Assembly: GCA_963555705.1 (NCBI GenBank)
Contig: OY743173.1
Location: 645,001 to 709,000 of the forward strand
Direction of reading: 5' to 3'
DNA length: 64,000 bases
DNA from: Ligustrum vulgare
Lineage: Eukaryota; Streptophyta; Magnoliopsida; Lamiales; Oleaceae
The notes below the pieces were generated by a model. It was not told the origin of the DNA. It did not search any database and saw only the letters and a list, made by a program, of their open reading frames with translations. Below, piece by piece: positions 1-64,000 of the stretch. How positions within the stretch are numbered: position 1 is the stretch's first letter; each line of letters opens with the position of its first letter. The translations under genes were made by a program, and so were the position numbers.

Positions 1-1926
1 GTATCAGAGCTAGTCTGCGTTTCTGTAGACTGGAAAAATTTTCAAAAAGAATTTTCAAGAAATATTTTCCATTATAAAATTTTATTGATGAAGATTGCCA
101 CTGCCATCATTCGTTCCACCAACTCCGAGGTAAAGAAGTTTATGATGTTTAAAGTTATTTCAGTATTTCGAATACTCATTTTACTAATTTATGAGAAAGA
201 ATGAAGAGTATTTCGGATACTTATGATTTATGAGAAATAAGAATGTATTTCTTCGAAAATAATGATGTTGTTATGCTTTGTCATAACTTATATGCTTTAA
301 TGTATGATTATGAGAAATTTTTTTAGAAAGAAAACGAGTGTTGAGCATAATGGGAATAATATGATTTTATTGAGAATTAAGTAATGGATATTATGTTGAG
401 TAAGTGAATTATTTCCTCTATTTTGAAGAGAAATTTATTATGAAGTTTGGCCTTGTGAATATTTTGGGAATATGATTTATGACATATATTTATAAGTATG
501 AGTTATCTTTTGAGCCATTAAGGTATCGAAGGAAGTGATATTGTGATATTGAAAAATATAATTTGAAATTGTTATGTTGAGGAATTATGAATTGAATTAT
601 GGGATATTTTTGATGATATTGAAGTGTTGGAATCATTTTCAATATTTTTAGATCGTTGTGATCAAATGTGGAGTTATTTATTATTGTGAGTTATGAAGTA
701 TGCTTATGGTTTGGAATAAGTTCAAATTACAAGGGAGACTCTGTCCAGAATTTTATCGTTTGGAAATAAGAGCATAATATGGTATGCAATCACTAAGAGA
801 ATTGAGTTTAGAATTGTAAGTTCATAAGCAAGATTGAGTAAATGATAAGTTATATTTTGAAAGACGAGTGAAGACAAGTATAATGGCATTATTGGGAAGA
901 ATCTTAATTATTCTTGGGAATGGATTTATCATTTGTAAGGAATGATCACTTGTATTGGAGAGTATTATAAGGATATGAATTTTGAGGAAAATAGGGATAA
1001 GATTTTACAGTGATGACTTATTTTGGAATGGAGTTCAGAAGAGGGATCACGGTAGAATCCAAGATTTTTTTTTTTGTCTGAGAAATTGATATATAATATT
1101 GGTGATCAGATTGACGTATAAGATACGTGATAGAGATGACGACTAGACGGTTAAGGGATGTTATGGTTATCCAGGGAAGAATCGTGTGAATATTGAGTTC
1201 GATGATCTTATTTTGATGGTTTATTGCATTATGGTGAAATATTATCTACGATTGAGAATTTTCATTTTTAGTCATAAAATATGGATTTATTTAAAGATTT
1301 AGTGATGCAGTGTCGATTAATTATTATTGGTTGTACTTTTGAAGTGAGTAAATATTTTGGCTACAATAATGGAAAATCTGAGATGATCAGTTGTGTGATT
1401 TTTAATTATGGGATTGTATCTTTGGGTTAAGCAAATTTGATGAGGAATCCTATATGATTTACAGAAGTCTTATTTAATGGTGATAAAAAAAAAATTTAAT
1501 CAGAGTATTGTTTATAAAGTGTGATATGAATTGAAGTTTGGGAGAATAGAAAATTTTAATTTTGAATTTCAGATTTGGGAAATTAGTGAAGTTCTTAAGT
1601 TTGAGAATAACATATCTGATCCTTGTAATGGTGTTTTAAGTTAGTATCTTAGCTCTCAGCTAGAATGAGTATTTGATACCGAGTACTTGATGTATGATTT
1701 AAAGTATAATGAAAAGTGGGAACAAGAGTTAATGCGCTGTTATTTTTCTCGACAAAAGAAAATTTGATGATAAGATTGGAGATATGGAATATTTTATTGG
1801 ATTTTGGTATTGATATTTTTGGTATAATAATCAAGGTATAGTGAGATGATACGGGAATACGTGAAAGAGAAATAAGGACCGTATTGAATCAGAATTCATA
1901 AGTATGTATAAGTGAAAGAAATAATT
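1..1926 (+). mobile_element. Non-autonomous chromovirus-like LTR element, internal region, copy 1 (partial)
   Basis: The window opens inside a tRNA-iMet primer-binding site; the first bases GTATCAGAGC match 27084 onward, where the full site follows an LTR. Bases 1-~840 align closely with 27084-~27910, and ~1705-1926 with ~29885-30105. Between these blocks copy 1 has about 0.85 kb of AT-rich sequence with no recognisable ORF, while the other copy has about 2 kb with two antisense genes. The upstream LTR lies outside the window. No gag, protease, RT or integrase is visible. The right edge is not a normal element end: it joins copia sequence at a stretch (AAATA-N-TTTGCAG) shared by both elements. 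Confidence 0.8.
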
Positions 1927-2920
1927 TGCAGAAACAGTTTACTAACTGAAACAAACAATTTGCATATGGTAAGTGAAGCAGTTTACTAAGTAAAATAAAA
2001 TGTACAATAAGCAGTAAACAAAATGTGGTGGAGCAGGAAATAAAATGAACGCTGGAGCCGGGACCTGTGTTCAACACAGTGTCCTTAAAGCAATATTCGC
2101 CCTCTCACCAAAGTAACTCGAGCGCTTGCTTCCCAGGATACAGCGACTGGAACTGCAGCTGTGCAGTCGAACATAAAGGTGCCTGAACAGAATCACCAAG
2201 TGACTAGAAGAAGGCAGAAAGCTGGATTCAGAGAGATTTTCGTGGTTGTTGTGGTGTCTAGACTGAAGGAATTGTTGCTGTATATATAGGCAGGGAGGAG
2301 CCTTTGTATTTAGTACTGCATTTGAATTCTGCATTTACTCCAGACGTTTTGGAGTTACAACTGCATTTGAATTATGCACTTACTCCAGGCGTTTTTGGAG
2401 TTACAGGTTAAATGGAAATCAGTTTGGAGTTATGTTTTAAATGAAAATTTCAAAACAAAATTCCAAAACGTGGCTTGCACTTTGTGGCCAATTTTTGACT
2501 CGTTCGGTCCGACATTCGTGTACGCAGGTCGCGCCCGCACACAAGTTCAAGGCTCGAAGGCCAAGTCGGTCCAAGATTTGCACCCCCCTGCGGGCGCGTA
2601 GGCCATGGAGGAGTCTTTATGCAACAAATGGTTACACCTTACAAATTGTTAACCATATATAAATTGGTCCACAAACTCATTTCTATCCTATATGGGATAA
2701 CTATTTGAGCATTCCCAACATTTCCACATTTTTCCATTTTCCAATGTGGGATGGAACTATTATTTATAGCCTCCACTTATTCCCACTTTTCCATTTCTAA
2801 CCAATGTGGGATTGTAATCCTTTTTAAGGCTCCTCTTCAAATCCCAATTTTCAATCAATGTGGGATCAATTTCACATTCACACAAATGAAAATCAATTGC
2901 CACCAATATATTTTCCAACA
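1927..2920 (-). repeat. Copia 3' LTR (left copy)
   Basis: It matches 20048-20959 along its length, with one extra segment of about 85 bases near 2230-2318. That segment includes TATATATAG at 2281-2289, which on the minus strand reads as a TATA box. Inside are two partial direct repeats built on GCATTTGAATTCTGC (about 2318-2405). The minus-strand 5' end is TGTTGG at 2920, adjoining a polypurine tract. The outer (left) end is less certain, because the similarity to the internal copy of the non-autonomous element runs a few bases into it. Confidence 0.75.
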
Positions 2921-2932
2921 ATCCCCCACATG
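2921..2932 (-). other. Copia polypurine tract
   Basis: On the minus strand this reads CATGTGGGGGAT immediately before the LTR start TGTTGG. A G-rich tract at this position is the expected plus-strand primer for reverse transcription. Confidence 0.8.
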
Positions 2933-3482
2933 AATGGAAATTGATAGAGAAACGGAATACTTGGTGATAAAGTTCCACAGTTGAAACCTGCATAGGATAG
3001 GTAGGGGTTTCCTTTGAACCTTCCCTTGTGAAAATACATTTACTTTACTAGCTGATCAGTAGACGCGATGTCTTTGAACTGTTCTGCCTTCTATGTAAAC
3101 GATGATGTACTTCACACAGGATTCTTCCTGACACATTTTAGTTCTCATGGGTATGTTCGTTTATGGCCATGAACGTATGCCTGGTTCAGTGAGAGTTGTT
3201 AAGAATTAGCCTCATAATTCCCTTCGAAGCGGCCCCACTTCTCTCTCACATAGGTGATTTCTTAATCAAGAGTAACCCGCATTACTCCGCTCGGATTTCC
3301 GACGCATAAGAATCATTAAAAGCTTATTGCTTAACCTCTCCCCACGGGCATCACTGTTATTACAGGAATGGACAAGAGATAACCCCCACAGTGATCCTAT
3401 TAAGTATTTGTAATTAGGTTTTCTCATTGAACCTAGATCTTGGGATCTCCAGTCAGCTAGGTTGAGTTTCCATTACAATAAC
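2933..3482 (-). other. Copia 3' untranslated region
   Basis: This lies between the pol stop codon and the polypurine tract. No ORF, repeat or RNA gene could be recognised. Confidence 0.5.
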
Positions 3483-4718
3483 TTATTCTTTTAGAGGCTT
3501 AAGTCTCATTCCTCTCGATGACTTTGCAACTAACTCTCTATTTAACCCTTTGGTTAGCGGATCCGCAATGTTATCTTTTGACTTTACATAGTCAATCGAG
3601 ATAATTCCAGTTGAGAGTAACTGTCTTATGGTATTATGTCTAGGACGTATGTGTCTAGACTTACCATTGTACATGTTGCTTTGTGCCCTTCCAATCGCAG
3701 ATTGACTATCACAATGTATGCAAATTGCTGGCACAGGTTTTGACCATCTTGGAATATCCTCTAAGAAATTGCGTAGCCATTCAACCTCTTCACCACATTT
3801 ATCTAGAGCTATAAACTCAGATTCCATGGTAGATCTCGCAATAACTGTTTGTTTAGAAGATTTCCATGATATAGCCGCACCTCCTAGTGTGAACACGAAT
3901 CCACTTGTAGACTTTGAGTCTTTAATATCAGATATCCAATTAGCATCAGTATATCCTTCAATAACTGCAGGATATCTGTTATAGTGTAGTCCAAAATCAC
4001 GAGTATATCTCAAGTATCTTAGTACTCTTACTATTCCTTTCCAGTGGTCAGACCCTGGATTACTAATATATCTACTCAGCTTACTAACTGCGTAAGCTAT
4101 ATCTAGTCTTGTACAACTCATTAGGTACATAAGACTTCCGATTATTCTAGAGTACTCTACTTGAAGAATACCATCGCCTCTATTTTTCGATAGATGTTGA
4201 CTTGTATCTATTGGTGTTCTAGCCACGCCAGTATCATCATTATTTAATTTTTCCAAAATCTTGTCCACATAATGTGACTGACTTAGAACAAGTCCATCTG
4301 ATGTTCTTGAAATTTTAGCTCCAAGAATCACATCAGCTAAGCCCATATCCTTCATGTCGAATCTTGAATTCAACATATTTTTAGTAGATTTAATCATCTT
4401 ATCGTTGCTGCCAACGATGAGCATGTCGTCAACATAAAGGCATAAAATGACATAACCATTTTTTGTGTCTTTGATGTAAACGCATTTGTCGCATTCATTG
4501 ATTTTAAATCCACTTTCCATCATTGCTTTGTCAAATTTTTCATGCCATTGTTTTGGTGCTTGTTTCAGGCCATATAATGACTTCACCAATTTACACACCT
4601 TGTTTTCTTGTCCTGGTGCAGAAAACCCCTCAGGTTGTTCCATGTAAATTTCTTCTTCTAAATCTCCATTTAGAAAAGCAGTTTTGACATCCATTTGATG
4701 TACTTCGAGATTGTACAA
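3483..4718 (-). pseudogene. Copia RT (C-terminal part) and RNase H
   Basis: Open frame of 411 codons. RT motifs include [15 protein letters not shown] near the start, YGLKQAP, and the catalytic YVDDM (RT motif C, Tyr-x-Asp-Asp) about residue 115. RNase H follows with [18 protein letters not shown] and the terminal [14 protein letters not shown] typical of plant copia pol ends. It is internal to a polyprotein, so the first Met is not a real start. Upstream sequence to about 4870 still encodes RT (FKRKMKADGT then ARLVIKGY) but contains an in-frame TGA near 4740. This segment alone would be inactive. Confidence 0.9.
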
Positions 4719-4924
4719 AGATGCAATTGCTAATATTAATCAAATGGAAGTTATTCTCGTTACCGGAGAATAAGTGTCAAAGTAGTCAAAGCCTTCTCGT
4801 TGTCGATATCCTTTAATTACAAGTCTCGCCTTGTATATATCAATAGTTCCATCTGCTTTCATTTTTCTTTTGAAAATTCATTTGTAGCCTAGTGGTTTGC
4901 TTCCCGGGGAAGATCAACCAGCTC

Positions 4925-5542
4925 CTATGTATGGTTTTGCAGAATGGAATCTATTTCACTTTTAATTGCCTCTTTCCATTGAGGTCCTTCTGAAGAGTTT
5001 ACAGCTTCTTTGAAACTTTGAGGTTCAGTTTCTAGCATATAGGTCAGAAAATCAGGACCGTAAGATTTTTCTGTCCTTTTACGTTTGCTACGTCTTGGTT
5101 CAACCTCTTGATCCTGACTATTTTCAATCATGGTCTCATGCGTTCGTTTAGAAGAACTTGGTTCTTCTTTGGACTTGTATTCAAAGAACGATGCATTTCT
5201 CGATTCCATTATCGTGTTTTTGTGTATATCAGAAATTTTAGAATCAAACACAAGAAACCGATAAGAACTACTATTATGTGCATATCCAATAAATATGCAA
5301 TCAATAGTTTTTGGTCCTATTTTCACCTTATTTGGTGTAGGTACAACCACTTTGGCAAGACACCCCCACACTCGTAGGTATTTGTAAGAAGGCTTCCTTC
5401 CTTTCAATAACTCGTAAGGGCTCTTTTCTTCTTTCTTTCGAGGTACCTTATTTAAAAGGTAATTAGCTGATAACACAGCTTCCCCCCACATGTTCTGAGG
5501 TAACCCAGAACTTAATAACATTGCATTCATCATTTCTTTCAA
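4925..5542 (-). pseudogene. Copia integrase C-terminal part and integrase-RT linker
   Basis: Open frame of 205 codons. It begins in the integrase region after the catalytic Glu (ANYLLNKVPRKK, then the SPYELLKGRKPSY block) and runs through an acidic/basic linker with EPRRSKRKR toward the RT start (GPQWKEAIKSEIDSI). An in-frame TAA separates it from the preceding integrase segment near 5585, inside the normally conserved block before QQNG. The TAA looks like a point mutation. Confidence 0.85.
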
Positions 5543-5630
5543 TGTTCTATTTTTCCGTTCAGCAACACCATTTTGTTGAGGTGATTAAGGTGCTGTTGTT
5601 TCGTATTTAATTCCGTGTTGTGCACAGAGT

Positions 5631-6087
5631 TCAGCAAATGGTGACACCTCTATCACTTCTCAACACTTTGATCTTTTTGTTGAGTTGATTTTCAATTTCA
5701 TTCTTATAGAGAACAAATTTCTCTATAGCTTCGTCTTTACTTTTAAGCAAATACACAAAACAATATTTTGTGCTATCGTCAATAAAAGTAATAAAATATT
5801 TGTTGCCTCCCCTTGTTTGCACAGATTTTAAATCACATACATCGGTGTGAATTAAATCAAGCGGTTCAGTTTTTCTTTCAACAGATTGAAATGATGACCT
5901 TGTCAATTTTGCCTCAACACAAGTTTCACACTTATGTTTATTATCAATTTGGAATGTAGGTATGCAATTCAGGTTAATTAGTCTACGTAAAGCGTCGTAA
6001 TTAACATGTCCTAGTCTACCATGCCATAAATTGGAAGACTCAAGCAAGTAAACGGAAGAGTTATTCATTTTATTCATTTTTGGCTTA
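5631..6087 (-). pseudogene. Copia GAG-pre-integrase and integrase N-terminal part
   Basis: This encodes the pre-integrase zinc-binding pattern [17 protein letters not shown], then [11 protein letters not shown] (together an HHCC-like site). The integrase core follows: first catalytic Asp in [10 protein letters not shown], and [14 protein letters not shown]. The frame runs up to the Athila A junction at 6088; its protein-level continuation is the gag-protease segment ending near 18529. The Athila insertion therefore separates protease from integrase. Confidence 0.88.
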
Positions 6088-6092
6088 ATAGC

Positions 6093-7460
6093 TGATAAGT
6101 GTTATATTAACGTTTATTTTATACGCTTATATCCTTGAATAAGTCATAATGGGATTCTATCTAAGTATTATTAATGCATGTTGTGTTTCATGTTGTATAG
6201 GATCCTAAAAGAGGAGAAAAGAAGGAAAAAGGACCAAAATACGCTTAAAATTGAAGATTGAGGACCTTGGGTGCAAATACGTTACGGCCGTAATATATAT
6301 ACTCACGGCCGTAAACGTTTTCATGTCATTGTGCAAAAATATGCAGATACACAATTACGGCCGTAAATGGAAGTGTCACGGCCGTAATGTCAACTTTGGA
6401 AAATATGCAGTAACTCAATTACGGCCGTAAAAGAATAGTTACGGCCGTAAATCTTCAAGTCAAAAATTTCCTTATTTCAATTCTTTCCATAATTTTGGAT
6501 TTCTTGCTCCCAAAGGTAGGGCACGAAAATTGAAGTTATAAATAGGGAAGTTCATGACAAGAAAAAGGAGAGAATTTTATTTTTGAGAGCCACCAATATC
6601 AAGGTTTGAAGAGAAGAAATTCGGGGCAAAATCAAGGTGAATCAAGACAATATTTTTGGGGAATTCTTCATGGCAATGCGTGGCTAGTCTTCTCAACCTA
6701 GTTCAAGGGGGACGTTGTGTTCATATTATTCTATTATTCATTCCTCAAACTCGTAACGTAATTCTTGTTTTTATGTTTTATTTATTGGATTTCTCATGAA
6801 CATTAATTTCGTCAAGACAACGTATTAATTGATTAAGGCCATGTCTTTTAATTATTGTGTTGATGTTTGCTAATTTGGGTAATTGGATTCGTATTTGTCT
6901 TGTTATCCAAATCATAGTAGCAATTGGTAATTTTATATTTCCATATGAAAATCCAATCTAGATTAATCAATTCGAGCATATGTAATTGATAATTTAGTTC
7001 ACCTAATTCTTCTTGTTTTCACATAGTTAATGCATTAAATCTAGGGAGCTTATTCTAGGTTGTTCATTCACTCTAAATTGATTGGAGAACTAATTCTAAT
7101 TGATTATTATTAAGGAAGAATTGGATTAATTAGAGCTTTTTGATTATTCCGGGTGATAAATAAAAAAGGAAACAGTACATGCGTTGCTTGGGGAATGACA
7201 ATATCATGATAGGGTACAACCGAACCTGAGAACTAGGATTCTTTATTATTTGATTTTTATTCCAGCTATTTTACATCTTTATTTGATTAGTTAGATTAAT
7301 TGCAATTTTCAACTCAAAACCCCTCTTATAATTCTAATTGACATGGCATTAAATTAGTTCCCGTTCCTCGTGGGATCGACCCTTGCTTCCGCTATCACAT
7401 TTAAATTTGAGTTTTGGCAAGGAAATTTAATTAATTCTTGGTGCATCGCGACGCGCACCA
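6093..7460 (+). repeat. Athila A 5' LTR
   Basis: This LTR is 1,368 bp with TG...CA ends. A TATA box TATAAATA lies at 6537-6544. Upstream, at 6285-6450, are six copies of the palindrome core CACGGCCGTAA / TTACGGCCGTAA arranged as three pairs. The region 6550-7460 is the R/U5 leader and shows no coding potential. Confidence 0.95.
6281..6453. promoter_or_regulatory. Clustered 12-bp CpG palindromes upstream of LTR TATA box
   Basis: TTACGGCCGTAA is its own reverse complement. It, or the one-base variant TCACGGCCGTAA, occurs six times as three spaced pairs. The cluster ends about 85 bases before TATAAATA. The same arrangement occurs in the 3' LTR (17338-17510) and again downstream of pol (13138-13305). 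Position and symmetry suggest binding sites for a dimeric transcription factor; this is inference. Confidence 0.6.
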
Positions 7461-7466
7461 AGTTCT

Positions 7467-7484
7467 TGGCGCCGTTGCCGGGGA
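7467..7484 (+). other. Athila A primer-binding site (tRNA-Asp)
   Basis: TGGCGCCGTTGCCGGGGA begins six bases after the LTR end. It is complementary to the 3' end of plant tRNA-Asp, the usual Athila primer. Confidence 0.93.
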
Positions 7485-7616
7485 ACGGTTAACCAATTTT
7501 CTGTTTAATCAATTAGAATTTTATTTTCTACATTTTTATTTATTTATTTTTAATTTCGGTTTAATATAAAAATTTTTTTTTGAAATTCCGAAAATTTTAT
7601 TTATTTATTTATTTAT

Positions 7617-10600
7617 ATGCATAAAAATCGATCCACTAATCCTGAATATTTTTTATTTGATCCAGAAATCGAGCGAACTTTTCGACAGCGAAGAAGGGAA
7701 GCACTAGAACAAATGGCAGCTCATAACCTCAACAACAGGACACTTAAACAATTGGCCACTCCAGATGTCGCTCAACAGCCATTCTGTATCACTTTTCCGA
7801 CAGTGGAGGAGGGAAAAACTTTTGAACTCAAATCTGGACTCATTCACTTGTTGCCAACCTTTCGAGGACAAGCTGGTGAAGACCCTTACAGGCATCTCAA
7901 GGAATTCCATGTGGTTTGTGACAGTATGAGACCCACTGGTATTACCGAGGAACAAATTAAAATGAGGGCCTTTCCATTCTCGTTAAAGGATGCCGCTACT
8001 AATTGGCTATACTGTTTACCATCCGGATCAGTCACCACCTGGAATGACATGAAGAGGCTATTTTTGGAAAAATATTTTCCTGCATCTCGGGCTGGAACAA
8101 TCCGGAAGGAAATTTGCGGGGTTCGTCAAAAAATTGGTGAATCGCTGTATGAATATTGGGAGCGCTTCAAGAAGCTCATCTCGAGCTGCACCCATCATCA
8201 AATCAGCGAACAACTACTGGTGCAATATTTCTACGAAGGACTGCTACCAATGGACAGAAGTATGATAGATGCCGTGAGTGGAGGTGCCTTAATAGACAAA
8301 ACACCGGAACAGGCTCGGGCTTTGATTTCCAACATGGCTGAAAACACTCAGCAATTTAACCCAACCCGAGACATGCAAGTTCGCCGCGTGAACGAGGTAA
8401 GTAGTTCCAATATAGAAAGTCAACTGTTTGAACTAACAAATCTCGTTAAACAACTTGCTGTAGGAAGTGCACAACAAGTCAAAGCATGCGGGATATGTGC
8501 TAACTTCGGACATGCAACGGATGCGTGCCCGGTGCTCCAAGAGGAAAACAGTGAACAAGTGAACGCTGCTCGAGGCTTCCCATTTCAAAAACAACAATAC
8601 AATCCTTACTCAAACACTTACAATCCAGGCTGGAGGGACCACCCAAACTTGAGCTACGGAAATAACAAACCTCCGGGTTTCGTCTCCAACAAGCCTCAAG
8701 GGAATTTTCAACAAGAAGGAAATTTCCATCCACAGGGACAATATCAGCAAAAGCCACAATCATCAGGTATGTCTCTCGAAGGAATGATGAAAACTTTGCC
8801 CACTAACACTCTACAATTTCAACAGGATACCAAATCCAGCATTCAAAACCTGGAAAATCAAATGAGTCAAATGGCCACAGCTATCAACAGACTGGAAGCA
8901 CAAACAGGAGGAAAGTTGCCATCTCAACCCGAGGTGAATCCGAGGAATGTAAGTGCAATTACTCTTCGAAGTGGAAAAGAAATTGAGGCGCGACAATCAA
9001 AGCCAACCGCGAGTGAAGAGGAGGAGGTTGAAGAAAAAGTCGAAAGGAAAAACCGCATTCCACAAAACTCTCAGGTAAAAACCGAACCTATTGTGAATGC
9101 GAAAGTAACTCCACCGCCTTTTCCGAGCAGGTTAGCGAAGGCGACTAAGGAAAGCAAGGAGAAGGAAATTCTGGAAATGTTCAGGAAAGTGGAGATCAAC
9201 ATTCCACTGTTGGATGCAATCAAGCAAGTGCCCCGATACGCGAAGTTCTTAAAGGAGCTGTGCACCAACAAATGGAAGTTGATGGGAAATGAAATGGTAA
9301 GAATGGGGGAAAATGTGTCAGCACTCTTCCAAAGGAAACTGCCCCCAAAATGCAAGGATCCAGGTATGTTCACTATACCATGCCAAATAGGTAACACTAA
9401 ACTGGATCGTGCATTAATAGATTTAGGTGCATCTATAAATGTAATGCCTAGGTCTACATACAATGCATTAAAACTTGCTAATATGACTGAAACAAATGTG
9501 ATTGTTCAACTAGCCGACCGTTCAAATGCTTATCCGGATGGGGTAGTTGAAGATGTTTTAGTGCGAGTAGGGAACCTAGTATTTCCTGCAGACTTTTATG
9601 TCCTAGACATGAACGACGACCATTCCCCTAATTCCACCCCTATTTTGCTAGGAAGACCCTTTTTGTGGACTTCTCAAACTACTATCGATGTTAGGAAGGG
9701 GGTATTAACTATGGAATTTGATGGGGAGGTGGTGCAATTTAACATTTATGATGCAATAAAACACCTGAATGATATTTATGCTGCATATTTTATTGACATA
9801 ATTACCCCTACTGTGCAGAAAGTGTTTGAACTAAATTGCAGGGACGAACTAGAAACAGCTATTTCTGAATCATTGAGTCAAATTGATGACGATGATGTGG
9901 GGATGAGCAGGGAACTGCAAAATGAAATCATTGCACTTAACTCGTTGAAACCCGTGCCGCACAGGTACACTATTAACACAATCCAATTGACAGACTATCC
10001 TAACAAATTGCTACCCTCTGTCTTGCAGGCACCCGTAGTGGAAATGAAAACCCTACCAGCCCATTTGAAGTATGCATTTCTTGGTGATGGAGAAACACTC
10101 CCGGTAATCGTTTCATCCAACCTCACCAAAGTGGAAGAAGATAAGCTGGTTCGGGTTCTTCGGGAGCATAAAGAAGCAATTGGATGGACAATTGCAGATA
10201 TCAAAGGAATCAGTCCATCGATCTGTATGCACCGGATATTACTTGAGGAAGGAGCTCAACCATCAAGGCAAGCTCAACGAAGACTCAATCCGGCAATGAT
10301 GGACGTGGTGAAAAAGGAGATCTTAAAGCTGTTGGGAGCAGGAATGATTTACCCAATTTCAGACAGCAAATGGATCAGTCCAGTGCAAGTGGTGCCCAAG
10401 AAATCTGGAGTGACAGTGGTGGAAAACAAAGATGGCGAGCTTGTACCGACTAGGGTGCAAACCGGGTATCGAGTATGCATCGACTATAGGAGGGTAAATG
10501 CCGACACTCGAAAAGATCATTTTCCCCTTCCCTTTATCGATCAAATGTTAGAAAAATTAGCGGGTCATTCCCATTATTGTTTCTTAGATGGTTTTTCTGG

Positions 10601-11717
10601 TTATTTTCAAATTTCCATAACACCCGAGGATCAAGAAAAAACCACATTTACTTGTCCATTTGGCACTTATGCATATAGGCGCATGTCTTTTGGTTTGTGT
10701 AATGCTCCTGCGACGTTTCAACGTTGTATGATGAGCATTTTTTCTGAATACATAGGAAAAATTATTGAAGTGTTCATGGACGACTTTAGTGTGTGGGGTG
10801 ATTCATTTGATGCATGTCTAGATAATCTAACGTTGATTTTAAAACGATGCATTGACACTAACTTGGTCTTAAACTGGGGAAAATGTCATTTTATGGTGGA
10901 TCAAGGGATAGTGTTGGGTCATATAGTGTCCATAAAAGGAATAGAAGTCGATAAGGCTAAGGTAGACCTCATATCTGCATTACCTTACCCCGCAAATGTG
11001 CGGGATATACGATCTTTTCTTGGCCACGCAGGTTTTTATCGCAGGTTCATAAAAGACTTCTCAAAAATTGCATCCCCACTGTGCAATTTGTTGCAAAACG
11101 ATGTGCCATTTGAGTTCAATGATCTGTGCAAAGAGGCCTTTAACCAATTAAAGGAGCAGTTGACTACACCACCCATTATCCAACCACCTAACTGGGATCT
11201 TCCATTCGAAATAATGTGTGATGCCAGTGACTATGCCGTGGGGGCGGTTTTAGGACAACGGGTCGGGAGAGCACCCCATGTGATCTACTATGCTTCTCGA
11301 ACGTTGAATCAGGCCCAATCAAACTATACCACTACTGAAAAGGAACTTTTATCTGTGGTATTTGCTTTAGAAAAATTTCGATCATATTTATTGGGTTCTA
11401 AAGTTATTATTTTTACAGATCATGCAGCTTTGAGGCACTTATTTGTGAAAAAGGATGCAAAACTTAGAATCATCCGATGGATACTCTTACTACAAGAGTT
11501 TGACTTGGAAATAAAGGATAAAGCAGGATCGGAAAATGTAGTGGCTGACCATCTTAGCAGGGTAGTGAAAGTCGAGGACGACCTACCCCTGCGTGAAGCT
11601 TTCCCGGACGAAAGCTTATTCACGACTGAAGCGAACCTCCCATGGTATGCTGACTTAGTGAATTATATAACTTCTAAACTAATGCCAACCCATTTTTTTG
11701 CAGGCAAAGAAGCATAA
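7617..11717 (+). CDS. Athila A gag-protease-RT-RNase H polyprotein
   Basis: Open frame of 1,366 codons; the ATG lies about 130 bases after the primer site. Gag spans about residues 1-300 (capsid-like block with [12 protein letters not shown]) and ends in a canonical CX2CX4HX4C knuckle, [14 protein letters not shown], near 290. The aspartic protease has [10 protein letters not shown] near 600, the Athila form of the D-S/T-G site. RT has [16 protein letters not shown] near 955 and the catalytic FMDDF near 1052. RNase H has [13 protein letters not shown] near 1200 and ends at VADHLSRV near 1310. The frame then runs out at 11717, at a T7 run where integrase continues in another frame. This may be a lesion or a recoding site; the single copy cannot decide. 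Confidence 0.93.
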
Positions 11718-12825
11718 AATGAGGAGTGACGCCAAATACTACATTTGGGATGATCCATACTTGTGGAAGAGATGCCCCGATCAAATCATTCGGAGGTGCG
11801 TGCCCGGATTAGAACACAAATCAATCCTTACCTTCTGCCATTCCTATGCATGTGGGGGCCACTTTGGACCAAGAAGGACCGCACAAAAGGTATTGGATAG
11901 TGGTTTCTTTTGGCCTACCATATTCAAAGACGCTTACATATTCTGTAAGTCTTGCGACAATTGCCAAAGAACAGGTAATATATCCCAACGAGATCAAATG
12001 CCCCAAAATCCCATAATTGTATGTGAAATTTTTGATGTTTGGGGTATTGACTTCATGGGTCCCTTTCCCCCGTCTTTTGGTTGCAATTACATTTTGTTAG
12101 CTGTTGATTATGTTTCCAAATGGGTGGAAGCCAAAGCCACCCGTACTAATGACTCTAAGGTTGTTGCAGATTTTGTAAAGGCTAACATTTTTAGCAGGTT
12201 CGGTATACCTCGGGCAATGATCAGTGACAGGGGAACACACTTTTGCAACCGCACCATTGAGGCACTACTAAAGAAATATGGAGTGTTGCACCGAGTATCC
12301 ACCGCATATCACCCCCAAACCAGTGGGCAGGCAGAAATTTCAAACAGGGAGGTTACGTTTATACTCGAGAAAACAATTCGGCCAGACCGCAAGGATTGGA
12401 GTATCAGACTGGAAGATGCATTATGGGCTTATAGAACCGCTTACAAGACGCCGATTGGTATGTCCCCATACCGATTGGTGTTTGGAAAACCGTGCCACCT
12501 ACCTGTGGAACTCGAGCACAAAGCTTACTGGGCCATTAAGCAATGCAACATGGACTGGGGAGTTGCGGGAGATCATAGGAAGCTTCAATTGCAAGAACTC
12601 GACGAGATCCGACATGAAGCCTACGAGAATGCCATGATTTATAAAGATCGGACCAAAGCCTTCCATGATCAACGCATTTCTCGAAAAAGTTTTGTGAGGG
12701 CCAGAAAGTTCTTTTGTTTCACTCTCGGCTCAAGCTTCATCCAGGTAAGCTTCGTTCCCGTTGGGTTGGACCTTTTGTCGTTATTAATGTTTCTCCCCAT
12801 GGTGCAGTCGAGATCAAAAGCTTGA
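11698..12825 (+). pseudogene. Athila A integrase (frame-shifted from pol)
   Basis: The real frame continues pol after a one-base shift around the T7 run at 11692-11698; the apparent start is a TTG codon and not an initiator. The N-terminal HHCC zinc domain includes [10 protein letters not shown] and CDNCQRTG. The catalytic core shows the first Asp in [10 protein letters not shown], the second in SDRGTHF and the Glu in the block after [11 protein letters not shown] second one-base shift around 12690 throws the frame out, and the C-terminal chromatin/DNA-binding segment continues in the next feature. Cleavage by the element protease would normally release integrase. Confidence 0.88.
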
Positions 12826-12935
12826 AAACTGATAAAACGTTCAAGGTTAATGGACATCGCCTCAAGCCCTACTACGAGGGGTTCCAAACTGAGAACTTGG
12901 AGGTGATTGCACTGGAAAATGCCAACAACGGGTAA
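12714..12935 (+). pseudogene. Athila A integrase C-terminal segment
   Basis: It continues integrase after the second frame shift with [18 protein letters not shown], then [14 protein letters not shown], the usual end of Athila pol. The true join lies slightly upstream of 12714 (codons KVLLF precede the Met). The conserved post-pol sequence GGGAGGCAACCC follows at about 12989; elements C and D have the same sequence after or near their pol ends. Confidence 0.85.
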
Positions 12936-13080
12936 TACTCTCGCACGGACTCAGTCGAGCCAACGACAGTAAACAAAGGCGCTGCTCGGGAGGCAACCCG
13001 AAGGGGAGGTTTCTTTATCCCTTCAACTCTTTATTTTCGTATTTTCATTTTGGTTAAGTTTGGTCTATTTTAGTCAGTTC

Positions 13081-13124
<44 letters not shown>

Positions 13125-14269
13125 GAATTTTCCAGTGGCCTTGTTACTGCCGTAAGATACCTTTTTACGGCCGTAACTCATTTCCAGTTTTTACACAGAG
13201 GTCTCATTACGGCCGTAATTAGATTTTCACGGCCGTAATTGTTTCTTTGAAATTTTTTTTTCAGAATGTGACTTACGGCCGTAAGTCATACCTTCACGGC
13301 CGTAAGTCTGGTTTTTTCAGAATTTTAAAAGGGGACCCTCGCGCATAACCTCTCTTTGTGTCCCCCTCTCCGTCCACTTTTCTTCCTCGCCATTTCACCA
13401 TTCTCTACCCTGTCAATTTGTTGGCAAGAAGAAGATATTAGGTCTCTCCTTCATCCCATACTTCTCTTGTTTCCACGGTGCAAGGTATGCCTTCCTCAAT
13501 CCTTCTTCTTCCTTTTGGCTTGGGTAATGGTTCTTTACATATATGGACGTTTCGAATTTTTCTCGCCCTTCCAATGATTGTCTGTGCTTTTTGATTATAT
13601 GTTTGTGATTTGGGGCATAGCCTTTCTATGTACTTCTCATCCATACCATTTCCTATACGTATGCACTCTAAGTGTTCGATGAAATGTTGAGGAAATCTTG
13701 AAGTGTTGGTTAGCTTCCAGCTTCAACTCCAATCTCCCTATTATGCTAGTATAAGTGTTTTCACGTCGTGATAGGAGTTCAATGGTGAGGAGAGTTTGGT
13801 GCTTGATCTTGTTAAGGTCTTGGGGTACATTGCATATTCTTCATCACTTGTTATATATGTTTAATGGTTATTTAAGTTCTGTGCTCCACTCTTTAAAACC
13901 CACATTGGCTTCGTTTGTGACTCTACACCTTTGTTTTGGTTTGTCTTATTGGATAGTGTCCCATGGGGTTGACGAATATCGCATGCCTTACACTTGATGT
14001 GTGCCATATAACGAAATCACGTTAGACCCTTGTACTTATGCCATCTTCCGTCATGTGATATGGGGGCATCTACAATTATTTATACACTTCTTCTCAAGAT
14101 TTGGTTCCTTCCATGTCTTGCTTGTGCATTCTGCCTTTCGTGTTGGCATTGTTTTCCGATTTTAGGCTTTAACCGCCACGCACTACTTACTTGCACGCAT
14201 TTTCTTTTACATTCCTATTCAGCTCGACTTAGTCATTCGTATTTTTTTTTTCCTTTTGCAGGATTTTCT
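12936..14269 (+). other. Athila A region between pol and env-position ORF
   Basis: Noncoding. It holds an A-run of about 38 bases at 13082-13119 and three pairs of palindrome copies (about 13148-13305) of the same type as in the LTR. A TTTTAAAAGGGG element follows at 13323-13334, then a pyrimidine-rich leader. Just before the next ORF is a polypyrimidine tract and TTTTGCAG (splice-acceptor-like, ending 14261). Confidence 0.6.
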
Positions 14270-15352
14270 ATGGCTCCACCGGCAAAGAAAGGAAAGCAAG
14301 TGGCAGGGGAATCCTCGGCTGTGCCCCGCCAGGAGAAGACCCAGTCTAAACTGTGTATTAAGGAACGCCTTTTCCTCCCGGAAGACTTTCAGGAATGGAG
14401 GAGCGCTGACACCGTCATTGCCCCGCGACAGTTTTGGGCCCGCTTCGTCGAATTTGGATGGGTCAGATTCGTGAGTGATCTACCGTTTGGGAACCCCCCG
14501 CTGGTGTACAAATTCTACACCCAGTTCAACAAAGAAATTGGTGACGAAGGTTCCCTGGACTATCACCACACTAAAGTTGTGGGGAAGAGAATCAAATTTG
14601 ATAAGGAAGTGGTGGAACACCACTTGGGGTTGAATAGCACTGGATCTGTCCCCATGACTTCGCATGCGGGTGTTTTCTTTCCGGACCAAGAGGTGCTCCG
14701 TTGGGCTTTGAAGCCTGAACTCCATGACTCCCTGAATGTCATCCTCCCGCACTACAAGAATCGGGATCTACAGAGGGACGCCTGGTACCTGCACCAGTGG
14801 GGGTCGGGGAGTCTCTTCCCATCCACTAGCCTCACTACAGTGTCTGTTCGCTACCTCCGGGTCTACTACACCATCACCATGGGAATCAAGTTTGACTTGG
14901 GGCAGCACATCTTTGATACAATTTCCACATACGCCAGCTTGATACCGCAGAAGCGAGGCATGCCATTCCCATGTTTAATCACCGCCTTATGCCGGGCTCA
15001 AAGAGTTCCCGCTGCAGTAAGTGACGACACCTTGGGGCATGGGAATCGCCTCACGAAAGCGAGCTTGGAGAATGCTCGCAGGAAGATCATCGCGAAGCGG
15101 GGTCACGTAGATGATGATTCAGGGGACTCCGATGATGATCCGGGCACCGAGGAGCCCGCAGCACGGGAAGCGCCACAACGGCCAAATGCTCCTACCCCTT
15201 TTGAGCTTCAGATGCTAGGCATGATGCAAGCCTTCCAAACCCAGCTGAACGCTATGCAAGAAGATCAGCAGCTTCTACTGGAGGAGCAGAGGGCCATTCG
15301 GGAACAGATTCGGCAATTGCAGAGAGCTCGAGACGATCAACCTCCACAATAG
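14270..15352 (+). CDS. Athila A env-position ORF (putative plant transposon protein)
   Basis: An intact 360-residue protein beginning MAPPAKKGKQVAGE, with a basic N-terminus. The central domain has FVEFGWVRFVSDLPFGNPPLVY, YKFYTQF and YHHTKVVGKRI-type blocks. I recognise this as the protein family found downstream of pol in many Athila elements. The tail is acidic (DDDSGDSDDDPGTEE) and ends in a Gln/Glu-rich coiled coil (about residues 300-355). There is no signal peptide or transmembrane segment, so envelope function is unlikely. The ATG at 14270 was chosen over the upstream in-frame Met at 14030 because a strong splice-acceptor-like TTTTGCAG ends at 14261 and the extra 80 residues are hydrophobic and unlike the family. 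Function is unknown. Confidence 0.8.
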   Translation: MAPPAKKGKQVAGESSAVPRQEKTQSKLCIKERLFLPEDFQEWRSADTVIAPRQFWARFVEFGWVRFVSDLPFGNPPLVYKFYTQFNKEIGDEGSLDYHHTKVVGKRIKFDKEVVEHHLGLNSTGSVPMTSHAGVFFPDQEVLRWALKPELHDSLNVILPHYKNRDLQRDAWYLHQWGSGSLFPSTSLTTVSVRYLRVYYTITMGIKFDLGQHIFDTISTYASLIPQKRGMPFPCLITALCRAQRVPAAVSDDTLGHGNRLTKASLENARRKIIAKRGHVDDDSGDSDDDPGTEEPAAREAPQRPNAPTPFELQMLGMMQAFQTQLNAMQEDQQLLLEEQRAIREQIRQLQRARDDQPPQ

Positions 15353-17149
15353 ACCGAGGGAGTTTCTTCTTTTTTTCCCTTTTATTGTTGTCCTTTTCAA
15401 TGAGGACATTGAATTGTCTAGGTGGAGGGGGGATTGACTTGATTGTAAGCTTATCTAATTTATTTTCTCTCTGTAATCAAATCTCTAAATTTCATGACCT
15501 TGTTATCTGTTTTTGCTACCTATCTATGCTACTTAGGTCCTAAACCATACTTTGATAGGAAGCGACCCCACTTATCATAATTTTTGAACTACCAACTCCT
15601 AAATTGCATAATTGGACATGAGTTGAGCACGTAGAGATGAATCTTCCAATACTTTCCGAATAGGTTTGAAAATGGGGACAAAATGCCATATCTCTGCAAC
15701 CTAGTAATTCAAACCCAAATTTGATATGACTGATAACTACCCCGAGTAAAGAGATTCACCCCTTTGGCCACTAGATTTTTTGCATTTTTCAATTCGACCC
15801 TAAGACCGAGCAATGACCAAAACTCATAATTGGATGGGAGACACACATATGAACCATAATTTGTGAGCTTTTGAGCCTATGAGCTACTTTTACTCTTTAT
15901 ATAAAGCTCTTATTTTTTTAATGTGTGTCCTGCATGGTTGATTTGTTCTTGGATATGCTTTTGTGTACATGCCGTAGTAGCTTCTTGGCTCGAGTGCAAA
16001 ATATAGTAAAGGCACTAGGATGAACCAAATTTGGCCTTCTAAATAAGCCTACTATTGTACATTTACCAATAGAAGACCCTTTGAGCCTTAGCCTTTCTTT
16101 GGAATATTAATACCACACTACAAGCCACGAACACCCATTCTTTCATGTTATCCTTTTTCTTGAACCTATAGAGAACGGATTCACAAGCTTGTGTTGGTTG
16201 AGAAGTTTGAGGTGGATTAAGTTTCAAAGTGGAAATTCGATCTTGTGTCATTGGGGATTGTGGGGTGATTTGACCAAAAGAGAAAAATTGCAGTATATGT
16301 TTGAAAAAAAAAAAAAGAGAAGTTCAGGCCAGTTCTCAAATTACGAGGTCATGAACATTTGCTAGTATTGAAAATAAACACTCAAGCTGCACAAAATAGA
16401 AGTCTAGTGTTAAATCAGTTGGATAGCAGGGAGATTATTAAATATGTTGAAGAAGAAAGAAGGAATGTTATAATTGAACCGATTCGGCTTGTGAAACTCC
16501 TTCTCGATTCAGCCTAAATGTTTCCCTTTTATCCCACCTGACCCGAAGCCCCGCTACAACCCAACAAAGACCTTTGCTTCGCACTTGTGTTATTGTTGGC
16601 TCCGGTTTTGACATTTGAGCAATCTGTGGTAACAAGTTTTTCATGCAGTGAGTTGAGCGTAAAATTCTCACCTTTATATACACTTTGTGCGAAGAGAGAT
16701 ATCCGGTGAGAGTGTTGGCTCCCATTACATGTGCTTATGAGTGGTTTGAATTGCTTGGTCTATATTTTGTGCCCTTTTGATCTGAAACTGTGTATTGACT
16801 AAATTTTTACCATGAGATAAACCGCACTAATCTGTTGGCATTTACTTGAATTAGTCAAAACTTACATTTTTATAGGGAATTGATAAATTTAGAGAGAACT
16901 CACGAGAGGTGAAAGGATATAATCCACATTGGGGTATCAATTTTCATTTTTGTTTGGAGAATATTGGGTGATGCATCTCTTACACAGACTAACACACTCC
17001 GATTATGCAATTTGATTTTCGTGCTAAAAAGAAGTGGGTTGTGACCTTGACTTTCCAGATTTAAAAGTCTAACATGTTCATTCGAGTCGTGCTTTAGTTC
17101 TTTTCTATCATTGTTCGAGGACGAACAATGGTTCAAGTGTGGGGGGATT
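15353..17149 (+). other. Athila A 3' noncoding region with two hairpin-polypurine modules
   Basis: No convincing ORF. Just after the env-position ORF, CAATG-AGGA-CATTG (15398-15411) is followed by GGTGGAGGGGGGA (15421-15433). Just before the 3' LTR, CATTGTTCG-AGGA-CGAACAATG (17109-17130, perfect 9-bp stem) is followed by GTGTGGGGGGATT (17137-17149). The second G-rich tract abuts the LTR and is the real polypurine primer. The first may be an internal (central) tract. The rest is unstructured AT-rich sequence. Confidence 0.7.
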
Positions 17150-18523
17150 TGATAAGTGTTATATTAACGTTTATTTTATACACTTATATCCTTGAATAAG
17201 TCATAATGGGATTCTATCTAAGTATTATTAATGCATGTTGTGTTTCATGTTGTATAGGATCCTAAAAGAGGAGAAAAGAAGGAAAAAGGACCAAAATACG
17301 CTTAAAATTGAAGATTGAGGACCTTGGGTGCAAATACGTTACGGCCGTAATATATATACTCACAGCCGTAAACGTTTTCATGTCATTGTGCAAAAATATG
17401 CAGAGACACAATTACGGCCGTAAATGGAAGTGTCACGGCCGTAATGTCAACTTTGGAAAATATGCAGTAACTCAATTACGGCCGTAAAAGAATAGTTACG
17501 GCCGTAAATCTTCAAGTCAAAAATTTTCTTATTTCAATTCTTTCCATAATTTTGGATTTCTTGCTCCCAAAGGTAGGGCACGAAAATTGAAGTTATAAAT
17601 AAGGAAGTTCATGACAAGAAAAAGGAGAGAATTTTATTTTTGAGAGCCACCAATATCAAGGTTTGAAGAGAAGAAATTCGGGGCAAAATCAAGGTGAATC
17701 AAGACAATATTTTTGGGGAATTCTTCATGGAAATGCGTGGCTAGTCTTCTCAACCTAGTTCAAGGGGGACGTTGTGTTCATATTATTCTATTATTCATTC
17801 CTCAAACTCGTAACGTAGTTCTTGTTTTTATGTTTTATTTATTGGATTTCTCATGAACATTAATTTCGTCAAGACAATGTATTAATTGATTAAGGCCTTG
17901 TCTTTTAATTATTGTGTTGATGTTTGCTAATTTGGGTAATTGAATTCGTATTTGTCTTGTTATCCAAATCATAGTAGCAATTGGTAATTTTATATTTCCA
18001 TATGAAAATCCAATCTAGATTAATCAATTCGAGCATATGTAATTGATAATTTAGTTCACCTAATTCTTCTTGTTTTCACATAGTTAATGCATTAAATCTA
18101 GGGAGCTTATTCTAGGTTGTTCATTCACTCTAAATTGATTGGAGAACTAATTCTAATTGATTATTATTAAGGAAGAATTGGATTAATTAGAGCTTTTTTA
18201 TTATTCCGGGTGATAAATAAAACAAAGGAAACAGTACATGCGTTGCTTGGGGAATGACAATATCATGATAGGGCACAACCGAACCTGAGAACTAGGATTC
18301 TTTATTATTTGATTTTTATTCCAGCTATTTTACATCTTTATTTGATTAGTTAGATTAATTGCAATTTTCAACTCAAAACCCCTCTTATAATTCTAATTGA
18401 CTTGGCATTAAATTAGTTCCCGTTCCTCGTGGGATCGACCCTTGCTTCCGCTATCACATTTAAATTTGAGTTTTGGCAAGTAAGGAAATTTAATTAATTC
18501 TTGGTGCATCGCGACGCGCACCA
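17150..18523 (+). repeat. Athila A 3' LTR
   Basis: This LTR is 1,374 bp and nearly identical to the 5' LTR. It has palindrome cluster 17338-17510 (one core mutated to CACAGCCGTAA) and TATA box 17594-17601. It ends GCGCACCA at 18523 and is followed by the target duplication ATAGC. Confidence 0.95.
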
Positions 18524-18528
18524 ATAGC

Positions 18529-19671
18529 CATAACATTGAGCTTAAAAAGCCCATTACTTAAATAACCCTTTCCTACAAACATTCCAGACTTTGACAAAAT
18601 AACTTTGTCTGACTCAAACACCATACGAAATCCATGCTTGTTCAACAGCCAGCCGGACACCAAATTCTTGCGAATCTCCGGCACATAGAGCACGTTGTTT
18701 AGAGTCAGCTCTTTCCCCAATGTCATCTTTAGAACCACCTTTCTGTGACCCTTGATTTCAGAAGTAGCTGAATTTCCCATGTACAGCTTCTCCCCATCCG
18801 CTGCTTCAAAACCACTAAACATCTCCTTGTCGGAGCAAACATGTCGGGTGGCACCGGTGTCTATCCACCATTCTCTCGGATTTGAACCCACCAGGTTCAC
18901 TTCAGAAAGGACAGCTGCAAGGTTGATGTCAGATACATCTTCAACCACATTTGCTTCCTTTTTCTTCTTCGGCAGGTGGCACTCCGTAGATTTGTGACCA
19001 ATCTTGTCACAGTTGAAGCATTTTCCTTGAAACTTCTTCTTGGAAACTCCACCTTTTGGCCCCAACTTGGGCCCTTTGCCACTAGATGGCCCAGACTTGT
19101 TTTTGTTAATTTTGGAGCTTTGGCCATGCTCCACAACGTTGGCTTTGGCCACAACCGAATTGAACCCTCTTTCAGAACTTTTGTTATATTCTTCAATTCG
19201 AAGTCTAACAATTAGCTCCTCGACGTTCATTTCCTTTCGCTTGTGTTTTAGGTAATTTTTGAAATCCTTCCATGCAGGAGGTAGCTTCTCAATCATGCAA
19301 GCCACTTGGAAAGATTCACTCACAACCATTCCCTCGAAATGAATTTCATGCAAGATTACTTGTAGTTCTTGTAATTGACTGATTACAGATTTGGAGTCCA
19401 CCATTTTGTGTTCCAGAAAGCGGCCAAAAAGAAATTTCTTGGCTCCGGCATCCTCGATTTTATACTTTTTGTCCAAAGACTCCCACAATTCCTTAGCTGT
19501 TTTAATGGTGCAATACACGTTATATAATGAATCAGCCAAGCTGTTCATAACGTAATTCCGGCATAGGAAGTCAGAATGCTTCCAAGCATCCACTGCACTG
19601 ATTGCTTGAATGTCTCCTTCACCATCTTTGAGCACTGGAGCATTCTCAGTCAAGAATCTCGCAAGATTCAA
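18529..19671 (-). pseudogene. Copia gag and protease
   Basis: Minus-strand frame. The gag core is of UBN2 type ([20 protein letters not shown]), followed by [16 protein letters not shown]. The CX2CX4HX4C knuckle is [14 protein letters not shown], and the retropepsin site is [12 protein letters not shown]. The frame runs to the Athila A junction; the last ten or so residues of the open frame are LTR sequence. At the N-terminus it overlaps the next segment out of frame, and the block normally preceding LARFL in copia gag is missing, so there is a deletion plus a shift near 19665. Confidence 0.9.
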
Positions 19672-19891
19672 GGTCGTGATTAACCGGGACTGTCACAGTT
19701 GGACCAATAGCCAGACTTGGCATGTGAGTCACAGTCTTAGTTCCACTCGGGCCAGCAGCTAGACTTGGCATATTAACCACAGCCTGTGTTACGGGAGCCG
19801 GTACTTGAGCCACCTCAGAAGTTGGCATAGCCATTGGAGGAACTGCTTCATTTTCGGATGCCACAACATTATTGGTAGGTGTATTTTCCAT
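19646..19891 (-). pseudogene. Copia gag N-terminal segment
   Basis: 81 codons starting MENTPTNNVVASENE, a low-complexity Ala/Pro/Val leader with an imperfect internal repeat (MPSLAAGPSGTKTVTH, then [16 protein letters not shown]). This is typical of the disordered start of plant copia gag. It ends at a stop just after a frame change near 19665. It is the most upstream coding part of the element. Confidence 0.65.
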
Positions 19892-20047
19892 TTCTGAAAC
19901 ACAGTCAGAATATTAGTATCAAACGATATACATCAACTGCCCTTAAGAAATCTGCTTTTGAAAACGTTTTGTAAACTGTTTAACAGAATATTGCTTTAAG
20001 TTTGTAAGATAACTTGTTAAACAGTTTACTAACTAAAACAAATAGTT
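19892..20047 (-). other. Copia leader between 5' LTR and gag
   Basis: AT-rich leader with repeated AACAGTTTACTAAC-type units that also start the LTR. I could not find the tRNA-iMet primer site TGGTATCAGAGC expected for most plant copia elements, so the inner LTR limit is uncertain. Confidence 0.45.
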
Positions 20048-20959
20048 TGCAGAAACAGTTTACTAACTGAAACAAACAATTTGCAGATGGTAAGTGAAGC
20101 AGTTTACTAAGTAAAATAAAATGTACAATAAGCAGTAAACAAAATGTGGTGGAGCAGGAAATAAAATGAACACTGAAGCCAGGGCCTGTGTTCAACACAG
20201 TGTCCTTAAAGCAATATTCGCCCTCTCACCGAAGTAACTCGAGCGCTTGCTTCCCAGGATACAGCGACTGGAACTGCAGCTGTGCAGTCGAACAGAAAGG
20301 TGTCTGAACAGAATCACCTAGTGACTGGAAGAAGGCAGAAAGCTGGATTTACAACTGCATTTGAATTCTGCATTTACTCCAGACGTTTTGGAGTTACAAC
20401 TGCATTTGAATTCTGCACTTACTCCAGGCGTTTTTGGAGTTACAGGTTAAATGGAAATCAGTTTGGAGTTATGTTTTAAATGAAAATTTCAAAAAAAATT
20501 CCAAAACGTGGCTTGCACTTTGTGGCCAATTTTTGACTCGTTCGGTCCGACATTCGTTTACGCAGGTCGCGCCCGCACGCAAGTTCAAGGCTCGAAGGCC
20601 AAGTCGGTCCAAGATTTGCACCCCCCTGCGGGCGCGTAGGCCATGGAGGAGTCTCTATGCAACAAATGGTTACACCTTACAAATTGTTAACCATATATAA
20701 ATTGGTCCACAAACTCATTTCTATCCTATGTGGGATAACTATTTGAGCATTCCCAACATTTCCAAATTTTTTCCATTTTTCAATGTGGGATGGAACTATT
20801 ATTTATAGTCTCCACTTATTCCCACTTTTCCATTTCTAACCAATGTGGGATTGTAATCCCTTTTAAGGCTCCTCTTCAAATCCCAATTTTCAATCAATGT
20901 GGGATCAATTTCACATTCACACAAGTGAAAATCAATTGCCACCAATATATTTTCCAACA
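20048..20959 (-). repeat. Copia 5' LTR (right copy)
   Basis: It matches the left LTR but lacks about 85 bases at 20349/20350. The missing segment holds the only TATA-like sequence seen in the left copy. The minus-strand 5' end TGTTGG is at 20959, flanked by TAATT. Internal repeats on GCATTTGAATTCTGC are present. Confidence 0.8.
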
Positions 20960-21478
20960 TAATTAAGCTGATTTGCGACCCTAATTTTATCTCTAAATTC
21001 TGTGGCTCATGCTTCAACGGTAAGGTGAATTAAATTGTCTATATTCTCAATTATATCATGTTTATTTTTTCTAACAACTATTAAACTTAGATCTCTTAAG
21101 TTATTCTTACCAATTCCTCTTGCGGTTTTCATAGGAATCTGATATATTTTCTAAGCTAGAGAATGCGGACTTCGAAGATGATAAGGTTTTAGATTTGTTT
21201 TGATTCTAATATAGACGTTGTGCTCCAAATTTTGTTCGATGCACAATATATTTTAGTATAACAAATCTTCTTTAAAACCTTCCAACATTGTTTAAATCAC
21301 GTGCCAGGTTTTCTCTTCAAACGACGAAGTTAGCACTTCTTTGAAGACTCAACCTAAACTGACTTATACAATTGATCTGCATGAAAATGATTATGTCAAG
21401 AGATCACTAATCGACGAATTTTCGTCAGCCGTCCCCCTAAAGAAGACCAATGTGATGATTAAGCAACAAAATGAATGA
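20960..21478 (+). pseudogene. 3' exons of an RPA-like (replication protein A large subunit type) gene
   Basis: Exon-like pieces with splice signals. One begins after CATAG near 21135 (ESDIFSKLENADFEDDK). The last begins after GTGCCAG near 21310 and reads openly to TGA at 21476-21478, ending in a basic stretch with YVKRSLIDEFSS. A C-terminal KR-x-L-x-DEF block is familiar from plant RPA70-like proteins, which are often Helitron cargo; I am only moderately sure of this match. The 5' part is missing, cut off by the copia element. Athila C lies downstream at 21632. Confidence 0.45.
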
Positions 21479-21631
21479 ATTGATCACTGAGTTACAAACA
21501 AGATTAAGTTTAAATTTAGTTTTTTGTTGGACGTAGTTTGTTTTTGAAACGGTTTGGTGATGCGTTATCTTTATTTTGTTGACAGTGTTGTCTTTGTTGT
21601 TGGATTATGTTGGGCTTTTGATGGACTGGAC

Positions 21632-23312
21632 TGTTAAGTGCATTTTTATACACTTTTTATACCTTTAAATTAGCATTTTTTGGAACATCTTGAGCAAATA
21701 TCTACTAATTTATGCATATTTTATATTTAAATAGGTTAATATCCAAGTTTGAGGCCAAAAACCACAAAAGAAGTGCACATTACGCTGAAATTGGAAGTAT
21801 GGGGACCATTTTGTCACTTTCGAGAAGTTTTGGACAAGCCACGCAATTAACCAAGGGACCAAATTAAAAGATTTCAAAAGTTGAAGGGCCAAAAGTGCAA
21901 TTTTAGAAGGACATGTTTGAAAGAAATCTGAAAATTTGGGGACTAAATTGCTCGAGATTAAAAGATGGAGGACTTGATGGTAATTACGGAAAGGACTTAG
22001 CTGCAAAACCATCATTTGGCTAAACCACGCTTTCACGTGGCTCGAACTAAGTCGCGTTCGCGACTTGGACCTCAAAACGGACCCGAGACAACGTTGCTGC
22101 TGAAATTTACCGGGCGCGATCGCGCGCCTTTAGAAATTAAAAAAAAAAAAAAGGGAAAATTCCGGGCCGGACCGGGTCAACCCGGCCGACCCGATTCGGC
22201 CCATTTTGCTGATTCACGCGGATCTTGCCTTTTTTTTAGGGTTTTGGATGATTTTGGGGGTATTATAAAGAGGAAAAATCAGATTTTTTAGGGCCTCATG
22301 TAAGTTTCTTGCCTCTTTTTCATTTTTCTTGTATTTTCTCTTAACATTTACCTTATTTAATGCAATTTTTAATTAATGTTTTAATGTTCTTGTGTTCTTC
22401 TTCCACATTTCATCTTCTTGTTGTAGTTTAAGTTTTTAATATTTGGTATTTCCTCAAATTTCTACCATAAATGTTATATATTTTAAGTGCATTTAATGTT
22501 TTATGCTTGGGTTGTTGAAGATAATAATGGTTGATGAAGAAATTTGGCTCAAAGTGAAGGGTTCTTGGGTTTTCACTTCAAGAACTTTACAAAAAGGGAG
22601 TTTTCTTTATTATCTTGTTTTTAATCTTTATTTTAAGTATTATTCACATGTTTATGTTATTTGTTAAATGTTGTTGTTAGTTTATTATTAGAGGTTAATA
22701 TTATTGTGTTGGAATTTTAATTAGTTTAAGATTATTTAAGTATTTTAGGTTGTTTTTGGATTGTGGGTATTTATGTTTATGTATTTGTGATTGTGAATGT
22801 TGTTTATGTTTTTTTTGTAGTTTTTAAAATGTTTTTCACTATGTTAGGTTCATATTGGAATTTACTATACATGTTAGGTTAAATTTAATTTTTCCCATGT
22901 AATTTGGTTAAGTAAGTGACTACCACTATTTGATTTGTGAAAGAAGAAATTAGTGTAGTTATAAAAATTAACTTCACCTTGTCTCATGTTTTCTAGTTTA
23001 GTTTAGTCACCAAGTTCTTTCAGTTATTAGGATATTTTGGATAATTAGTTTTAATCCTAACTTTTACATATTGTTGTCTATTTGCTTTAGTTAACTAATT
23101 TATATATTGCCATGTTTCTTTTTTGTATCACTTAGTTAATAATTCACCACCAAACCATATTTTTATGTTACTCGACTTTTCTTTTAAAATGAAATCAATA
23201 ACTTTAATTACAAATCAATCAATCCTCGTGGGTACGATAACCCGGACTTTTCTAGTCCACTTTACTACTTGAACGCGAACCGTGCACTTGCTGTATACGA
23301 GTTAAGCGAACA
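21632..23312 (+). repeat. Athila C 5' LTR
   Basis: This LTR is 1,681 bp. The CpG palindrome cluster is at 22018-22130, including AAGTCGCGTTCGCGACTT. The TATA-like TATTATAAAG is at 22261-22270. In this copy the first palindrome is degraded compared with the 3' LTR. Confidence 0.93.
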
Positions 23313-23318
23313 AGTTTT

Positions 23319-23336
23319 TGGTGCCGTTGCCTGGGA
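23319..23336 (+). other. Athila C primer-binding site
   Basis: TGGTGCCGTTGCCTGGGA, six bases after the LTR. It is a two-mismatch version of the tRNA-Asp site seen in elements A and D. Confidence 0.8.
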
Positions 23337-23444
23337 CTGATTTTATTTGTACTAAATGCATTGATTTTTGTTAATTGAATTTTCTTCTCATTCTCATCTC
23401 TTTCTTCTTTTTATTTTCATTTTCTAGGTACTCTTGCCTTGTTT

Positions 23445-23601
23445 ATGCAACAACGTCCGACTTGGGACATTCTTCCAATTGATCCCGAACCCGAACGAAC
23501 TTTTAGGAGGAGGATTAGGGAAAGAAGAGAACAAGTTGAACAACAAAGAATACAAGGTAATATGGGGGGACAACAACCAAGGTGGTTCCGATCCCGTTAT
23601 T
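23445..23601 (+). pseudogene. Athila C gag, N-terminal segment
   Basis: It encodes MQQRPTWDILPIDPEPERTF and an Arg/Glu-rich helix, resembling the gag start of element A ([12 protein letters not shown]). A frame change near the G6 run at 23565 is needed to join the frame that enters the insertion (GGSDPVI) and continues on the far side at 34036 (DEDDRPMGQF). LARD-2 interrupts it within TTATT. Confidence 0.75.
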
Positions 23602-26600
23602 TATAGCGACCCAGAATTTTTATGCAATAAATAATTATTTTAATATTTAGAAAATTGTGTCGCTACTATTTCATTTATTATTTTGAAGTTAACGCCGCGA
23701 CGAATTCGTCTAGCCAAGTCAAGAAATATCGAATTTGTTCGATTTTAAATTAAAATCCGAATTTCTAAAATTATGTTATTTTAATTATTTATTCAAAGTA
23801 TTATTTTCAAAATCATTTTGAATTCCAAATTTATTAAAATATCTCAATTTTCCTTATTCAAATGTATTTTCAGTCCAAAAACATCATCATTTTGTATAAA
23901 GAATATTACACCATTTTCTATTTCATATTACACCAAATTCTACACTATCTTATTCTCCATTCACAAGCAATACCATCATTATCATCATATAACACGGCAA
24001 GACACAAACCACCATTTCTTTATTTTATCATTCCAATTATGAGTATTCCATTCAATGATTCCTCTTCACATTATTATGTCCTCCATATTGATCACTTTCC
24101 ATCTCATTCCCAATTTCATAATTCATCCTCACCAACCACCTTCACTACCTTATTCAAATACTCTCTACTCCTACGAGATTCAATTTGCACAATTCAAATC
24201 ATGGCACAACCCATATTCCTTTCTATTATTTATTTTGATTCCTCATGTCTCCCCTTTAATCATTTCTTTTTTTTCCTTTTCTTTTCCTTTAAACCACAAC
24301 AAAACCTAATCATTTTATTCTAACACTTTACATCTAATCTAATTCCTACTCAACCTAAAACTCCACCACGGTTTCACCAAACCAACCCATACTCCACTTA
24401 TCACATCATTACCTCCACTTACCTCAATTCCACAATTTCAAAACCAATCTGTATATAATCACCTGCGAAATCGTCATCATCAATCTACAATCAGTTCATA
24501 ACCATCATCCTCAATTCACCAAACAATGCCACTGCAGTCTTCATCTGTACCACCACCCATTTCGTTTCTTCCCGTTTTGATCTCCAAATCAGACAATCAG
24601 CATCATCATCATCAATGTCAAAACCACCGATCGCACACTGCCCTTCAGGTGGACACCCAACCGAATCCCAAACCACCCCTGTACAATTTCAGTTTAGCAT
24701 CCACCCAACTTCATTTCAGGCAATCACTTCAGCTTCATCCATTTTCACTCCCTGTGACTAAATTCAATCCATCACCAGAGTCTCTGATCGTCATCAGCCA
24801 CCTCCATGACTTCCAATTCACAGAGTCACTGCACTACCATTTTATCACTATCAATTCAATCCACCATATTCAGCCACACACAGATCACAACCAAAACCGG
24901 CAATCATCAGTCCAACCACCAGCTCCAAACTGCCTTCCACCAAATCAAATCATCACCGCTACTGCCTAACACTAAGTTCGCACAACCCCATCGCCTCCAC
25001 TGCCCAGTCCCAAATTAACTCCAATTCAGTGCCAAAACCCCAAATCAAAATAAAACCCAAAACCCAGATTAAGCCAAGCCAGTCACTTACCTCAAACCAC
25101 CGCCGGATTATCGCCTAGAAATCGCGACTTTAAGCCTCGTGTTTATCTCTGTTTTCGCTAATCTCGCAACAAATCAGCCCACAACCTGGTCTACTTGCAA
25201 CCTCACCGTTTATTGCAACCAACGCCGGTGAGCCCTGTCGATCGCCGGCTGAATACCCTTGTTTCACCACAGATCGCGACTGGGTCGTGAGTTGAGAGAG
25301 AGAGACAGAGAGTGGTTTTGAGAGAGAGAAGGATAAAATCTGAAATGAATTATTTGATTTTAATATTTTAAGTTTTCGGAAATTACCTTTTAGTCCTCAA
25401 GTTTAAAAGGTTTTCAAATTAGTCCCTATGTTTTCAAAAACTATCATTTCAGTCCTTTAAGTTTTAAATGAGTTTTAATCAGCCCTTTCATTTTCAAAAT
25501 CTATTATTTCAGTCACTGTTGATTTACTTTTAAACCCAAGTTTTAAAAGTATTCATTTTAGTCCCTCAACTTTCAAAGTATCAATTTTAGTCCCTCAACT
25601 TTTCAAAGTATTCATTTTAGTCCCTCAACTTTCAAAACATCAATTTTAGTCCTCAAATTATAATTTATCATTTTGAACTATATATTCGATATACTAAAGT
25701 GACTTATTGGCTAAGACGAAGCGTACGGAGAATTTAAAGAAATTGAAGTCATTCCCGCTCAACTTTGCACTCGTCGGATTTGAGGTAGACTCGCACTTAT
25801 TAATTGATTTAAATTATGATTTCATATGAATGTCATGTGACTTGTGAAAGTCAATTTTTAAGAAAAGCAAGTATGTTGTTATGAAAGGTAAATATACCTT
25901 ATGTTGTTATGAAAAGTAAGTATGTTTTTTATGAAAAGAAAATATACTTTATGTTTTTACGAGAAAAGTAAGTATACCCTATGCTTCACGAAAATGTTTT
26001 TTTGGATCATTGCTATGAAATCAATCTACCAAGATTGTTTTGGGTCCCATATGATAAGTTATGATATGTTAAGGGGACCGGAGTTTTAGTAGCGCTACAC
26101 ATAAGAATTCTTGCCACGAAGTTCGGTAACATTCTTGTGTCTCCTATGTTTATGAGGATTTGCCACGAAGTTCGGTAAAATTCCTGTGTTTCCATATGTT
26201 TATGAGGATTTACCACCTAAGTTCGGTAAAATTCCTGTCGCATATGTTTATGAGGATTTCGATCCTATCTTATGTTATGATGCAATTGATCCCTATGAAT
26301 TTCAAAAATTATGCTTGGTATACTTACTGTGATTTTATTGTTATTATGGTTTTACTGCATAAGAATTCTTGCCACCTAAGTTCGGTAAAGTTCTTGTGTC
26401 TATTTATGTTTATGAGGATTTCAATCATATCTTATGTTATGCTTTCAAAATAAATTATGCTTGGCATAATTAAAATGTTTTTATAAGTATATGGTTTTCA
26501 AAGAGCTGTTTTCAAAGAGCTATTTTCAAAGAGCCTATGATTTGTAAAATATGTCCCGTGCTGTAATGCGCAATATGAGTTTTATCAAGAGCAGTTTTAT

Positions 26601-27078
26601 AAAGAAGCTCTATCAATGCCCGTTTTATAAAGAGCCGGGATTTATGTGTTTAATCATCTTATAAATTAAATTAATTTGCGATGAGTCTACTGAGTATTTC
26701 CCCCATGAAATACTCACCCTACTTTTTAACAGTTTTGCAGATTTCGGAGACGGTGGCGAGCGATGAATGATGGTGGCAATAATCGTTAAACAGTTGAAAG
26801 TTTGACGTTAATGGTTTCCGTATTTTCCAAACAATCGAATAATTTAGAGAAGTTCATTTATTTGAGAAATTATGACATTGGCAATTTCTTTACAATATTA
26901 ATGGTTCGATTTACTATTTCAAATGGTTTCATAAATGTTTTCAATTTTATCGGCCATTACAGTTTATTTAATGTTGCCAAAAATGAATTTCAATTATTTC
27001 TTCCGCAAAAATATTATTCGAAAAATTTAGACAGAAAATGACGTAGTGAATCGGGTATACGGAACTCGGGGCGCTACA
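23602..27078 (+). repeat. LARD-2 5' LTR
   Basis: This LTR is 3,477 bp. It starts TATAGCGACCC (TA instead of the usual TG) and ends GGCGCTACA. It contains a long G-poor stretch (about 23820-25100), a GA-rich block near 25290-25335, and repeated TTTTAGTCCCTCAACTTTC phrases (25380-25650). Four copies of a module containing AAGTTCGGTAA, three in tandem plus one, lie at 26108-26425. ORFs inside are not conserved with any family I know. Confidence 0.95.
26105..26425 (+). repeat. Tandem ~52-bp repeats inside LARD-2 LTR
   Basis: The unit contains GCCACGAAGTTCGGTAA, a CTTGTG or CCTGTG block and ATGTTTATGAGGATTT. Three units are adjacent (about 26110-26260) and a fourth begins near 26360. The same array lies in the 3' LTR at about 33057-33377. 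Confidence 0.8.
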
Positions 27079-27081
27079 AGT

Positions 27082-27093
27082 TGGTATCAGAGC
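27082..27093 (+). other. LARD-2 primer-binding site (tRNA-iMet)
   Basis: TGGTATCAGAGC, four bases after the LTR end. It is the standard initiator-methionine tRNA complement. Confidence 0.95.
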
Positions 27094-27910
27094 TAGTCTG
27101 CGTTTCTGTAGACTGGTAAAATTTTCAAAAAGAATTTTCAAGAAATATTTTCCATTATAAAATTTTATTGATGAAGATTGCCACTGCCATCATTCGTTCC
27201 ACCAACTCCGAGGTAAAGAAGTTTATGATGTTTAAAGTTATTTCAGTATTTCGAATACTCATTTTACTGATTTATGAGAAAGAATGAAGAGTATTTCGGA
27301 TACTTATGATTTATGAGAAATAAGAATGTATTTCTTTGAAAATAATGATGTTGTTATGCTTTGTCATAACTTATATGCTTTAATGTATGATTATGAGAAA
27401 TTTTTTTAAAGAAAGAAAACGAGTGTTGAGCATAATGGGAATAATATGATTTTATTGAGAATTAAGTAATGGATATTATGTTGAGTAAGTGAATTATTTC
27501 CTCTATTTTGAAGAGAAATTTATTATGAAGTTTGGCCTTGTGAATATTTTGGGAATATGATTTATGGCATATATTTATAAGTATGAGTTATCTTTTGAGC
27601 CATTAAGGTATCGAAGGAAGTGATATTGTGATATTGAAAAAAATATAATTTGAAATTGTTATGTTGAGGAATTATGAATTGAATTATGGGATATTTTTGA
27701 TGATATTGAAGTGTTGGAATCGTTTTCAATATTTTAGATCGTTGTGATCAAATGTGGAGTTATTTGTTATTGTGAGTTATGAAGTATGCTTATGTTTTGG
27801 GATAAGTCCAAATTACAAGGGAGACTCTGTTCAGAATTTTATCAATTGGAATTAAGAGCATGATATGATAAGCATCTACTAAAGAATTAAGGTTAGACAT
27901 GCAAGTTCAT
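27094..27910 (+). other. LARD-2 5' leader
   Basis: AT-rich leader shared with bases 11-~840 of this window. No ORF or gag remnant is visible. Similarity between the two copies fades at about 27905-27915, where the antisense cargo begins. Confidence 0.7.
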
Positions 27911-27989
27911 TTACATCACAAACGAGATTTGGTTGATGATAGCAGAGATTTTATTATTTTCTCATAAGGAGAACACACAAGAGTCACAC

Positions 27990-28275
27990 TGGAAAGGAAA
28001 TACATGAAACACATGAAAGCATAAGAGAAAAACATGGAAAGATCCTCAGAATGAGAGATGTGTTTCCGGAGTAGCCGTATCCTACCACCTCTGATCTTTT
28101 GAGGAAATAAAGAAACCTTCAAAGAGGTGTGTTTCGAGAGTAAGAATACTCCGTAATCTACCACCTGGAACCTTTGAGGTACACACAAGATTTAAACATT
28201 AAGGAAATCCTAGTAAATGGAGGGGTGTCTCGAGAGTGAGAATACTCCGTACTCTACCCCCACCTATTCTAAGAT
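27990..28275 (-). repeat. Three diverged repeats downstream of the LOG-like gene
   Basis: On the plus strand the units carry GAGAGTGAGAATACTCCGTA or close variants, followed by a CTACCACCT or CTACCCCCA block (around 28050-28110, 28125-28175 and 28220-28265). The flanks are partly complementary (AGGTG...CACCT), so each could fold. They lie in the 3' untranslated region of the LOG-like gene and could influence 3' end formation or stability. Confidence 0.55.
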
Positions 28276-28929
28276 TCACAGAGTTAAATTTACATTAACC
28301 GGACTCCATTTTCGCTTGATTCCCCTTCCTTGCGACCAATCTATCTTAACCCCTGCTGGATCTTGTATTGAGATATATGACTGCAGCTTATCCAGTAGTT
28401 CATCAATAGTAGGAGCAGAAATAAGAAGCCTTCTGGAAAATGGAGAGATGAATCCCTGTTCCACAGCATAATCAAGAAAGGTTAACAAACCATCAAAGAA
28501 ATTGTTAACATTCAGAAGCCCAATAGGCTTAGTATGGAGATCTAGTTGAGCCCACGAGGTAATGTTAAAGATTTCTTCTAAGGTACCAAAACCTCCGGGC
28601 AGGGCTATAAAGGCATCAGAACCACATAGCATACAAGTTATGCGTTCATGGATGGATAAGGTTTGAACTTCATGCCCTCGTGTTTTGCCTGCAACATCTA
28701 CCAAAGGGACAGGTATGACACCGATTACTTTTGATTTCTCTGCAAGAGCAGATTGGGAAACACAACCCATTAGACCACTGCTACCACCCCCATATACAAG
28801 AGTGATACCTTTTTCCCCCAGTTTCTTTCCAAGATCTACAGCCGCTTCTAGATAACCGAAGCCTTTCCCTACTTTTGATCCACAAAATACACAAATAGTT
28901 TTGATCTGTCGAAGTTTTGGTGCTTCCAT
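28276..28929 (-). CDS. LOG-like: LOG-type cytokinin riboside 5'-monophosphate phosphoribohydrolase
   Basis: An intact 217-residue protein with the LOG/lysine-decarboxylase-like Rossmann fold pattern: ICVFCGSKVGKGFGY at 12-26, LVYGGGSSGLMG at 44-55, and the signature PGGFGTLEE at 111-119. The catalytic-region Arg96 and Met100 lie before DAFIALPGG, and KPIGLLNV is at 134-141. Length matches plant LOGs (about 210-230). Family knowledge: LOG releases free, active cytokinin from its riboside monophosphate in the cytosol in one step. Plant LOG genes normally have several introns; this one has none, suggesting capture from mRNA. It is antisense to the retrotransposon. The region around Arg96 is unusual (HERITCMLCGSD) and may affect activity. 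CTTTAAATAG lies 75 bases upstream (29004-29013). Confidence 0.9.
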   Translation of the reverse strand: MEAPKLRQIKTICVFCGSKVGKGFGYLEAAVDLGKKLGEKGITLVYGGGSSGLMGCVSQSALAEKSKVIGVIPVPLVDVAGKTRGHEVQTLSIHERITCMLCGSDAFIALPGGFGTLEEIFNITSWAQLDLHTKPIGLLNVNNFFDGLLTFLDYAVEQGFISPFSRRLLISAPTIDELLDKLQSYISIQDPAGVKIDWSQGRGIKRKWSPVNVNLTL

Positions 28930-29003
28930 CTTTGATAGTAAAGAAAGGAAAACTTACGAAGAAGATGTGATTTTGGGATGCCTGAACTATGAAATATGTT
29001 TGG

Positions 29004-29013
29004 CTATTTAAAG
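29004..29013 (-). promoter_or_regulatory. TATA-like element upstream of LOG-like gene
   Basis: Minus strand CTTTAAATAG, 75 bases before the start codon. Nearly the same sequence (CTTTTAAATAG) stands upstream of the neighbouring gene. A possible core promoter; inference from sequence only. Confidence 0.4.
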
Positions 29014-29228
29014 CCGGAAAAATTTACTGTTTTTGATTGATTCTGAAAAAGTGAAGATTTACTTTTGACAAAATCAGCCCACTTTTGAATATTTTTATCG
29101 TATCGAGGCTGTCACCTTTCGGCGATTAAATATTTTATTTCCAGCTTTATCAAATCTCGAGAAAGGAAAATATATTTTATTTTCAAAACGCGTGAAAGAA
29201 AGCAGCAAAATATTTTAAAAGATTTACC

Positions 29229-29795
29229 TTATATCATTGCTGAACTGCCAGAAGCCTCATTTTGTAAAACAGACTGGCAAACAGGATCTTTCGATATTAT
29301 ATTTTGGAGACTATAACGATTTTTGTCCTCGTTAAACTGAGCGTATAAGGAGAGAAGTTCACGTTGCACATAACCACTTGGGTGCGTCTCAAGAGTCAGT
29401 CGAATATCATCCAAAGACTCCTTACTCAGTCCACCCTTTATGAATTCGATTTTATCATCCCGATTAGTAGAAGAATATCCTACTGATTTGCAACGAGTAT
29501 CACAGTTCCAACGAGCACATTTGTAGCAACCACCCAGTCTTTTTGCTCTTCGTTTCTTTGCAAACGTGCTTTTGCCTAAACCAGGCATGTGCTTTGGAAA
29601 TGTTGATGGTAATTCACCAGATAGTCGAACCTTTGCTTCTATCAACCAGCGAACATCTTCTGGAATATCATGAGCCATCAGCAACCTCAATCTTTCGAGC
29701 CTTATTCTATAGATCTTTCTCAGATCATTCATAGGAAGACTGGAATAATACTTGCGAATGTTAGAAAGAATGATATCCATTGTTTGATGATTCAA
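29229..29795 (-). CDS. Basic four-cysteine protein resembling viral nucleic-acid-binding / silencing-suppressor proteins
   Basis: 188 residues, intact. The N-terminal half is helical and charged (LRKIYRIRLERLRLL at 25-39). Then GKSTFAKKRRAKR (74-86) gives an Arg/Lys-rich patch immediately before a CX2CX4CX3C cluster (Cys90, 93, 98, 102), then a helical tail (about 120-165). Order, spacing and the GKSTFAKKRRA block resemble the cysteine-rich nucleic-acid-binding proteins (Viral_NABP type) near the 3' end of flexuous plant RNA virus genomes such as vitiviruses and carlaviruses. Several of these suppress RNA silencing. It is longer than most of them. This is not the CCHC knuckle of gag. The first Met is at 29795; Met6 or Met22 could be the real start, since a TATA-like sequence lies only 18 bases upstream of 29795. 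Confidence 0.75.
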   Translation of the reverse strand: MNHQTMDIILSNIRKYYSSLPMNDLRKIYRIRLERLRLLMAHDIPEDVRWLIEAKVRLSGELPSTFPKHMPGLGKSTFAKKRRAKRLGGCYKCARWNCDTRCKSVGYSSTNRDDKIEFIKGGLSKESLDDIRLTLETHPSGYVQRELLSLYAQFNEDKNRYSLQNIISKDPVCQSVLQNEASGSSAMI

Positions 29796-29812
29796 CCTCT
29801 TCTCAGCATGAA

Positions 29813-29823
29813 CTATTTAAAAG
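29813..29823 (-). promoter_or_regulatory. TATA-like element at the four-cysteine protein gene
   Basis: Minus strand CTTTTAAATAG, 18 bases before the first ATG. If it is a true TATA box, transcription would begin past that ATG and use Met6 (29780) or Met22 (29732). It matches the element upstream of the LOG-like gene. Confidence 0.35.
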
Positions 29824-29884
29824 CGCAAAGGATCTGAGTGAATCCGCGTGATGTTGTGACCAGCAAGAAAGCGCAGGATTATTT

Positions 29885-30514
29885 TAATGAAAAGAGGAGA
29901 CAAGAAGTAATGCGCTGTTAAATTTTATCGATAAAGGAGATTTGATTGGAGATTTGGAATATTTTCTTGGATTATGGGTACTGATATTTTGTTTTAATAA
30001 TGATAATCTTGGTATAATGTGATGATACGTGGAAAGTAAAATGAGTACCGTATTGAATCAGAATTCATACGTATATACAAGTGAAAGAAATACTTTGCAG
30101 GAAATGTGGTGACATTTAAGTATAGAATCTTAGTTTTGGGAGATATTTGTTTACTGAATTTTGGGTTACAAATATTGGAAAGATAAGTTGATGATATTAT
30201 GTTGATATGTTTGGGTATATTACGTAGAGAAAATATTCAGGTAATTCTTTGATTATTTTGGGAATTTTCGATGATAAGAAAGGAAAAATTATTATGATAC
30301 GATATGTCAGTAAAGATTTGTTGAAATTTTAGAGATATATACGAATATTTGAGGTCACATGATACGATGATAAGTGACAAGTTACATGAATACTACAAGA
30401 TATGATGAAATTTTTACATACGATTGGGAATTGTTTTGATTATTTTGAGAATATTCGATGATAAGAAGAAGAGATTCTGATTAAGTATTCAGAAATTATA
30501 AGATTAAGTAAGTT
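29885..30514 (+). other. LARD-2 3' internal noncoding region
   Basis: AT-rich. Its first part (to about 30105) matches 1705-1926 of copy 1. No ORF, RNA gene or retroviral domain could be recognised. Confidence 0.6.
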
Positions 30515-30551
30515 TAATTTCGAGGACGAAATTATTTTAAGGAGGTAAGAT
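30515..30551 (+). other. LARD-2 hairpin and polypurine tract
   Basis: TAATTTCG-AGGA-CGAAATTA (30515-30534, 8-bp perfect stem) is followed by AAGGAGGTAAGA (30539-30550) and the LTR. It supplies the plus-strand primer. The AGGA-loop hairpin is the same design as in the Athila elements here. Confidence 0.8.
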
Positions 30552-33500
30552 TATAGCGACCCAGAATTTTTATGCAATAAATAATTATTTTAATATTTAG
30601 AAAATTGTGTCGCTACTATTTCATTTATTATTTTGAAGTTAACGCCGCGACGAATTCGTCTAGCCAAGTCAAGAAATATCGAATTTGTTCGATTTTAAAT
30701 TAAAATCCGAATTTCTAAAATTATGTTATTTTAATTATTTATTCAAAGTATTATTTTCAAAATCATTTTGAATTCCAAATTTATTAAAATATCTCAATTT
30801 TCCTTATTCAAATGTATTTTCAGTCCAAAAACATCATCATTTTGTATAAAGAATATTACACCATTTTCTATTTCATATTACACCAAATTCTACACTATCT
30901 TATTCTCCATTCACAAGCAATACCATCATTATCATCATATAACACGGCAAGACACAAACCACCATTTCTTTATTTTATCATTCCAATTATGAGTATTCCA
31001 TTCAATGATTCCTCTTCACATTAGTATGTCCTCCATATTGATCACTTTCCATCTCATTCCCAATTTCATAATTCATCCTCACCAACCACCTTCACTACCT
31101 TATTCAAATACTCTCTACTCCTACGAGATTCAATTTGCACAATTCAAATCATGGCACAACCCATATTCCTTTCTATTATTTATTTTGATTCCTCATGTCT
31201 CCCCTTTAATCATTTCTTTTTTTTCCTTTTCTTTTCCTTTAAACCACAACAAAACCTAATCATTTTATTCTAACACTTTACATCTAATCTAATTCCTACT
31301 CAACCTAAAACTCCACCACGGTTTCACCAAACCAACCCATGCTCCACTTATCACATCATTACCTCCACTTACCTCAATTCCACAATTTCAAAACCAATCT
31401 GTATATAATCACCTGCGAAATCGTCATCATCAATCTACAATCAGTTCATAACCATCATCCTCAATTCACCAAACAATGCCACTGCAGTCTTCATCTGTAC
31501 CACCACCCATTTCGTTTCTTCCCGTTTTGATCTCCAAATCAGACAATCAGCATCATCATCATCAATGTCAAAACCACCGATCGCACACTGCCCTTCAGGT
31601 GGACACCCAACCGAATCCCAAACCACCCCTGTACAATTTCAGTTTAGCATCCACCCAACTTCATTTCAGGCAATCACTTCAGCTTCATCCATTTTCACTC
31701 CCTGTGACTAAATTCAATCCATCACCAGAGTCTCTGATCGTCATCAGCCACCTCCATGACTTCCAATTCACAGAGTCACTGCACTACCATTTTATCACTA
31801 TCAATTCAATCCACCATATTCAGCCACACACAGATCACAACCAAAACCGGCAATCATCAGTCCAACCACCAGCTCCAAACTGCCTTCCACCAAATCAAAT
31901 CATCACCGCTACTGCCTAACACTAAGTTCGCACAACCCCATCGCCTCCACTGCCCAGTCCCAAATTAACTCCAATTCAGTGCCAAAACCCCAAATCAAAA
32001 TAAAACCCAAAACCCAGATTAAGCCAAGCCAGTCACTTACCTCAAACCACCGCCGGATTATCGCCTAGAAATCGCGACTTTAAGCCTCGTGTTTATCTCT
32101 GTTTTCTCTAATCTCTCAACAAATCAGCCCACAACCTGGTCTACTTGCAACCTCACCGTTTATTGCAACCAACGCCGGTGAGCCCTGTCGATCGCCGGCT
32201 GAATACCCTTGTTTCACCACAGATCGCGACTGGGTCGTGAGTTGAGAGAGAGAGAGACAGAGAGTGGTTTTGAGAGAGAGAAGGATAAAATCTGAAATGA
32301 ATTATTTGATTTTAATATTTTAAGTTTTCGGAAATTACCTTTTAGTCCTCAAGTTTAAAAGGTTTTCAAATTAGTCCCTATGTTTTCAAAAACTATCATT
32401 TCAGTCCTTTAAGTTTTAAATGAGTTTTAATCAGCCCTTTCATTTTCAAAATCTATTATTTCAGTCACTGTTGATTTACTTTTAAACCCAAGTTTTAAAA
32501 GTATTCATTTTAGTCCCTCAACTTTCAAAGTATCAATTTTAGTCCCTCAACTTTTCAAAGTATTCATTTTAGTCCCTCAACTTTCAAAACATCAATTTTA
32601 GTCCTCAAATTATAATTTATCATTTTGAACTATATATTCGATATACTAAAGTGACTTATTGGCTAAGACGAAGCGTACGGAGAATTTAAAGAAATTGAAG
32701 TCATTCCCGCTCAACTTTGCACTCGTCGGATTTGAGGTAGACTCGCACTTATTAATTGATTTAAATTATGATTTCATATGAATGTCATGTGACTTGTGAA
32801 AGTCAATTTTTAAGAAAAGCAAGTATGTTGTTATGAAAGGTAAATATACCTTATGTTGTTATGAAAAGTAAGTATGTTTTTTATGAAAAGAAAATATACT
32901 TTATGTTTTTACGAGAAAAGTAAGTATACCCTATGCTTCACGAAAATGTTTTTCTGGATCATTGCTATGAAATCAATCTACCAAGATTGTTTTGGGTCCC
33001 ATATGATAAGTTATGATATGTTAAGGGGACCGGAGTTTTAGTAGCGCTACACATAAGAATTCTTGCCACGAAGTTCGGTAACATTCTTGTGTCTCCTATG
33101 TTTATGAGGATTTGCCACGAAGTTCGGTAAAATTCCTGTGTTTCCATATGTTTATGAGGATTTACCACCTAAGTTCGGTAAAATTCCTGTCGCATATGTT
33201 TATGAGGATTTCGATCCTATCTTATGTTATGATGCAATTGATCCCTATGAATTTCAAAAATTATGCTTGGTATACTTACTGTGATTTTATTGTTATTATG
33301 GTTTTACTGCATAAGAATTCTTGCCACCTAAGTTCGGTAAAGTTCTTGTGTCTATTTATGTTTATGAGGATTTCAATCCTATCTTATGTTATGCTTTCAA
33401 AAGAAATTATGCTTGGCATAATTAAAATGTTTTTATAAGTATATGGTTTTCAAAGAGCTGTTTTCAAAGAGCTATTTTCAAAGAGCCTATGATTTGTAAA

Positions 33501-34030
33501 ATATGTCCCGTGCTGTAATGCACAATATGAGTTTTATCAAGAGCAGTTTTATAAAGAAGCTCTATCAATGCCCGTTTTATAAAGAGCCGGGATTTATGTG
33601 TTTAATCATCTTATAAATTAAATTAATTTGCGATGAGTCTACTGAGTATTTCCCCCATGAAATACTCACCCTACTTTTTAACAGTTTTGCAGATTTCGGA
33701 GACGGTGGCGAGCGATGAATGATGGTGGCAATAATCGTTAAACAGTTGAAAGTTTGACGTTAATGGTTTCCGTATTTTCCAAACAATCGAATAATTTAGA
33801 GAAGTTCATTTATTTGAGAAATTATGACATTGGCAATTTCTTTACAATATTAATGGTTCGATTTACTATTTCAAATGGTTTCATAAATGTTTTCAATTTT
33901 ATCGGCCATTACAGTTTATTTAATGTTGCCAAAAATGAATTTCAATTATTTCTTCCGCAAAAATATTATTCGAAAAATTTAGACAGAAAATGACGTAGTG
34001 AATCGGGTATACGGAACTCGGGGCGCTACA
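30552..34030 (+). repeat. LARD-2 3' LTR
   Basis: This LTR is 3,479 bp and almost identical to the 5' LTR. Eight substitutions and one extra GA dinucleotide were counted by eye. It starts TATAGCGACCC like its partner, so the TA terminus was present in the parental element. Confidence 0.95.
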
Positions 34031-34035
34031 TTATT

Positions 34036-34904
34036 GATGAAGATGATAGACCAATGGGGCAATTCATGGTCCCTCTCATCACTCGAAATCTAGGAAGCAT
34101 CACATACCCCCATTTGGACGTCCGGACTTTCATCTAAAGCCGGATGTGATAAATCTCTTCAAGGGGCATCTACAATTCTATGAAATGACCGAGGAGAATC
34201 CATTTACTCACATCTCGCGGTTTTTGGAGATGTGTAGTAACTTTGATTATCCGGGAATTAGCAAGGAGGCTATCAACATGCGGTTATTTCCACATACCCT
34301 TAGAGATGGAGCTCGTGAATGGTTGGATGCCAACCCGGTTGGAAGTATTACAACATGGGATGATCTTGCTCAAAAGTTCACTACAAAATACTTTCCTCCA
34401 TCAAAAGTGGCTAAATTGAAGAGTGATATCTCTACATTTCGATAACTTGACACTGAATGTATCTATGAGTCATGGGAAAGATTCAAGGAGATGTTGAGGA
34501 AATGTCCAAATCATGGGTTCACCAAGCAAATGCAAGTTCAATATTTCTATCTTGGGATGAATCCATCTAGTCGAGTGACGGTTGACTCGGCCTCCAATGG
34601 AGCTATCACTACAAAATCACCTAATGAGGCAATTGAGCTCTTTGAGAGGATGGCTAGTCACAATTCTACTTGGCCAACCGACCGCATGGTACCAAAGAGA
34701 GCCGCGAGAATTCATGAAGTTGATGCATATGCGGCTTTATCGGCAAAGATGGACCTTCTATTCAAGAAGTGTGATGATTTGTCTTCTCAACATACGGTAA
34801 AAGCAATCTACCCTCCTATTTCTATTTGTGATGCATGTGGAGCAACACACAAGGTTGAGGAATGTCTCATGTCAAAATGGCTTGTACTTCAAATGAGCAA
34901 GTGA
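34036..34904 (+). pseudogene. Athila C gag (continuation)
   Basis: It continues gag after the LARD-2 insertion: DEDDRPMGQF, then the capsid-like block with NMRLFPHTLRDGAREWL, an in-frame TAA near 34443 (position usually Gln), YESWERFKEMLRKCP and a knuckle CDACGATHKVEEC. The knuckle is CX2CX3HX4C, one residue short of the canonical spacing. A frame change near 34865-34900 leads into the next segment. Confidence 0.85.
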
Positions 34905-37594
34905 ATTATGCTCAAAATTTCAACCGACCACAAGGCAATCCTTACTCCAACACATACAATCCGGGTTGTAGGAATCATCCGAATTTTTCTTGGTCCAACA
35001 ACCAAAATCAAGTAAAGCCTCCCGGTTTTGCTCAACCTCCACCACCCCAAGAGAAGAAGCCCTCCATTGAGGAGATACTCATGCAATTCATGAACAAGAC
35101 CAATACTATTCTCCAAAACCAAGCGGCTTCTATCAAAAATCTTGAGACTCAAGTTGGGCAATTAACAAAAATGATGACGGAGAGACAACAAGGAGCCTTT
35201 CCAAGCAATACCGAGATCAATCCAAGGGAAAATGTGCAAGCCATCACTACAAGAAGTGGAATTCAATTACCGGAAGTCACGGTAAAGCAACATGTGGCAC
35301 AACCCGAGGTGAAAGAAAAAGGTAATGAGCATGTTGAGGAGGCGAATGAAAATGATGCAACATTGAAGGAAAGTGGGGAGACCTCAACAAAGGTTCCTAC
35401 TCCGGTTAAAGCTTATGTACCTCCCATTCCTTTTCCTCAAAGAATCCAAAAGCACAAGGTGGATGCACAATTTGGTAAATTTCTTGAAGTTTTCAAGAAA
35501 CTTCACATCAACATACCATTTGCCGATGCATTAGCACAAATGCCTAGCTATGCAAAGTTTATGAAAGACATCCTTTCAAACAAAAGGAGGCTAGAAGATC
35601 ATGAAACTGTGATGCTCACGGAAGAATGTAGTGCCATACTACAAAACAAATTGCCTCCAAAAATCAAAGATCCAGGGAGTTTCACTATTCCTTGTACTAT
35701 TGGTGATTTAACTTTTGGTAAAGCATTATGTGATCTTGGTGCTAGTATTAATTTAATGCCTTTGTCTATTTTCAGGAGATTGGGCATGGGAGAGGTGAAG
35801 CCAACCACAGTTTCATTGCAATTGGCCGATCGCTCTATTAAGCATCCGCGTGGTATTGTTGAGGATGTGCTAATCAAGGTGGACAAATTCATCTTCCTTG
35901 CCGATTTTATCATTCTTGATATGGAGGAAGACCTTGATATCCCAATCATCTTGGGAAGACCCTTCCTAGCAACCGGTCGAGTTTTAATAGAAGTGCAAGG
36001 AGGCAAATTGATATTGAGGGTTCAAGATGAGCAAATCACATTCGACATTATGAAATCCATTAAGTACCCCGTAGAGGTAAATTTATGCTCCCGAGTAGAC
36101 ATCATTGATCAAGATGTGGCTACATCGTTCATCTATGGGTCATCTAAGGATCCCCTTGAGACTTGCATTGCTCACTCCATAACCACCGAGGGAGAGGATG
36201 ATTTGGACATCGGAAGGATGTCACAACACTTGGATGCTCCCAAATTTTATCCCTTCAAGAAGAGGCCATATTTTGAAGAGTTGGGAGAGAGCTCTTCTCC
36301 TTCACTACCCTCCATTCAACAAGCCCCAACTCTTGAGCTCAAACCTCTTCCATCACATTTGAGGTATGCATACTTGGGTGATTCTTCTACTCTTCTCGTT
36401 ATTATCTCGAATTTGTTGGATGAAGTGGAGGAAGAAAAACTACTTGAGGTGTTGAAAATGCATAAAATGGCTATTGGGTGGACTATGGCGGATATCAAGG
36501 GTATTAGCCCTACCTTGTGCATGCATAAAATCCTCATGGAGGATAACTTCAAACCAACAGTGGAGCACCAACTCCGTCTAAATCCAAACATGAAAGAAGT
36601 AGTGAAAGCCGAGGTATTGAAGTGGTTGGATGCGGGAATTATCTATCCAATCTCGGATAGTGCATGGGTGAGTCCCGTCCAATGTGTTCCAAAGAAAGGA
36701 GGTGTCACGGTGGTTGAAAATGAGAACAACGAGCTTATTCCTAAAAGGCCCGTGACGGGATGGAGAGTGTGCATTGATTACCGAAAATTGAACAATGCCA
36801 CTCGAAAAGATCACTTTCCTCTCCCCTTTATTGACCAAATGCTTGAGAGGTTGGCGGGGCATTCTCATTATTGTTTCTTGGATGGATACTCGGGCTACAA
36901 TCAAATTTTAATAGCCCCTGAAGATCAAGAGAAGACCACCTTCACATGTCTATATGGGACTTTTTCTTATATGAGGATGCCGTTTGGTCTTTGCAATGCA
37001 CCAGCTACTTTTCAACGTTGTATGATGGCCATTTTCTCCGACATGGTGGAAAAATTCATCGAGGTATTTATGGATGATTTTTCAATTTTTGGTTTTTCTT
37101 TCAATGAATGCTTGGATAATCTTGATCTAGTGTTGAAAAGATGTGAAGAAACCAATTTAGTGCTTAATTGGGAGAAATGCCATTTTATGGTGAGAGAGGG
37201 CATTGTACTTGGCCATCGGATTTCACAAGGGGGAATTGAGGTTGATAAAGCCAAAATACAAGTTATTGAGAAATTGCCTCCTCCTACTTCGGTGAAAGGC
37301 ATAAGGAGTTTCTTGGGGCATGCGGGTTTCTATAGGAGATTCATCAAGGATTTTTCTAAAATCACTAAGCCTCTTTGGTCTCTACTTGAGAAGAACATTA
37401 CTTTCCATTTCTCTCAAGAGTGTCTATTGGCTTTCAACACTCTTAAGGAGAGGCTTATCTCGGCTCCTATTATTGTGGCCCCGGATTGGAGCTTACCATT
37501 TGAGCTCATGTGCGATGCTAGTGATTATGCCGTGGGAGCGGTTTTGGGGCAAAGGAGAGGTAAATTTTTGCATGTGATCTACTATGCAAGCTGA
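34862..37594 (+). pseudogene. Athila C gag C-terminus, protease, RT and RNase H start
   Basis: 910 codons. It begins at the gag-pol transition ([12 protein letters not shown]), then a coiled-coil-like segment (IKNLETQVGQLTKM). Protease has CDLGASINLMP near 290. RT has CIDYRKLNNATRKDHF near 637 and FMDDFSI near 737. RNase H starts with [14 protein letters not shown] near 884. A TGA at 37592 stops it within IYYAS*TL, where element A has Arg (CGA), so a CpG C-to-T change is likely. All RT motifs look intact. The copy is nevertheless dead because of surrounding stops. Confidence 0.9.
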
Positions 37595-38280
37595 ACATTG
37601 AGTGATGCTCAATTGAATTATGCCACAACCGAGAAAGAGATGCTTGCCGTGGTCTTTGCCTTTGACAAATTTCGATCTTTCTCATCGGCTCAAAGGTAAT
37701 TGTCTATACCGATCACTCCGCTCTAAAATACTTGCTTGCTAAGAAGGATGCGAAGCCAAGATTGATTATATGGGTCCTTCTCTTGCAAGAATTTGATTTG
37801 GAAATCCGTGATAAAAAGGGTGCGGATAATCTTGTGGCCGATCATCTATCTAGGATGGAGCAACCTAAAAAGGTGGGAGTGGAGGAAATCAATGAAGCAT
37901 TTCCGGATGAACAACTATTGCATACCAACCATCTTCTCCAAGTTTTCGAAGCACCATGGTATGCGGACTTCGTGAATTTCCTTGTAATTGGTATTCTTCC
38001 CCCGGATTTCTCTTATCAACAAAAGAAGAAATTCTTTGCTGATGTGAAACATTATTTTTGGGATGAGCCATATTTATTCAAGAGGGGGTCGGACCAAATT
38101 ATTAGAAGATGTGTTCCCGAGGAAGAAATGGAAGCAATTCTTGATAGGTGTCATTCATCACCTTATGGGGGTCACTTTGGAGCTTCCAAAACCGCCTCAA
38201 AAGTTCTTCAATCGGGATTCTATTGGCCAACTTTGTTCAAGGATGCTTATACCTTAGTATCCAAATGTGATAGATGCTAA
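37595..38280 (+). pseudogene. Athila C RNase H end and integrase zinc domain
   Basis: It carries [18 protein letters not shown], a frame change near 37680, then KKDAKPRLI and VADHLSRM (RNase H end). The integrase HHCC domain has [11 protein letters not shown] and CDRC. The stop at 38278-38280 falls where element A has Gln (CDNCQR), consistent with CAA to TAA. Confidence 0.85.
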
Positions 38281-39232
38281 AGGAGTGGGAATATCTCTCG
38301 GCGTAATGAAATGCCATTGACTTCAATCTTGGAAGTGGAAATCTTTGATGTTTGGGGAATTGGTTTCATGGGGCCATTTCCATCCTCGTTCTCGAATCAA
38401 TATATTTTCGTGGCGGTGGATTATGTTTCTAAATGGGTAGAGGCGATGGCATTACCTACTAATGATGCTCGGGTGGTGGTCAATTTTCTCAAGAAGAACA
38501 TTTTTACACGATTTGGAACCCCCCGACTCATCATTAGTGATGGAGGAAAACACTTTTGCAATCGCCTCCTTGACTCACTTTTGTCCAAGTATGGAGTGAA
38601 GCACCGAGTAGCCACGCCTTACCATCCCCAAACAAGTGGCCAAGTGGAGATCTCAAATCGAGAGTTGAAAAGAATTCTTGAGATGACGGTGAATACATCA
38701 AGGAAAGATTGGTCGAGGAAGCTAGATGATGCATTATGGGCTTACCGCACCGCATTCAAGACTCCTATTGGTATGTCTCCATTTTGTCTTGTTTTTGGAA
38801 AATCATGTCATCTCCCCGTTGAACTTGAGCATCGAGCATTTTGGGCTACACGGGCATTAAACTTTGATGCAAAATTAATTGGTGAGAAGAGGTTGCTTCA
38901 ACTTAATGAACTTGACGAATTTCGCCTCAACTCATATGAAAATGCTCGCATCTATAAGGAGAGGACCAAGAAATGGCATGATAACCACATTATGAAGAGA
39001 GACTTCAAAGTTGGGCAACAAGTTCTTCTATTCAACTCCCGACTTCGACTATTCCCCAGAAAGCTTCGATCCCATTGGTGGGGGCCATTCACAATTTCTC
39101 AAATCTTTCCCCATGGAGCTATATCATCCCGAAAAGGGACATTTCAAGGTCAACGGGCAAAGGTTGAAACCATTCTTGGAAGGAGAACCCCCGGAGGAAA
39201 AGTCATCATTTCTCCTCAATGCTCCCGAATGA
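38281..39232 (+). pseudogene. Athila C integrase core and C-terminus
   Basis: First catalytic Asp is replaced: the sequence reads [10 protein letters not shown] where element A has [10 protein letters not shown], so the active site is lost as well as the frame. The second Asp remains in [23 protein letters not shown] precedes or holds the Glu. A frame shift near 39100 separates LRSHWWGPF from the terminal [14 protein letters not shown], which ends at 39232. Confidence 0.85.
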
Positions 39233-39395
39233 AAAATCCAAAAGTCGAGCTTATGACTTTAACCAAGCGCTTTTTGGGAGGCAACCCAAATTTCTTCTCT
39301 TTTGAATCAGGGAAGTTTCACTACCTCTTATCTTCTTTACATATTGTTTCTATTTTCACATTGAGGACAATGTGTAATTCAAGTTTGGGGGTGTT
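39233..39395 (+). other. Athila C post-pol segment with hairpin and internal polypurine tract
   Basis: It contains the post-pol sequence GGGAGGCAACCC (about 39279). The hairpin ACATTG-AGGA-CAATGT (39358-39373) follows, then AGTTTGGGGGTG (39383-39394). Element D inserted right after it, duplicating GTGTT (39391-39395). Confidence 0.75.
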
Positions 39396-40800
39396 TGACG
39401 ACGCTCCGCAAGTGTACGGGTCGCGCAAGTAATAAAGTGGATTTTAAGTCCGAATATCGTTCCCACAGAGATTGTTTTAAATCGTATTTTTAGACTACTA
39501 CCTTAACCGGAACTAGAAATTGTTTGAGTTTGAAATTTTTGATTTTGAAAATGAAAATGAAGATTAAACTAAAAAAATGACAAATTTGATTTTAAACGAA
39601 TGAAAATAAATGCGTTAGAATTATGAATCCATTTTGACTCTATCATCCATATCTTAACCAATTATTTAAATACAATTCACGGGTTTTGAAAATTCATATT
39701 CCTAATATTGTCAAGACTCCCTTTCGGACAAGAATCAACACCTATTTCGATACACAATCCGACTATATTTCTATGACGAATCTAAATATATAGAAAAGCA
39801 TTATAAGTTTTGTGAATACTATAGCAGATAACACAAAGCATAGGGGTATATTTCTATCCCCTATCGGACTTTGTGGCAATTGACACAAGTCTAATGAAAT
39901 ATCAATCTTTCGAACTTAAGAAATCATTACCTAAAATCATACAACTAGTGATCAAGTAATTGCATGATAAAGAAAAGTATAAATCAATTGCTCAAAATCA
40001 TGAATTGCATAAATTAAATAATAGATTAAAATATGGAATTAAGAAATCAAAACTTCATCACAATTCCAACACAATTAACCTAGCCTAGAAACATAATAGA
40101 AAATAAATAACAAGAGATATGAAAAGATGTAACCCAATTCATCTCCTTGCAATTGTATCTTCAATCTTGATCTTGGCGTGGTTTGGATCCCTCGGCACTT
40201 CGACAGCGTTTTGGCATGAATTATGAAGATTGGGAACCCCTAATTTCGTGCCCCAGGTCTGGTATATATAGATTTTCCCGAGAATTAGGTTAATCAAGGA
40301 GAAAATTGCTGAATTCCGCGTAAAAAGCCCAGCTGCGGCCCAGTCGGGACTACCGTGCGACCGCACGGTTCAAAAACACGCGGTCGCATGACTCTGCAGG
40401 TAAACTTCAGTCGCCGAATTTTTTGACCGTGCAACCGCACGCCTTTTTCAACCGTGCGGCCGCACGGTTGTAATTCCGGCTGCAATTTTTATCTTTTAAA
40501 TTCTGCAACTTGGTCCCTGTCTTTTAATTGCACAGCAAGTCCTCCAACTTCTGATTGTTGCAATTTAACCCCTGAACTTCTGATTTCTTCCAAATTCGAT
40601 TTTTTCTTCAAATTAACCATTTGATTGACTGCATCAATTCTTGATTTGCTCACTTTGATACTTTGTACATCCAATTGCTCGACTTTGGAATTATTTTTGA
40701 AATGTAAACAAATAACACAAAATAAATAGCGAATATTCTAAAACAAACATATAAAATCCTACTTTTAGGATAGAAATAAGTGTATAAAATACACTTATCA
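39396..40800 (-). repeat. Element D 3' LTR
   Basis: This LTR is 1,405 bp. Minus strand TGATAAGTGTATTTT...GAGCGTCGTCA. CpG palindromes (ACCGTGCGACCGCACGGT type) lie at 40347-40468 and the TATA-like TATATATA at 40263-40270, i.e. just downstream on the minus strand. Confidence 0.93.
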
Positions 40801-43751
40801 ACACCCCCAAACTAGAACTATTGTTCGTCCTCGAACGAAATAAAACTAAACTATAAATGTAAAACGGCAAAATAAAAAAAAATTATGTTTTTGCTTTTGT
40901 CAACTTATTTACCATGCTCTTCAACAATCCAAATTGACGATTCACTTTAGACAAAGAAATATGAACAACATAAAATATTTTCATTCATCCGATGCTCAAC
41001 TTCATCGTGTGTGTGTGAATAGCCAAAATCAACCGCAAACTTATGCAAAAAATAAACTTGACAATGTGTGACTTTTTATGCAAAAGTAAGCCTGAATCCC
41101 ATGTGGTCAACAATGATTTTCTTTTAATTTTCCTTACCCTCTCATGGATGATCACAACCTTATTACTTTTCTCTCATATCCCGAGGTCTTTCCTATTGAT
41201 GTGGTTTCTAAAAATGTATAAATCGCATTTTTCCACACAAGGCAGTTAGTACTAGACAAGTATGCACGACAGACCAAGAAAAATTAACAAAGTGTTAGGA
41301 ATTTCAATCAACAAAGCTTATACCATTTTATTCCATTTTTCTTTCATGTGGACGACTTTTTCTTTTAATGCCCTTATCTTTTACCATCTTTGTGCAATAC
41401 TTTTCATACTTGCTTTCTATATGACCCCTGTAGCGAGCTTTAGGTCGGCAGCTCCCAACTCAGTTGAGCTTAGGGTACCAGGTTCAAAGAACCCCTCAGA
41501 CTTAATTACCCGAGTCATAAAGGCATAAACAAAAAAGTTAAAGATGTTTTAACGTCTTATGTGTAAGTCCACTCTCCGTACTTGCTTTCTAGTTGACCCA
41601 TGTAGCGAGCTTTAGGTCGGCAGCTCCCAACTCAGTTGAGTTTAGGGTACCAGATTCAGAGAATCCCTCAGACTTACTTGCTCGAGTCAAAAAGGCATTT
41701 GAAGAGTAGAATAAGACCTTCAGCATTTTTCTGTTTTTATGCTGGTTATTATGGTTTATACCCGTTGATTGAAAGCCCTTACACTAAAGATGTACAATTA
41801 AAAACTCCAAATCTTAAATCCATCAATGCATATTCATACTAACCTTCCCACCCCCAAACTGCTTCTTGAGCAGTTTGGTTCTATATTTCAGGTCGGGATC
41901 TAATTACTTAAGGTTTAGGATTTTTCAATCAATTCTATGTTCAAAGTGCACAAGTTTACCCCACAAGTATCAAGCATCTCCCTACACAAGTTTTTATTTG
42001 AAATGGCTATGTGCTCAAGTTTGATTAAAGTCTCACATGGATGAATGTTAAGAAAAATTTAGTTCGCATGTTGCCCAATTTTCTAACTAAAGTACAAAAG
42101 TCAATTCATATCATATCATAAGCAATAAATAAATCAACAAAAATTTTCAAAATTTTCACTTTTTATGAATTTTCTACCCAAAATCGAATAATGTGTAGAT
42201 GAAAGCACATGAATGAGATTCCCACCCCCAAACTAGAATCATACATTGTCCTCAATGTATTCAAAATAAATAAAGAAAATAAACAAAAAAAAAAATAACA
42301 AAGAGGGTTAATGTACTTCCCGGGTTTGGAGAGTTGATGTTCCCATTTTTTAAGCTTTGACTTGAATGTTTTGTTGGATGAAATGATCCCTTACTTCCTT
42401 TTCCATGTTTGGCGTGAATTGCCCTATGATGATATGTTCCTTGCAAATAAACATTAATGGTCATTAGAAGTATAATCATCACATAGGAACTAAAGAAAAT
42501 CAACACAACACACCCAAACTAGGACTTAGAAAAAAAAAAAAAAAAAATTGAAATTTTTGAAAAGTGGTCGACCACTGATTTTCAACCCTTGACATCGCCT
42601 CGAAAAAGTGAAAGTTTCCCGAGACATGTCCTAGGCATATGAAAGAACATAACTTGGTCTACAACATATCAAAAATTCAGCAAATTTGGAGTTCATTTGG
42701 GTCATGAAAGGATGTGACAAAGTAGGTGCAGTGAAGCTGAAATTGGTGTAGTGGTGTTGTGATGCCTTGCAATGAAGTGCTTTGTAGTGCAAAGATGTTC
42801 ATGTTAAGTTCTATGCCTTAAATCAGTGTAAACAATGAATGGATGATGCACAAATGATGTTTAACATGTAGTGAGGGTGATCATCCAAAAAGATTTGCCA
42901 AAACTCAATAAAAACCTCATTGAAACATTTTATCAAGCACCTTGAATGCATATAAAGAAATCAATGAAAATCATAGAGTTGGAGACTTGAATTAAGCCAA
43001 AAATTTTCACCTAATAAACACAATTCAATACCCCAAGTTCTATCCTAAGCCTATCACTATCAATCCACAATATTCAATTTCCACAAAAATTTGAAGAACA
43101 CACGAATTATGCATAATCTTGGAAATTGGTGACAAATTCTTACCTTTAGATGATTTTGATGTAATGCAAGGTATGATTTTGAGTTATAATGATGTGTAAA
43201 CTTAGGGGAACAGTTGGGGACTCAATGTGGGATGATTTGGGGGAGGAATTTCGGGTATGAAGTGGTTAAAATGAAAGAAGAATGCATATTAAACAATCTG
43301 CTGGTTCTGCCCAGTTTAACACCGTGCGACCGCATGGTGTTAATGGACAGTGACTTGAATTTTTTTCAAAATTTGAGTTTTGGACCCCGTTTTCAACCCC
43401 TAAATGCTTTAAAATGCATGCAACCAAATTCTAAACAATATGTGCATGTCCTAAGCTAGGTGATCAAGTAGAAGATTGTGATAAAAAGCAACAAAATAAA
43501 TTAAAATTAAAAGTGCTAAAACAAGTAAAATGGAACACTAGAATTACGTAAAACACATAACAATTCAATGCATGCATTTTAAACATACTAGTACCCCTAA
43601 AATGCATTGTCAAGCATCTAAACAACTATAAAGTAATAAAAGCAATCAAAAAAACAACAAACAAACGAATAAAGAAAAGGGTTTGAGAGGTTGGGTTGCC
43701 TCCCAACAAGCGCTTCATTTAAAGTCTAGAGCTAGACTTTTTGGCAAACTC
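40801..43751 (-). other. Element D 3' noncoding region
   Basis: No ORF is supported. Reading from the LTR inward there are three G-rich tracts on the minus strand, each with a hairpin. These are 40801-40812 with GTTCG-AGGA-CGAAC (40823-40836), 41847-41855 with an 8-bp stem (41856-41876), and 42221-42233 with ATACATTG-AGGA-CAATGTAT (42241-42260). Two direct repeats of about 115 bases lie at 41410-41525 and 41580-41697. A further CpG palindrome (ACCGTGCGACCGCATGGT) is at 43320-43337, and the post-pol block GGGAGGCAACCC is near 43690-43710. Confidence 0.65.
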
Positions 43752-44975
43752 TCAAGGTGGTTTTAGATTAGATGGTGTAGCCTCATCATCTGCCCTTACC
43801 TTGTATTCATACTTCTCCCAGTATGCCAATTCCAACTCGACATCTATCTTGGAGCAATTTTCTAGTTCTTGTTCATGGACATCAAATTGCATCATTGTGA
43901 AAGTCACTTCTTGATTTTCAGCCCGCAGCACTACATCTCCTTTTTCTACATCAATTAATGCTCGTGCAGTGGCTAGGAATGGTCGACCAAGTATCAAAGG
44001 CAAATTTTCATCTTCCTCCATATCTAAGATGATAAAGTCCGCTGGGAATATGAATTTGTGAACTTTCACCAATACATCATCCACAACTCCATATGGGTGA
44101 CAGATTGATCGATCAGCCAATTGCAATCTGATATTGCTTTCCTTTGGTTCACCTAGTCCCAGTTTCTTGTATAACGACAGGGGCATCAGATTTATACTTG
44201 CACCTAGGTCACATAGGACCTTGTTGATTCTTAAATCACCTATAATGCAAGGTATTGAAAAGCTCCCTGGGTCTTTGAGTTTAGGTTGCAGCTTGTTTTG
44301 CAGGATTGCACTGCATTCTTCATTCAAAGTGACCTCCTCAAGTTCTTCAAGCTTTTTCTTGCTAGACATCATCTTTTTTAGCAGCTTGGCGTAACTTGGG
44401 ATCTGTGTGATGGCTTCCAAGAAGGGAATGTTTATGTGCAGTTTTCTAAGCATATTCACAAACTTGTTAAACTGCTTATCCTCTCTTGTTTTATTCAGCC
44501 TTTGTGGAAATGGAATAGGAGACTCGTGAGGCTTAATTTTTGATTTCACCTCATGGTCATCTTCCCTTTCAACCATCTTCTCAACATTATCCACAACTTT
44601 TTCAGGAACTCCAGCTGGCTTTTTAGCATGAATCTCAGGAAGTTGCACACCACTACGCGTAGTGATCGCATTTATCTCATGTTGCACTACATTTATAGCC
44701 ATTAGTTGTTCCTTTGGGTTTACCTCAGTATTTGCAGGTAATGTACCCGGAGCTCTAACTGTGATCAACTGTGCTATCTGTCCCACTTGAGTCTCCAGAT
44801 TTTTGATTGAAGCTTGATGATTTCGCAATGTAGTTTCGGTCATCCTCATGAATTGGTCAGTTTTTGTCATGAACTGATCAGTTTTAGCCATAAATTGATT
44901 GGTCTGGCTCATGTACTGGTCAGTTTTCTCCATCAATTTCACAACCATCTCCTCAAGTTGAGGTTTCTTCTCCAC
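43752..44975 (-). CDS. Element D gag C-terminal part and aspartic protease
   Basis: 407 codons; preceding gag is in another frame, so the Met is probably internal. Residues 14-48 hold a seven-residue repeat (variants of KTDQFM plus one residue, about five units), predicted coiled coil, then IKNLETQVGQIAQL. A conserved linker with NAITTRSGVQLPE follows. The retropepsin-like domain has CDLGASINLMP (255-265), LQLADRSICHPYGVVDDV and LPLILGRPFLATAR (325-339). The frame ends TPSNLKPP with no RT. The protease domain looks complete. Confidence 0.85.
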   Translation of the reverse strand: MEKKPQLEEMVVKLMEKTDQYMSQTNQFMAKTDQFMTKTDQFMRMTETTLRNHQASIKNLETQVGQIAQLITVRAPGTLPANTEVNPKEQLMAINVVQHEINAITTRSGVQLPEIHAKKPAGVPEKVVDNVEKMVEREDDHEVKSKIKPHESPIPFPQRLNKTREDKQFNKFVNMLRKLHINIPFLEAITQIPSYAKLLKKMMSSKKKLEELEEVTLNEECSAILQNKLQPKLKDPGSFSIPCIIGDLRINKVLCDLGASINLMPLSLYKKLGLGEPKESNIRLQLADRSICHPYGVVDDVLVKVHKFIFPADFIILDMEEDENLPLILGRPFLATARALIDVEKGDVVLRAENQEVTFTMMQFDVHEQELENCSKIDVELELAYWEKYEYKVRADDEATPSNLKPP

Positions 44976-46114
44976 TACCTGCTGTGGAGGGGCTTGCTGG
45001 CCAGTTCCATTTTGATTATCCCTCCATGAAAGTTAGGGTGATTTCGCCAACCAGGATTATAAGTGTTGGAGTATGGATTATTTTGGCGATGTCCCCCTTG
45101 TATAAAGCTGACCTGCTCAACTTGAGCTGCCAAAATTGGACAATCTGAGGTATTGTGATTGGCCCCACATTCCTCGCATCCAGTTACTACACTTTTCACT
45201 GAATGGTTGGTTTGTATGAAATTCATCAAAGAGTCTAATTTAGCAGACAATGTCGAAACATCATCCACTGCATAAACTCCTGCTGGTTTCTTTTGAATGG
45301 TCCTCTCAGACGCCCACATTGCGTTGGTATTGGCTATTCTCTCAAATAGTTCAAGTGCTCCATCAAGAGTTTGGGTCGTTATTGATCCATTTGATGACGA
45401 ATCAACAAGACTCTTGTATTGAGGGAGCAAGCCAATGTAAAAGTACCTTACCTGCTCCTTTTTGGGTAATCCATGTTGAGGGCATTTCCTAAGCATGCTT
45501 TTAAACCTATTCCATGCTTCATCAAATGACTCAAACTCTTGTTGTTGAAAATTTGTTATCTCATGTCTGAGTTTAGCAACTTTGGCTGGGGGCATGAATT
45601 TTGTGCAAAATTTTTGGGCCAAGTCATTCCAGGTTGTTATACTTGCAGGAGGACGGGAGTCTAACCAATCTATTGCCCTATCTCGTAAGGTGTATGGAAA
45701 CAACCTAAGTCTTATGGCGTCATCTGACACACCCTGATATTTAAAATGTTAACACATATCTAAAAATTTAGACACATGTGCATGTGGATTTTCATCGGGT
45801 TTGCCATAGAATTGATGTCCATTTTGAAACATATTTATCACATTGGTCTTTAATTGGAAGTTTGCAAGACCAAAAGGTGGATAAACTATGCTTGATTGGT
45901 TTTGGACAATTGGTGGGGTCATGAAATCTCCTACAAGTCTATTCCCCTCATCTTCTAGCTCAACACCAGGTAAAGCCATATTGTTTGCGATTTGATCTTC
46001 TTTTTTATTTTTAGATTTATCTAATTCCCCAAGTTCTCTTAACCTACGGTGTAATGTACATTCTATTTCCGGGTCAGCTACGAAGAGATTCCCTTTTTCG
46101 AACGTAGCATACAC
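44975..46114 (-). pseudogene. Element D gag, N-terminal part
   Basis: Starts MYATFEKGNLFVADPEIEC, close to the gag start of element A in pattern. One in-frame TAA near 45747 breaks it (DMC*HFKYQGV). After this comes the capsid-like block RLRLFPYTLRDRAIDWL, FDEAWNRFKSMLRKCPQHG and the knuckle CEECGANHNTSDC (CX2CX3HX4C, as in element C). A frame change near 44990 separates it from the next segment. Gag would package element RNA; the stop may be read through or may be a recent loss. Confidence 0.85.
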
Positions 46115-46264
46115 AGCTAAAAGAAAGGAAACTAGTAATTAACTAAAACAAAGAAATTAAAATCCTAAAAATTAAAAAAAATAAAAGTAAAAGTAAAAAT
46201 AAAATTAAAACAAGTAAAAAGTCCGAATTAGTGAAAGTAATCTAAAAATAAATTTAAATAACAA

Positions 46265-46282
46265 TCCCCGGCAACGGCGCCA
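46265..46282 (-). other. Element D primer-binding site (tRNA-Asp)
   Basis: Minus strand TGGCGCCGTTGCCGGGGA, six bases inside the 5' LTR end. It is identical to the site in element A. Confidence 0.93.
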
Positions 46283-46288
46283 AAAACT

Positions 46289-47722
46289 TGACGACGCTCC
46301 GCAAGTGTACGGGTCTCGCAAGTAATAAAGTGGATTTTAAGTCCGAATATCGTTCCCACAGAAATTGTTTTAAATCGTATTTTTAGACTACTACCTTAAC
46401 CGGAACTAGAAATTGTTTGAGTTTGAAATTTTTGATTTTGAAAATTAAAATGAAGATTAAACTAAAAAAATGACAAATTTGATTTTAAACGAATGAAAAT
46501 AAATGCGTTAGAATTATGAATCCATTTTGACTCTATCATCCATATCTTAACCAATTATTTAAATACAATTCACGAGTTTTGAAAATTCATATTCCTAATA
46601 TTGTCAAGACTCCCTTTCGGACAAGAATCAACACCTATTTCGATACACAATCCGACTATATTTCTATGACGAATCTAAATATATAGAAAAGCATTATAAG
46701 TTTTGTGAATACTATAGCAGATAACACAAAGCATAGGGGTATATTTCTATCCCCTATCGGACTTTGTGGCAATTGACACAAGTCTAATGAAATATCAATC
46801 TTTCGAACTTAAGAAATCATTACCTAAAATCATACAACTAGTGATCAAGTAATTGCATGATAAAGAAAAGTATAAATCAATTGCTCAAAATCATGAATTG
46901 CATAAATTAAATAATAGATTAAAATATGGAATTAAGAAATCAAAACTTCATCACAATTCCAACACAATTAACCTAGCCTAGAAACATAATAGAAAATAAA
47001 TAACAAGAGATATGAAAAGATGTAACCCAATTCATCTCCTTGCAATTGTATCTTCAATCTTGATCTTGGCGTGGTTTGGATCCCTCGGCACTTCGACAGC
47101 GTTTTGGCATGAATTATGAAGATTGGGATCCCCTAATTTCGTGCCCCAGGTCTGGTATATATAGATTTTCCCGAGAATTAGGTTAATCAAGGAGAAAATT
47201 GCTGAATTCCGCGTAAAAAGCCCAGCTGCGGCCCAGTCGGGACTACCGTGCGACCGCACGGTTCAAAAACACGCGGTCGCATGACTCTGCAGGTAAACTT
47301 CAGTCGCCGAATTTTTTGACCGTGCAACCGCACGCCTTTTTCAACCGTGCGGCCGCACGGTTGTAATTCCGGCTGCAATTTTTATCTTTTAAATTCTGCA
47401 ACTTGGTCCCTGTCTTTTAATTGCACAGCAAGTCCTCCAACTTCTGATTGTTGCAATTTAACCCCTGAACTTCTGATTTCTTCCAAATTCGATTTTTTCT
47501 TCAAATTAACCATTTGATTGACTGCATCAATTCTTGATTTGCTCACTTTGACACTTTGTACATCCAATTGCTCAATTTTAGCTTCAATTCCTTTATTTTC
47601 TCGACTTTGGAATTATTTCTGAAATGTAAACAAATAACACAAAATAAATAGCGAATATTCTAAAACAAACATATAAAATCCTACTTTTAGGATAGAAATA
47701 AGTGTATAAAATACACTTATCA
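46289..47722 (-). repeat. Element D 5' LTR
   Basis: This LTR is 1,434 bp. It has the same palindromes (47240-47365) and TATA-like box (47156-47163). It carries about 28 bases near 47572-47600 that the other LTR lacks. Confidence 0.93.
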
Positions 47723-47727
47723 GTGTT

Positions 47728-49196
47728 GACTTCATTTTGCAGTTTATCATGTTAGATAGCCTTGCCGGCTTAAGATATTGTGACGTTTGATTTTGTTCAT
47801 TGTGTTGTAGATATTGACATGCTAGATAGCCTTGTCGGCTCAAATGATTTGATGCTTGAAATTGCTGATTAATTCATGAATCATGATCGAATATGCTACT
47901 TGTGCCTATTTTTATAAATTGCTTATCTATGAGTGATCCTGAGTTCTCTTGAGCACAATATTCATAACTAATTGTTGTTGAGATTTGGAATCCATTGAAG
48001 GTTCGAAAAATTTGTGAAGTAGAAAAATTAGGTTGTGAGCTTGTATCTTCAAATTTTATCAACCTATCCAAATCCCTCTCAATGCTTTTAATCTCTTAAT
48101 CCTTTGTGAGACAAGTTTGGGGGTGGTCGAGCCGGTAAAGGAGACGGTCTAGATGTGTAGTGATTCCATGCATACTTAATCTAAATTTGTGTGGAGTGTT
48201 GTTGATGTTAGTATAAGATAAGTGATGACAAAATGCTAGAGATCTAAGCCCATTTTAATTATTGCATTGCCCTATCTCGTAGCCTTTTTTACTCGAGTAA
48301 TTAAGCCCGTAGGAGTATCTTGAAACTTGGTGCCTTAAGTTTGAAACTTGGGAGTCATCGGCCTAAAGCTCGCTACATGGGTCAATTAGAAAGCTTAATG
48401 AGTAGGGTACACACACACACTTGAAAGAAAAAAAAAGCACATCATCATCATTGCATTTGCTTAATAAGTCTACCTCACTTCGTAGCCTTTTTGACTCAAG
48501 TTAGTAAGTCTGTAGGGGTATTTTGAAACCTGGTACCCTTTGATCTTAAAACAATTGGGGAGTTTCCGACCTAAAGCTCGCTACATGGGTCAATTAGAAA
48601 GCTTAAGGGAGTGAGGAAGTCACGAGCAATCATCACATTAGTTTGTAGAAATCATGCATTTGTATTTGCATAAAAGCTTAGATTAATAGTGGGTTTGAAT
48701 TGCTTGGTATAAACTTTAATGTTGAAACACTCATCTAGTGGAGAGTCACTGCATATCTAGATTATTGAGATTGCTGGTAAGTCATAACCAAGCTTTAGTG
48801 GAAAAAGAAATGTGTGAATTGAGAGTCACCCATAGGATGCATTTCGGGAGAGAAAAGAAATAATATGGGGGGATGAATGTCACGAGAGGATAAGGAATGA
48901 AATTGACCACTAAGGGTGGATAGTATTATTTTGAAATTTATCCCTCTTACAATGTTTCTTTGAACCTTAGTGATAATTGGAAGTGACTATGCACACACAC
49001 ACCGATCAAACATGAGATAAGCTCAACTTCGTTTTGTAGTAATATTTTGAAAACACAATTGTGAATTAATCATGCATTTTTACACTCAAGAAAGAATTTA
49101 CAAGTTATCTAGCATTGTTGATCATTCATTCATTTACTTTTTGTATTAGTAGATATTCTTGCTCGAGACGAGCAAGAGTTTAAGTTTTGGGGTATT
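47728..49196 (+). other. Athila C 3' noncoding region
   Basis: No supported ORF. It contains two copies of a TAGATAGCCTTG-C/T-CGGCT phrase (47753, 47822) and an internal G-rich tract AAGTTTGGGGGTGG (48112-48125). Two modules of about 120 bases (48279-48397 and 48479-48606) each end with CCTAAAGCTCGCTACATGGG; they are related to the paired module in element D. The hairpin CTTGCTCG-AGA-CGAGCAAG (49158-49176) precedes the terminal AAGTTTTGGGGTAT tract (49182-49195). Confidence 0.65.
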
Positions 49197-50883
49197 TGTT
49201 AAGTGCATTTTTATACACTTTTTATACCTTTAAATTAGCATTTTTTGGAACATCTTGAGCAAATATCTACTAATTTATGCATATTTTGTATTTAAATAGG
49301 TTAATATCCAAGTTTGAGGCCAAAAACCACAAAAGAAGTGCAAATTACGCTGAAATTGGAAGTCTGGGGACCATTTTGTCACTTCCGAGAAGTTTTGGAC
49401 AAGCCACGCAATTAACCAAGGGACTAAATTAAAAGATTTCAAAAGTTGAAGGGCCAAAAGTGCAATTTTAGAAGGACATGTTTGAAAGAAATTTGAAAAT
49501 TTGGGGACTAAATTGCTCGAGATTAAAAGATGGAGGACTTGATGGAAATTACGGAAATGACTTAGCTGCAAAACCATCATTTGGCTGAGCCACGCGATCG
49601 CGTGGCTCGAACCAAGTCGCATTCGCGACTTGAACCTCAAAACGGACCCGAGACAACGTTGCTGCGCGCTGTTTACCGCGCGCGATCGCGCGCCTTTAGA
49701 AATTAAAAAAAAAAAAAAAAAAAGGAAAATTCCGGGCCGGACCGGGTCAACCCGGCCGACCCGGTTCGGCCCATTTTGCTGATTCACGCGGATCTTGCCT
49801 TTTTTTTAGGGTTTTGGATGATTTTGGGGGTATTATAAAGAGGAAAAATCAGATTTTTTAGGGCCTCATGTAAGTTTCTTGCCTCTTTTTCATTTTTCTT
49901 GTATTTTCTCTTAACATTTACCTTATTTAATGCAATGTTTAATTAATGTTTTAATGTTCTTGTATTCTTCTTCCACATTTCATCTTCTTGTTGTAGTTTA
50001 AGTTTTTAATATTTGGTATTTCCTCAAATTTCTTCCATAAATGTTATATATTTTAAGTGCATTTAATGTTTTATGCTTGGGTTGTTGAAAATAGTAATGG
50101 TTGATGAAGAAATTTGGCTCAAAGTGAAGGGTTCTTGGGTTTTTACTTCAAGAACTTTACAAAAAGGGGAGTTTTCTTTATTATCTTGTTTTTAATCTTT
50201 ATTTTAAGTATTATTCACATGTTTATGTTATTTGTTAAATATTGTTGTTAGTTTATTATTAGAGGTTAATATTATTGTGTTGGAGTTTTAATTAGTTTAA
50301 GATTATTTAAGTATTTTAGGTTGTTTTTGGATTGTGGGTATTTATGTTTATGTATTTGTGATTGTGAATGTTGTTTATGTTTTTTTTGTAGTTTTTAAAA
50401 TTTTTGTCACTATGTTAGGTTCTTATTGGAATTTACTATACATGTTAGGTTAAATTTAATTTTTCCCATGTAATTTGGTTAAGTAAGTGACTACCACTAT
50501 TTGATTTATAAAAGAAGAAATTAGTGTAGTTATAAAAATTAACTTCACCTTGTCTCATGTTTTCTAGTTTAGTTTAGTCACCAAGTTCTTTTAGTTATTA
50601 GGATATTTTGGATAATTAGTTTTAATCCTAGCTTTTACATATTGATGTCTATTTGTTTTAGTTAACTAGTTTATATATTTCCATGTTTCTTATTTGTATC
50701 ACTTAGTTAATAATTCACCACCGATCCATATTTTTATGTTACTCGACTTTTCTTTTAAAATGAAATCAATAACTTTAATTACAAATCAATCAATCCTCGT
50801 GGGTACGATAACCCGGACTTTTCTAGTCCACTTTACTACTTGAACGCGAATCGTGCACTTGCGGTATACGAGTTAAGCGAACA
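49197..50883 (+). repeat. Athila C 3' LTR
   Basis: This LTR is 1,687 bp. The palindromes are better preserved here than in the 5' LTR: a perfect 22-bp one centred on GCGATCGC at about 49598, AAGTCGCATTCGCGACTT, and GCGCGCGATCGCGCGC at about 49677. The TATA-like box is at 49831-49840. It ends AAGCGAACA. Confidence 0.93.
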
Positions 50884-51513
50884 TTGACTACATTTATTAT
50901 CTTTTCTGGTATTTGACTTGAATGCAGTCCCGACATTACTATATGCTTTTAATTCTTTCTTACTACATTTGCAATGTCCTCATTAGGCTTATTGTTTTTT
51001 TGTTTGGTTATCTTTTAAATTTTGATTTTATACAACTAGATCAAATCAAGTTTTTTTTTTTTTTTTTAATCTTATAAATATCCAATAAAACTTACCATTT
51101 TTTTTTTTTTAATCTTATAAATATCCAATAAAACTTACAATGGTAATCCTATAAACCTCTTAAATCTTTTCTTCTGTTTTAGTATGGTTATAGCATTCAA
51201 AGTAAAATGACAGATTCATTGCACAAAAATGTGGAATTATAGAAACTGAAATAGATGCAAACTATGGAATAAGTCAAACTATAAAGAAATATAATATCTA
51301 CATTGTAGTTGAAGGGGTTTGCAACTAAGTAGGTTTCACATTGAATTGTAAAACTGATTTACGTTGACCTGCGATTGAAATGCGAGGCACAAAATATATT
51401 TATAAAGGTGAAAGAGGGGCTTTGAATGTTGGATCATCCCATTGAAATTTGTCATATTTTCCTCTAGAACTGCATGACAGCATGTTTTAAGAAGATATTA
51501 AATCAAGATTTAA
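50884..51513. other. Flank of Athila C, no gene seen
   Basis: AT-rich. A direct duplication of about 40 bases (TTTAATCTTATAAATATCC type) lies at 51062-51140. A 24-bp stretch at 51319-51342 recurs inverted at 53143-53166. Confidence 0.5.
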
Positions 51514-51737
51514 GCCCTGTTCTTTAAAAACTAATTGACAAATAAATAGAATGTTTTGTGTCAAATCAAGGAATTGAAATTATTTGTTGATTTATTTGTA
51601 TTTTCTAGGTAAGATAAAGGGCTAAAAATTGGAGAGAAAAAATATGAATGGTTAAAAAGTGGTATGAAAAATTGTGTAATTTAAATTTTTGTAATGATTA
51701 CAAATTAAATTTTGATTCTTTTTTGCCTAACAGGGCC
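51514..51737. mobile_element. Small inverted-repeat element (MITE)
   Basis: About 224 bp. Ends are GCCCTGTTCTTT and, inverted, GGCCCTGTTAGGC; it is flanked by TTAA on both sides. Size, ends and a TA-rich duplication resemble Tourist/Harbinger-type miniature elements. No coding. Confidence 0.55.
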
Positions 51738-51916
51738 TTAATTGATTGTAAGTTACAAATCCTAGAAATATTTTGATAATAGGTTTGTAGTAAATTTGTA
51801 ATTTTTTAGATGAATATCTAAACATGTATATTTCTTTGCATCAAGGTTAAGATTTATTGCACAAAGGATTATAAATCAATTGAAATAACGTTATTTTGAA
51901 CATAGAGAAAATCTAA

Positions 51917-53044
51917 GGCCGTTCTCTTTGCTGTTTTAAACTCGTTTTGAGTTTTCAATTTTTGAAAATATCGAAAATGCGTTCACTTTGCCCATTTTCA
52001 GAAACGCGTTTTCCAAAATACCAAAAAAAAATACAAATGAAACTCAAAAACGAGTTTATTGCGTTTTGAATATTTTGTCTTAAAAAGTCCAAAACGCGCG
52101 TTTTGAATTAATTTCCTATTTTTTTTGGTAAATGTGAGATACTTCCTTCACTTGAAATTCTTATATTATTTTGTCATTATATATAGATCCATGTTAAGAT
52201 TTTTTTTTTTAATTTATTTATTATTATTTTTTTTTTTAAAATGTGAGACATTTCCTTCACTTGAAGTTCTTATCTTATTTTGTCATTATATATAGATCCA
52301 TGTTAAGATTTTTTTTTTATTTTTGTAAATTATTATTATTATTATTTATTTTTTTTTTGTAAAAGTGAGACATTTCCTTCACTTGAAATTCTTATGTTAT
52401 TTTGTCATTATATATAGATCCATGTTAAGATTTATTTTTTTTTTTGTAAATTATTATTATTATTTTTTTTTTTTTTTTGTAAAAGTGAGACACTTCATTC
52501 ACTTGAAATTCTTATATTATTTTGCCATTATATATAGATCCATTTTAAGATTTTTTTTTTTTGTAAATTTTTTTTATTATTATTTTTTTTTTTTTGTAAA
52601 AGTGAGACACTTTTTTCACTTCAAGTTATTATGTTATTTTGCCATTATATAGATCCATGTTAAGATTTTTTTTTGTAAATGTGAGACACTTCCTTCATTT
52701 GAAGTTCTTATGTTATTTTATCATTATATATAGATCCATGTTAAGATTTTGTTGGTATGAGGTTAAATTTTTGTTTAGCTGAAACAATATTAATAATGAA
52801 TTTATTGACATAAAGAACTAACTGATTTATTAACATTAAAATTAATGTAATTCAAAAATCAATCATTTTTTACATATAAAATATCACAAAATAAATATAT
52901 CAAAAAATTACAAAGTAAAGGCAATTTCAGTTTTCTATTTTTGAAAACAGTTTTCCAAAATTATAAAGAGAACATGTTTTCAGCAATCCCAAAACAAATA
53001 ATTAAAATTCAAAATCCAAAATCGAAACACAAAAAGAACGGTCC
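51917..53044. mobile_element. Inverted-repeat element containing a tandem array
   Basis: The left end GGCCGTTCTCTTTGC and the inverted right end GGACCGTTCTTTTTG form imperfect terminal repeats. The similarity continues inward as diverged GTTTT/GAAAAC-rich arms (to about 52030 and from about 52920). The centre is a tandem array (next entry). No transposase is present. The family is uncertain and the exact target duplication could not be fixed. Confidence 0.55.
52130..52746. repeat. Six-unit tandem repeat (~80-120 bp units)
   Basis: Each unit contains GTGAGACACTTCCTTCACTT or a variant, then TTATNTTATTTTGTCATTA, ATATAGATCCATGTTAAGA and a T-rich spacer of variable length. Units start near 52132, 52242, 52363, 52484, 52599 and 52678. 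Length differences lie in the T/TTA spacer. Confidence 0.8.
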
Positions 53045-53836
53045 CAAGGTTGTAACTTGTAAGCCACTTTCTGTTTCAGATTAATAGGAACATCTAATAT
53101 CAAAATATGATATTTTTCTGTCTCAGGTTCACATGAGCTTATAATGTGAAACCTACTTAGTTGCAAGCGGCGGGCGTGCAAGCTACAATAGTTAGGGTTT
53201 GAGGTGAGTGGCGTGTAGAATTGTTTAGGGTTGCGATTGATAGGAATATTGTAATTGGACTTATTGGTTGGGCTTTGTTTCCATAAAAAAAAGTAGGTCT
53301 AAATTTAAACGTGAACTTTTTTTATTTTTTATTTTTGGTCTTCCAATCGACTATTTATATGTAGTTTTTCTGGTGAAGGGATTTCTTTCATCCCTCGAGA
53401 GACAACATAAACAATATATTTTATATTTTTCACATGTGTCAACTACAGAATAATTAGGTCGTAATAAGATTTTTTATGTATTCCTATTAGAAATGCAAGT
53501 ATAACATGAAACAAATATCCTCTCTTTGGTACCCTTTATTTCAAATCTTTTTTTTTTTATTTTTTCAAAACTCATTTTCGGTACCCTTTATTTCAAATCT
53601 TTTTTTTTTTTTCAAAACTCATTTTCAACCACAATTATACCAATAACATAATCAACACATAAACACAAAAAGATTTCTTACTTTTTAACCACATATTTTT
53701 TATAAAATTTACTATTACAAAACACATTTTTTTAATAATGGGTCTCAAACAAGGACATGTGTTTATGGTGATTATTATATTTATACCGTTATACAATTAG
53801 TACGTTTTCAAGCACATATTATGATTCAATAGATAA
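53045..53836. other. Intergenic AT-rich sequence, no gene seen
   Basis: It contains a direct duplication of GGTACCCTTTATTTCAAATC (about 53529 and 53580). It includes one arm of a 24-bp inverted pair (53143-53166). Nothing else was recognised. Confidence 0.45.
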
Positions 53837-54361
53837 TTGATTTTTTTTTTTTTTTTTTTTTTTTTTAATGTTCAAGTTGAAAACTTGGATTTGTTGTCAA
53901 GTAAATCTCCAAGTTTCAATGCTGGAACTCCAAGTTTCAATGCTGGAACTAGTGTGCATGCTACATTTGTAGAAAGTTCATTAAGGACCAAAGCATCTCC
54001 GTTATTGATGTCACGTTTAAGTGACGCCACCAATGGTACATCTTCATATTACACGCTTGAGTTTTTTTGCAATACTACATATTTATATATTCAGTATTCA
54101 AGTGTTTTCTTCTTTATTTTTTATGCAATTTGTGGATCGAGTCAACCTACCGAAAAATCTACTTCGAGATTGAATGGTGTAATGGATTATCCATCAAAAA
54201 CAAATTCGAACATGGAAGTAAACATATCAACGATAATTGATCTAACGAAAGAAACCACTCTTCCACATTCATCAACTACGGTGGCTGGTGAAAATATGAA
54301 AACCATAAATAATGAAATTGTAGTTAATTTTCTTAATTCAGTTGATTTTAAAGTATCATAG
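53837..54361 (+). pseudogene. Possible N-terminal segment of the Helitron protein
   Basis: An open frame with SKASPLLMSRLSDATNGTSS-like text (ASPLLMSRLSDATN) resembling the variable N-terminal region of plant Helitron proteins. The hydrophobic middle (YIQYSSVFFFIFYAI) is probably an intron read through. A 21-bp tandem duplication (CCAAGTTTCAATGCTGGAAC) lies near 53908-53950. Assignment is tentative. Confidence 0.35.
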
Positions 54362-54642
54362 CAAAATTGCAAAAATAATTAGTAGATATTATATATAGTT
54401 TGTGTAGTCATGTATTAATCCTTAAATCTTAATTCGTGATTTACTTACATTTCATAAATTTACAGAATGCATGTGGAAAATTGTAAATCTTGACATAACT
54501 GAAAATCATACAAAATAAAATACTTACACCAATAGCTTTAAGTCTTAGTATAGAAAATGTTATGATTCAAGATGGCTAAAAAACGGTCATATAAATTATT
54601 ATCGAATGGAATTTTATTTCTAAATGTTTCACGTATACAGAA

Positions 54643-55042
54643 TATTGGGATATTGGAAATCTCACGTACAGATGTGAATTCTGTGGTGCTTTGTTTTGGT
54701 ATGAAGGGAGACTTCGTTTAAAGTTTTAAATATTGAAACCTGCAGTACTCTTTGTGTTGTATGCATGGAAAAATTCAACTTCCACGAATGAAAGAGCCAC
54801 CACAAGTACTGCGTGATTTAATATACGAAGTGAACGAGAGGAGCAAATACTTCATTGAAAACATCCGACCATACAATAATATGTTCTGTTTCACGTCAAT
54901 GGGAGGAAAGATAGAATCAAGCTTAAACAAAGGAAATTCTCCTCCAGTTTTTAGATTGCATGGACAGAATTATCATTTGATCGGAAGTTTGTTGCCTCTA
55001 GAAGGTTCATCTCCTAAGTTCGCACAAATGTATAATTACGAC
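54643..55042 (+). pseudogene. Helitron Rep, zinc-finger N-terminal region
   Basis: In one frame it reads YWDIGNLTYRCEFCGALFWYEGRLR, broken by a TAA near 54729; another frame resumes with LCCMHGKIQLPRMKEPP and continues to the hAT insertion (FAQMYNYD). The CxxC...CC-x-x-G pattern followed by a Helitron-like N domain is characteristic of plant Helitron Rep proteins. Confidence 0.8.
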
Positions 55043-55752
55043 TAGAGGTGTCAAGACGGACGGGCGGGCCGACCAGACCCGTGAAAACCGGCCCGGACCG
55101 ACCCGTGCGAGCGGTTCACGGGTCAAGAAGTTGTGAACCGCAGGTTTTTCGGGTCAAAACTTCGCGGACCGTGGTTAACCCGCTGGCCCGTAAAAAAAAA
55201 AAAAAACTATTTTTATTAAATATGGTAACATTGAAAATCTCCATTCTTTTACAAACTCTAATACAACTTTTAAAGCAAAATCTTATTTTTTCTCCCTAAT
55301 AGCTAAAAAATGTAATATTCTTTGATAATAGTAATTACAAATACATTTAGCATTTAATTATTTTTTGTTTATATTTTATTTAAATTTGGAAATTTAGAAG
55401 TAATTCATATAACATAAAATATAATTTTAAATTTTATGTAAATATTTTATGATATAAATATGAATTTATCATTTTAATCATTTTGTATTTAAAAACTTGA
55501 CAAAAAAATTGTTATAAATATGAATAAAATCTATGTTTTTATTCATATGGGCCAAATCAGAACGAACTGCAACCCGCATGGGCTCAACCCGGATGGGCCA
55601 ACGGGCGGGCCTGAGTTGTAGTTCCAAATTTGTGGGCTGACCCGGAACCGGCCTGTAACCCGCAACGGGCGGGCTTTTTTCCAAGCGGGCCGTTACCGGG
55701 CTTTTATGTTTGCGGGCCGACCCGGCCCGGACCACCCGGATTGACACCTCTA
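55043..55752. mobile_element. hAT-type non-autonomous element, GC-rich ends
   Basis: Terminal repeats TAGAGGTGTCAA at 55043 and its inverse TTGACACCTCTA ending at 55752. Flanks ATTACGAC and TTTACGAC form an 8-bp duplication with one mismatch, as expected for hAT. The ends are rich in CGGGC/GCCCG motifs and partly fold back; the middle is AT-rich. It interrupts Rep between FAQMYNYD and TEN. Confidence 0.85.
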
Positions 55753-55760
55753 TTTACGAC

Positions 55761-56060
55761 ACAGAAAACTAAGTCACAAATAGAATACATGCTGTTAGGT
55801 ACCCTTTTTTATCACTCAATTAAAATACTAAGGTTTTAAAATAATAAATGCCATGATGTAATAAAATCTAATTATTTTGCTTCAACTAACGTGTCTTTAT
55901 AGGCAAAAGGATGACATAAACAGTTTCCATGCAGAGATTGTTCCTGATTTGAAGGCCATATTAGATGAAAATAATGTGTTAGTTAAATCATTTAGAATGA
56001 CAGAGAAAAAAAATACACGAAGAGAGACATTCAGATGTGAGACTAAATCTAATTGGTAGG
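55761..56060 (+). pseudogene. Helitron Rep, segment after hAT element
   Basis: It resumes as DTEN then a stop codon and a spacer resembling an intron (AG at 55901). Coding then continues KDDINSFHAEIVPDLKAILDENNVLVKSFRM, a conserved Helitron N-domain block. Later frames are interrupted. Confidence 0.75.
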
Positions 56061-57765
56061 AGGGGGTGGAGATGCAAGATGGTATAACATGCCTTCAACA
56101 TTTGAAATTGCTGCATTAATTGTTGGTGATTTCGATGCATCTTTGAGCAACAGGAATATATTGGTAGAAATAAAAACTAGAGAACTGAAGTTCATAAATT
56201 AATTAAAGGCTTCATATCTTGGTCTACAATATCCTTTAATTTTTTTCGTATGGCGAGGATGGTTATAGAGAAGGCATTCCTTTCACGGATTCAAAGACAA
56301 GTGTACTTGGAGGAAGGAAAAAAGTAAGAATTAGAGAATTCTTCACATACCGATTGCATGAAAGGGATTGTGAGGCGTTAAATATTTTGGTCTCGAGAAG
56401 ACTTTTTCAATAGTTTGTTGTTGATGTATACACAATGGTTGAATCTGCGAGGTTGAAATATGTTATAAAACATCTTAAGTAGTTGTGATGTGTCATATAC
56501 AAAGGTCTGACTGACGCGCTTTTGCGAGGTGAAATAGATCCCTCTACTCATGGAAGGCGAGTTATATTACCATCTACATTCACCGGTGGGACCTGATATA
56601 TGATTCAGAATTATCAGGATGCGATGACTATCTGCAGATGGGCTGGATATCCAGATTTGTTCATAACATTTACGTGTAATCCAAAATTTCCAGAGATAGT
56701 ATGATTTGTGGAAAGCAGGGGGCTTAAGGCTGATGATCGGCCATATATAGTTTGTCGAATTTTCAAGGTGAAGTTGGACACCTTGATCAAAGATCTTCGA
56801 CATACTCAAATTTTTGGAAGTGTCAGAGCAGGTAATACTTAAAAAATATAGTGTATAATATAATACCAATTAAATAAGTGCTTTAAATTTCTTCATTTTT
56901 ACTTCGTAATAATTGTGATTAATTGTTTCTAATTTTTTCAACATGTTGCGATAATATATACTATCGAATTCCAGAAGCTTGGGTTGCCACATGCACACAT
57001 TCTGCTCTTTCTCTCTAAAGAGGACAATTATCCAACAGGGGAGGACATTGACACAATCATTTCTGCAGAAATTCCTTATGAAAGAACCGATCCCAGTTAT
57101 TATGCTGCAGTGCGGGATTCTATGATGCACGGGCCATGCGGAAGTCTAAGAAGAAACTCCCCATGCATGTCGAATGGTCGTTGTACTAAACATTTTCCCA
57201 AGAAATTTGTTGAATCTACTACAATCATGAAGATGGATATCCAGTGTACAGGCATAGACATAATAAGAGAACAATCTTGAAAAAAGGTTTTGATCTCGAT
57301 AATAGATTTGTTGCACCACACAATCTTTATTTGTTGCTAAAGTATGGAGCTCATATGAATGTTAAATGGTGCAACAAATCCCAATCTATTAAATATTTAT
57401 TCAAGTATGTCAATAAGGGTCATGATCTTGTGACTGCAACCTTTTATAAGAGCATTGACAATGAAGAACCGAGGAAAAGTATATATAACATAAATATGTA
57501 CTACGACTGTAGATACATATCACCGTGCAAGGCAGTCTGGAGGATATTTGGAGTTGAAATTCAGTATGACCCTTCTGTTGAGCGACTGAGCTTTCATCTT
57601 CAAAATGAACAGAATGTAATTTTTTCTGATTCTGATCTAATCGATGTTGTTGTTGTTCGACCAACCATTGGCCAAAGCATGTTTTTGGCTTGGATGAATG
57701 CCAACGAAAAATATCCGGAGGCAAGAGAGTTAACTTAAACTGAATTTTCAATAAAGTTTATTTAA
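56061..57765 (+). pseudogene. Helitron Rep, HUH/Y2 endonuclease region
   Basis: It includes the RRVILPSTFTGGT block (broken by stops), WAGYPDLFITFTCNPKFPEI, an intron-like gap (about 56835-56962), and the HUH metal-binding motif in GLPHAHILLFL (about 56980-57012). CGSLRRNSPCMSNGRCTKHFPKKF follows. The paired tyrosines lie in SIKYLFKYVNKGHD (about 57382-57423). These are the Rep catalytic motifs for rolling-circle transposition: strand cleavage and covalent attachment by tyrosine. Frameshift near 57280 and many stops upstream. Confidence 0.85.
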
Positions 57766-57986
57766 AAGCAGTCAACATGAGAGTGGCAACCAAGACAAAT
57801 GAGATTCTCAATTGGACAAATTTTATACGTCCCTCCAGGCTAGGGGGAAATGTACTATTTGAGATGTCTTCTCAACATAGTCTGTGGACCTAGAAGTTAT
57901 GATGATATAAGTGTATTAATGGTGTTCAATACAATTCATTTCGCAATGCTTGCTATGCATTAGTGTTGCTAGATGATGACAAAAAA
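57766..57986 (+). pseudogene. Helitron Rep-helicase linker
   Basis: It reads STREWQPR-like text with stops, then LYVPPG and MYYLRCLLNIVCGPRSYDDI, the conserved linker between Rep and helicase. It ends at LDDDKK where the next element inserted. Confidence 0.75.
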
Positions 57987-58811
57987 TAAGGGTTCTAAAA
58001 GGTGTAATGCGTTGCGAGGTGGCGAGGTCGAGAATCAAGAATTACAAGTTTAGGCGTGCCAATGCGAAGAATAGACATCATAATATTTAATTTCAGAATT
58101 ATTAATTAAAAAAATATAGATTCATGGTTGTTAATTTTATTTATTATAATATAATTTATTTAAAAATATTTTAACCCATAAAAATAAAATAAAAATAATA
58201 TTTAAATAATTTATTTGGGAGATGAAAGTTTAACAAATAAATAAAATGACAAATAAAAACAATTTAAAAAAAAAGAAGGAAGATAGTGGACTAGAGTCAT
58301 TAATATTAACAAAAATATTTTACATAATAATAATAATAATTAAATAAACACACGATATAAAATATTATAACAATTTTTTTTATTTAGAATTACTAATTCA
58401 AATAAAATAATAAAAACATTTTTTTAACCGTTAACACTTAATAGTTGAAAAAAAGAAAAAAAAAATCCCCAAGATAAAGTAATAATAATATTTTATTATA
58501 TAATATACGTTTGGGGACACTTTAAAACCAATTCATACAAGATTCAACAGTGTTTTTGACTTTATGAGGGCCGCACAACCAATTTTTCTCTCTAGCTAGC
58601 ACCTACCATATTTGACTTTCACTGTGCAGAACTGTACTTTTTGGGCAATTACACGGTTCCAGATAGAAGGTCGGTAATTTTACCAGCTGTGATGCCCATT
58701 TGACAGGTTTCATATGCTTTATCACGCGTAATGGCTGTTGAGGGGCCTTTTGGCCACGCGTCAAGAATTGGCGCGTTTAAGTGCCGCCTTATGAAGAATT
58801 TTAAAACATTG
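57987..58811. mobile_element. Probable hAT-like inserted element
   Basis: It is bounded by CAAAAAA on both sides (57980-57986, 58812-58818). The left end TAAGGGTTCTAAAA and the inverted right end CAATGTTTTAAAA are partly similar. Coding of the Helitron continues directly across it (DDDKK then DGIAKASHWV). It has CG-rich patches near each end and AT-rich middle. No transposase. Confidence 0.6.
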
Positions 58812-58818
58812 CAAAAAA

Positions 58819-60207
58819 CATATTGATGGGATTGCTAAGGCAAGTCATTGGGTATGTGTACAGTCTCTGAGGAATCTATTTACCACATTGCTGTCATTGG
58901 ACTCTTTAAGGCAACCTGAAGTAGTTTGGGATAAATGTTGGATGTATATATCGGGCGACATTGTATACAAAAAACGTATCATGTTGCAGCATGAAGGTAT
59001 AGTGTCTACTACTTTCTTTAAAATAATTTGTTTGTTCGAATTATATTTTGCATAATTTAATTTTATCCTAAAGTAATTGTAGTGTAAATTTTCCTATTGA
59101 TGTTTAGATTTGGAATTGAGTGACGATGAAATTAAAAATTATGCTCTGGTAGAAGTTGAAAAGTTGTTGCAGAGCCGTGGCAGGAGTTTACGTGAAATTA
59201 AATCGCTGCCATTACTAGGTTCAGGTTTTTTCTGAATACCTAAAATAGACTGATACATTATTAACTGCGGTATGATCGAACATCTTTATGCAAATAACAC
59301 AAGAATCTCCTTTCTAACTTGACCAATGAGCAATGTCATGTGTATGACACGATAATGGACGCAATGGAATCGAACATAGGTGTGGTTTTCTTTGTTTATG
59401 GGTATGGAGGCACTGGAAAAACATTTATATGGAGGACTCTATCTGCAGCTCTAAGATTGAAGGGAAGCATTGTGCTAAATGTGACATCGAGTAGAATAGC
59501 ATCTCTTCTTCTGCCTGGTGGAAGAACTGCTCATTCGTGATTTGCAATTCCAATTAATCCAAATGAGGATTCAACATGCAATATCAAACAAGAGAGTGCA
59601 CTTTTCGAATTGATTGTAAAGTGTAAACTTATAATTTGGGACGAAGCTCCAATGATGCACAAATATTGCTTTGAAGTTTTAAATAGAAGAAGCATGCAAG
59701 GTATTTCGCAATTCAGTAATCCATTAAGTTCTGACATATCTTTCGGAGGAAAAAACCATTGTGTTTGGAGGAAATTTTCAACAAATATTGCCTGTCGGGC
59801 TGTCATTCCAAAGGGGAGTAGATATTGTTCTTGCGACTATCAACTCCTCATATCTATGGAGAAATTGCAAGGTATTAAGGTTAACTAAAAACATGAGGCT
59901 CCAAAATCCTAGCTCAGATGATGAATGTGTTGAATTGAAATGTTTTTCGAAATGGATTGTAAGCATAGGAGATGGAACAATCGGATGACTAAATGACAGT
60001 CATGCAATTATTGAAATTCTAGATGACATTTTGCTCAAAGGCTCCAATGATCCAATCACGACAATTGTGGAAAGCACGTATCCGTTGTTTAACAATACCA
60101 TTGATGACATAACTTATTTGCAAGGGAGATCTATACTAGCACCAACTCTTGATGTGGTTCAGTTTGTAAATGAATATATGATTTCAATGAACTAATGTGA
60201 GGGAAAG
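58819..60207 (+). pseudogene. Helitron PIF1-type helicase, N-terminal and central part
   Basis: It begins DGIAKASHWVCVQSLRNLF, has an intron-like gap (about 59000-59107), then DLELSDDEIKNYALVEVEKLLQSRGRSLRE. Helicase motifs: LTNEQ(C)HVYD (Q-like), Walker A GYGGTGKT (about 59401-59424), Walker B IIWDEAPMMH (about 59632), then FGGNFQQILPVG (motif III, Asp replaced by Asn). Stop at 59538-59540 in TAHS*FAIP fits an Arg CGA-to-TGA change. The segment ends LQGRSILAPTLDVVQFVNEYM before the solo LTR. The helicase would unwind DNA during strand transfer. Confidence 0.85.
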
Positions 60208-63200
60208 TGTAACACCCCAAGTTTCAAAATCTAAAACCTAGGCGTGTTAACTTCCATTCACATTATATGCGGAATTAAATCGTTTACACATTAAAATTTT
60301 CATTTATTTATTATAAATTTTTTTACAAAAATTTTGACAGAGTCTCTTCTGTAAATTGGACATAGCCAACCTGTAGAGGAACACCAAAACCATCTTTAAA
60401 GTACACATCTCAACTTATTCAATCCCAAACATTCAACATTCAACTCCAATTCTACAGCAAACTCCCACGTCACCACACTATTTCAAATTCAATCCCCAAA
60501 CTCGACACAACATTTTATATCAATGAGCTACAATTAAGTGAAATAAGTGGTAATAGAACCAATATTAAAAATGTCATAACTCCTTTAAACTAATTTCAAC
60601 CGAAACAATTATCACAATAAATGAATTAAGAAATAATTACTTAGAACTTAAATAATTGCTTAGAACTTAAATAAATTCTAATTTAACTTTATTTTCAAAA
60701 ATTGAAAGCAGGTATAGCCTGAGTCTGCCACCATGTGCTCCCCTCGTCTCATCTAACTTTCATCACCTAAAATATTGGGGAGGGAATGGGGTGAGCTAAA
60801 GCTCAGTAAGTAAACTTTATGCATGAAATGCATGCTTAGCTTATGACATGAATGCTTTAAAATTTTCATATATGTATCTCTATTTACTTTACTTTCCAAA
60901 ACTTTCAAACTTTCATTTCATTTCAAAACTTTCACTTCATTTCCATCGTGAGCTCACTTGGTGTATCTTTTAGTCAATCAGATAACAGTGGGCAATTCTT
61001 ATTTGGAACCAGATTAACTTTCACATTTCCACCGCAAATCAGCTCATTCACTTCATTCCACCGCAAAGCGGCTCATTCACTTCATTCCACCGCAAAGCGG
61101 TTTAACAGTCCACTGTAAAACGGTTGAACATTCCGTCGCAAAGAGACTTAATTTGGGTACGCCGGTCCCCCGCACCTCATTTCCCACTCGCATCTTTCAT
61201 GAACTAGAAGTACACCCATTCTTTCTTAAAAACTTGGGATACATAACTTTGAACAAACTTGCAAATTGACACATTTCTTTCATTTAAAAACATTTGACTT
61301 CCCAATTCCGATGCCAATGCATGCTTGATGATGCACTGACATGATAATGTGCATGCTTGAACATTCTTCATAATAACATATACTTTCATAAAGTAAATGA
61401 AATTCAAAGCAAGTAAGTTGCAAACAGTCAATTACACATTCCACATTTACATTTAACTTCTATGAAAATAGGGGAAGTTTACTTACCGACATCCTTAGTA
61501 GTTACCGTTATCTTGATTTGCAAGTGAAAGAGTCCTAGATGCCCATGACGTCAATGTACCAATTCTCCTAATTATTTTCATCCATTCATACAATACAACA
61601 TTTAGTTCGAAACCAAAATTTAAACTCCTAACCAAGGTTAAAACTTCAATTTAATATATAATTCAGACCAAACGGAACCTTAAGCCATGTCCAACACATT
61701 TAACACCATATTCGAAATGAACAATCAATTCAATACACAATAGAAAAGTTTTACTCATCTTTTAGTTCAAACTAAAATTCAAAATTACATTACCTAACTT
61801 TACAAAATTTCTCAATTAAATTTCTAATTATTCATAGTAAAAATTTTGGAAATATGGTTGTAAACTGAAGATTTACCATTATGGATCAATATTAAATTTA
61901 ACATTGCTAAAGTTTGAAATCTGCAAATAATTTATAAACTCAAATTTCATATCATAACTCAACCATTACCAAACAATTAATTACTTCATAATCCCATCAA
62001 ATATGAAATATTCACATACTTCAATAAATATGACTTTTAAATACTCCTAACTAAAGTTAAAATTTCAATTTAACCTAATGTGACCTTACATTAACACTAA
62101 AGCACATAAAACCAATTAAAACACCTTTCATACTCCCAATTCTCAAAACATTACATTTTAAATCCTTAAAAAGCATAGGAATGTAATATTATAATTAATG
62201 TCTCAATTTAAAATAAAATCAACTAAAATAACCTACATTAATAAATTCCAAAAATCTGAAATTCTAACTTTAAGTTCCAAATAAACTCTTAAACCTAAAT
62301 ATTACAAATTCCAATCCAAAAGTTAAAAATTTAAACAATTAACTAATCTCATAAATTCGAGATCCTCAAATTTACCCAAAAATAACAGAAGCTTAATTAA
62401 ATTAGCTCAATTTAAATAAGGTAATTTTCACAAATTCTAAATATGAAAAATTATTACTATAACTCAAACTTTAACCTAGTTAACTAAGCCACAAAATCAT
62501 CATTACACACACACACACACACATTGTCCAACATCTCAAATTAGCAACTTAAAATTCAAAAATATAAACAAACCCATAATCTGAAACTTCACATGTGCCA
62601 CATAAATAATAGCATCCCATATCCATTTATGTGTTTGGGTGTGTGTGTGTGAACCAGTGTGTGTGAACCCGTGACTGTGTGCGTGCGGGTGTGTGCGTTC
62701 GTGTGAGTTCGCAGTGGCAGCGAGAAGAGAGAGGGCTTACACCAAGGGAAGGTGGTGGTGGTCGCGGTCGTGGCCGCCGATGGCGCGCCGCAAGGGCGAA
62801 GAGAGAGAAGCCGAGGGTGAGATGTGCGGGTGAGAGGGAGTGAGTCGCGAGAGAGGCTGAGAGATGAGGGAGAGACGAGAGCTGAGCGTAAGAGTGAGAG
62901 GTCCGAGAGTTTGAGTCGGGTGTGGGAGGGGGTTAGGGTTATAAATTTGATTTCTTTTGTAAATTGCAAGTTTAGTCCCTAGGCTCCTCAATTTGGCAAT
63001 TTAAGTCCACAACTCATAAATAAATTTCATAGTACCACCAAACCTTTTCCAACTTCAATTTATGCAATTTAGGTTACTTACAACTTAATAACAATAGAAA
63101 TCAACAAGTTTAACAAATAAAACAAACAATTAGACATAGAATTGTACACAAACAATTTATATACATTTTAATTGGCGCATTGATCGAGACAGCATCCAAG

Positions 63201-63328
63201 TCCTTCCACTGCAAAATAATTCATATTATCGACACTAAAATATCATTAAATTTAAAATTTATAATAACATTAAAATAATTATTACGTAAAATTTAAGAAT
63301 GCACGTAAAAATGAAAAGCGGTATTACA
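60208..63328 (-). mobile_element. Solo LTR, 3.1 kb
   Basis: Ends TGTAACACCCC and GGTATTACA with a perfect GAAAG duplication (60203-60207, 63329-63333). There is no internal domain, primer site or polypurine tract, so it is a single LTR left after LTR-LTR recombination. Minus-strand orientation is inferred from CTCACCCC/ACTGAG-type text near one end, as in other chromovirus LTRs. Contains CA/TG microsatellites (62504-62522, 62634-62700). The ORFs inside are low-complexity. Confidence 0.82.
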
Positions 63329-63333
63329 GAAAG

Positions 63334-63700
63334 ACATTTAAGTTCGGATACTACATGCAGATTAGATACAAATGTTGACTTACTGTATGATACACACACT
63401 AGAATTCCTAAATGAAATTAGGTGTTCTGGTGGACCCAACTACGAGTTAAATTTGAAGTTGGTACGTCTGCTATGTTACTAAGGAACATAGATAATTCCC
63501 TAGGATTATGCAACGGCACTAGGTTGGTTGTTACGAGACTTGGAAGTCATGTTTTGGAAGGGAAGATTCTTGGTGGAAGTAATGTAGGTCATATGGTATT
63601 TCAAGAGTTACAAATCGCAACGATTTGAAAATCTTGATATGTGACAAGGATGACGACCGAAATAACTCAACTACTAACGTTGTATTTAAGGAAATATTCC
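63334..63700 (+). pseudogene. Helitron PIF1 helicase C-terminus
   Basis: It resumes in a degraded form, then EVGTSAMLLRNIDNSLGLCNGTRLVVTRLG and KILGGSNVGHMVFQ, the conserved PIF1/Helitron C-terminal helicase block. Several stops before and after; a frame change near 63625. Confidence 0.8.
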
Positions 63701-63880
63701 AAAATTTGTAAACGTTTAAGGTTTTTTTTTTTTAAAGTTTAATTTTTCTCATTTCCTCATAAACCATTTGCACTTTTGCTTCTTAATTGTCTTTTTAAAT
63801 GCTTAAATTAATTTCCTTTTCAATGAACAAACGTACAATCGTATTCAAGAAGTTTAACATTACATATTGCAAAATTCAAA

Positions 63881-63911
63881 ATCTGTGCATTGTACTTGTG
63901 AAAACACTAGT
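63881..63911 (+). other. Helitron 3' terminus
   Basis: Degenerate stem-loop CTGTGCATTGTACTTGTG, then AAAACACTAG and T. CTAG/T after a GC-type hairpin is the usual plant Helitron end (CTRR plus host T). The stem is weakened by A/G and T/C changes. Confidence 0.7.
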
Positions 63912-64000
63912 TATTATAATATAAAGGGAGAGCACTTTCTGAAAACATATTGTTGAACTTTTCCAGCCTAAACTATGTTTCCTAAAATGGAAGTAGGTCA
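63912..64000. other. Sequence beyond the Helitron
   Basis: AT-rich; nothing recognised. Confidence 0.4.

Follow-up and report, generated by a model that had tools for sequence, protein, structure and literature searches.

The locus analysed here raises the question of why an LTR element without detectable genes for its own transposition holds two intact antisense genes, and whether these are passengers or serve the element. It lies in a 64,000-nucleotide stretch of the Ligustrum vulgare genome, hereafter the window.

Structure and age of the element

An LTR element, assigned to family A, occupies positions 23602-34030 of the window. Its LTRs of about 3.48 kb, target-site duplication (TSD), primer-binding site (PBS) and polypurine tract (PPT) are all present:

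23597..23601, no strand: 5' TSD TTATT (direct reading)
23602..27078, + strand: 5' LTR, 3477 bp, TATAGCGACCC...GGGGCGCTACA (self-alignment)
27082..27093, + strand: PBS TGGTATCAGAGC (direct reading)
30539..30550, + strand: polypurine tract AAGGAGGTAAGA (direct reading)
30552..34030, + strand: 3' LTR, 3479 bp (self-alignment)
34031..34035, no strand: 3' TSD TTATT (direct reading)

The positions of the PBS, which we take to be of the tRNA-iMet type, and of the purine tract indicate that the sense strand of the element is the + strand. Self-alignment of the LTRs revealed 8 substitutions in 3477 aligned sites and one 2-bp indel, and TTATT flanks the element on both sides; the preliminary description of this DNA had spoken of a very young element with a perfect 5-bp duplication and almost identical LTRs, and this was confirmed. 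The termini of both LTRs are TA...CA and not TG...CA, the latter being a usual but not essential trait of LTR retrotransposons, and LTRs starting with TA are known from tomato TARE1 (PMC3701649).

In the interior, of 3.47 kb, there are no long ORFs besides two on the - strand. When 20 window ORFs of at least 130 aa were used as tblastn queries, no gag-pol remnant was found in the element; nine of these queries were domain-scanned, and together they covered gypsy and copia gag, protease, reverse transcriptase, RNase H and integrase. The earlier statement that retroviral proteins are absent was thus upheld, and the gag and pol of an autonomous LTR retrotransposon were not detected in the window element. 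LARDs have long LTRs and a non-coding interior without gag-pol, and are mobilised in trans. Compared with this class, the window element is similar in its long LTRs, its interior of about 3.5 kb and the lack of detectable gag-pol, and differs in that its interior includes two conserved coding genes and that other carriers of these genes have LTRs of 234 bp or 1.74 kb. The iMet-type PBS and the PPT context are reminiscent of Tekay/Del chromoviruses; no reverse transcriptase was found in the element.

The two antisense genes

The two ORFs encode a carlavirus-type nucleic-acid-binding protein (NABP) and a LOG-type phosphoribohydrolase, and they form part of a cassette with the following features:

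28027..29824, - strand: shared cassette, both genes and their upstream regions (blastn, 82% to the family-B element)
28041..28260, no strand: imperfect repeats of about 40 bp downstream of LOG, noted by eye and kept in family-B copies L031 and L029
28276..28929, - strand: LOG ORF, 217 aa, with PGGFGTLEE and IHER (Pfam PF03641, PDB 2a33)
29004..29012, - strand: TATA-like TTTAAATAG ahead of LOG, 75 bp from its ATG
29229..29780, - strand: NABP ORF, 183 aa (Pfam PF05515, PF01623)
29813..29821, - strand: TATA-like TTTAAATAG ahead of NABP, 33 bp from its ATG, also in L031 and L029

The LOG protein matched PF03641 with an E value of 1.7e-33 and PDB entry 2a33 with 2e-57, in agreement with the initial identification of an intact antisense phosphoribohydrolase gene. 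The PGGxGTxxE motif and an upstream Arg, presumably catalytic in LOG proteins, are both found in the window LOG, as PGGFGTLEE and IHER. Among the listed LOG relatives, 107 of 120 contained PGGxGTxxE, and the Arg motif lay upstream in 89 of these 107. Of 26 family-A copies, 24 had the same TATA-like core ahead of LOG, as did L031; in L029 it was altered. Collectively, these elements support a putative TATA-type promoter of its own for each antisense gene in families A and B.

The second protein matched PF05515 (E 1.5e-7) and PF01623 (E 6.3e-6), in both cases above the Pfam cut-offs (32 against 23 bits and 26.5 against 20.9 bits for the two profiles). It contains a C-x2-C-x4-C-x3-C finger preceded by a basic stretch; the finger pattern was observed in 106 of 120 relatives listed for this protein. 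Both the profile scores and the four-cysteine finger are those of a carlavirus-type NABP, so that the preliminary view of this ORF as a basic, virus-like protein proved correct. The finger and the adjoining basic stretch are shared with the carlavirus cysteine-rich proteins; unlike these, the element protein has about 180 aa and is carried by LTR elements in plant genomes, and its residues past about 120, conserved among plant relatives, lie outside the carlavirus profile match. A PDB search with NABP gave four matches, all at chance level, and a search of a phage collection gave no lead.

We considered whether the cassette is what remains of an integrated, betaflexivirus-like RNA virus that already bore both genes. 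Of the 29 members of the NABP set, 26 and 25 matched the virus families, which would agree with such an origin; against it, no further long ORF accompanies the pair, and the element LOGs were closer to plant than to bacterial LOGs in a small tree. Moreover, 49 pattern matches in IMG/VR, which possibly holds few plant RNA viruses, included no confirmed viral relative of NABP, and we regard this origin as very unlikely.

The pair in three LTR families

The NABP-LOG pair was found, in the same order, in three LTR families of Ligustrum vulgare with differing LTRs and primer sites, and the idea that it is limited to one family was discarded. In family B (C8), the LTRs are 234 bp long and identical to each other, and the pair is antisense, as in family A; in family C (C23), the LTRs are about 1.74 kb, the primer site is different and the pair lies in sense. 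Repeats of 552 bp at another family-C locus, C1 (L030/L033), had been candidates for LTRs, and comparison with C23 ruled this out: C1 proved to be rearranged, and the true LTRs are those of about 1.74 kb. Two ORFs in L029 and L033 had no Pfam match.

The LTRs of families A and B shared a single 49-bp match (77.6%, E 5e-5), and those of A and C gave no match at E 1e-3. Beyond the cassette, a weak collinear tail between A and B, made of short pieces of 71-87% identity (best E 2.6e-7, blastn), continued upstream of NABP to about position 30086. This ruled out that the cassette is all that A and B have in common and, because the tail runs past the cassette, the two families may have a common older interior with exchanged LTRs. 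The comparisons support a putative transfer of the cassette from one element family to another, through recombination or template switching.

The families differ in the state of the genes. The LOGs of A and B retain PGGFGTLEE and the Arg, and L029, one of two family-B copies, has two stops in LOG. The family-C LOGs (C1 and C23) read IHES and PGDFGTLEQ, so that the presumed catalytic Arg and Glu are gone, and finger cysteines are missing from the C23 NABP. The C1 NABP was marginally below one Pfam cut-off (20.4 against 20.9 bits).

These data bear on the proposal that both proteins are structural helpers, with NABP replacing the nucleocapsid and tagging the element RNA for the particles of another element, and LOG serving as a nucleotide-binding or dimeric scaffold and not as a cytokinin enzyme. 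This would be consistent with the basic zinc-finger nature of the NABP family, with the lack of any gag in the three carriers when searched by tblastn with the window ORFs, and with the C1 LOG, which still matched PF03641 (E 9.7e-27) despite the loss of its catalytic motif. However, with the pair antisense in A and B, the proteins are not produced from the genomic RNA, and the catalytic motifs are conserved both in the LOGs of these families and in most listed relatives. We find this proposal unlikely.

Copy number and selection

The genome of Ligustrum vulgare contains at least 150 NABP copies at 99-100% identity, and all 150 top-scored copies were free of stops; at least 40 full-length, 1505-bp copies of the pair were present at the same identity. 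In 26 full pairs, with the window included and two partial copies left out, NABP was intact in 26 and LOG in 25. These samples are top-scored matches and hence biased toward intact copies. All 20 family-A loci fetched contained a direct repeat that was 2.7 kb or longer and 98.4-100% identical. Many copies are arrayed in tandem (24 of the first 52 listed NABP matches), indicating that part of the copy number came from recombination and not from transposition.

Among 22 distinct family-A copies, NABP showed 21 silent and 17 replacement changes and no stop (0.28 of neutral, p 1e-4), and LOG 22 silent and 8 replacement changes and one stop (0.14 of neutral, p 3e-7). When only variants shared between these copies were counted, the silent to replacement ratio was 11:6 for NABP and 10:0 for LOG. 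The dN/dS values of A against the two B copies were 0.13 and 0.17 for NABP, and 0.14 and 0.06 for LOG. Both ORFs are under purifying selection. The dN/dS was higher for B against C than for A against C (NABP 0.18-0.27, LOG 0.30-0.34), and the two family-C copies diverged neutrally from each other (w 0.92 from 9 changes and 2.05 from 8).

The preliminary description had left room for a one-off capture, and this was ruled out by the recurrence of the pair and by dN/dS. A broader version, in which the genes were captured by transduction and then multiplied as mere passengers, can appeal to the known capture of genes by plant LTR elements (PMC7264820) and to the decay of old family C, where only 11 of 48 NABP copies lacked stops. 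Nevertheless, the A-B values of 0.06-0.17, the absence of any shared LOG replacement within A, and the fact that the pair turns up again across three LTR families and other genera have already largely refuted it, and we give it hardly any credence.

Proposed role of the cassette

We think it probable that family A is a non-autonomous retrotransposon with long LTRs that was active recently and has a selected two-gene accessory cassette, NABP followed by LOG. Autonomous elements would provide the gag-pol in trans, and the cassette would be retained because its proteins aid element multiplication. The cysteine-rich proteins of carlaviruses are reported to block small-RNA silencing or change host transcription and, by analogy, NABP would most likely do either of these; a role as silencing suppressor is suggested by its virus relatives. 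LOG, in those copies whose active site is intact, may activate cytokinin, and would raise the free hormone in cells where new copies form. Hormone activation is unlikely as a function in every family, because the two family-C LOGs have lost both presumed catalytic residues.

In Citrus and Populus trichocarpa, Ty3/gypsy elements likewise bear a LOG-family domain, YgdH, as an additional gene (PMC9289625, citing Steinbauerova 2011). The claim that neither protein belongs to a retrotransposon lineage therefore has to be corrected for LOG. Our literature search found no report of this NABP or of the NABP-LOG pair. The YgdH elements were identified via consensuses bearing reverse transcriptase, whereas no gag-pol was found in the window element, and the part of that paper describing them deals with neither NABP, pairing, orientation nor selection; here, three LTR families combine LOG with an NABP of viral type. 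Conserved antisense accessory ORFs, suspected to be regulatory, are also found in Grande, RIRE2, Retand and PvRetro13 (PMC7264820; PMC11963269). These are TRP28, SMC-like or of unknown type, lie between pol and the 3' LTR, and are described as lacking virus similarity (PMC7264820); Pfam analysis of both antisense ORFs of the element revealed no Retand-type TRP28. A host-type enzyme with parallels in RNA viruses, an AlkB demethylase, is similarly kept as an ORF by Ty3/gypsy elements of Phalaenopsis, but these are Ogre-related and have gag-pol, and the enzyme is a different one, whose activity was demonstrated in vitro (PMC9289625).

Occurrence in other plants

Relatives of NABP were present in Orobanche, Striga, Populus, Acer and Xanthoceras, and three Orobanche gene models fuse NABP and LOG. 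In other records, NABP and LOG matches came from contigs with the lengths 8723, 4511 and 2128 in common (chance expectation above 2 kb, 0.17). In the NABP tree, families A and B, Striga and Orobanche formed one clade (96*), Acer grouped with Xanthoceras (93), and the Populus rows fell within one 19-row clade (97*). One 39-row clade (97*) took in the LOGs of families A, B and C; two Arabidopsis and three Xanthoceras rows fell outside it. The closest named NABP relatives are from Lamiales.

Such conservation across several orders of named plants, with the named NABP sequences clustering by host relationship, might also be expected of a cassette that elements amplify and that is selected for a benefit to the host, for instance control of growth or interference with viruses. 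The many copies, young in two element types of different structure and decayed in the old family, point instead to selection at the level of the element, and we judge a host-serving cassette to be quite improbable.

A wider form of the selected accessory cassette is conceivable, and we put it forward tentatively. NABP-LOG would be a mobile module traded among unrelated LTR families and kept since before the asterid-rosid split, over 100 million years ago, with NABP either descended from a silencing suppressor of an RNA virus or ancestral to one and LOG making hormone, both jointly opening dividing, silencing-relaxed cells to retrotransposition. If true, retroviral accessory genes would have an equivalent in plants, where parasitic DNA would bear a selected pair of a virus-type nucleic-acid-binding protein and a hormone-activating enzyme, and the success of retrotransposons would be tied to cytokinin and silencing. 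The role of extra ORFs in LTR elements, an old question, would then become testable via two short intact genes. As a caution for annotation, some eudicot genes named 'LOGL10' or 'hypothetical' may be part of elements.

Structure and Gene Content of the Family A Element

The region at window positions 23602-34030 corresponded to a complete LTR element, hereafter family A, with LTRs of 3477 and 3479 bp, TA..CA termini in both LTRs, the primer-binding site (PBS) TGGTATCAGAGC, the purine tract AAGGAGGTAAGA, and the target duplication TTATT on both sides. The LTR pair showed 8 substitutions over 3477 aligned sites plus a single 2-bp indel; with 1.3e-8 substitutions per site per year, the age comes to roughly 0.09 million years, in agreement with the very young LTR element with a 5-bp duplication put forward in the preliminary description. 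Two long ORFs were found in the 3.47-kb interior, both antisense:

28276-28929, antisense, LOG-type phosphoribohydrolase ORF (LOG)
29229-29780, antisense, carlavirus-type nucleic-acid-binding protein ORF (NABP)

The window LOG matched PF03641 in Pfam (E 1.7e-33), and the closest solved structure was Arabidopsis At2g37210 (2a33; E 2e-57). Its motifs PGGFGTLEE and IHER have PGGYGTLEE and MHQRK as their Arabidopsis counterpart, and we take the Arg and the final Glu of these motifs to be catalytic. The window NABP matched PF05515 and PF01623, both over the cut-off, and 26 and 25 of 29 aligned members, respectively, matched these profiles. These Pfam matches and the finger C-x2-C-x4-C-x3-C bear out the earlier reading of two intact antisense ORFs for a LOG-type and a four-cysteine protein.

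Minisatellites with periods of 29/59 and 49 lie within the LTRs, at 25537-25663, 26111-26259, and the equivalent 3' LTR sites. Between family A copies, the mid-LTR was down to 71% alike or unalignable, and the stretches with the interior were 92-99% alike. Imperfect repeats of ~40 bp at 28041-28260, downstream of LOG, were by eye retained in family B copies and are possible terminator or regulatory repeats.

Copies in the Source Genome

The 1.385-Gb assembly (51 contigs) was searched with the 1505-bp pair, and at least 40 scored full-length copies with 99-100% identity were found (best of 3127 first-look candidates); along with families B and C, these are further copies with both ORFs, which the preliminary description had proposed to search for. 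The NABP protein query gave at least 150 scored copies, with 150/150 free of stops among the matches listed, its 8797 first-look candidates being word matches and not counted copies. With another query, P0001, 148/150 of the matches listed were free of stops, and on contig C11 its 17 places and the nine NABP-query places showed no overlap by eye.

The 20 loci fetched yielded 26 full pairs including the window copy, after two partial copies were dropped, and the ORF was intact in 26/26 for NABP and 25/26 for LOG; since the sampled copies were the best-scored, this is biased towards intact ones. At 20/20 loci, a stretch of 2.7 kb or more recurred in direct orientation with 98.4-100% identity, indicating that the sampled family A is young; this repeat may take in interior where copies form arrays. 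Tandem arrays of interior-LTR-interior units were also observed, e.g., at C12:34534080-34548043 and C6:28003425-28024579, and 24 of the first 52 rows among the NABP copies listed had a same-strand neighbour at 3.5-9 kb.

The Pair in Three LTR Families

Two further LTR families carried the pair:

Family B, place C8 (loci L032 and L031): 6.16 kb, identical LTRs of 234 bp, duplication GAATG, cassette antisense
Family C, place C23 (loci L035 and L036): LTRs of ~1.74 kb, 9 substitutions in 1735, cassette in sense

The family B copy has the PBS-side sequence CGTTATCAGCACGAGTCTC and the purine tract AAGGGGGAG. The C23 copy has LTR ends TGATAAGTGTG...GCGAACA, the duplication ATAAC (by eye), and the PBS-side sequence TTTTTGGCGCCGTTGCCGGGG, presumably Athila-like. 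As claimed earlier for the window element, tblastn with 20 window ORFs detected no gag-pol in it, nor in the other two carriers, a search that a very divergent pol could escape; nine of the query ORFs were domain-scanned and included gypsy and copia gag, reverse transcriptase, and integrase domains. The matches near the family C copy fell outside its LTRs.

Families A and B aligned over 28027-29824 (82%), with a weak collinear tail of short pieces to about 30086 (best E 2.6e-7), and the sole match between their LTRs was 49 bp at 77.6%. This kinship could reflect cassette exchange, or an older interior common to both around which the LTRs were swapped. The alignment of A with C was confined to the two genes and the LTRs gave none, so that LTRs, primer site, and orientation all set family C apart from the other two.

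The sequence TTTAAATAG precedes both gene starts, that of NABP by 33 bp and that of LOG by 75 bp. The NABP-side site is present in the family B copies L031 and L029; the LOG-side site was found in 24/26 family A copies and L031, and is changed in L029. These sites suggest separate putative antisense promoters for NABP and LOG in families A and B. No TTTAAATAG-type site precedes LOG in the 64-bp spacer of the C1 copy of family C.

Family C is an old family, in which 11 of the 48 NABP copies found at ≥72% were without stops. Both LOG copies read (L030, L035) have IHES and PGDFGTLEQ and lack the presumed catalytic Arg and Glu; the C1 copy retained the profile match, and the NABP of the C23 copy has lost finger cysteines. 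With the active site gone, LOG may also have a non-enzymatic role, or family C may have decayed through loss of function.

Selection on Both Genes

Variation was counted over 22 distinct family A copies. Variable sites at codon positions 1/2/3 numbered 3/7/20 in LOG (218 sites each) and 9/9/20 in NABP (184 sites each), and 22/299 sites varied in the spacer. Silent, replacement, and stop changes were 22:8:1 in LOG and 21:17:0 in NABP; among changes common to several copies, silent to replacement was 10:0 and 11:6, respectively.

The dN/dS of family A against two family B copies was 0.13 and 0.17 for NABP and 0.14 and 0.06 for LOG (dS 0.32-0.91). This comparison across copies, suggested in the preliminary description, indicates with values of 0.06-0.17 that both ORFs are constrained. 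Between the two family B copies it was 0.23 and 0.19 (NABP and LOG, in this order here and below), and the LOG of L029 has two stops. With the C1 copy representing family C, the values were 0.13 and 0.24 for A and 0.18-0.27 and 0.30-0.34 for B; these are poorly measured, since dS was >1. Two family C copies differed neutrally (0.92 and 2.05 on nine and eight changes), as expected after insertion in an old family.

The element is real, young, recurrent, and selected, and selection maintains a two-gene cassette that non-autonomous LTR elements carry in three LTR contexts. The cassette would have passed between families by template switching or recombination, with gag-pol supplied in trans, and the two proteins would have their predicted activities, cytokinin activation for LOG and possibly silencing suppression for NABP.

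Relatives in Other Plants and Published Reports

The NABP search returned 345 proteins, and the relatives named among the 120 listed were from Orobanche hederae, O. gracilis, O. minor, Striga, Populus, Acer, and Xanthoceras; the finger was found in 106/120 listed. The Orobanche proteins P0012, P0018, and P0019 are gene models fusing NABP and LOG. The LOG search returned 7227 proteins, with many Reevesia rows among the best 120 listed, where host and element LOGs are indistinguishable; the LOG motif was found in 107/120 listed and the upstream Arg motif in 89 of these 107. Many relatives lie on short ENA contigs, and transcripts as their source would fit.

NABP and LOG matches came from contigs of equal size at 8723, 4511, and 2128 (0.17 expected), and none of the 400 control offsets gave more than 2. 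Taken together, the eight size coincidences did not exceed the highest offset control (8; mean 2.7), so the long ones alone count.

The NABP tree, built from 90/125 rows by excluding short unnamed rows and alternate unnamed rows beyond P0060, placed A, B, Striga, and Orobanche in a single clade (96), Acer with Xanthoceras (93), and the Populus rows together (97). Family C branched apart from the A/B clade at a position without support, and 36/87 inner forks were open. The LOG tree held 45 rows, of which few were host LOGs; element LOGs fell inside a 39-row clade (97), a minority of whose rows are known to sit in LTR elements, and two rows of Arabidopsis and three of Xanthoceras lay outside it.

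The view that neither gene belongs to any retrotransposon lineage held for NABP within the literature searched and failed for LOG. In the parts seen of PMC9289625, a YgdH/LOG domain is reported in Citrus consensuses, and in Populus trichocarpa when a filter is omitted, in agreement with Steinbauerova 2011; LOG alone in LTR elements is a known oddity. Antisense ORFs are treated in PMC7264820 and PMC11963269, with no LOG or NABP in the portions consulted, and the consulted portion of PMC6317226 mentions neither YgdH nor antisense. Titles, abstract openings, and the papers named here, mostly outside subscription journals, gave no NABP or pair in LTR elements. As far as these searches reach, what is new is the partner of viral type, its fixed pairing with LOG, and the occurrence of the pair in three LTR families.

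Surroundings of the Element in the Window

The family A element is nested inside what seems a second element, whose LTR-like repeats span 21632-23312 and 49197-50883, and a gag match lies at 34185. Remains of a further element without NABP or LOG occupy 1-825 and 1707-1934; they share the 5' interior of the family A element (96% to 27084-27910 and 76% to 29885-30103), and the 1707-1934 part is like both A and B. Beside this derivative element lie two minus-strand features, and a third ORF was found on the plus strand:

3486-4739, minus, copia-type reverse transcriptase ORF, 418 aa (PF07727, E 2.8e-54)
4928-5584, minus, retroviral SH3-like stretch
14012-15349, plus, 446-aa ORF matching Transposase_32 (PF20167, E 2.3e-20), putative plant transposon protein
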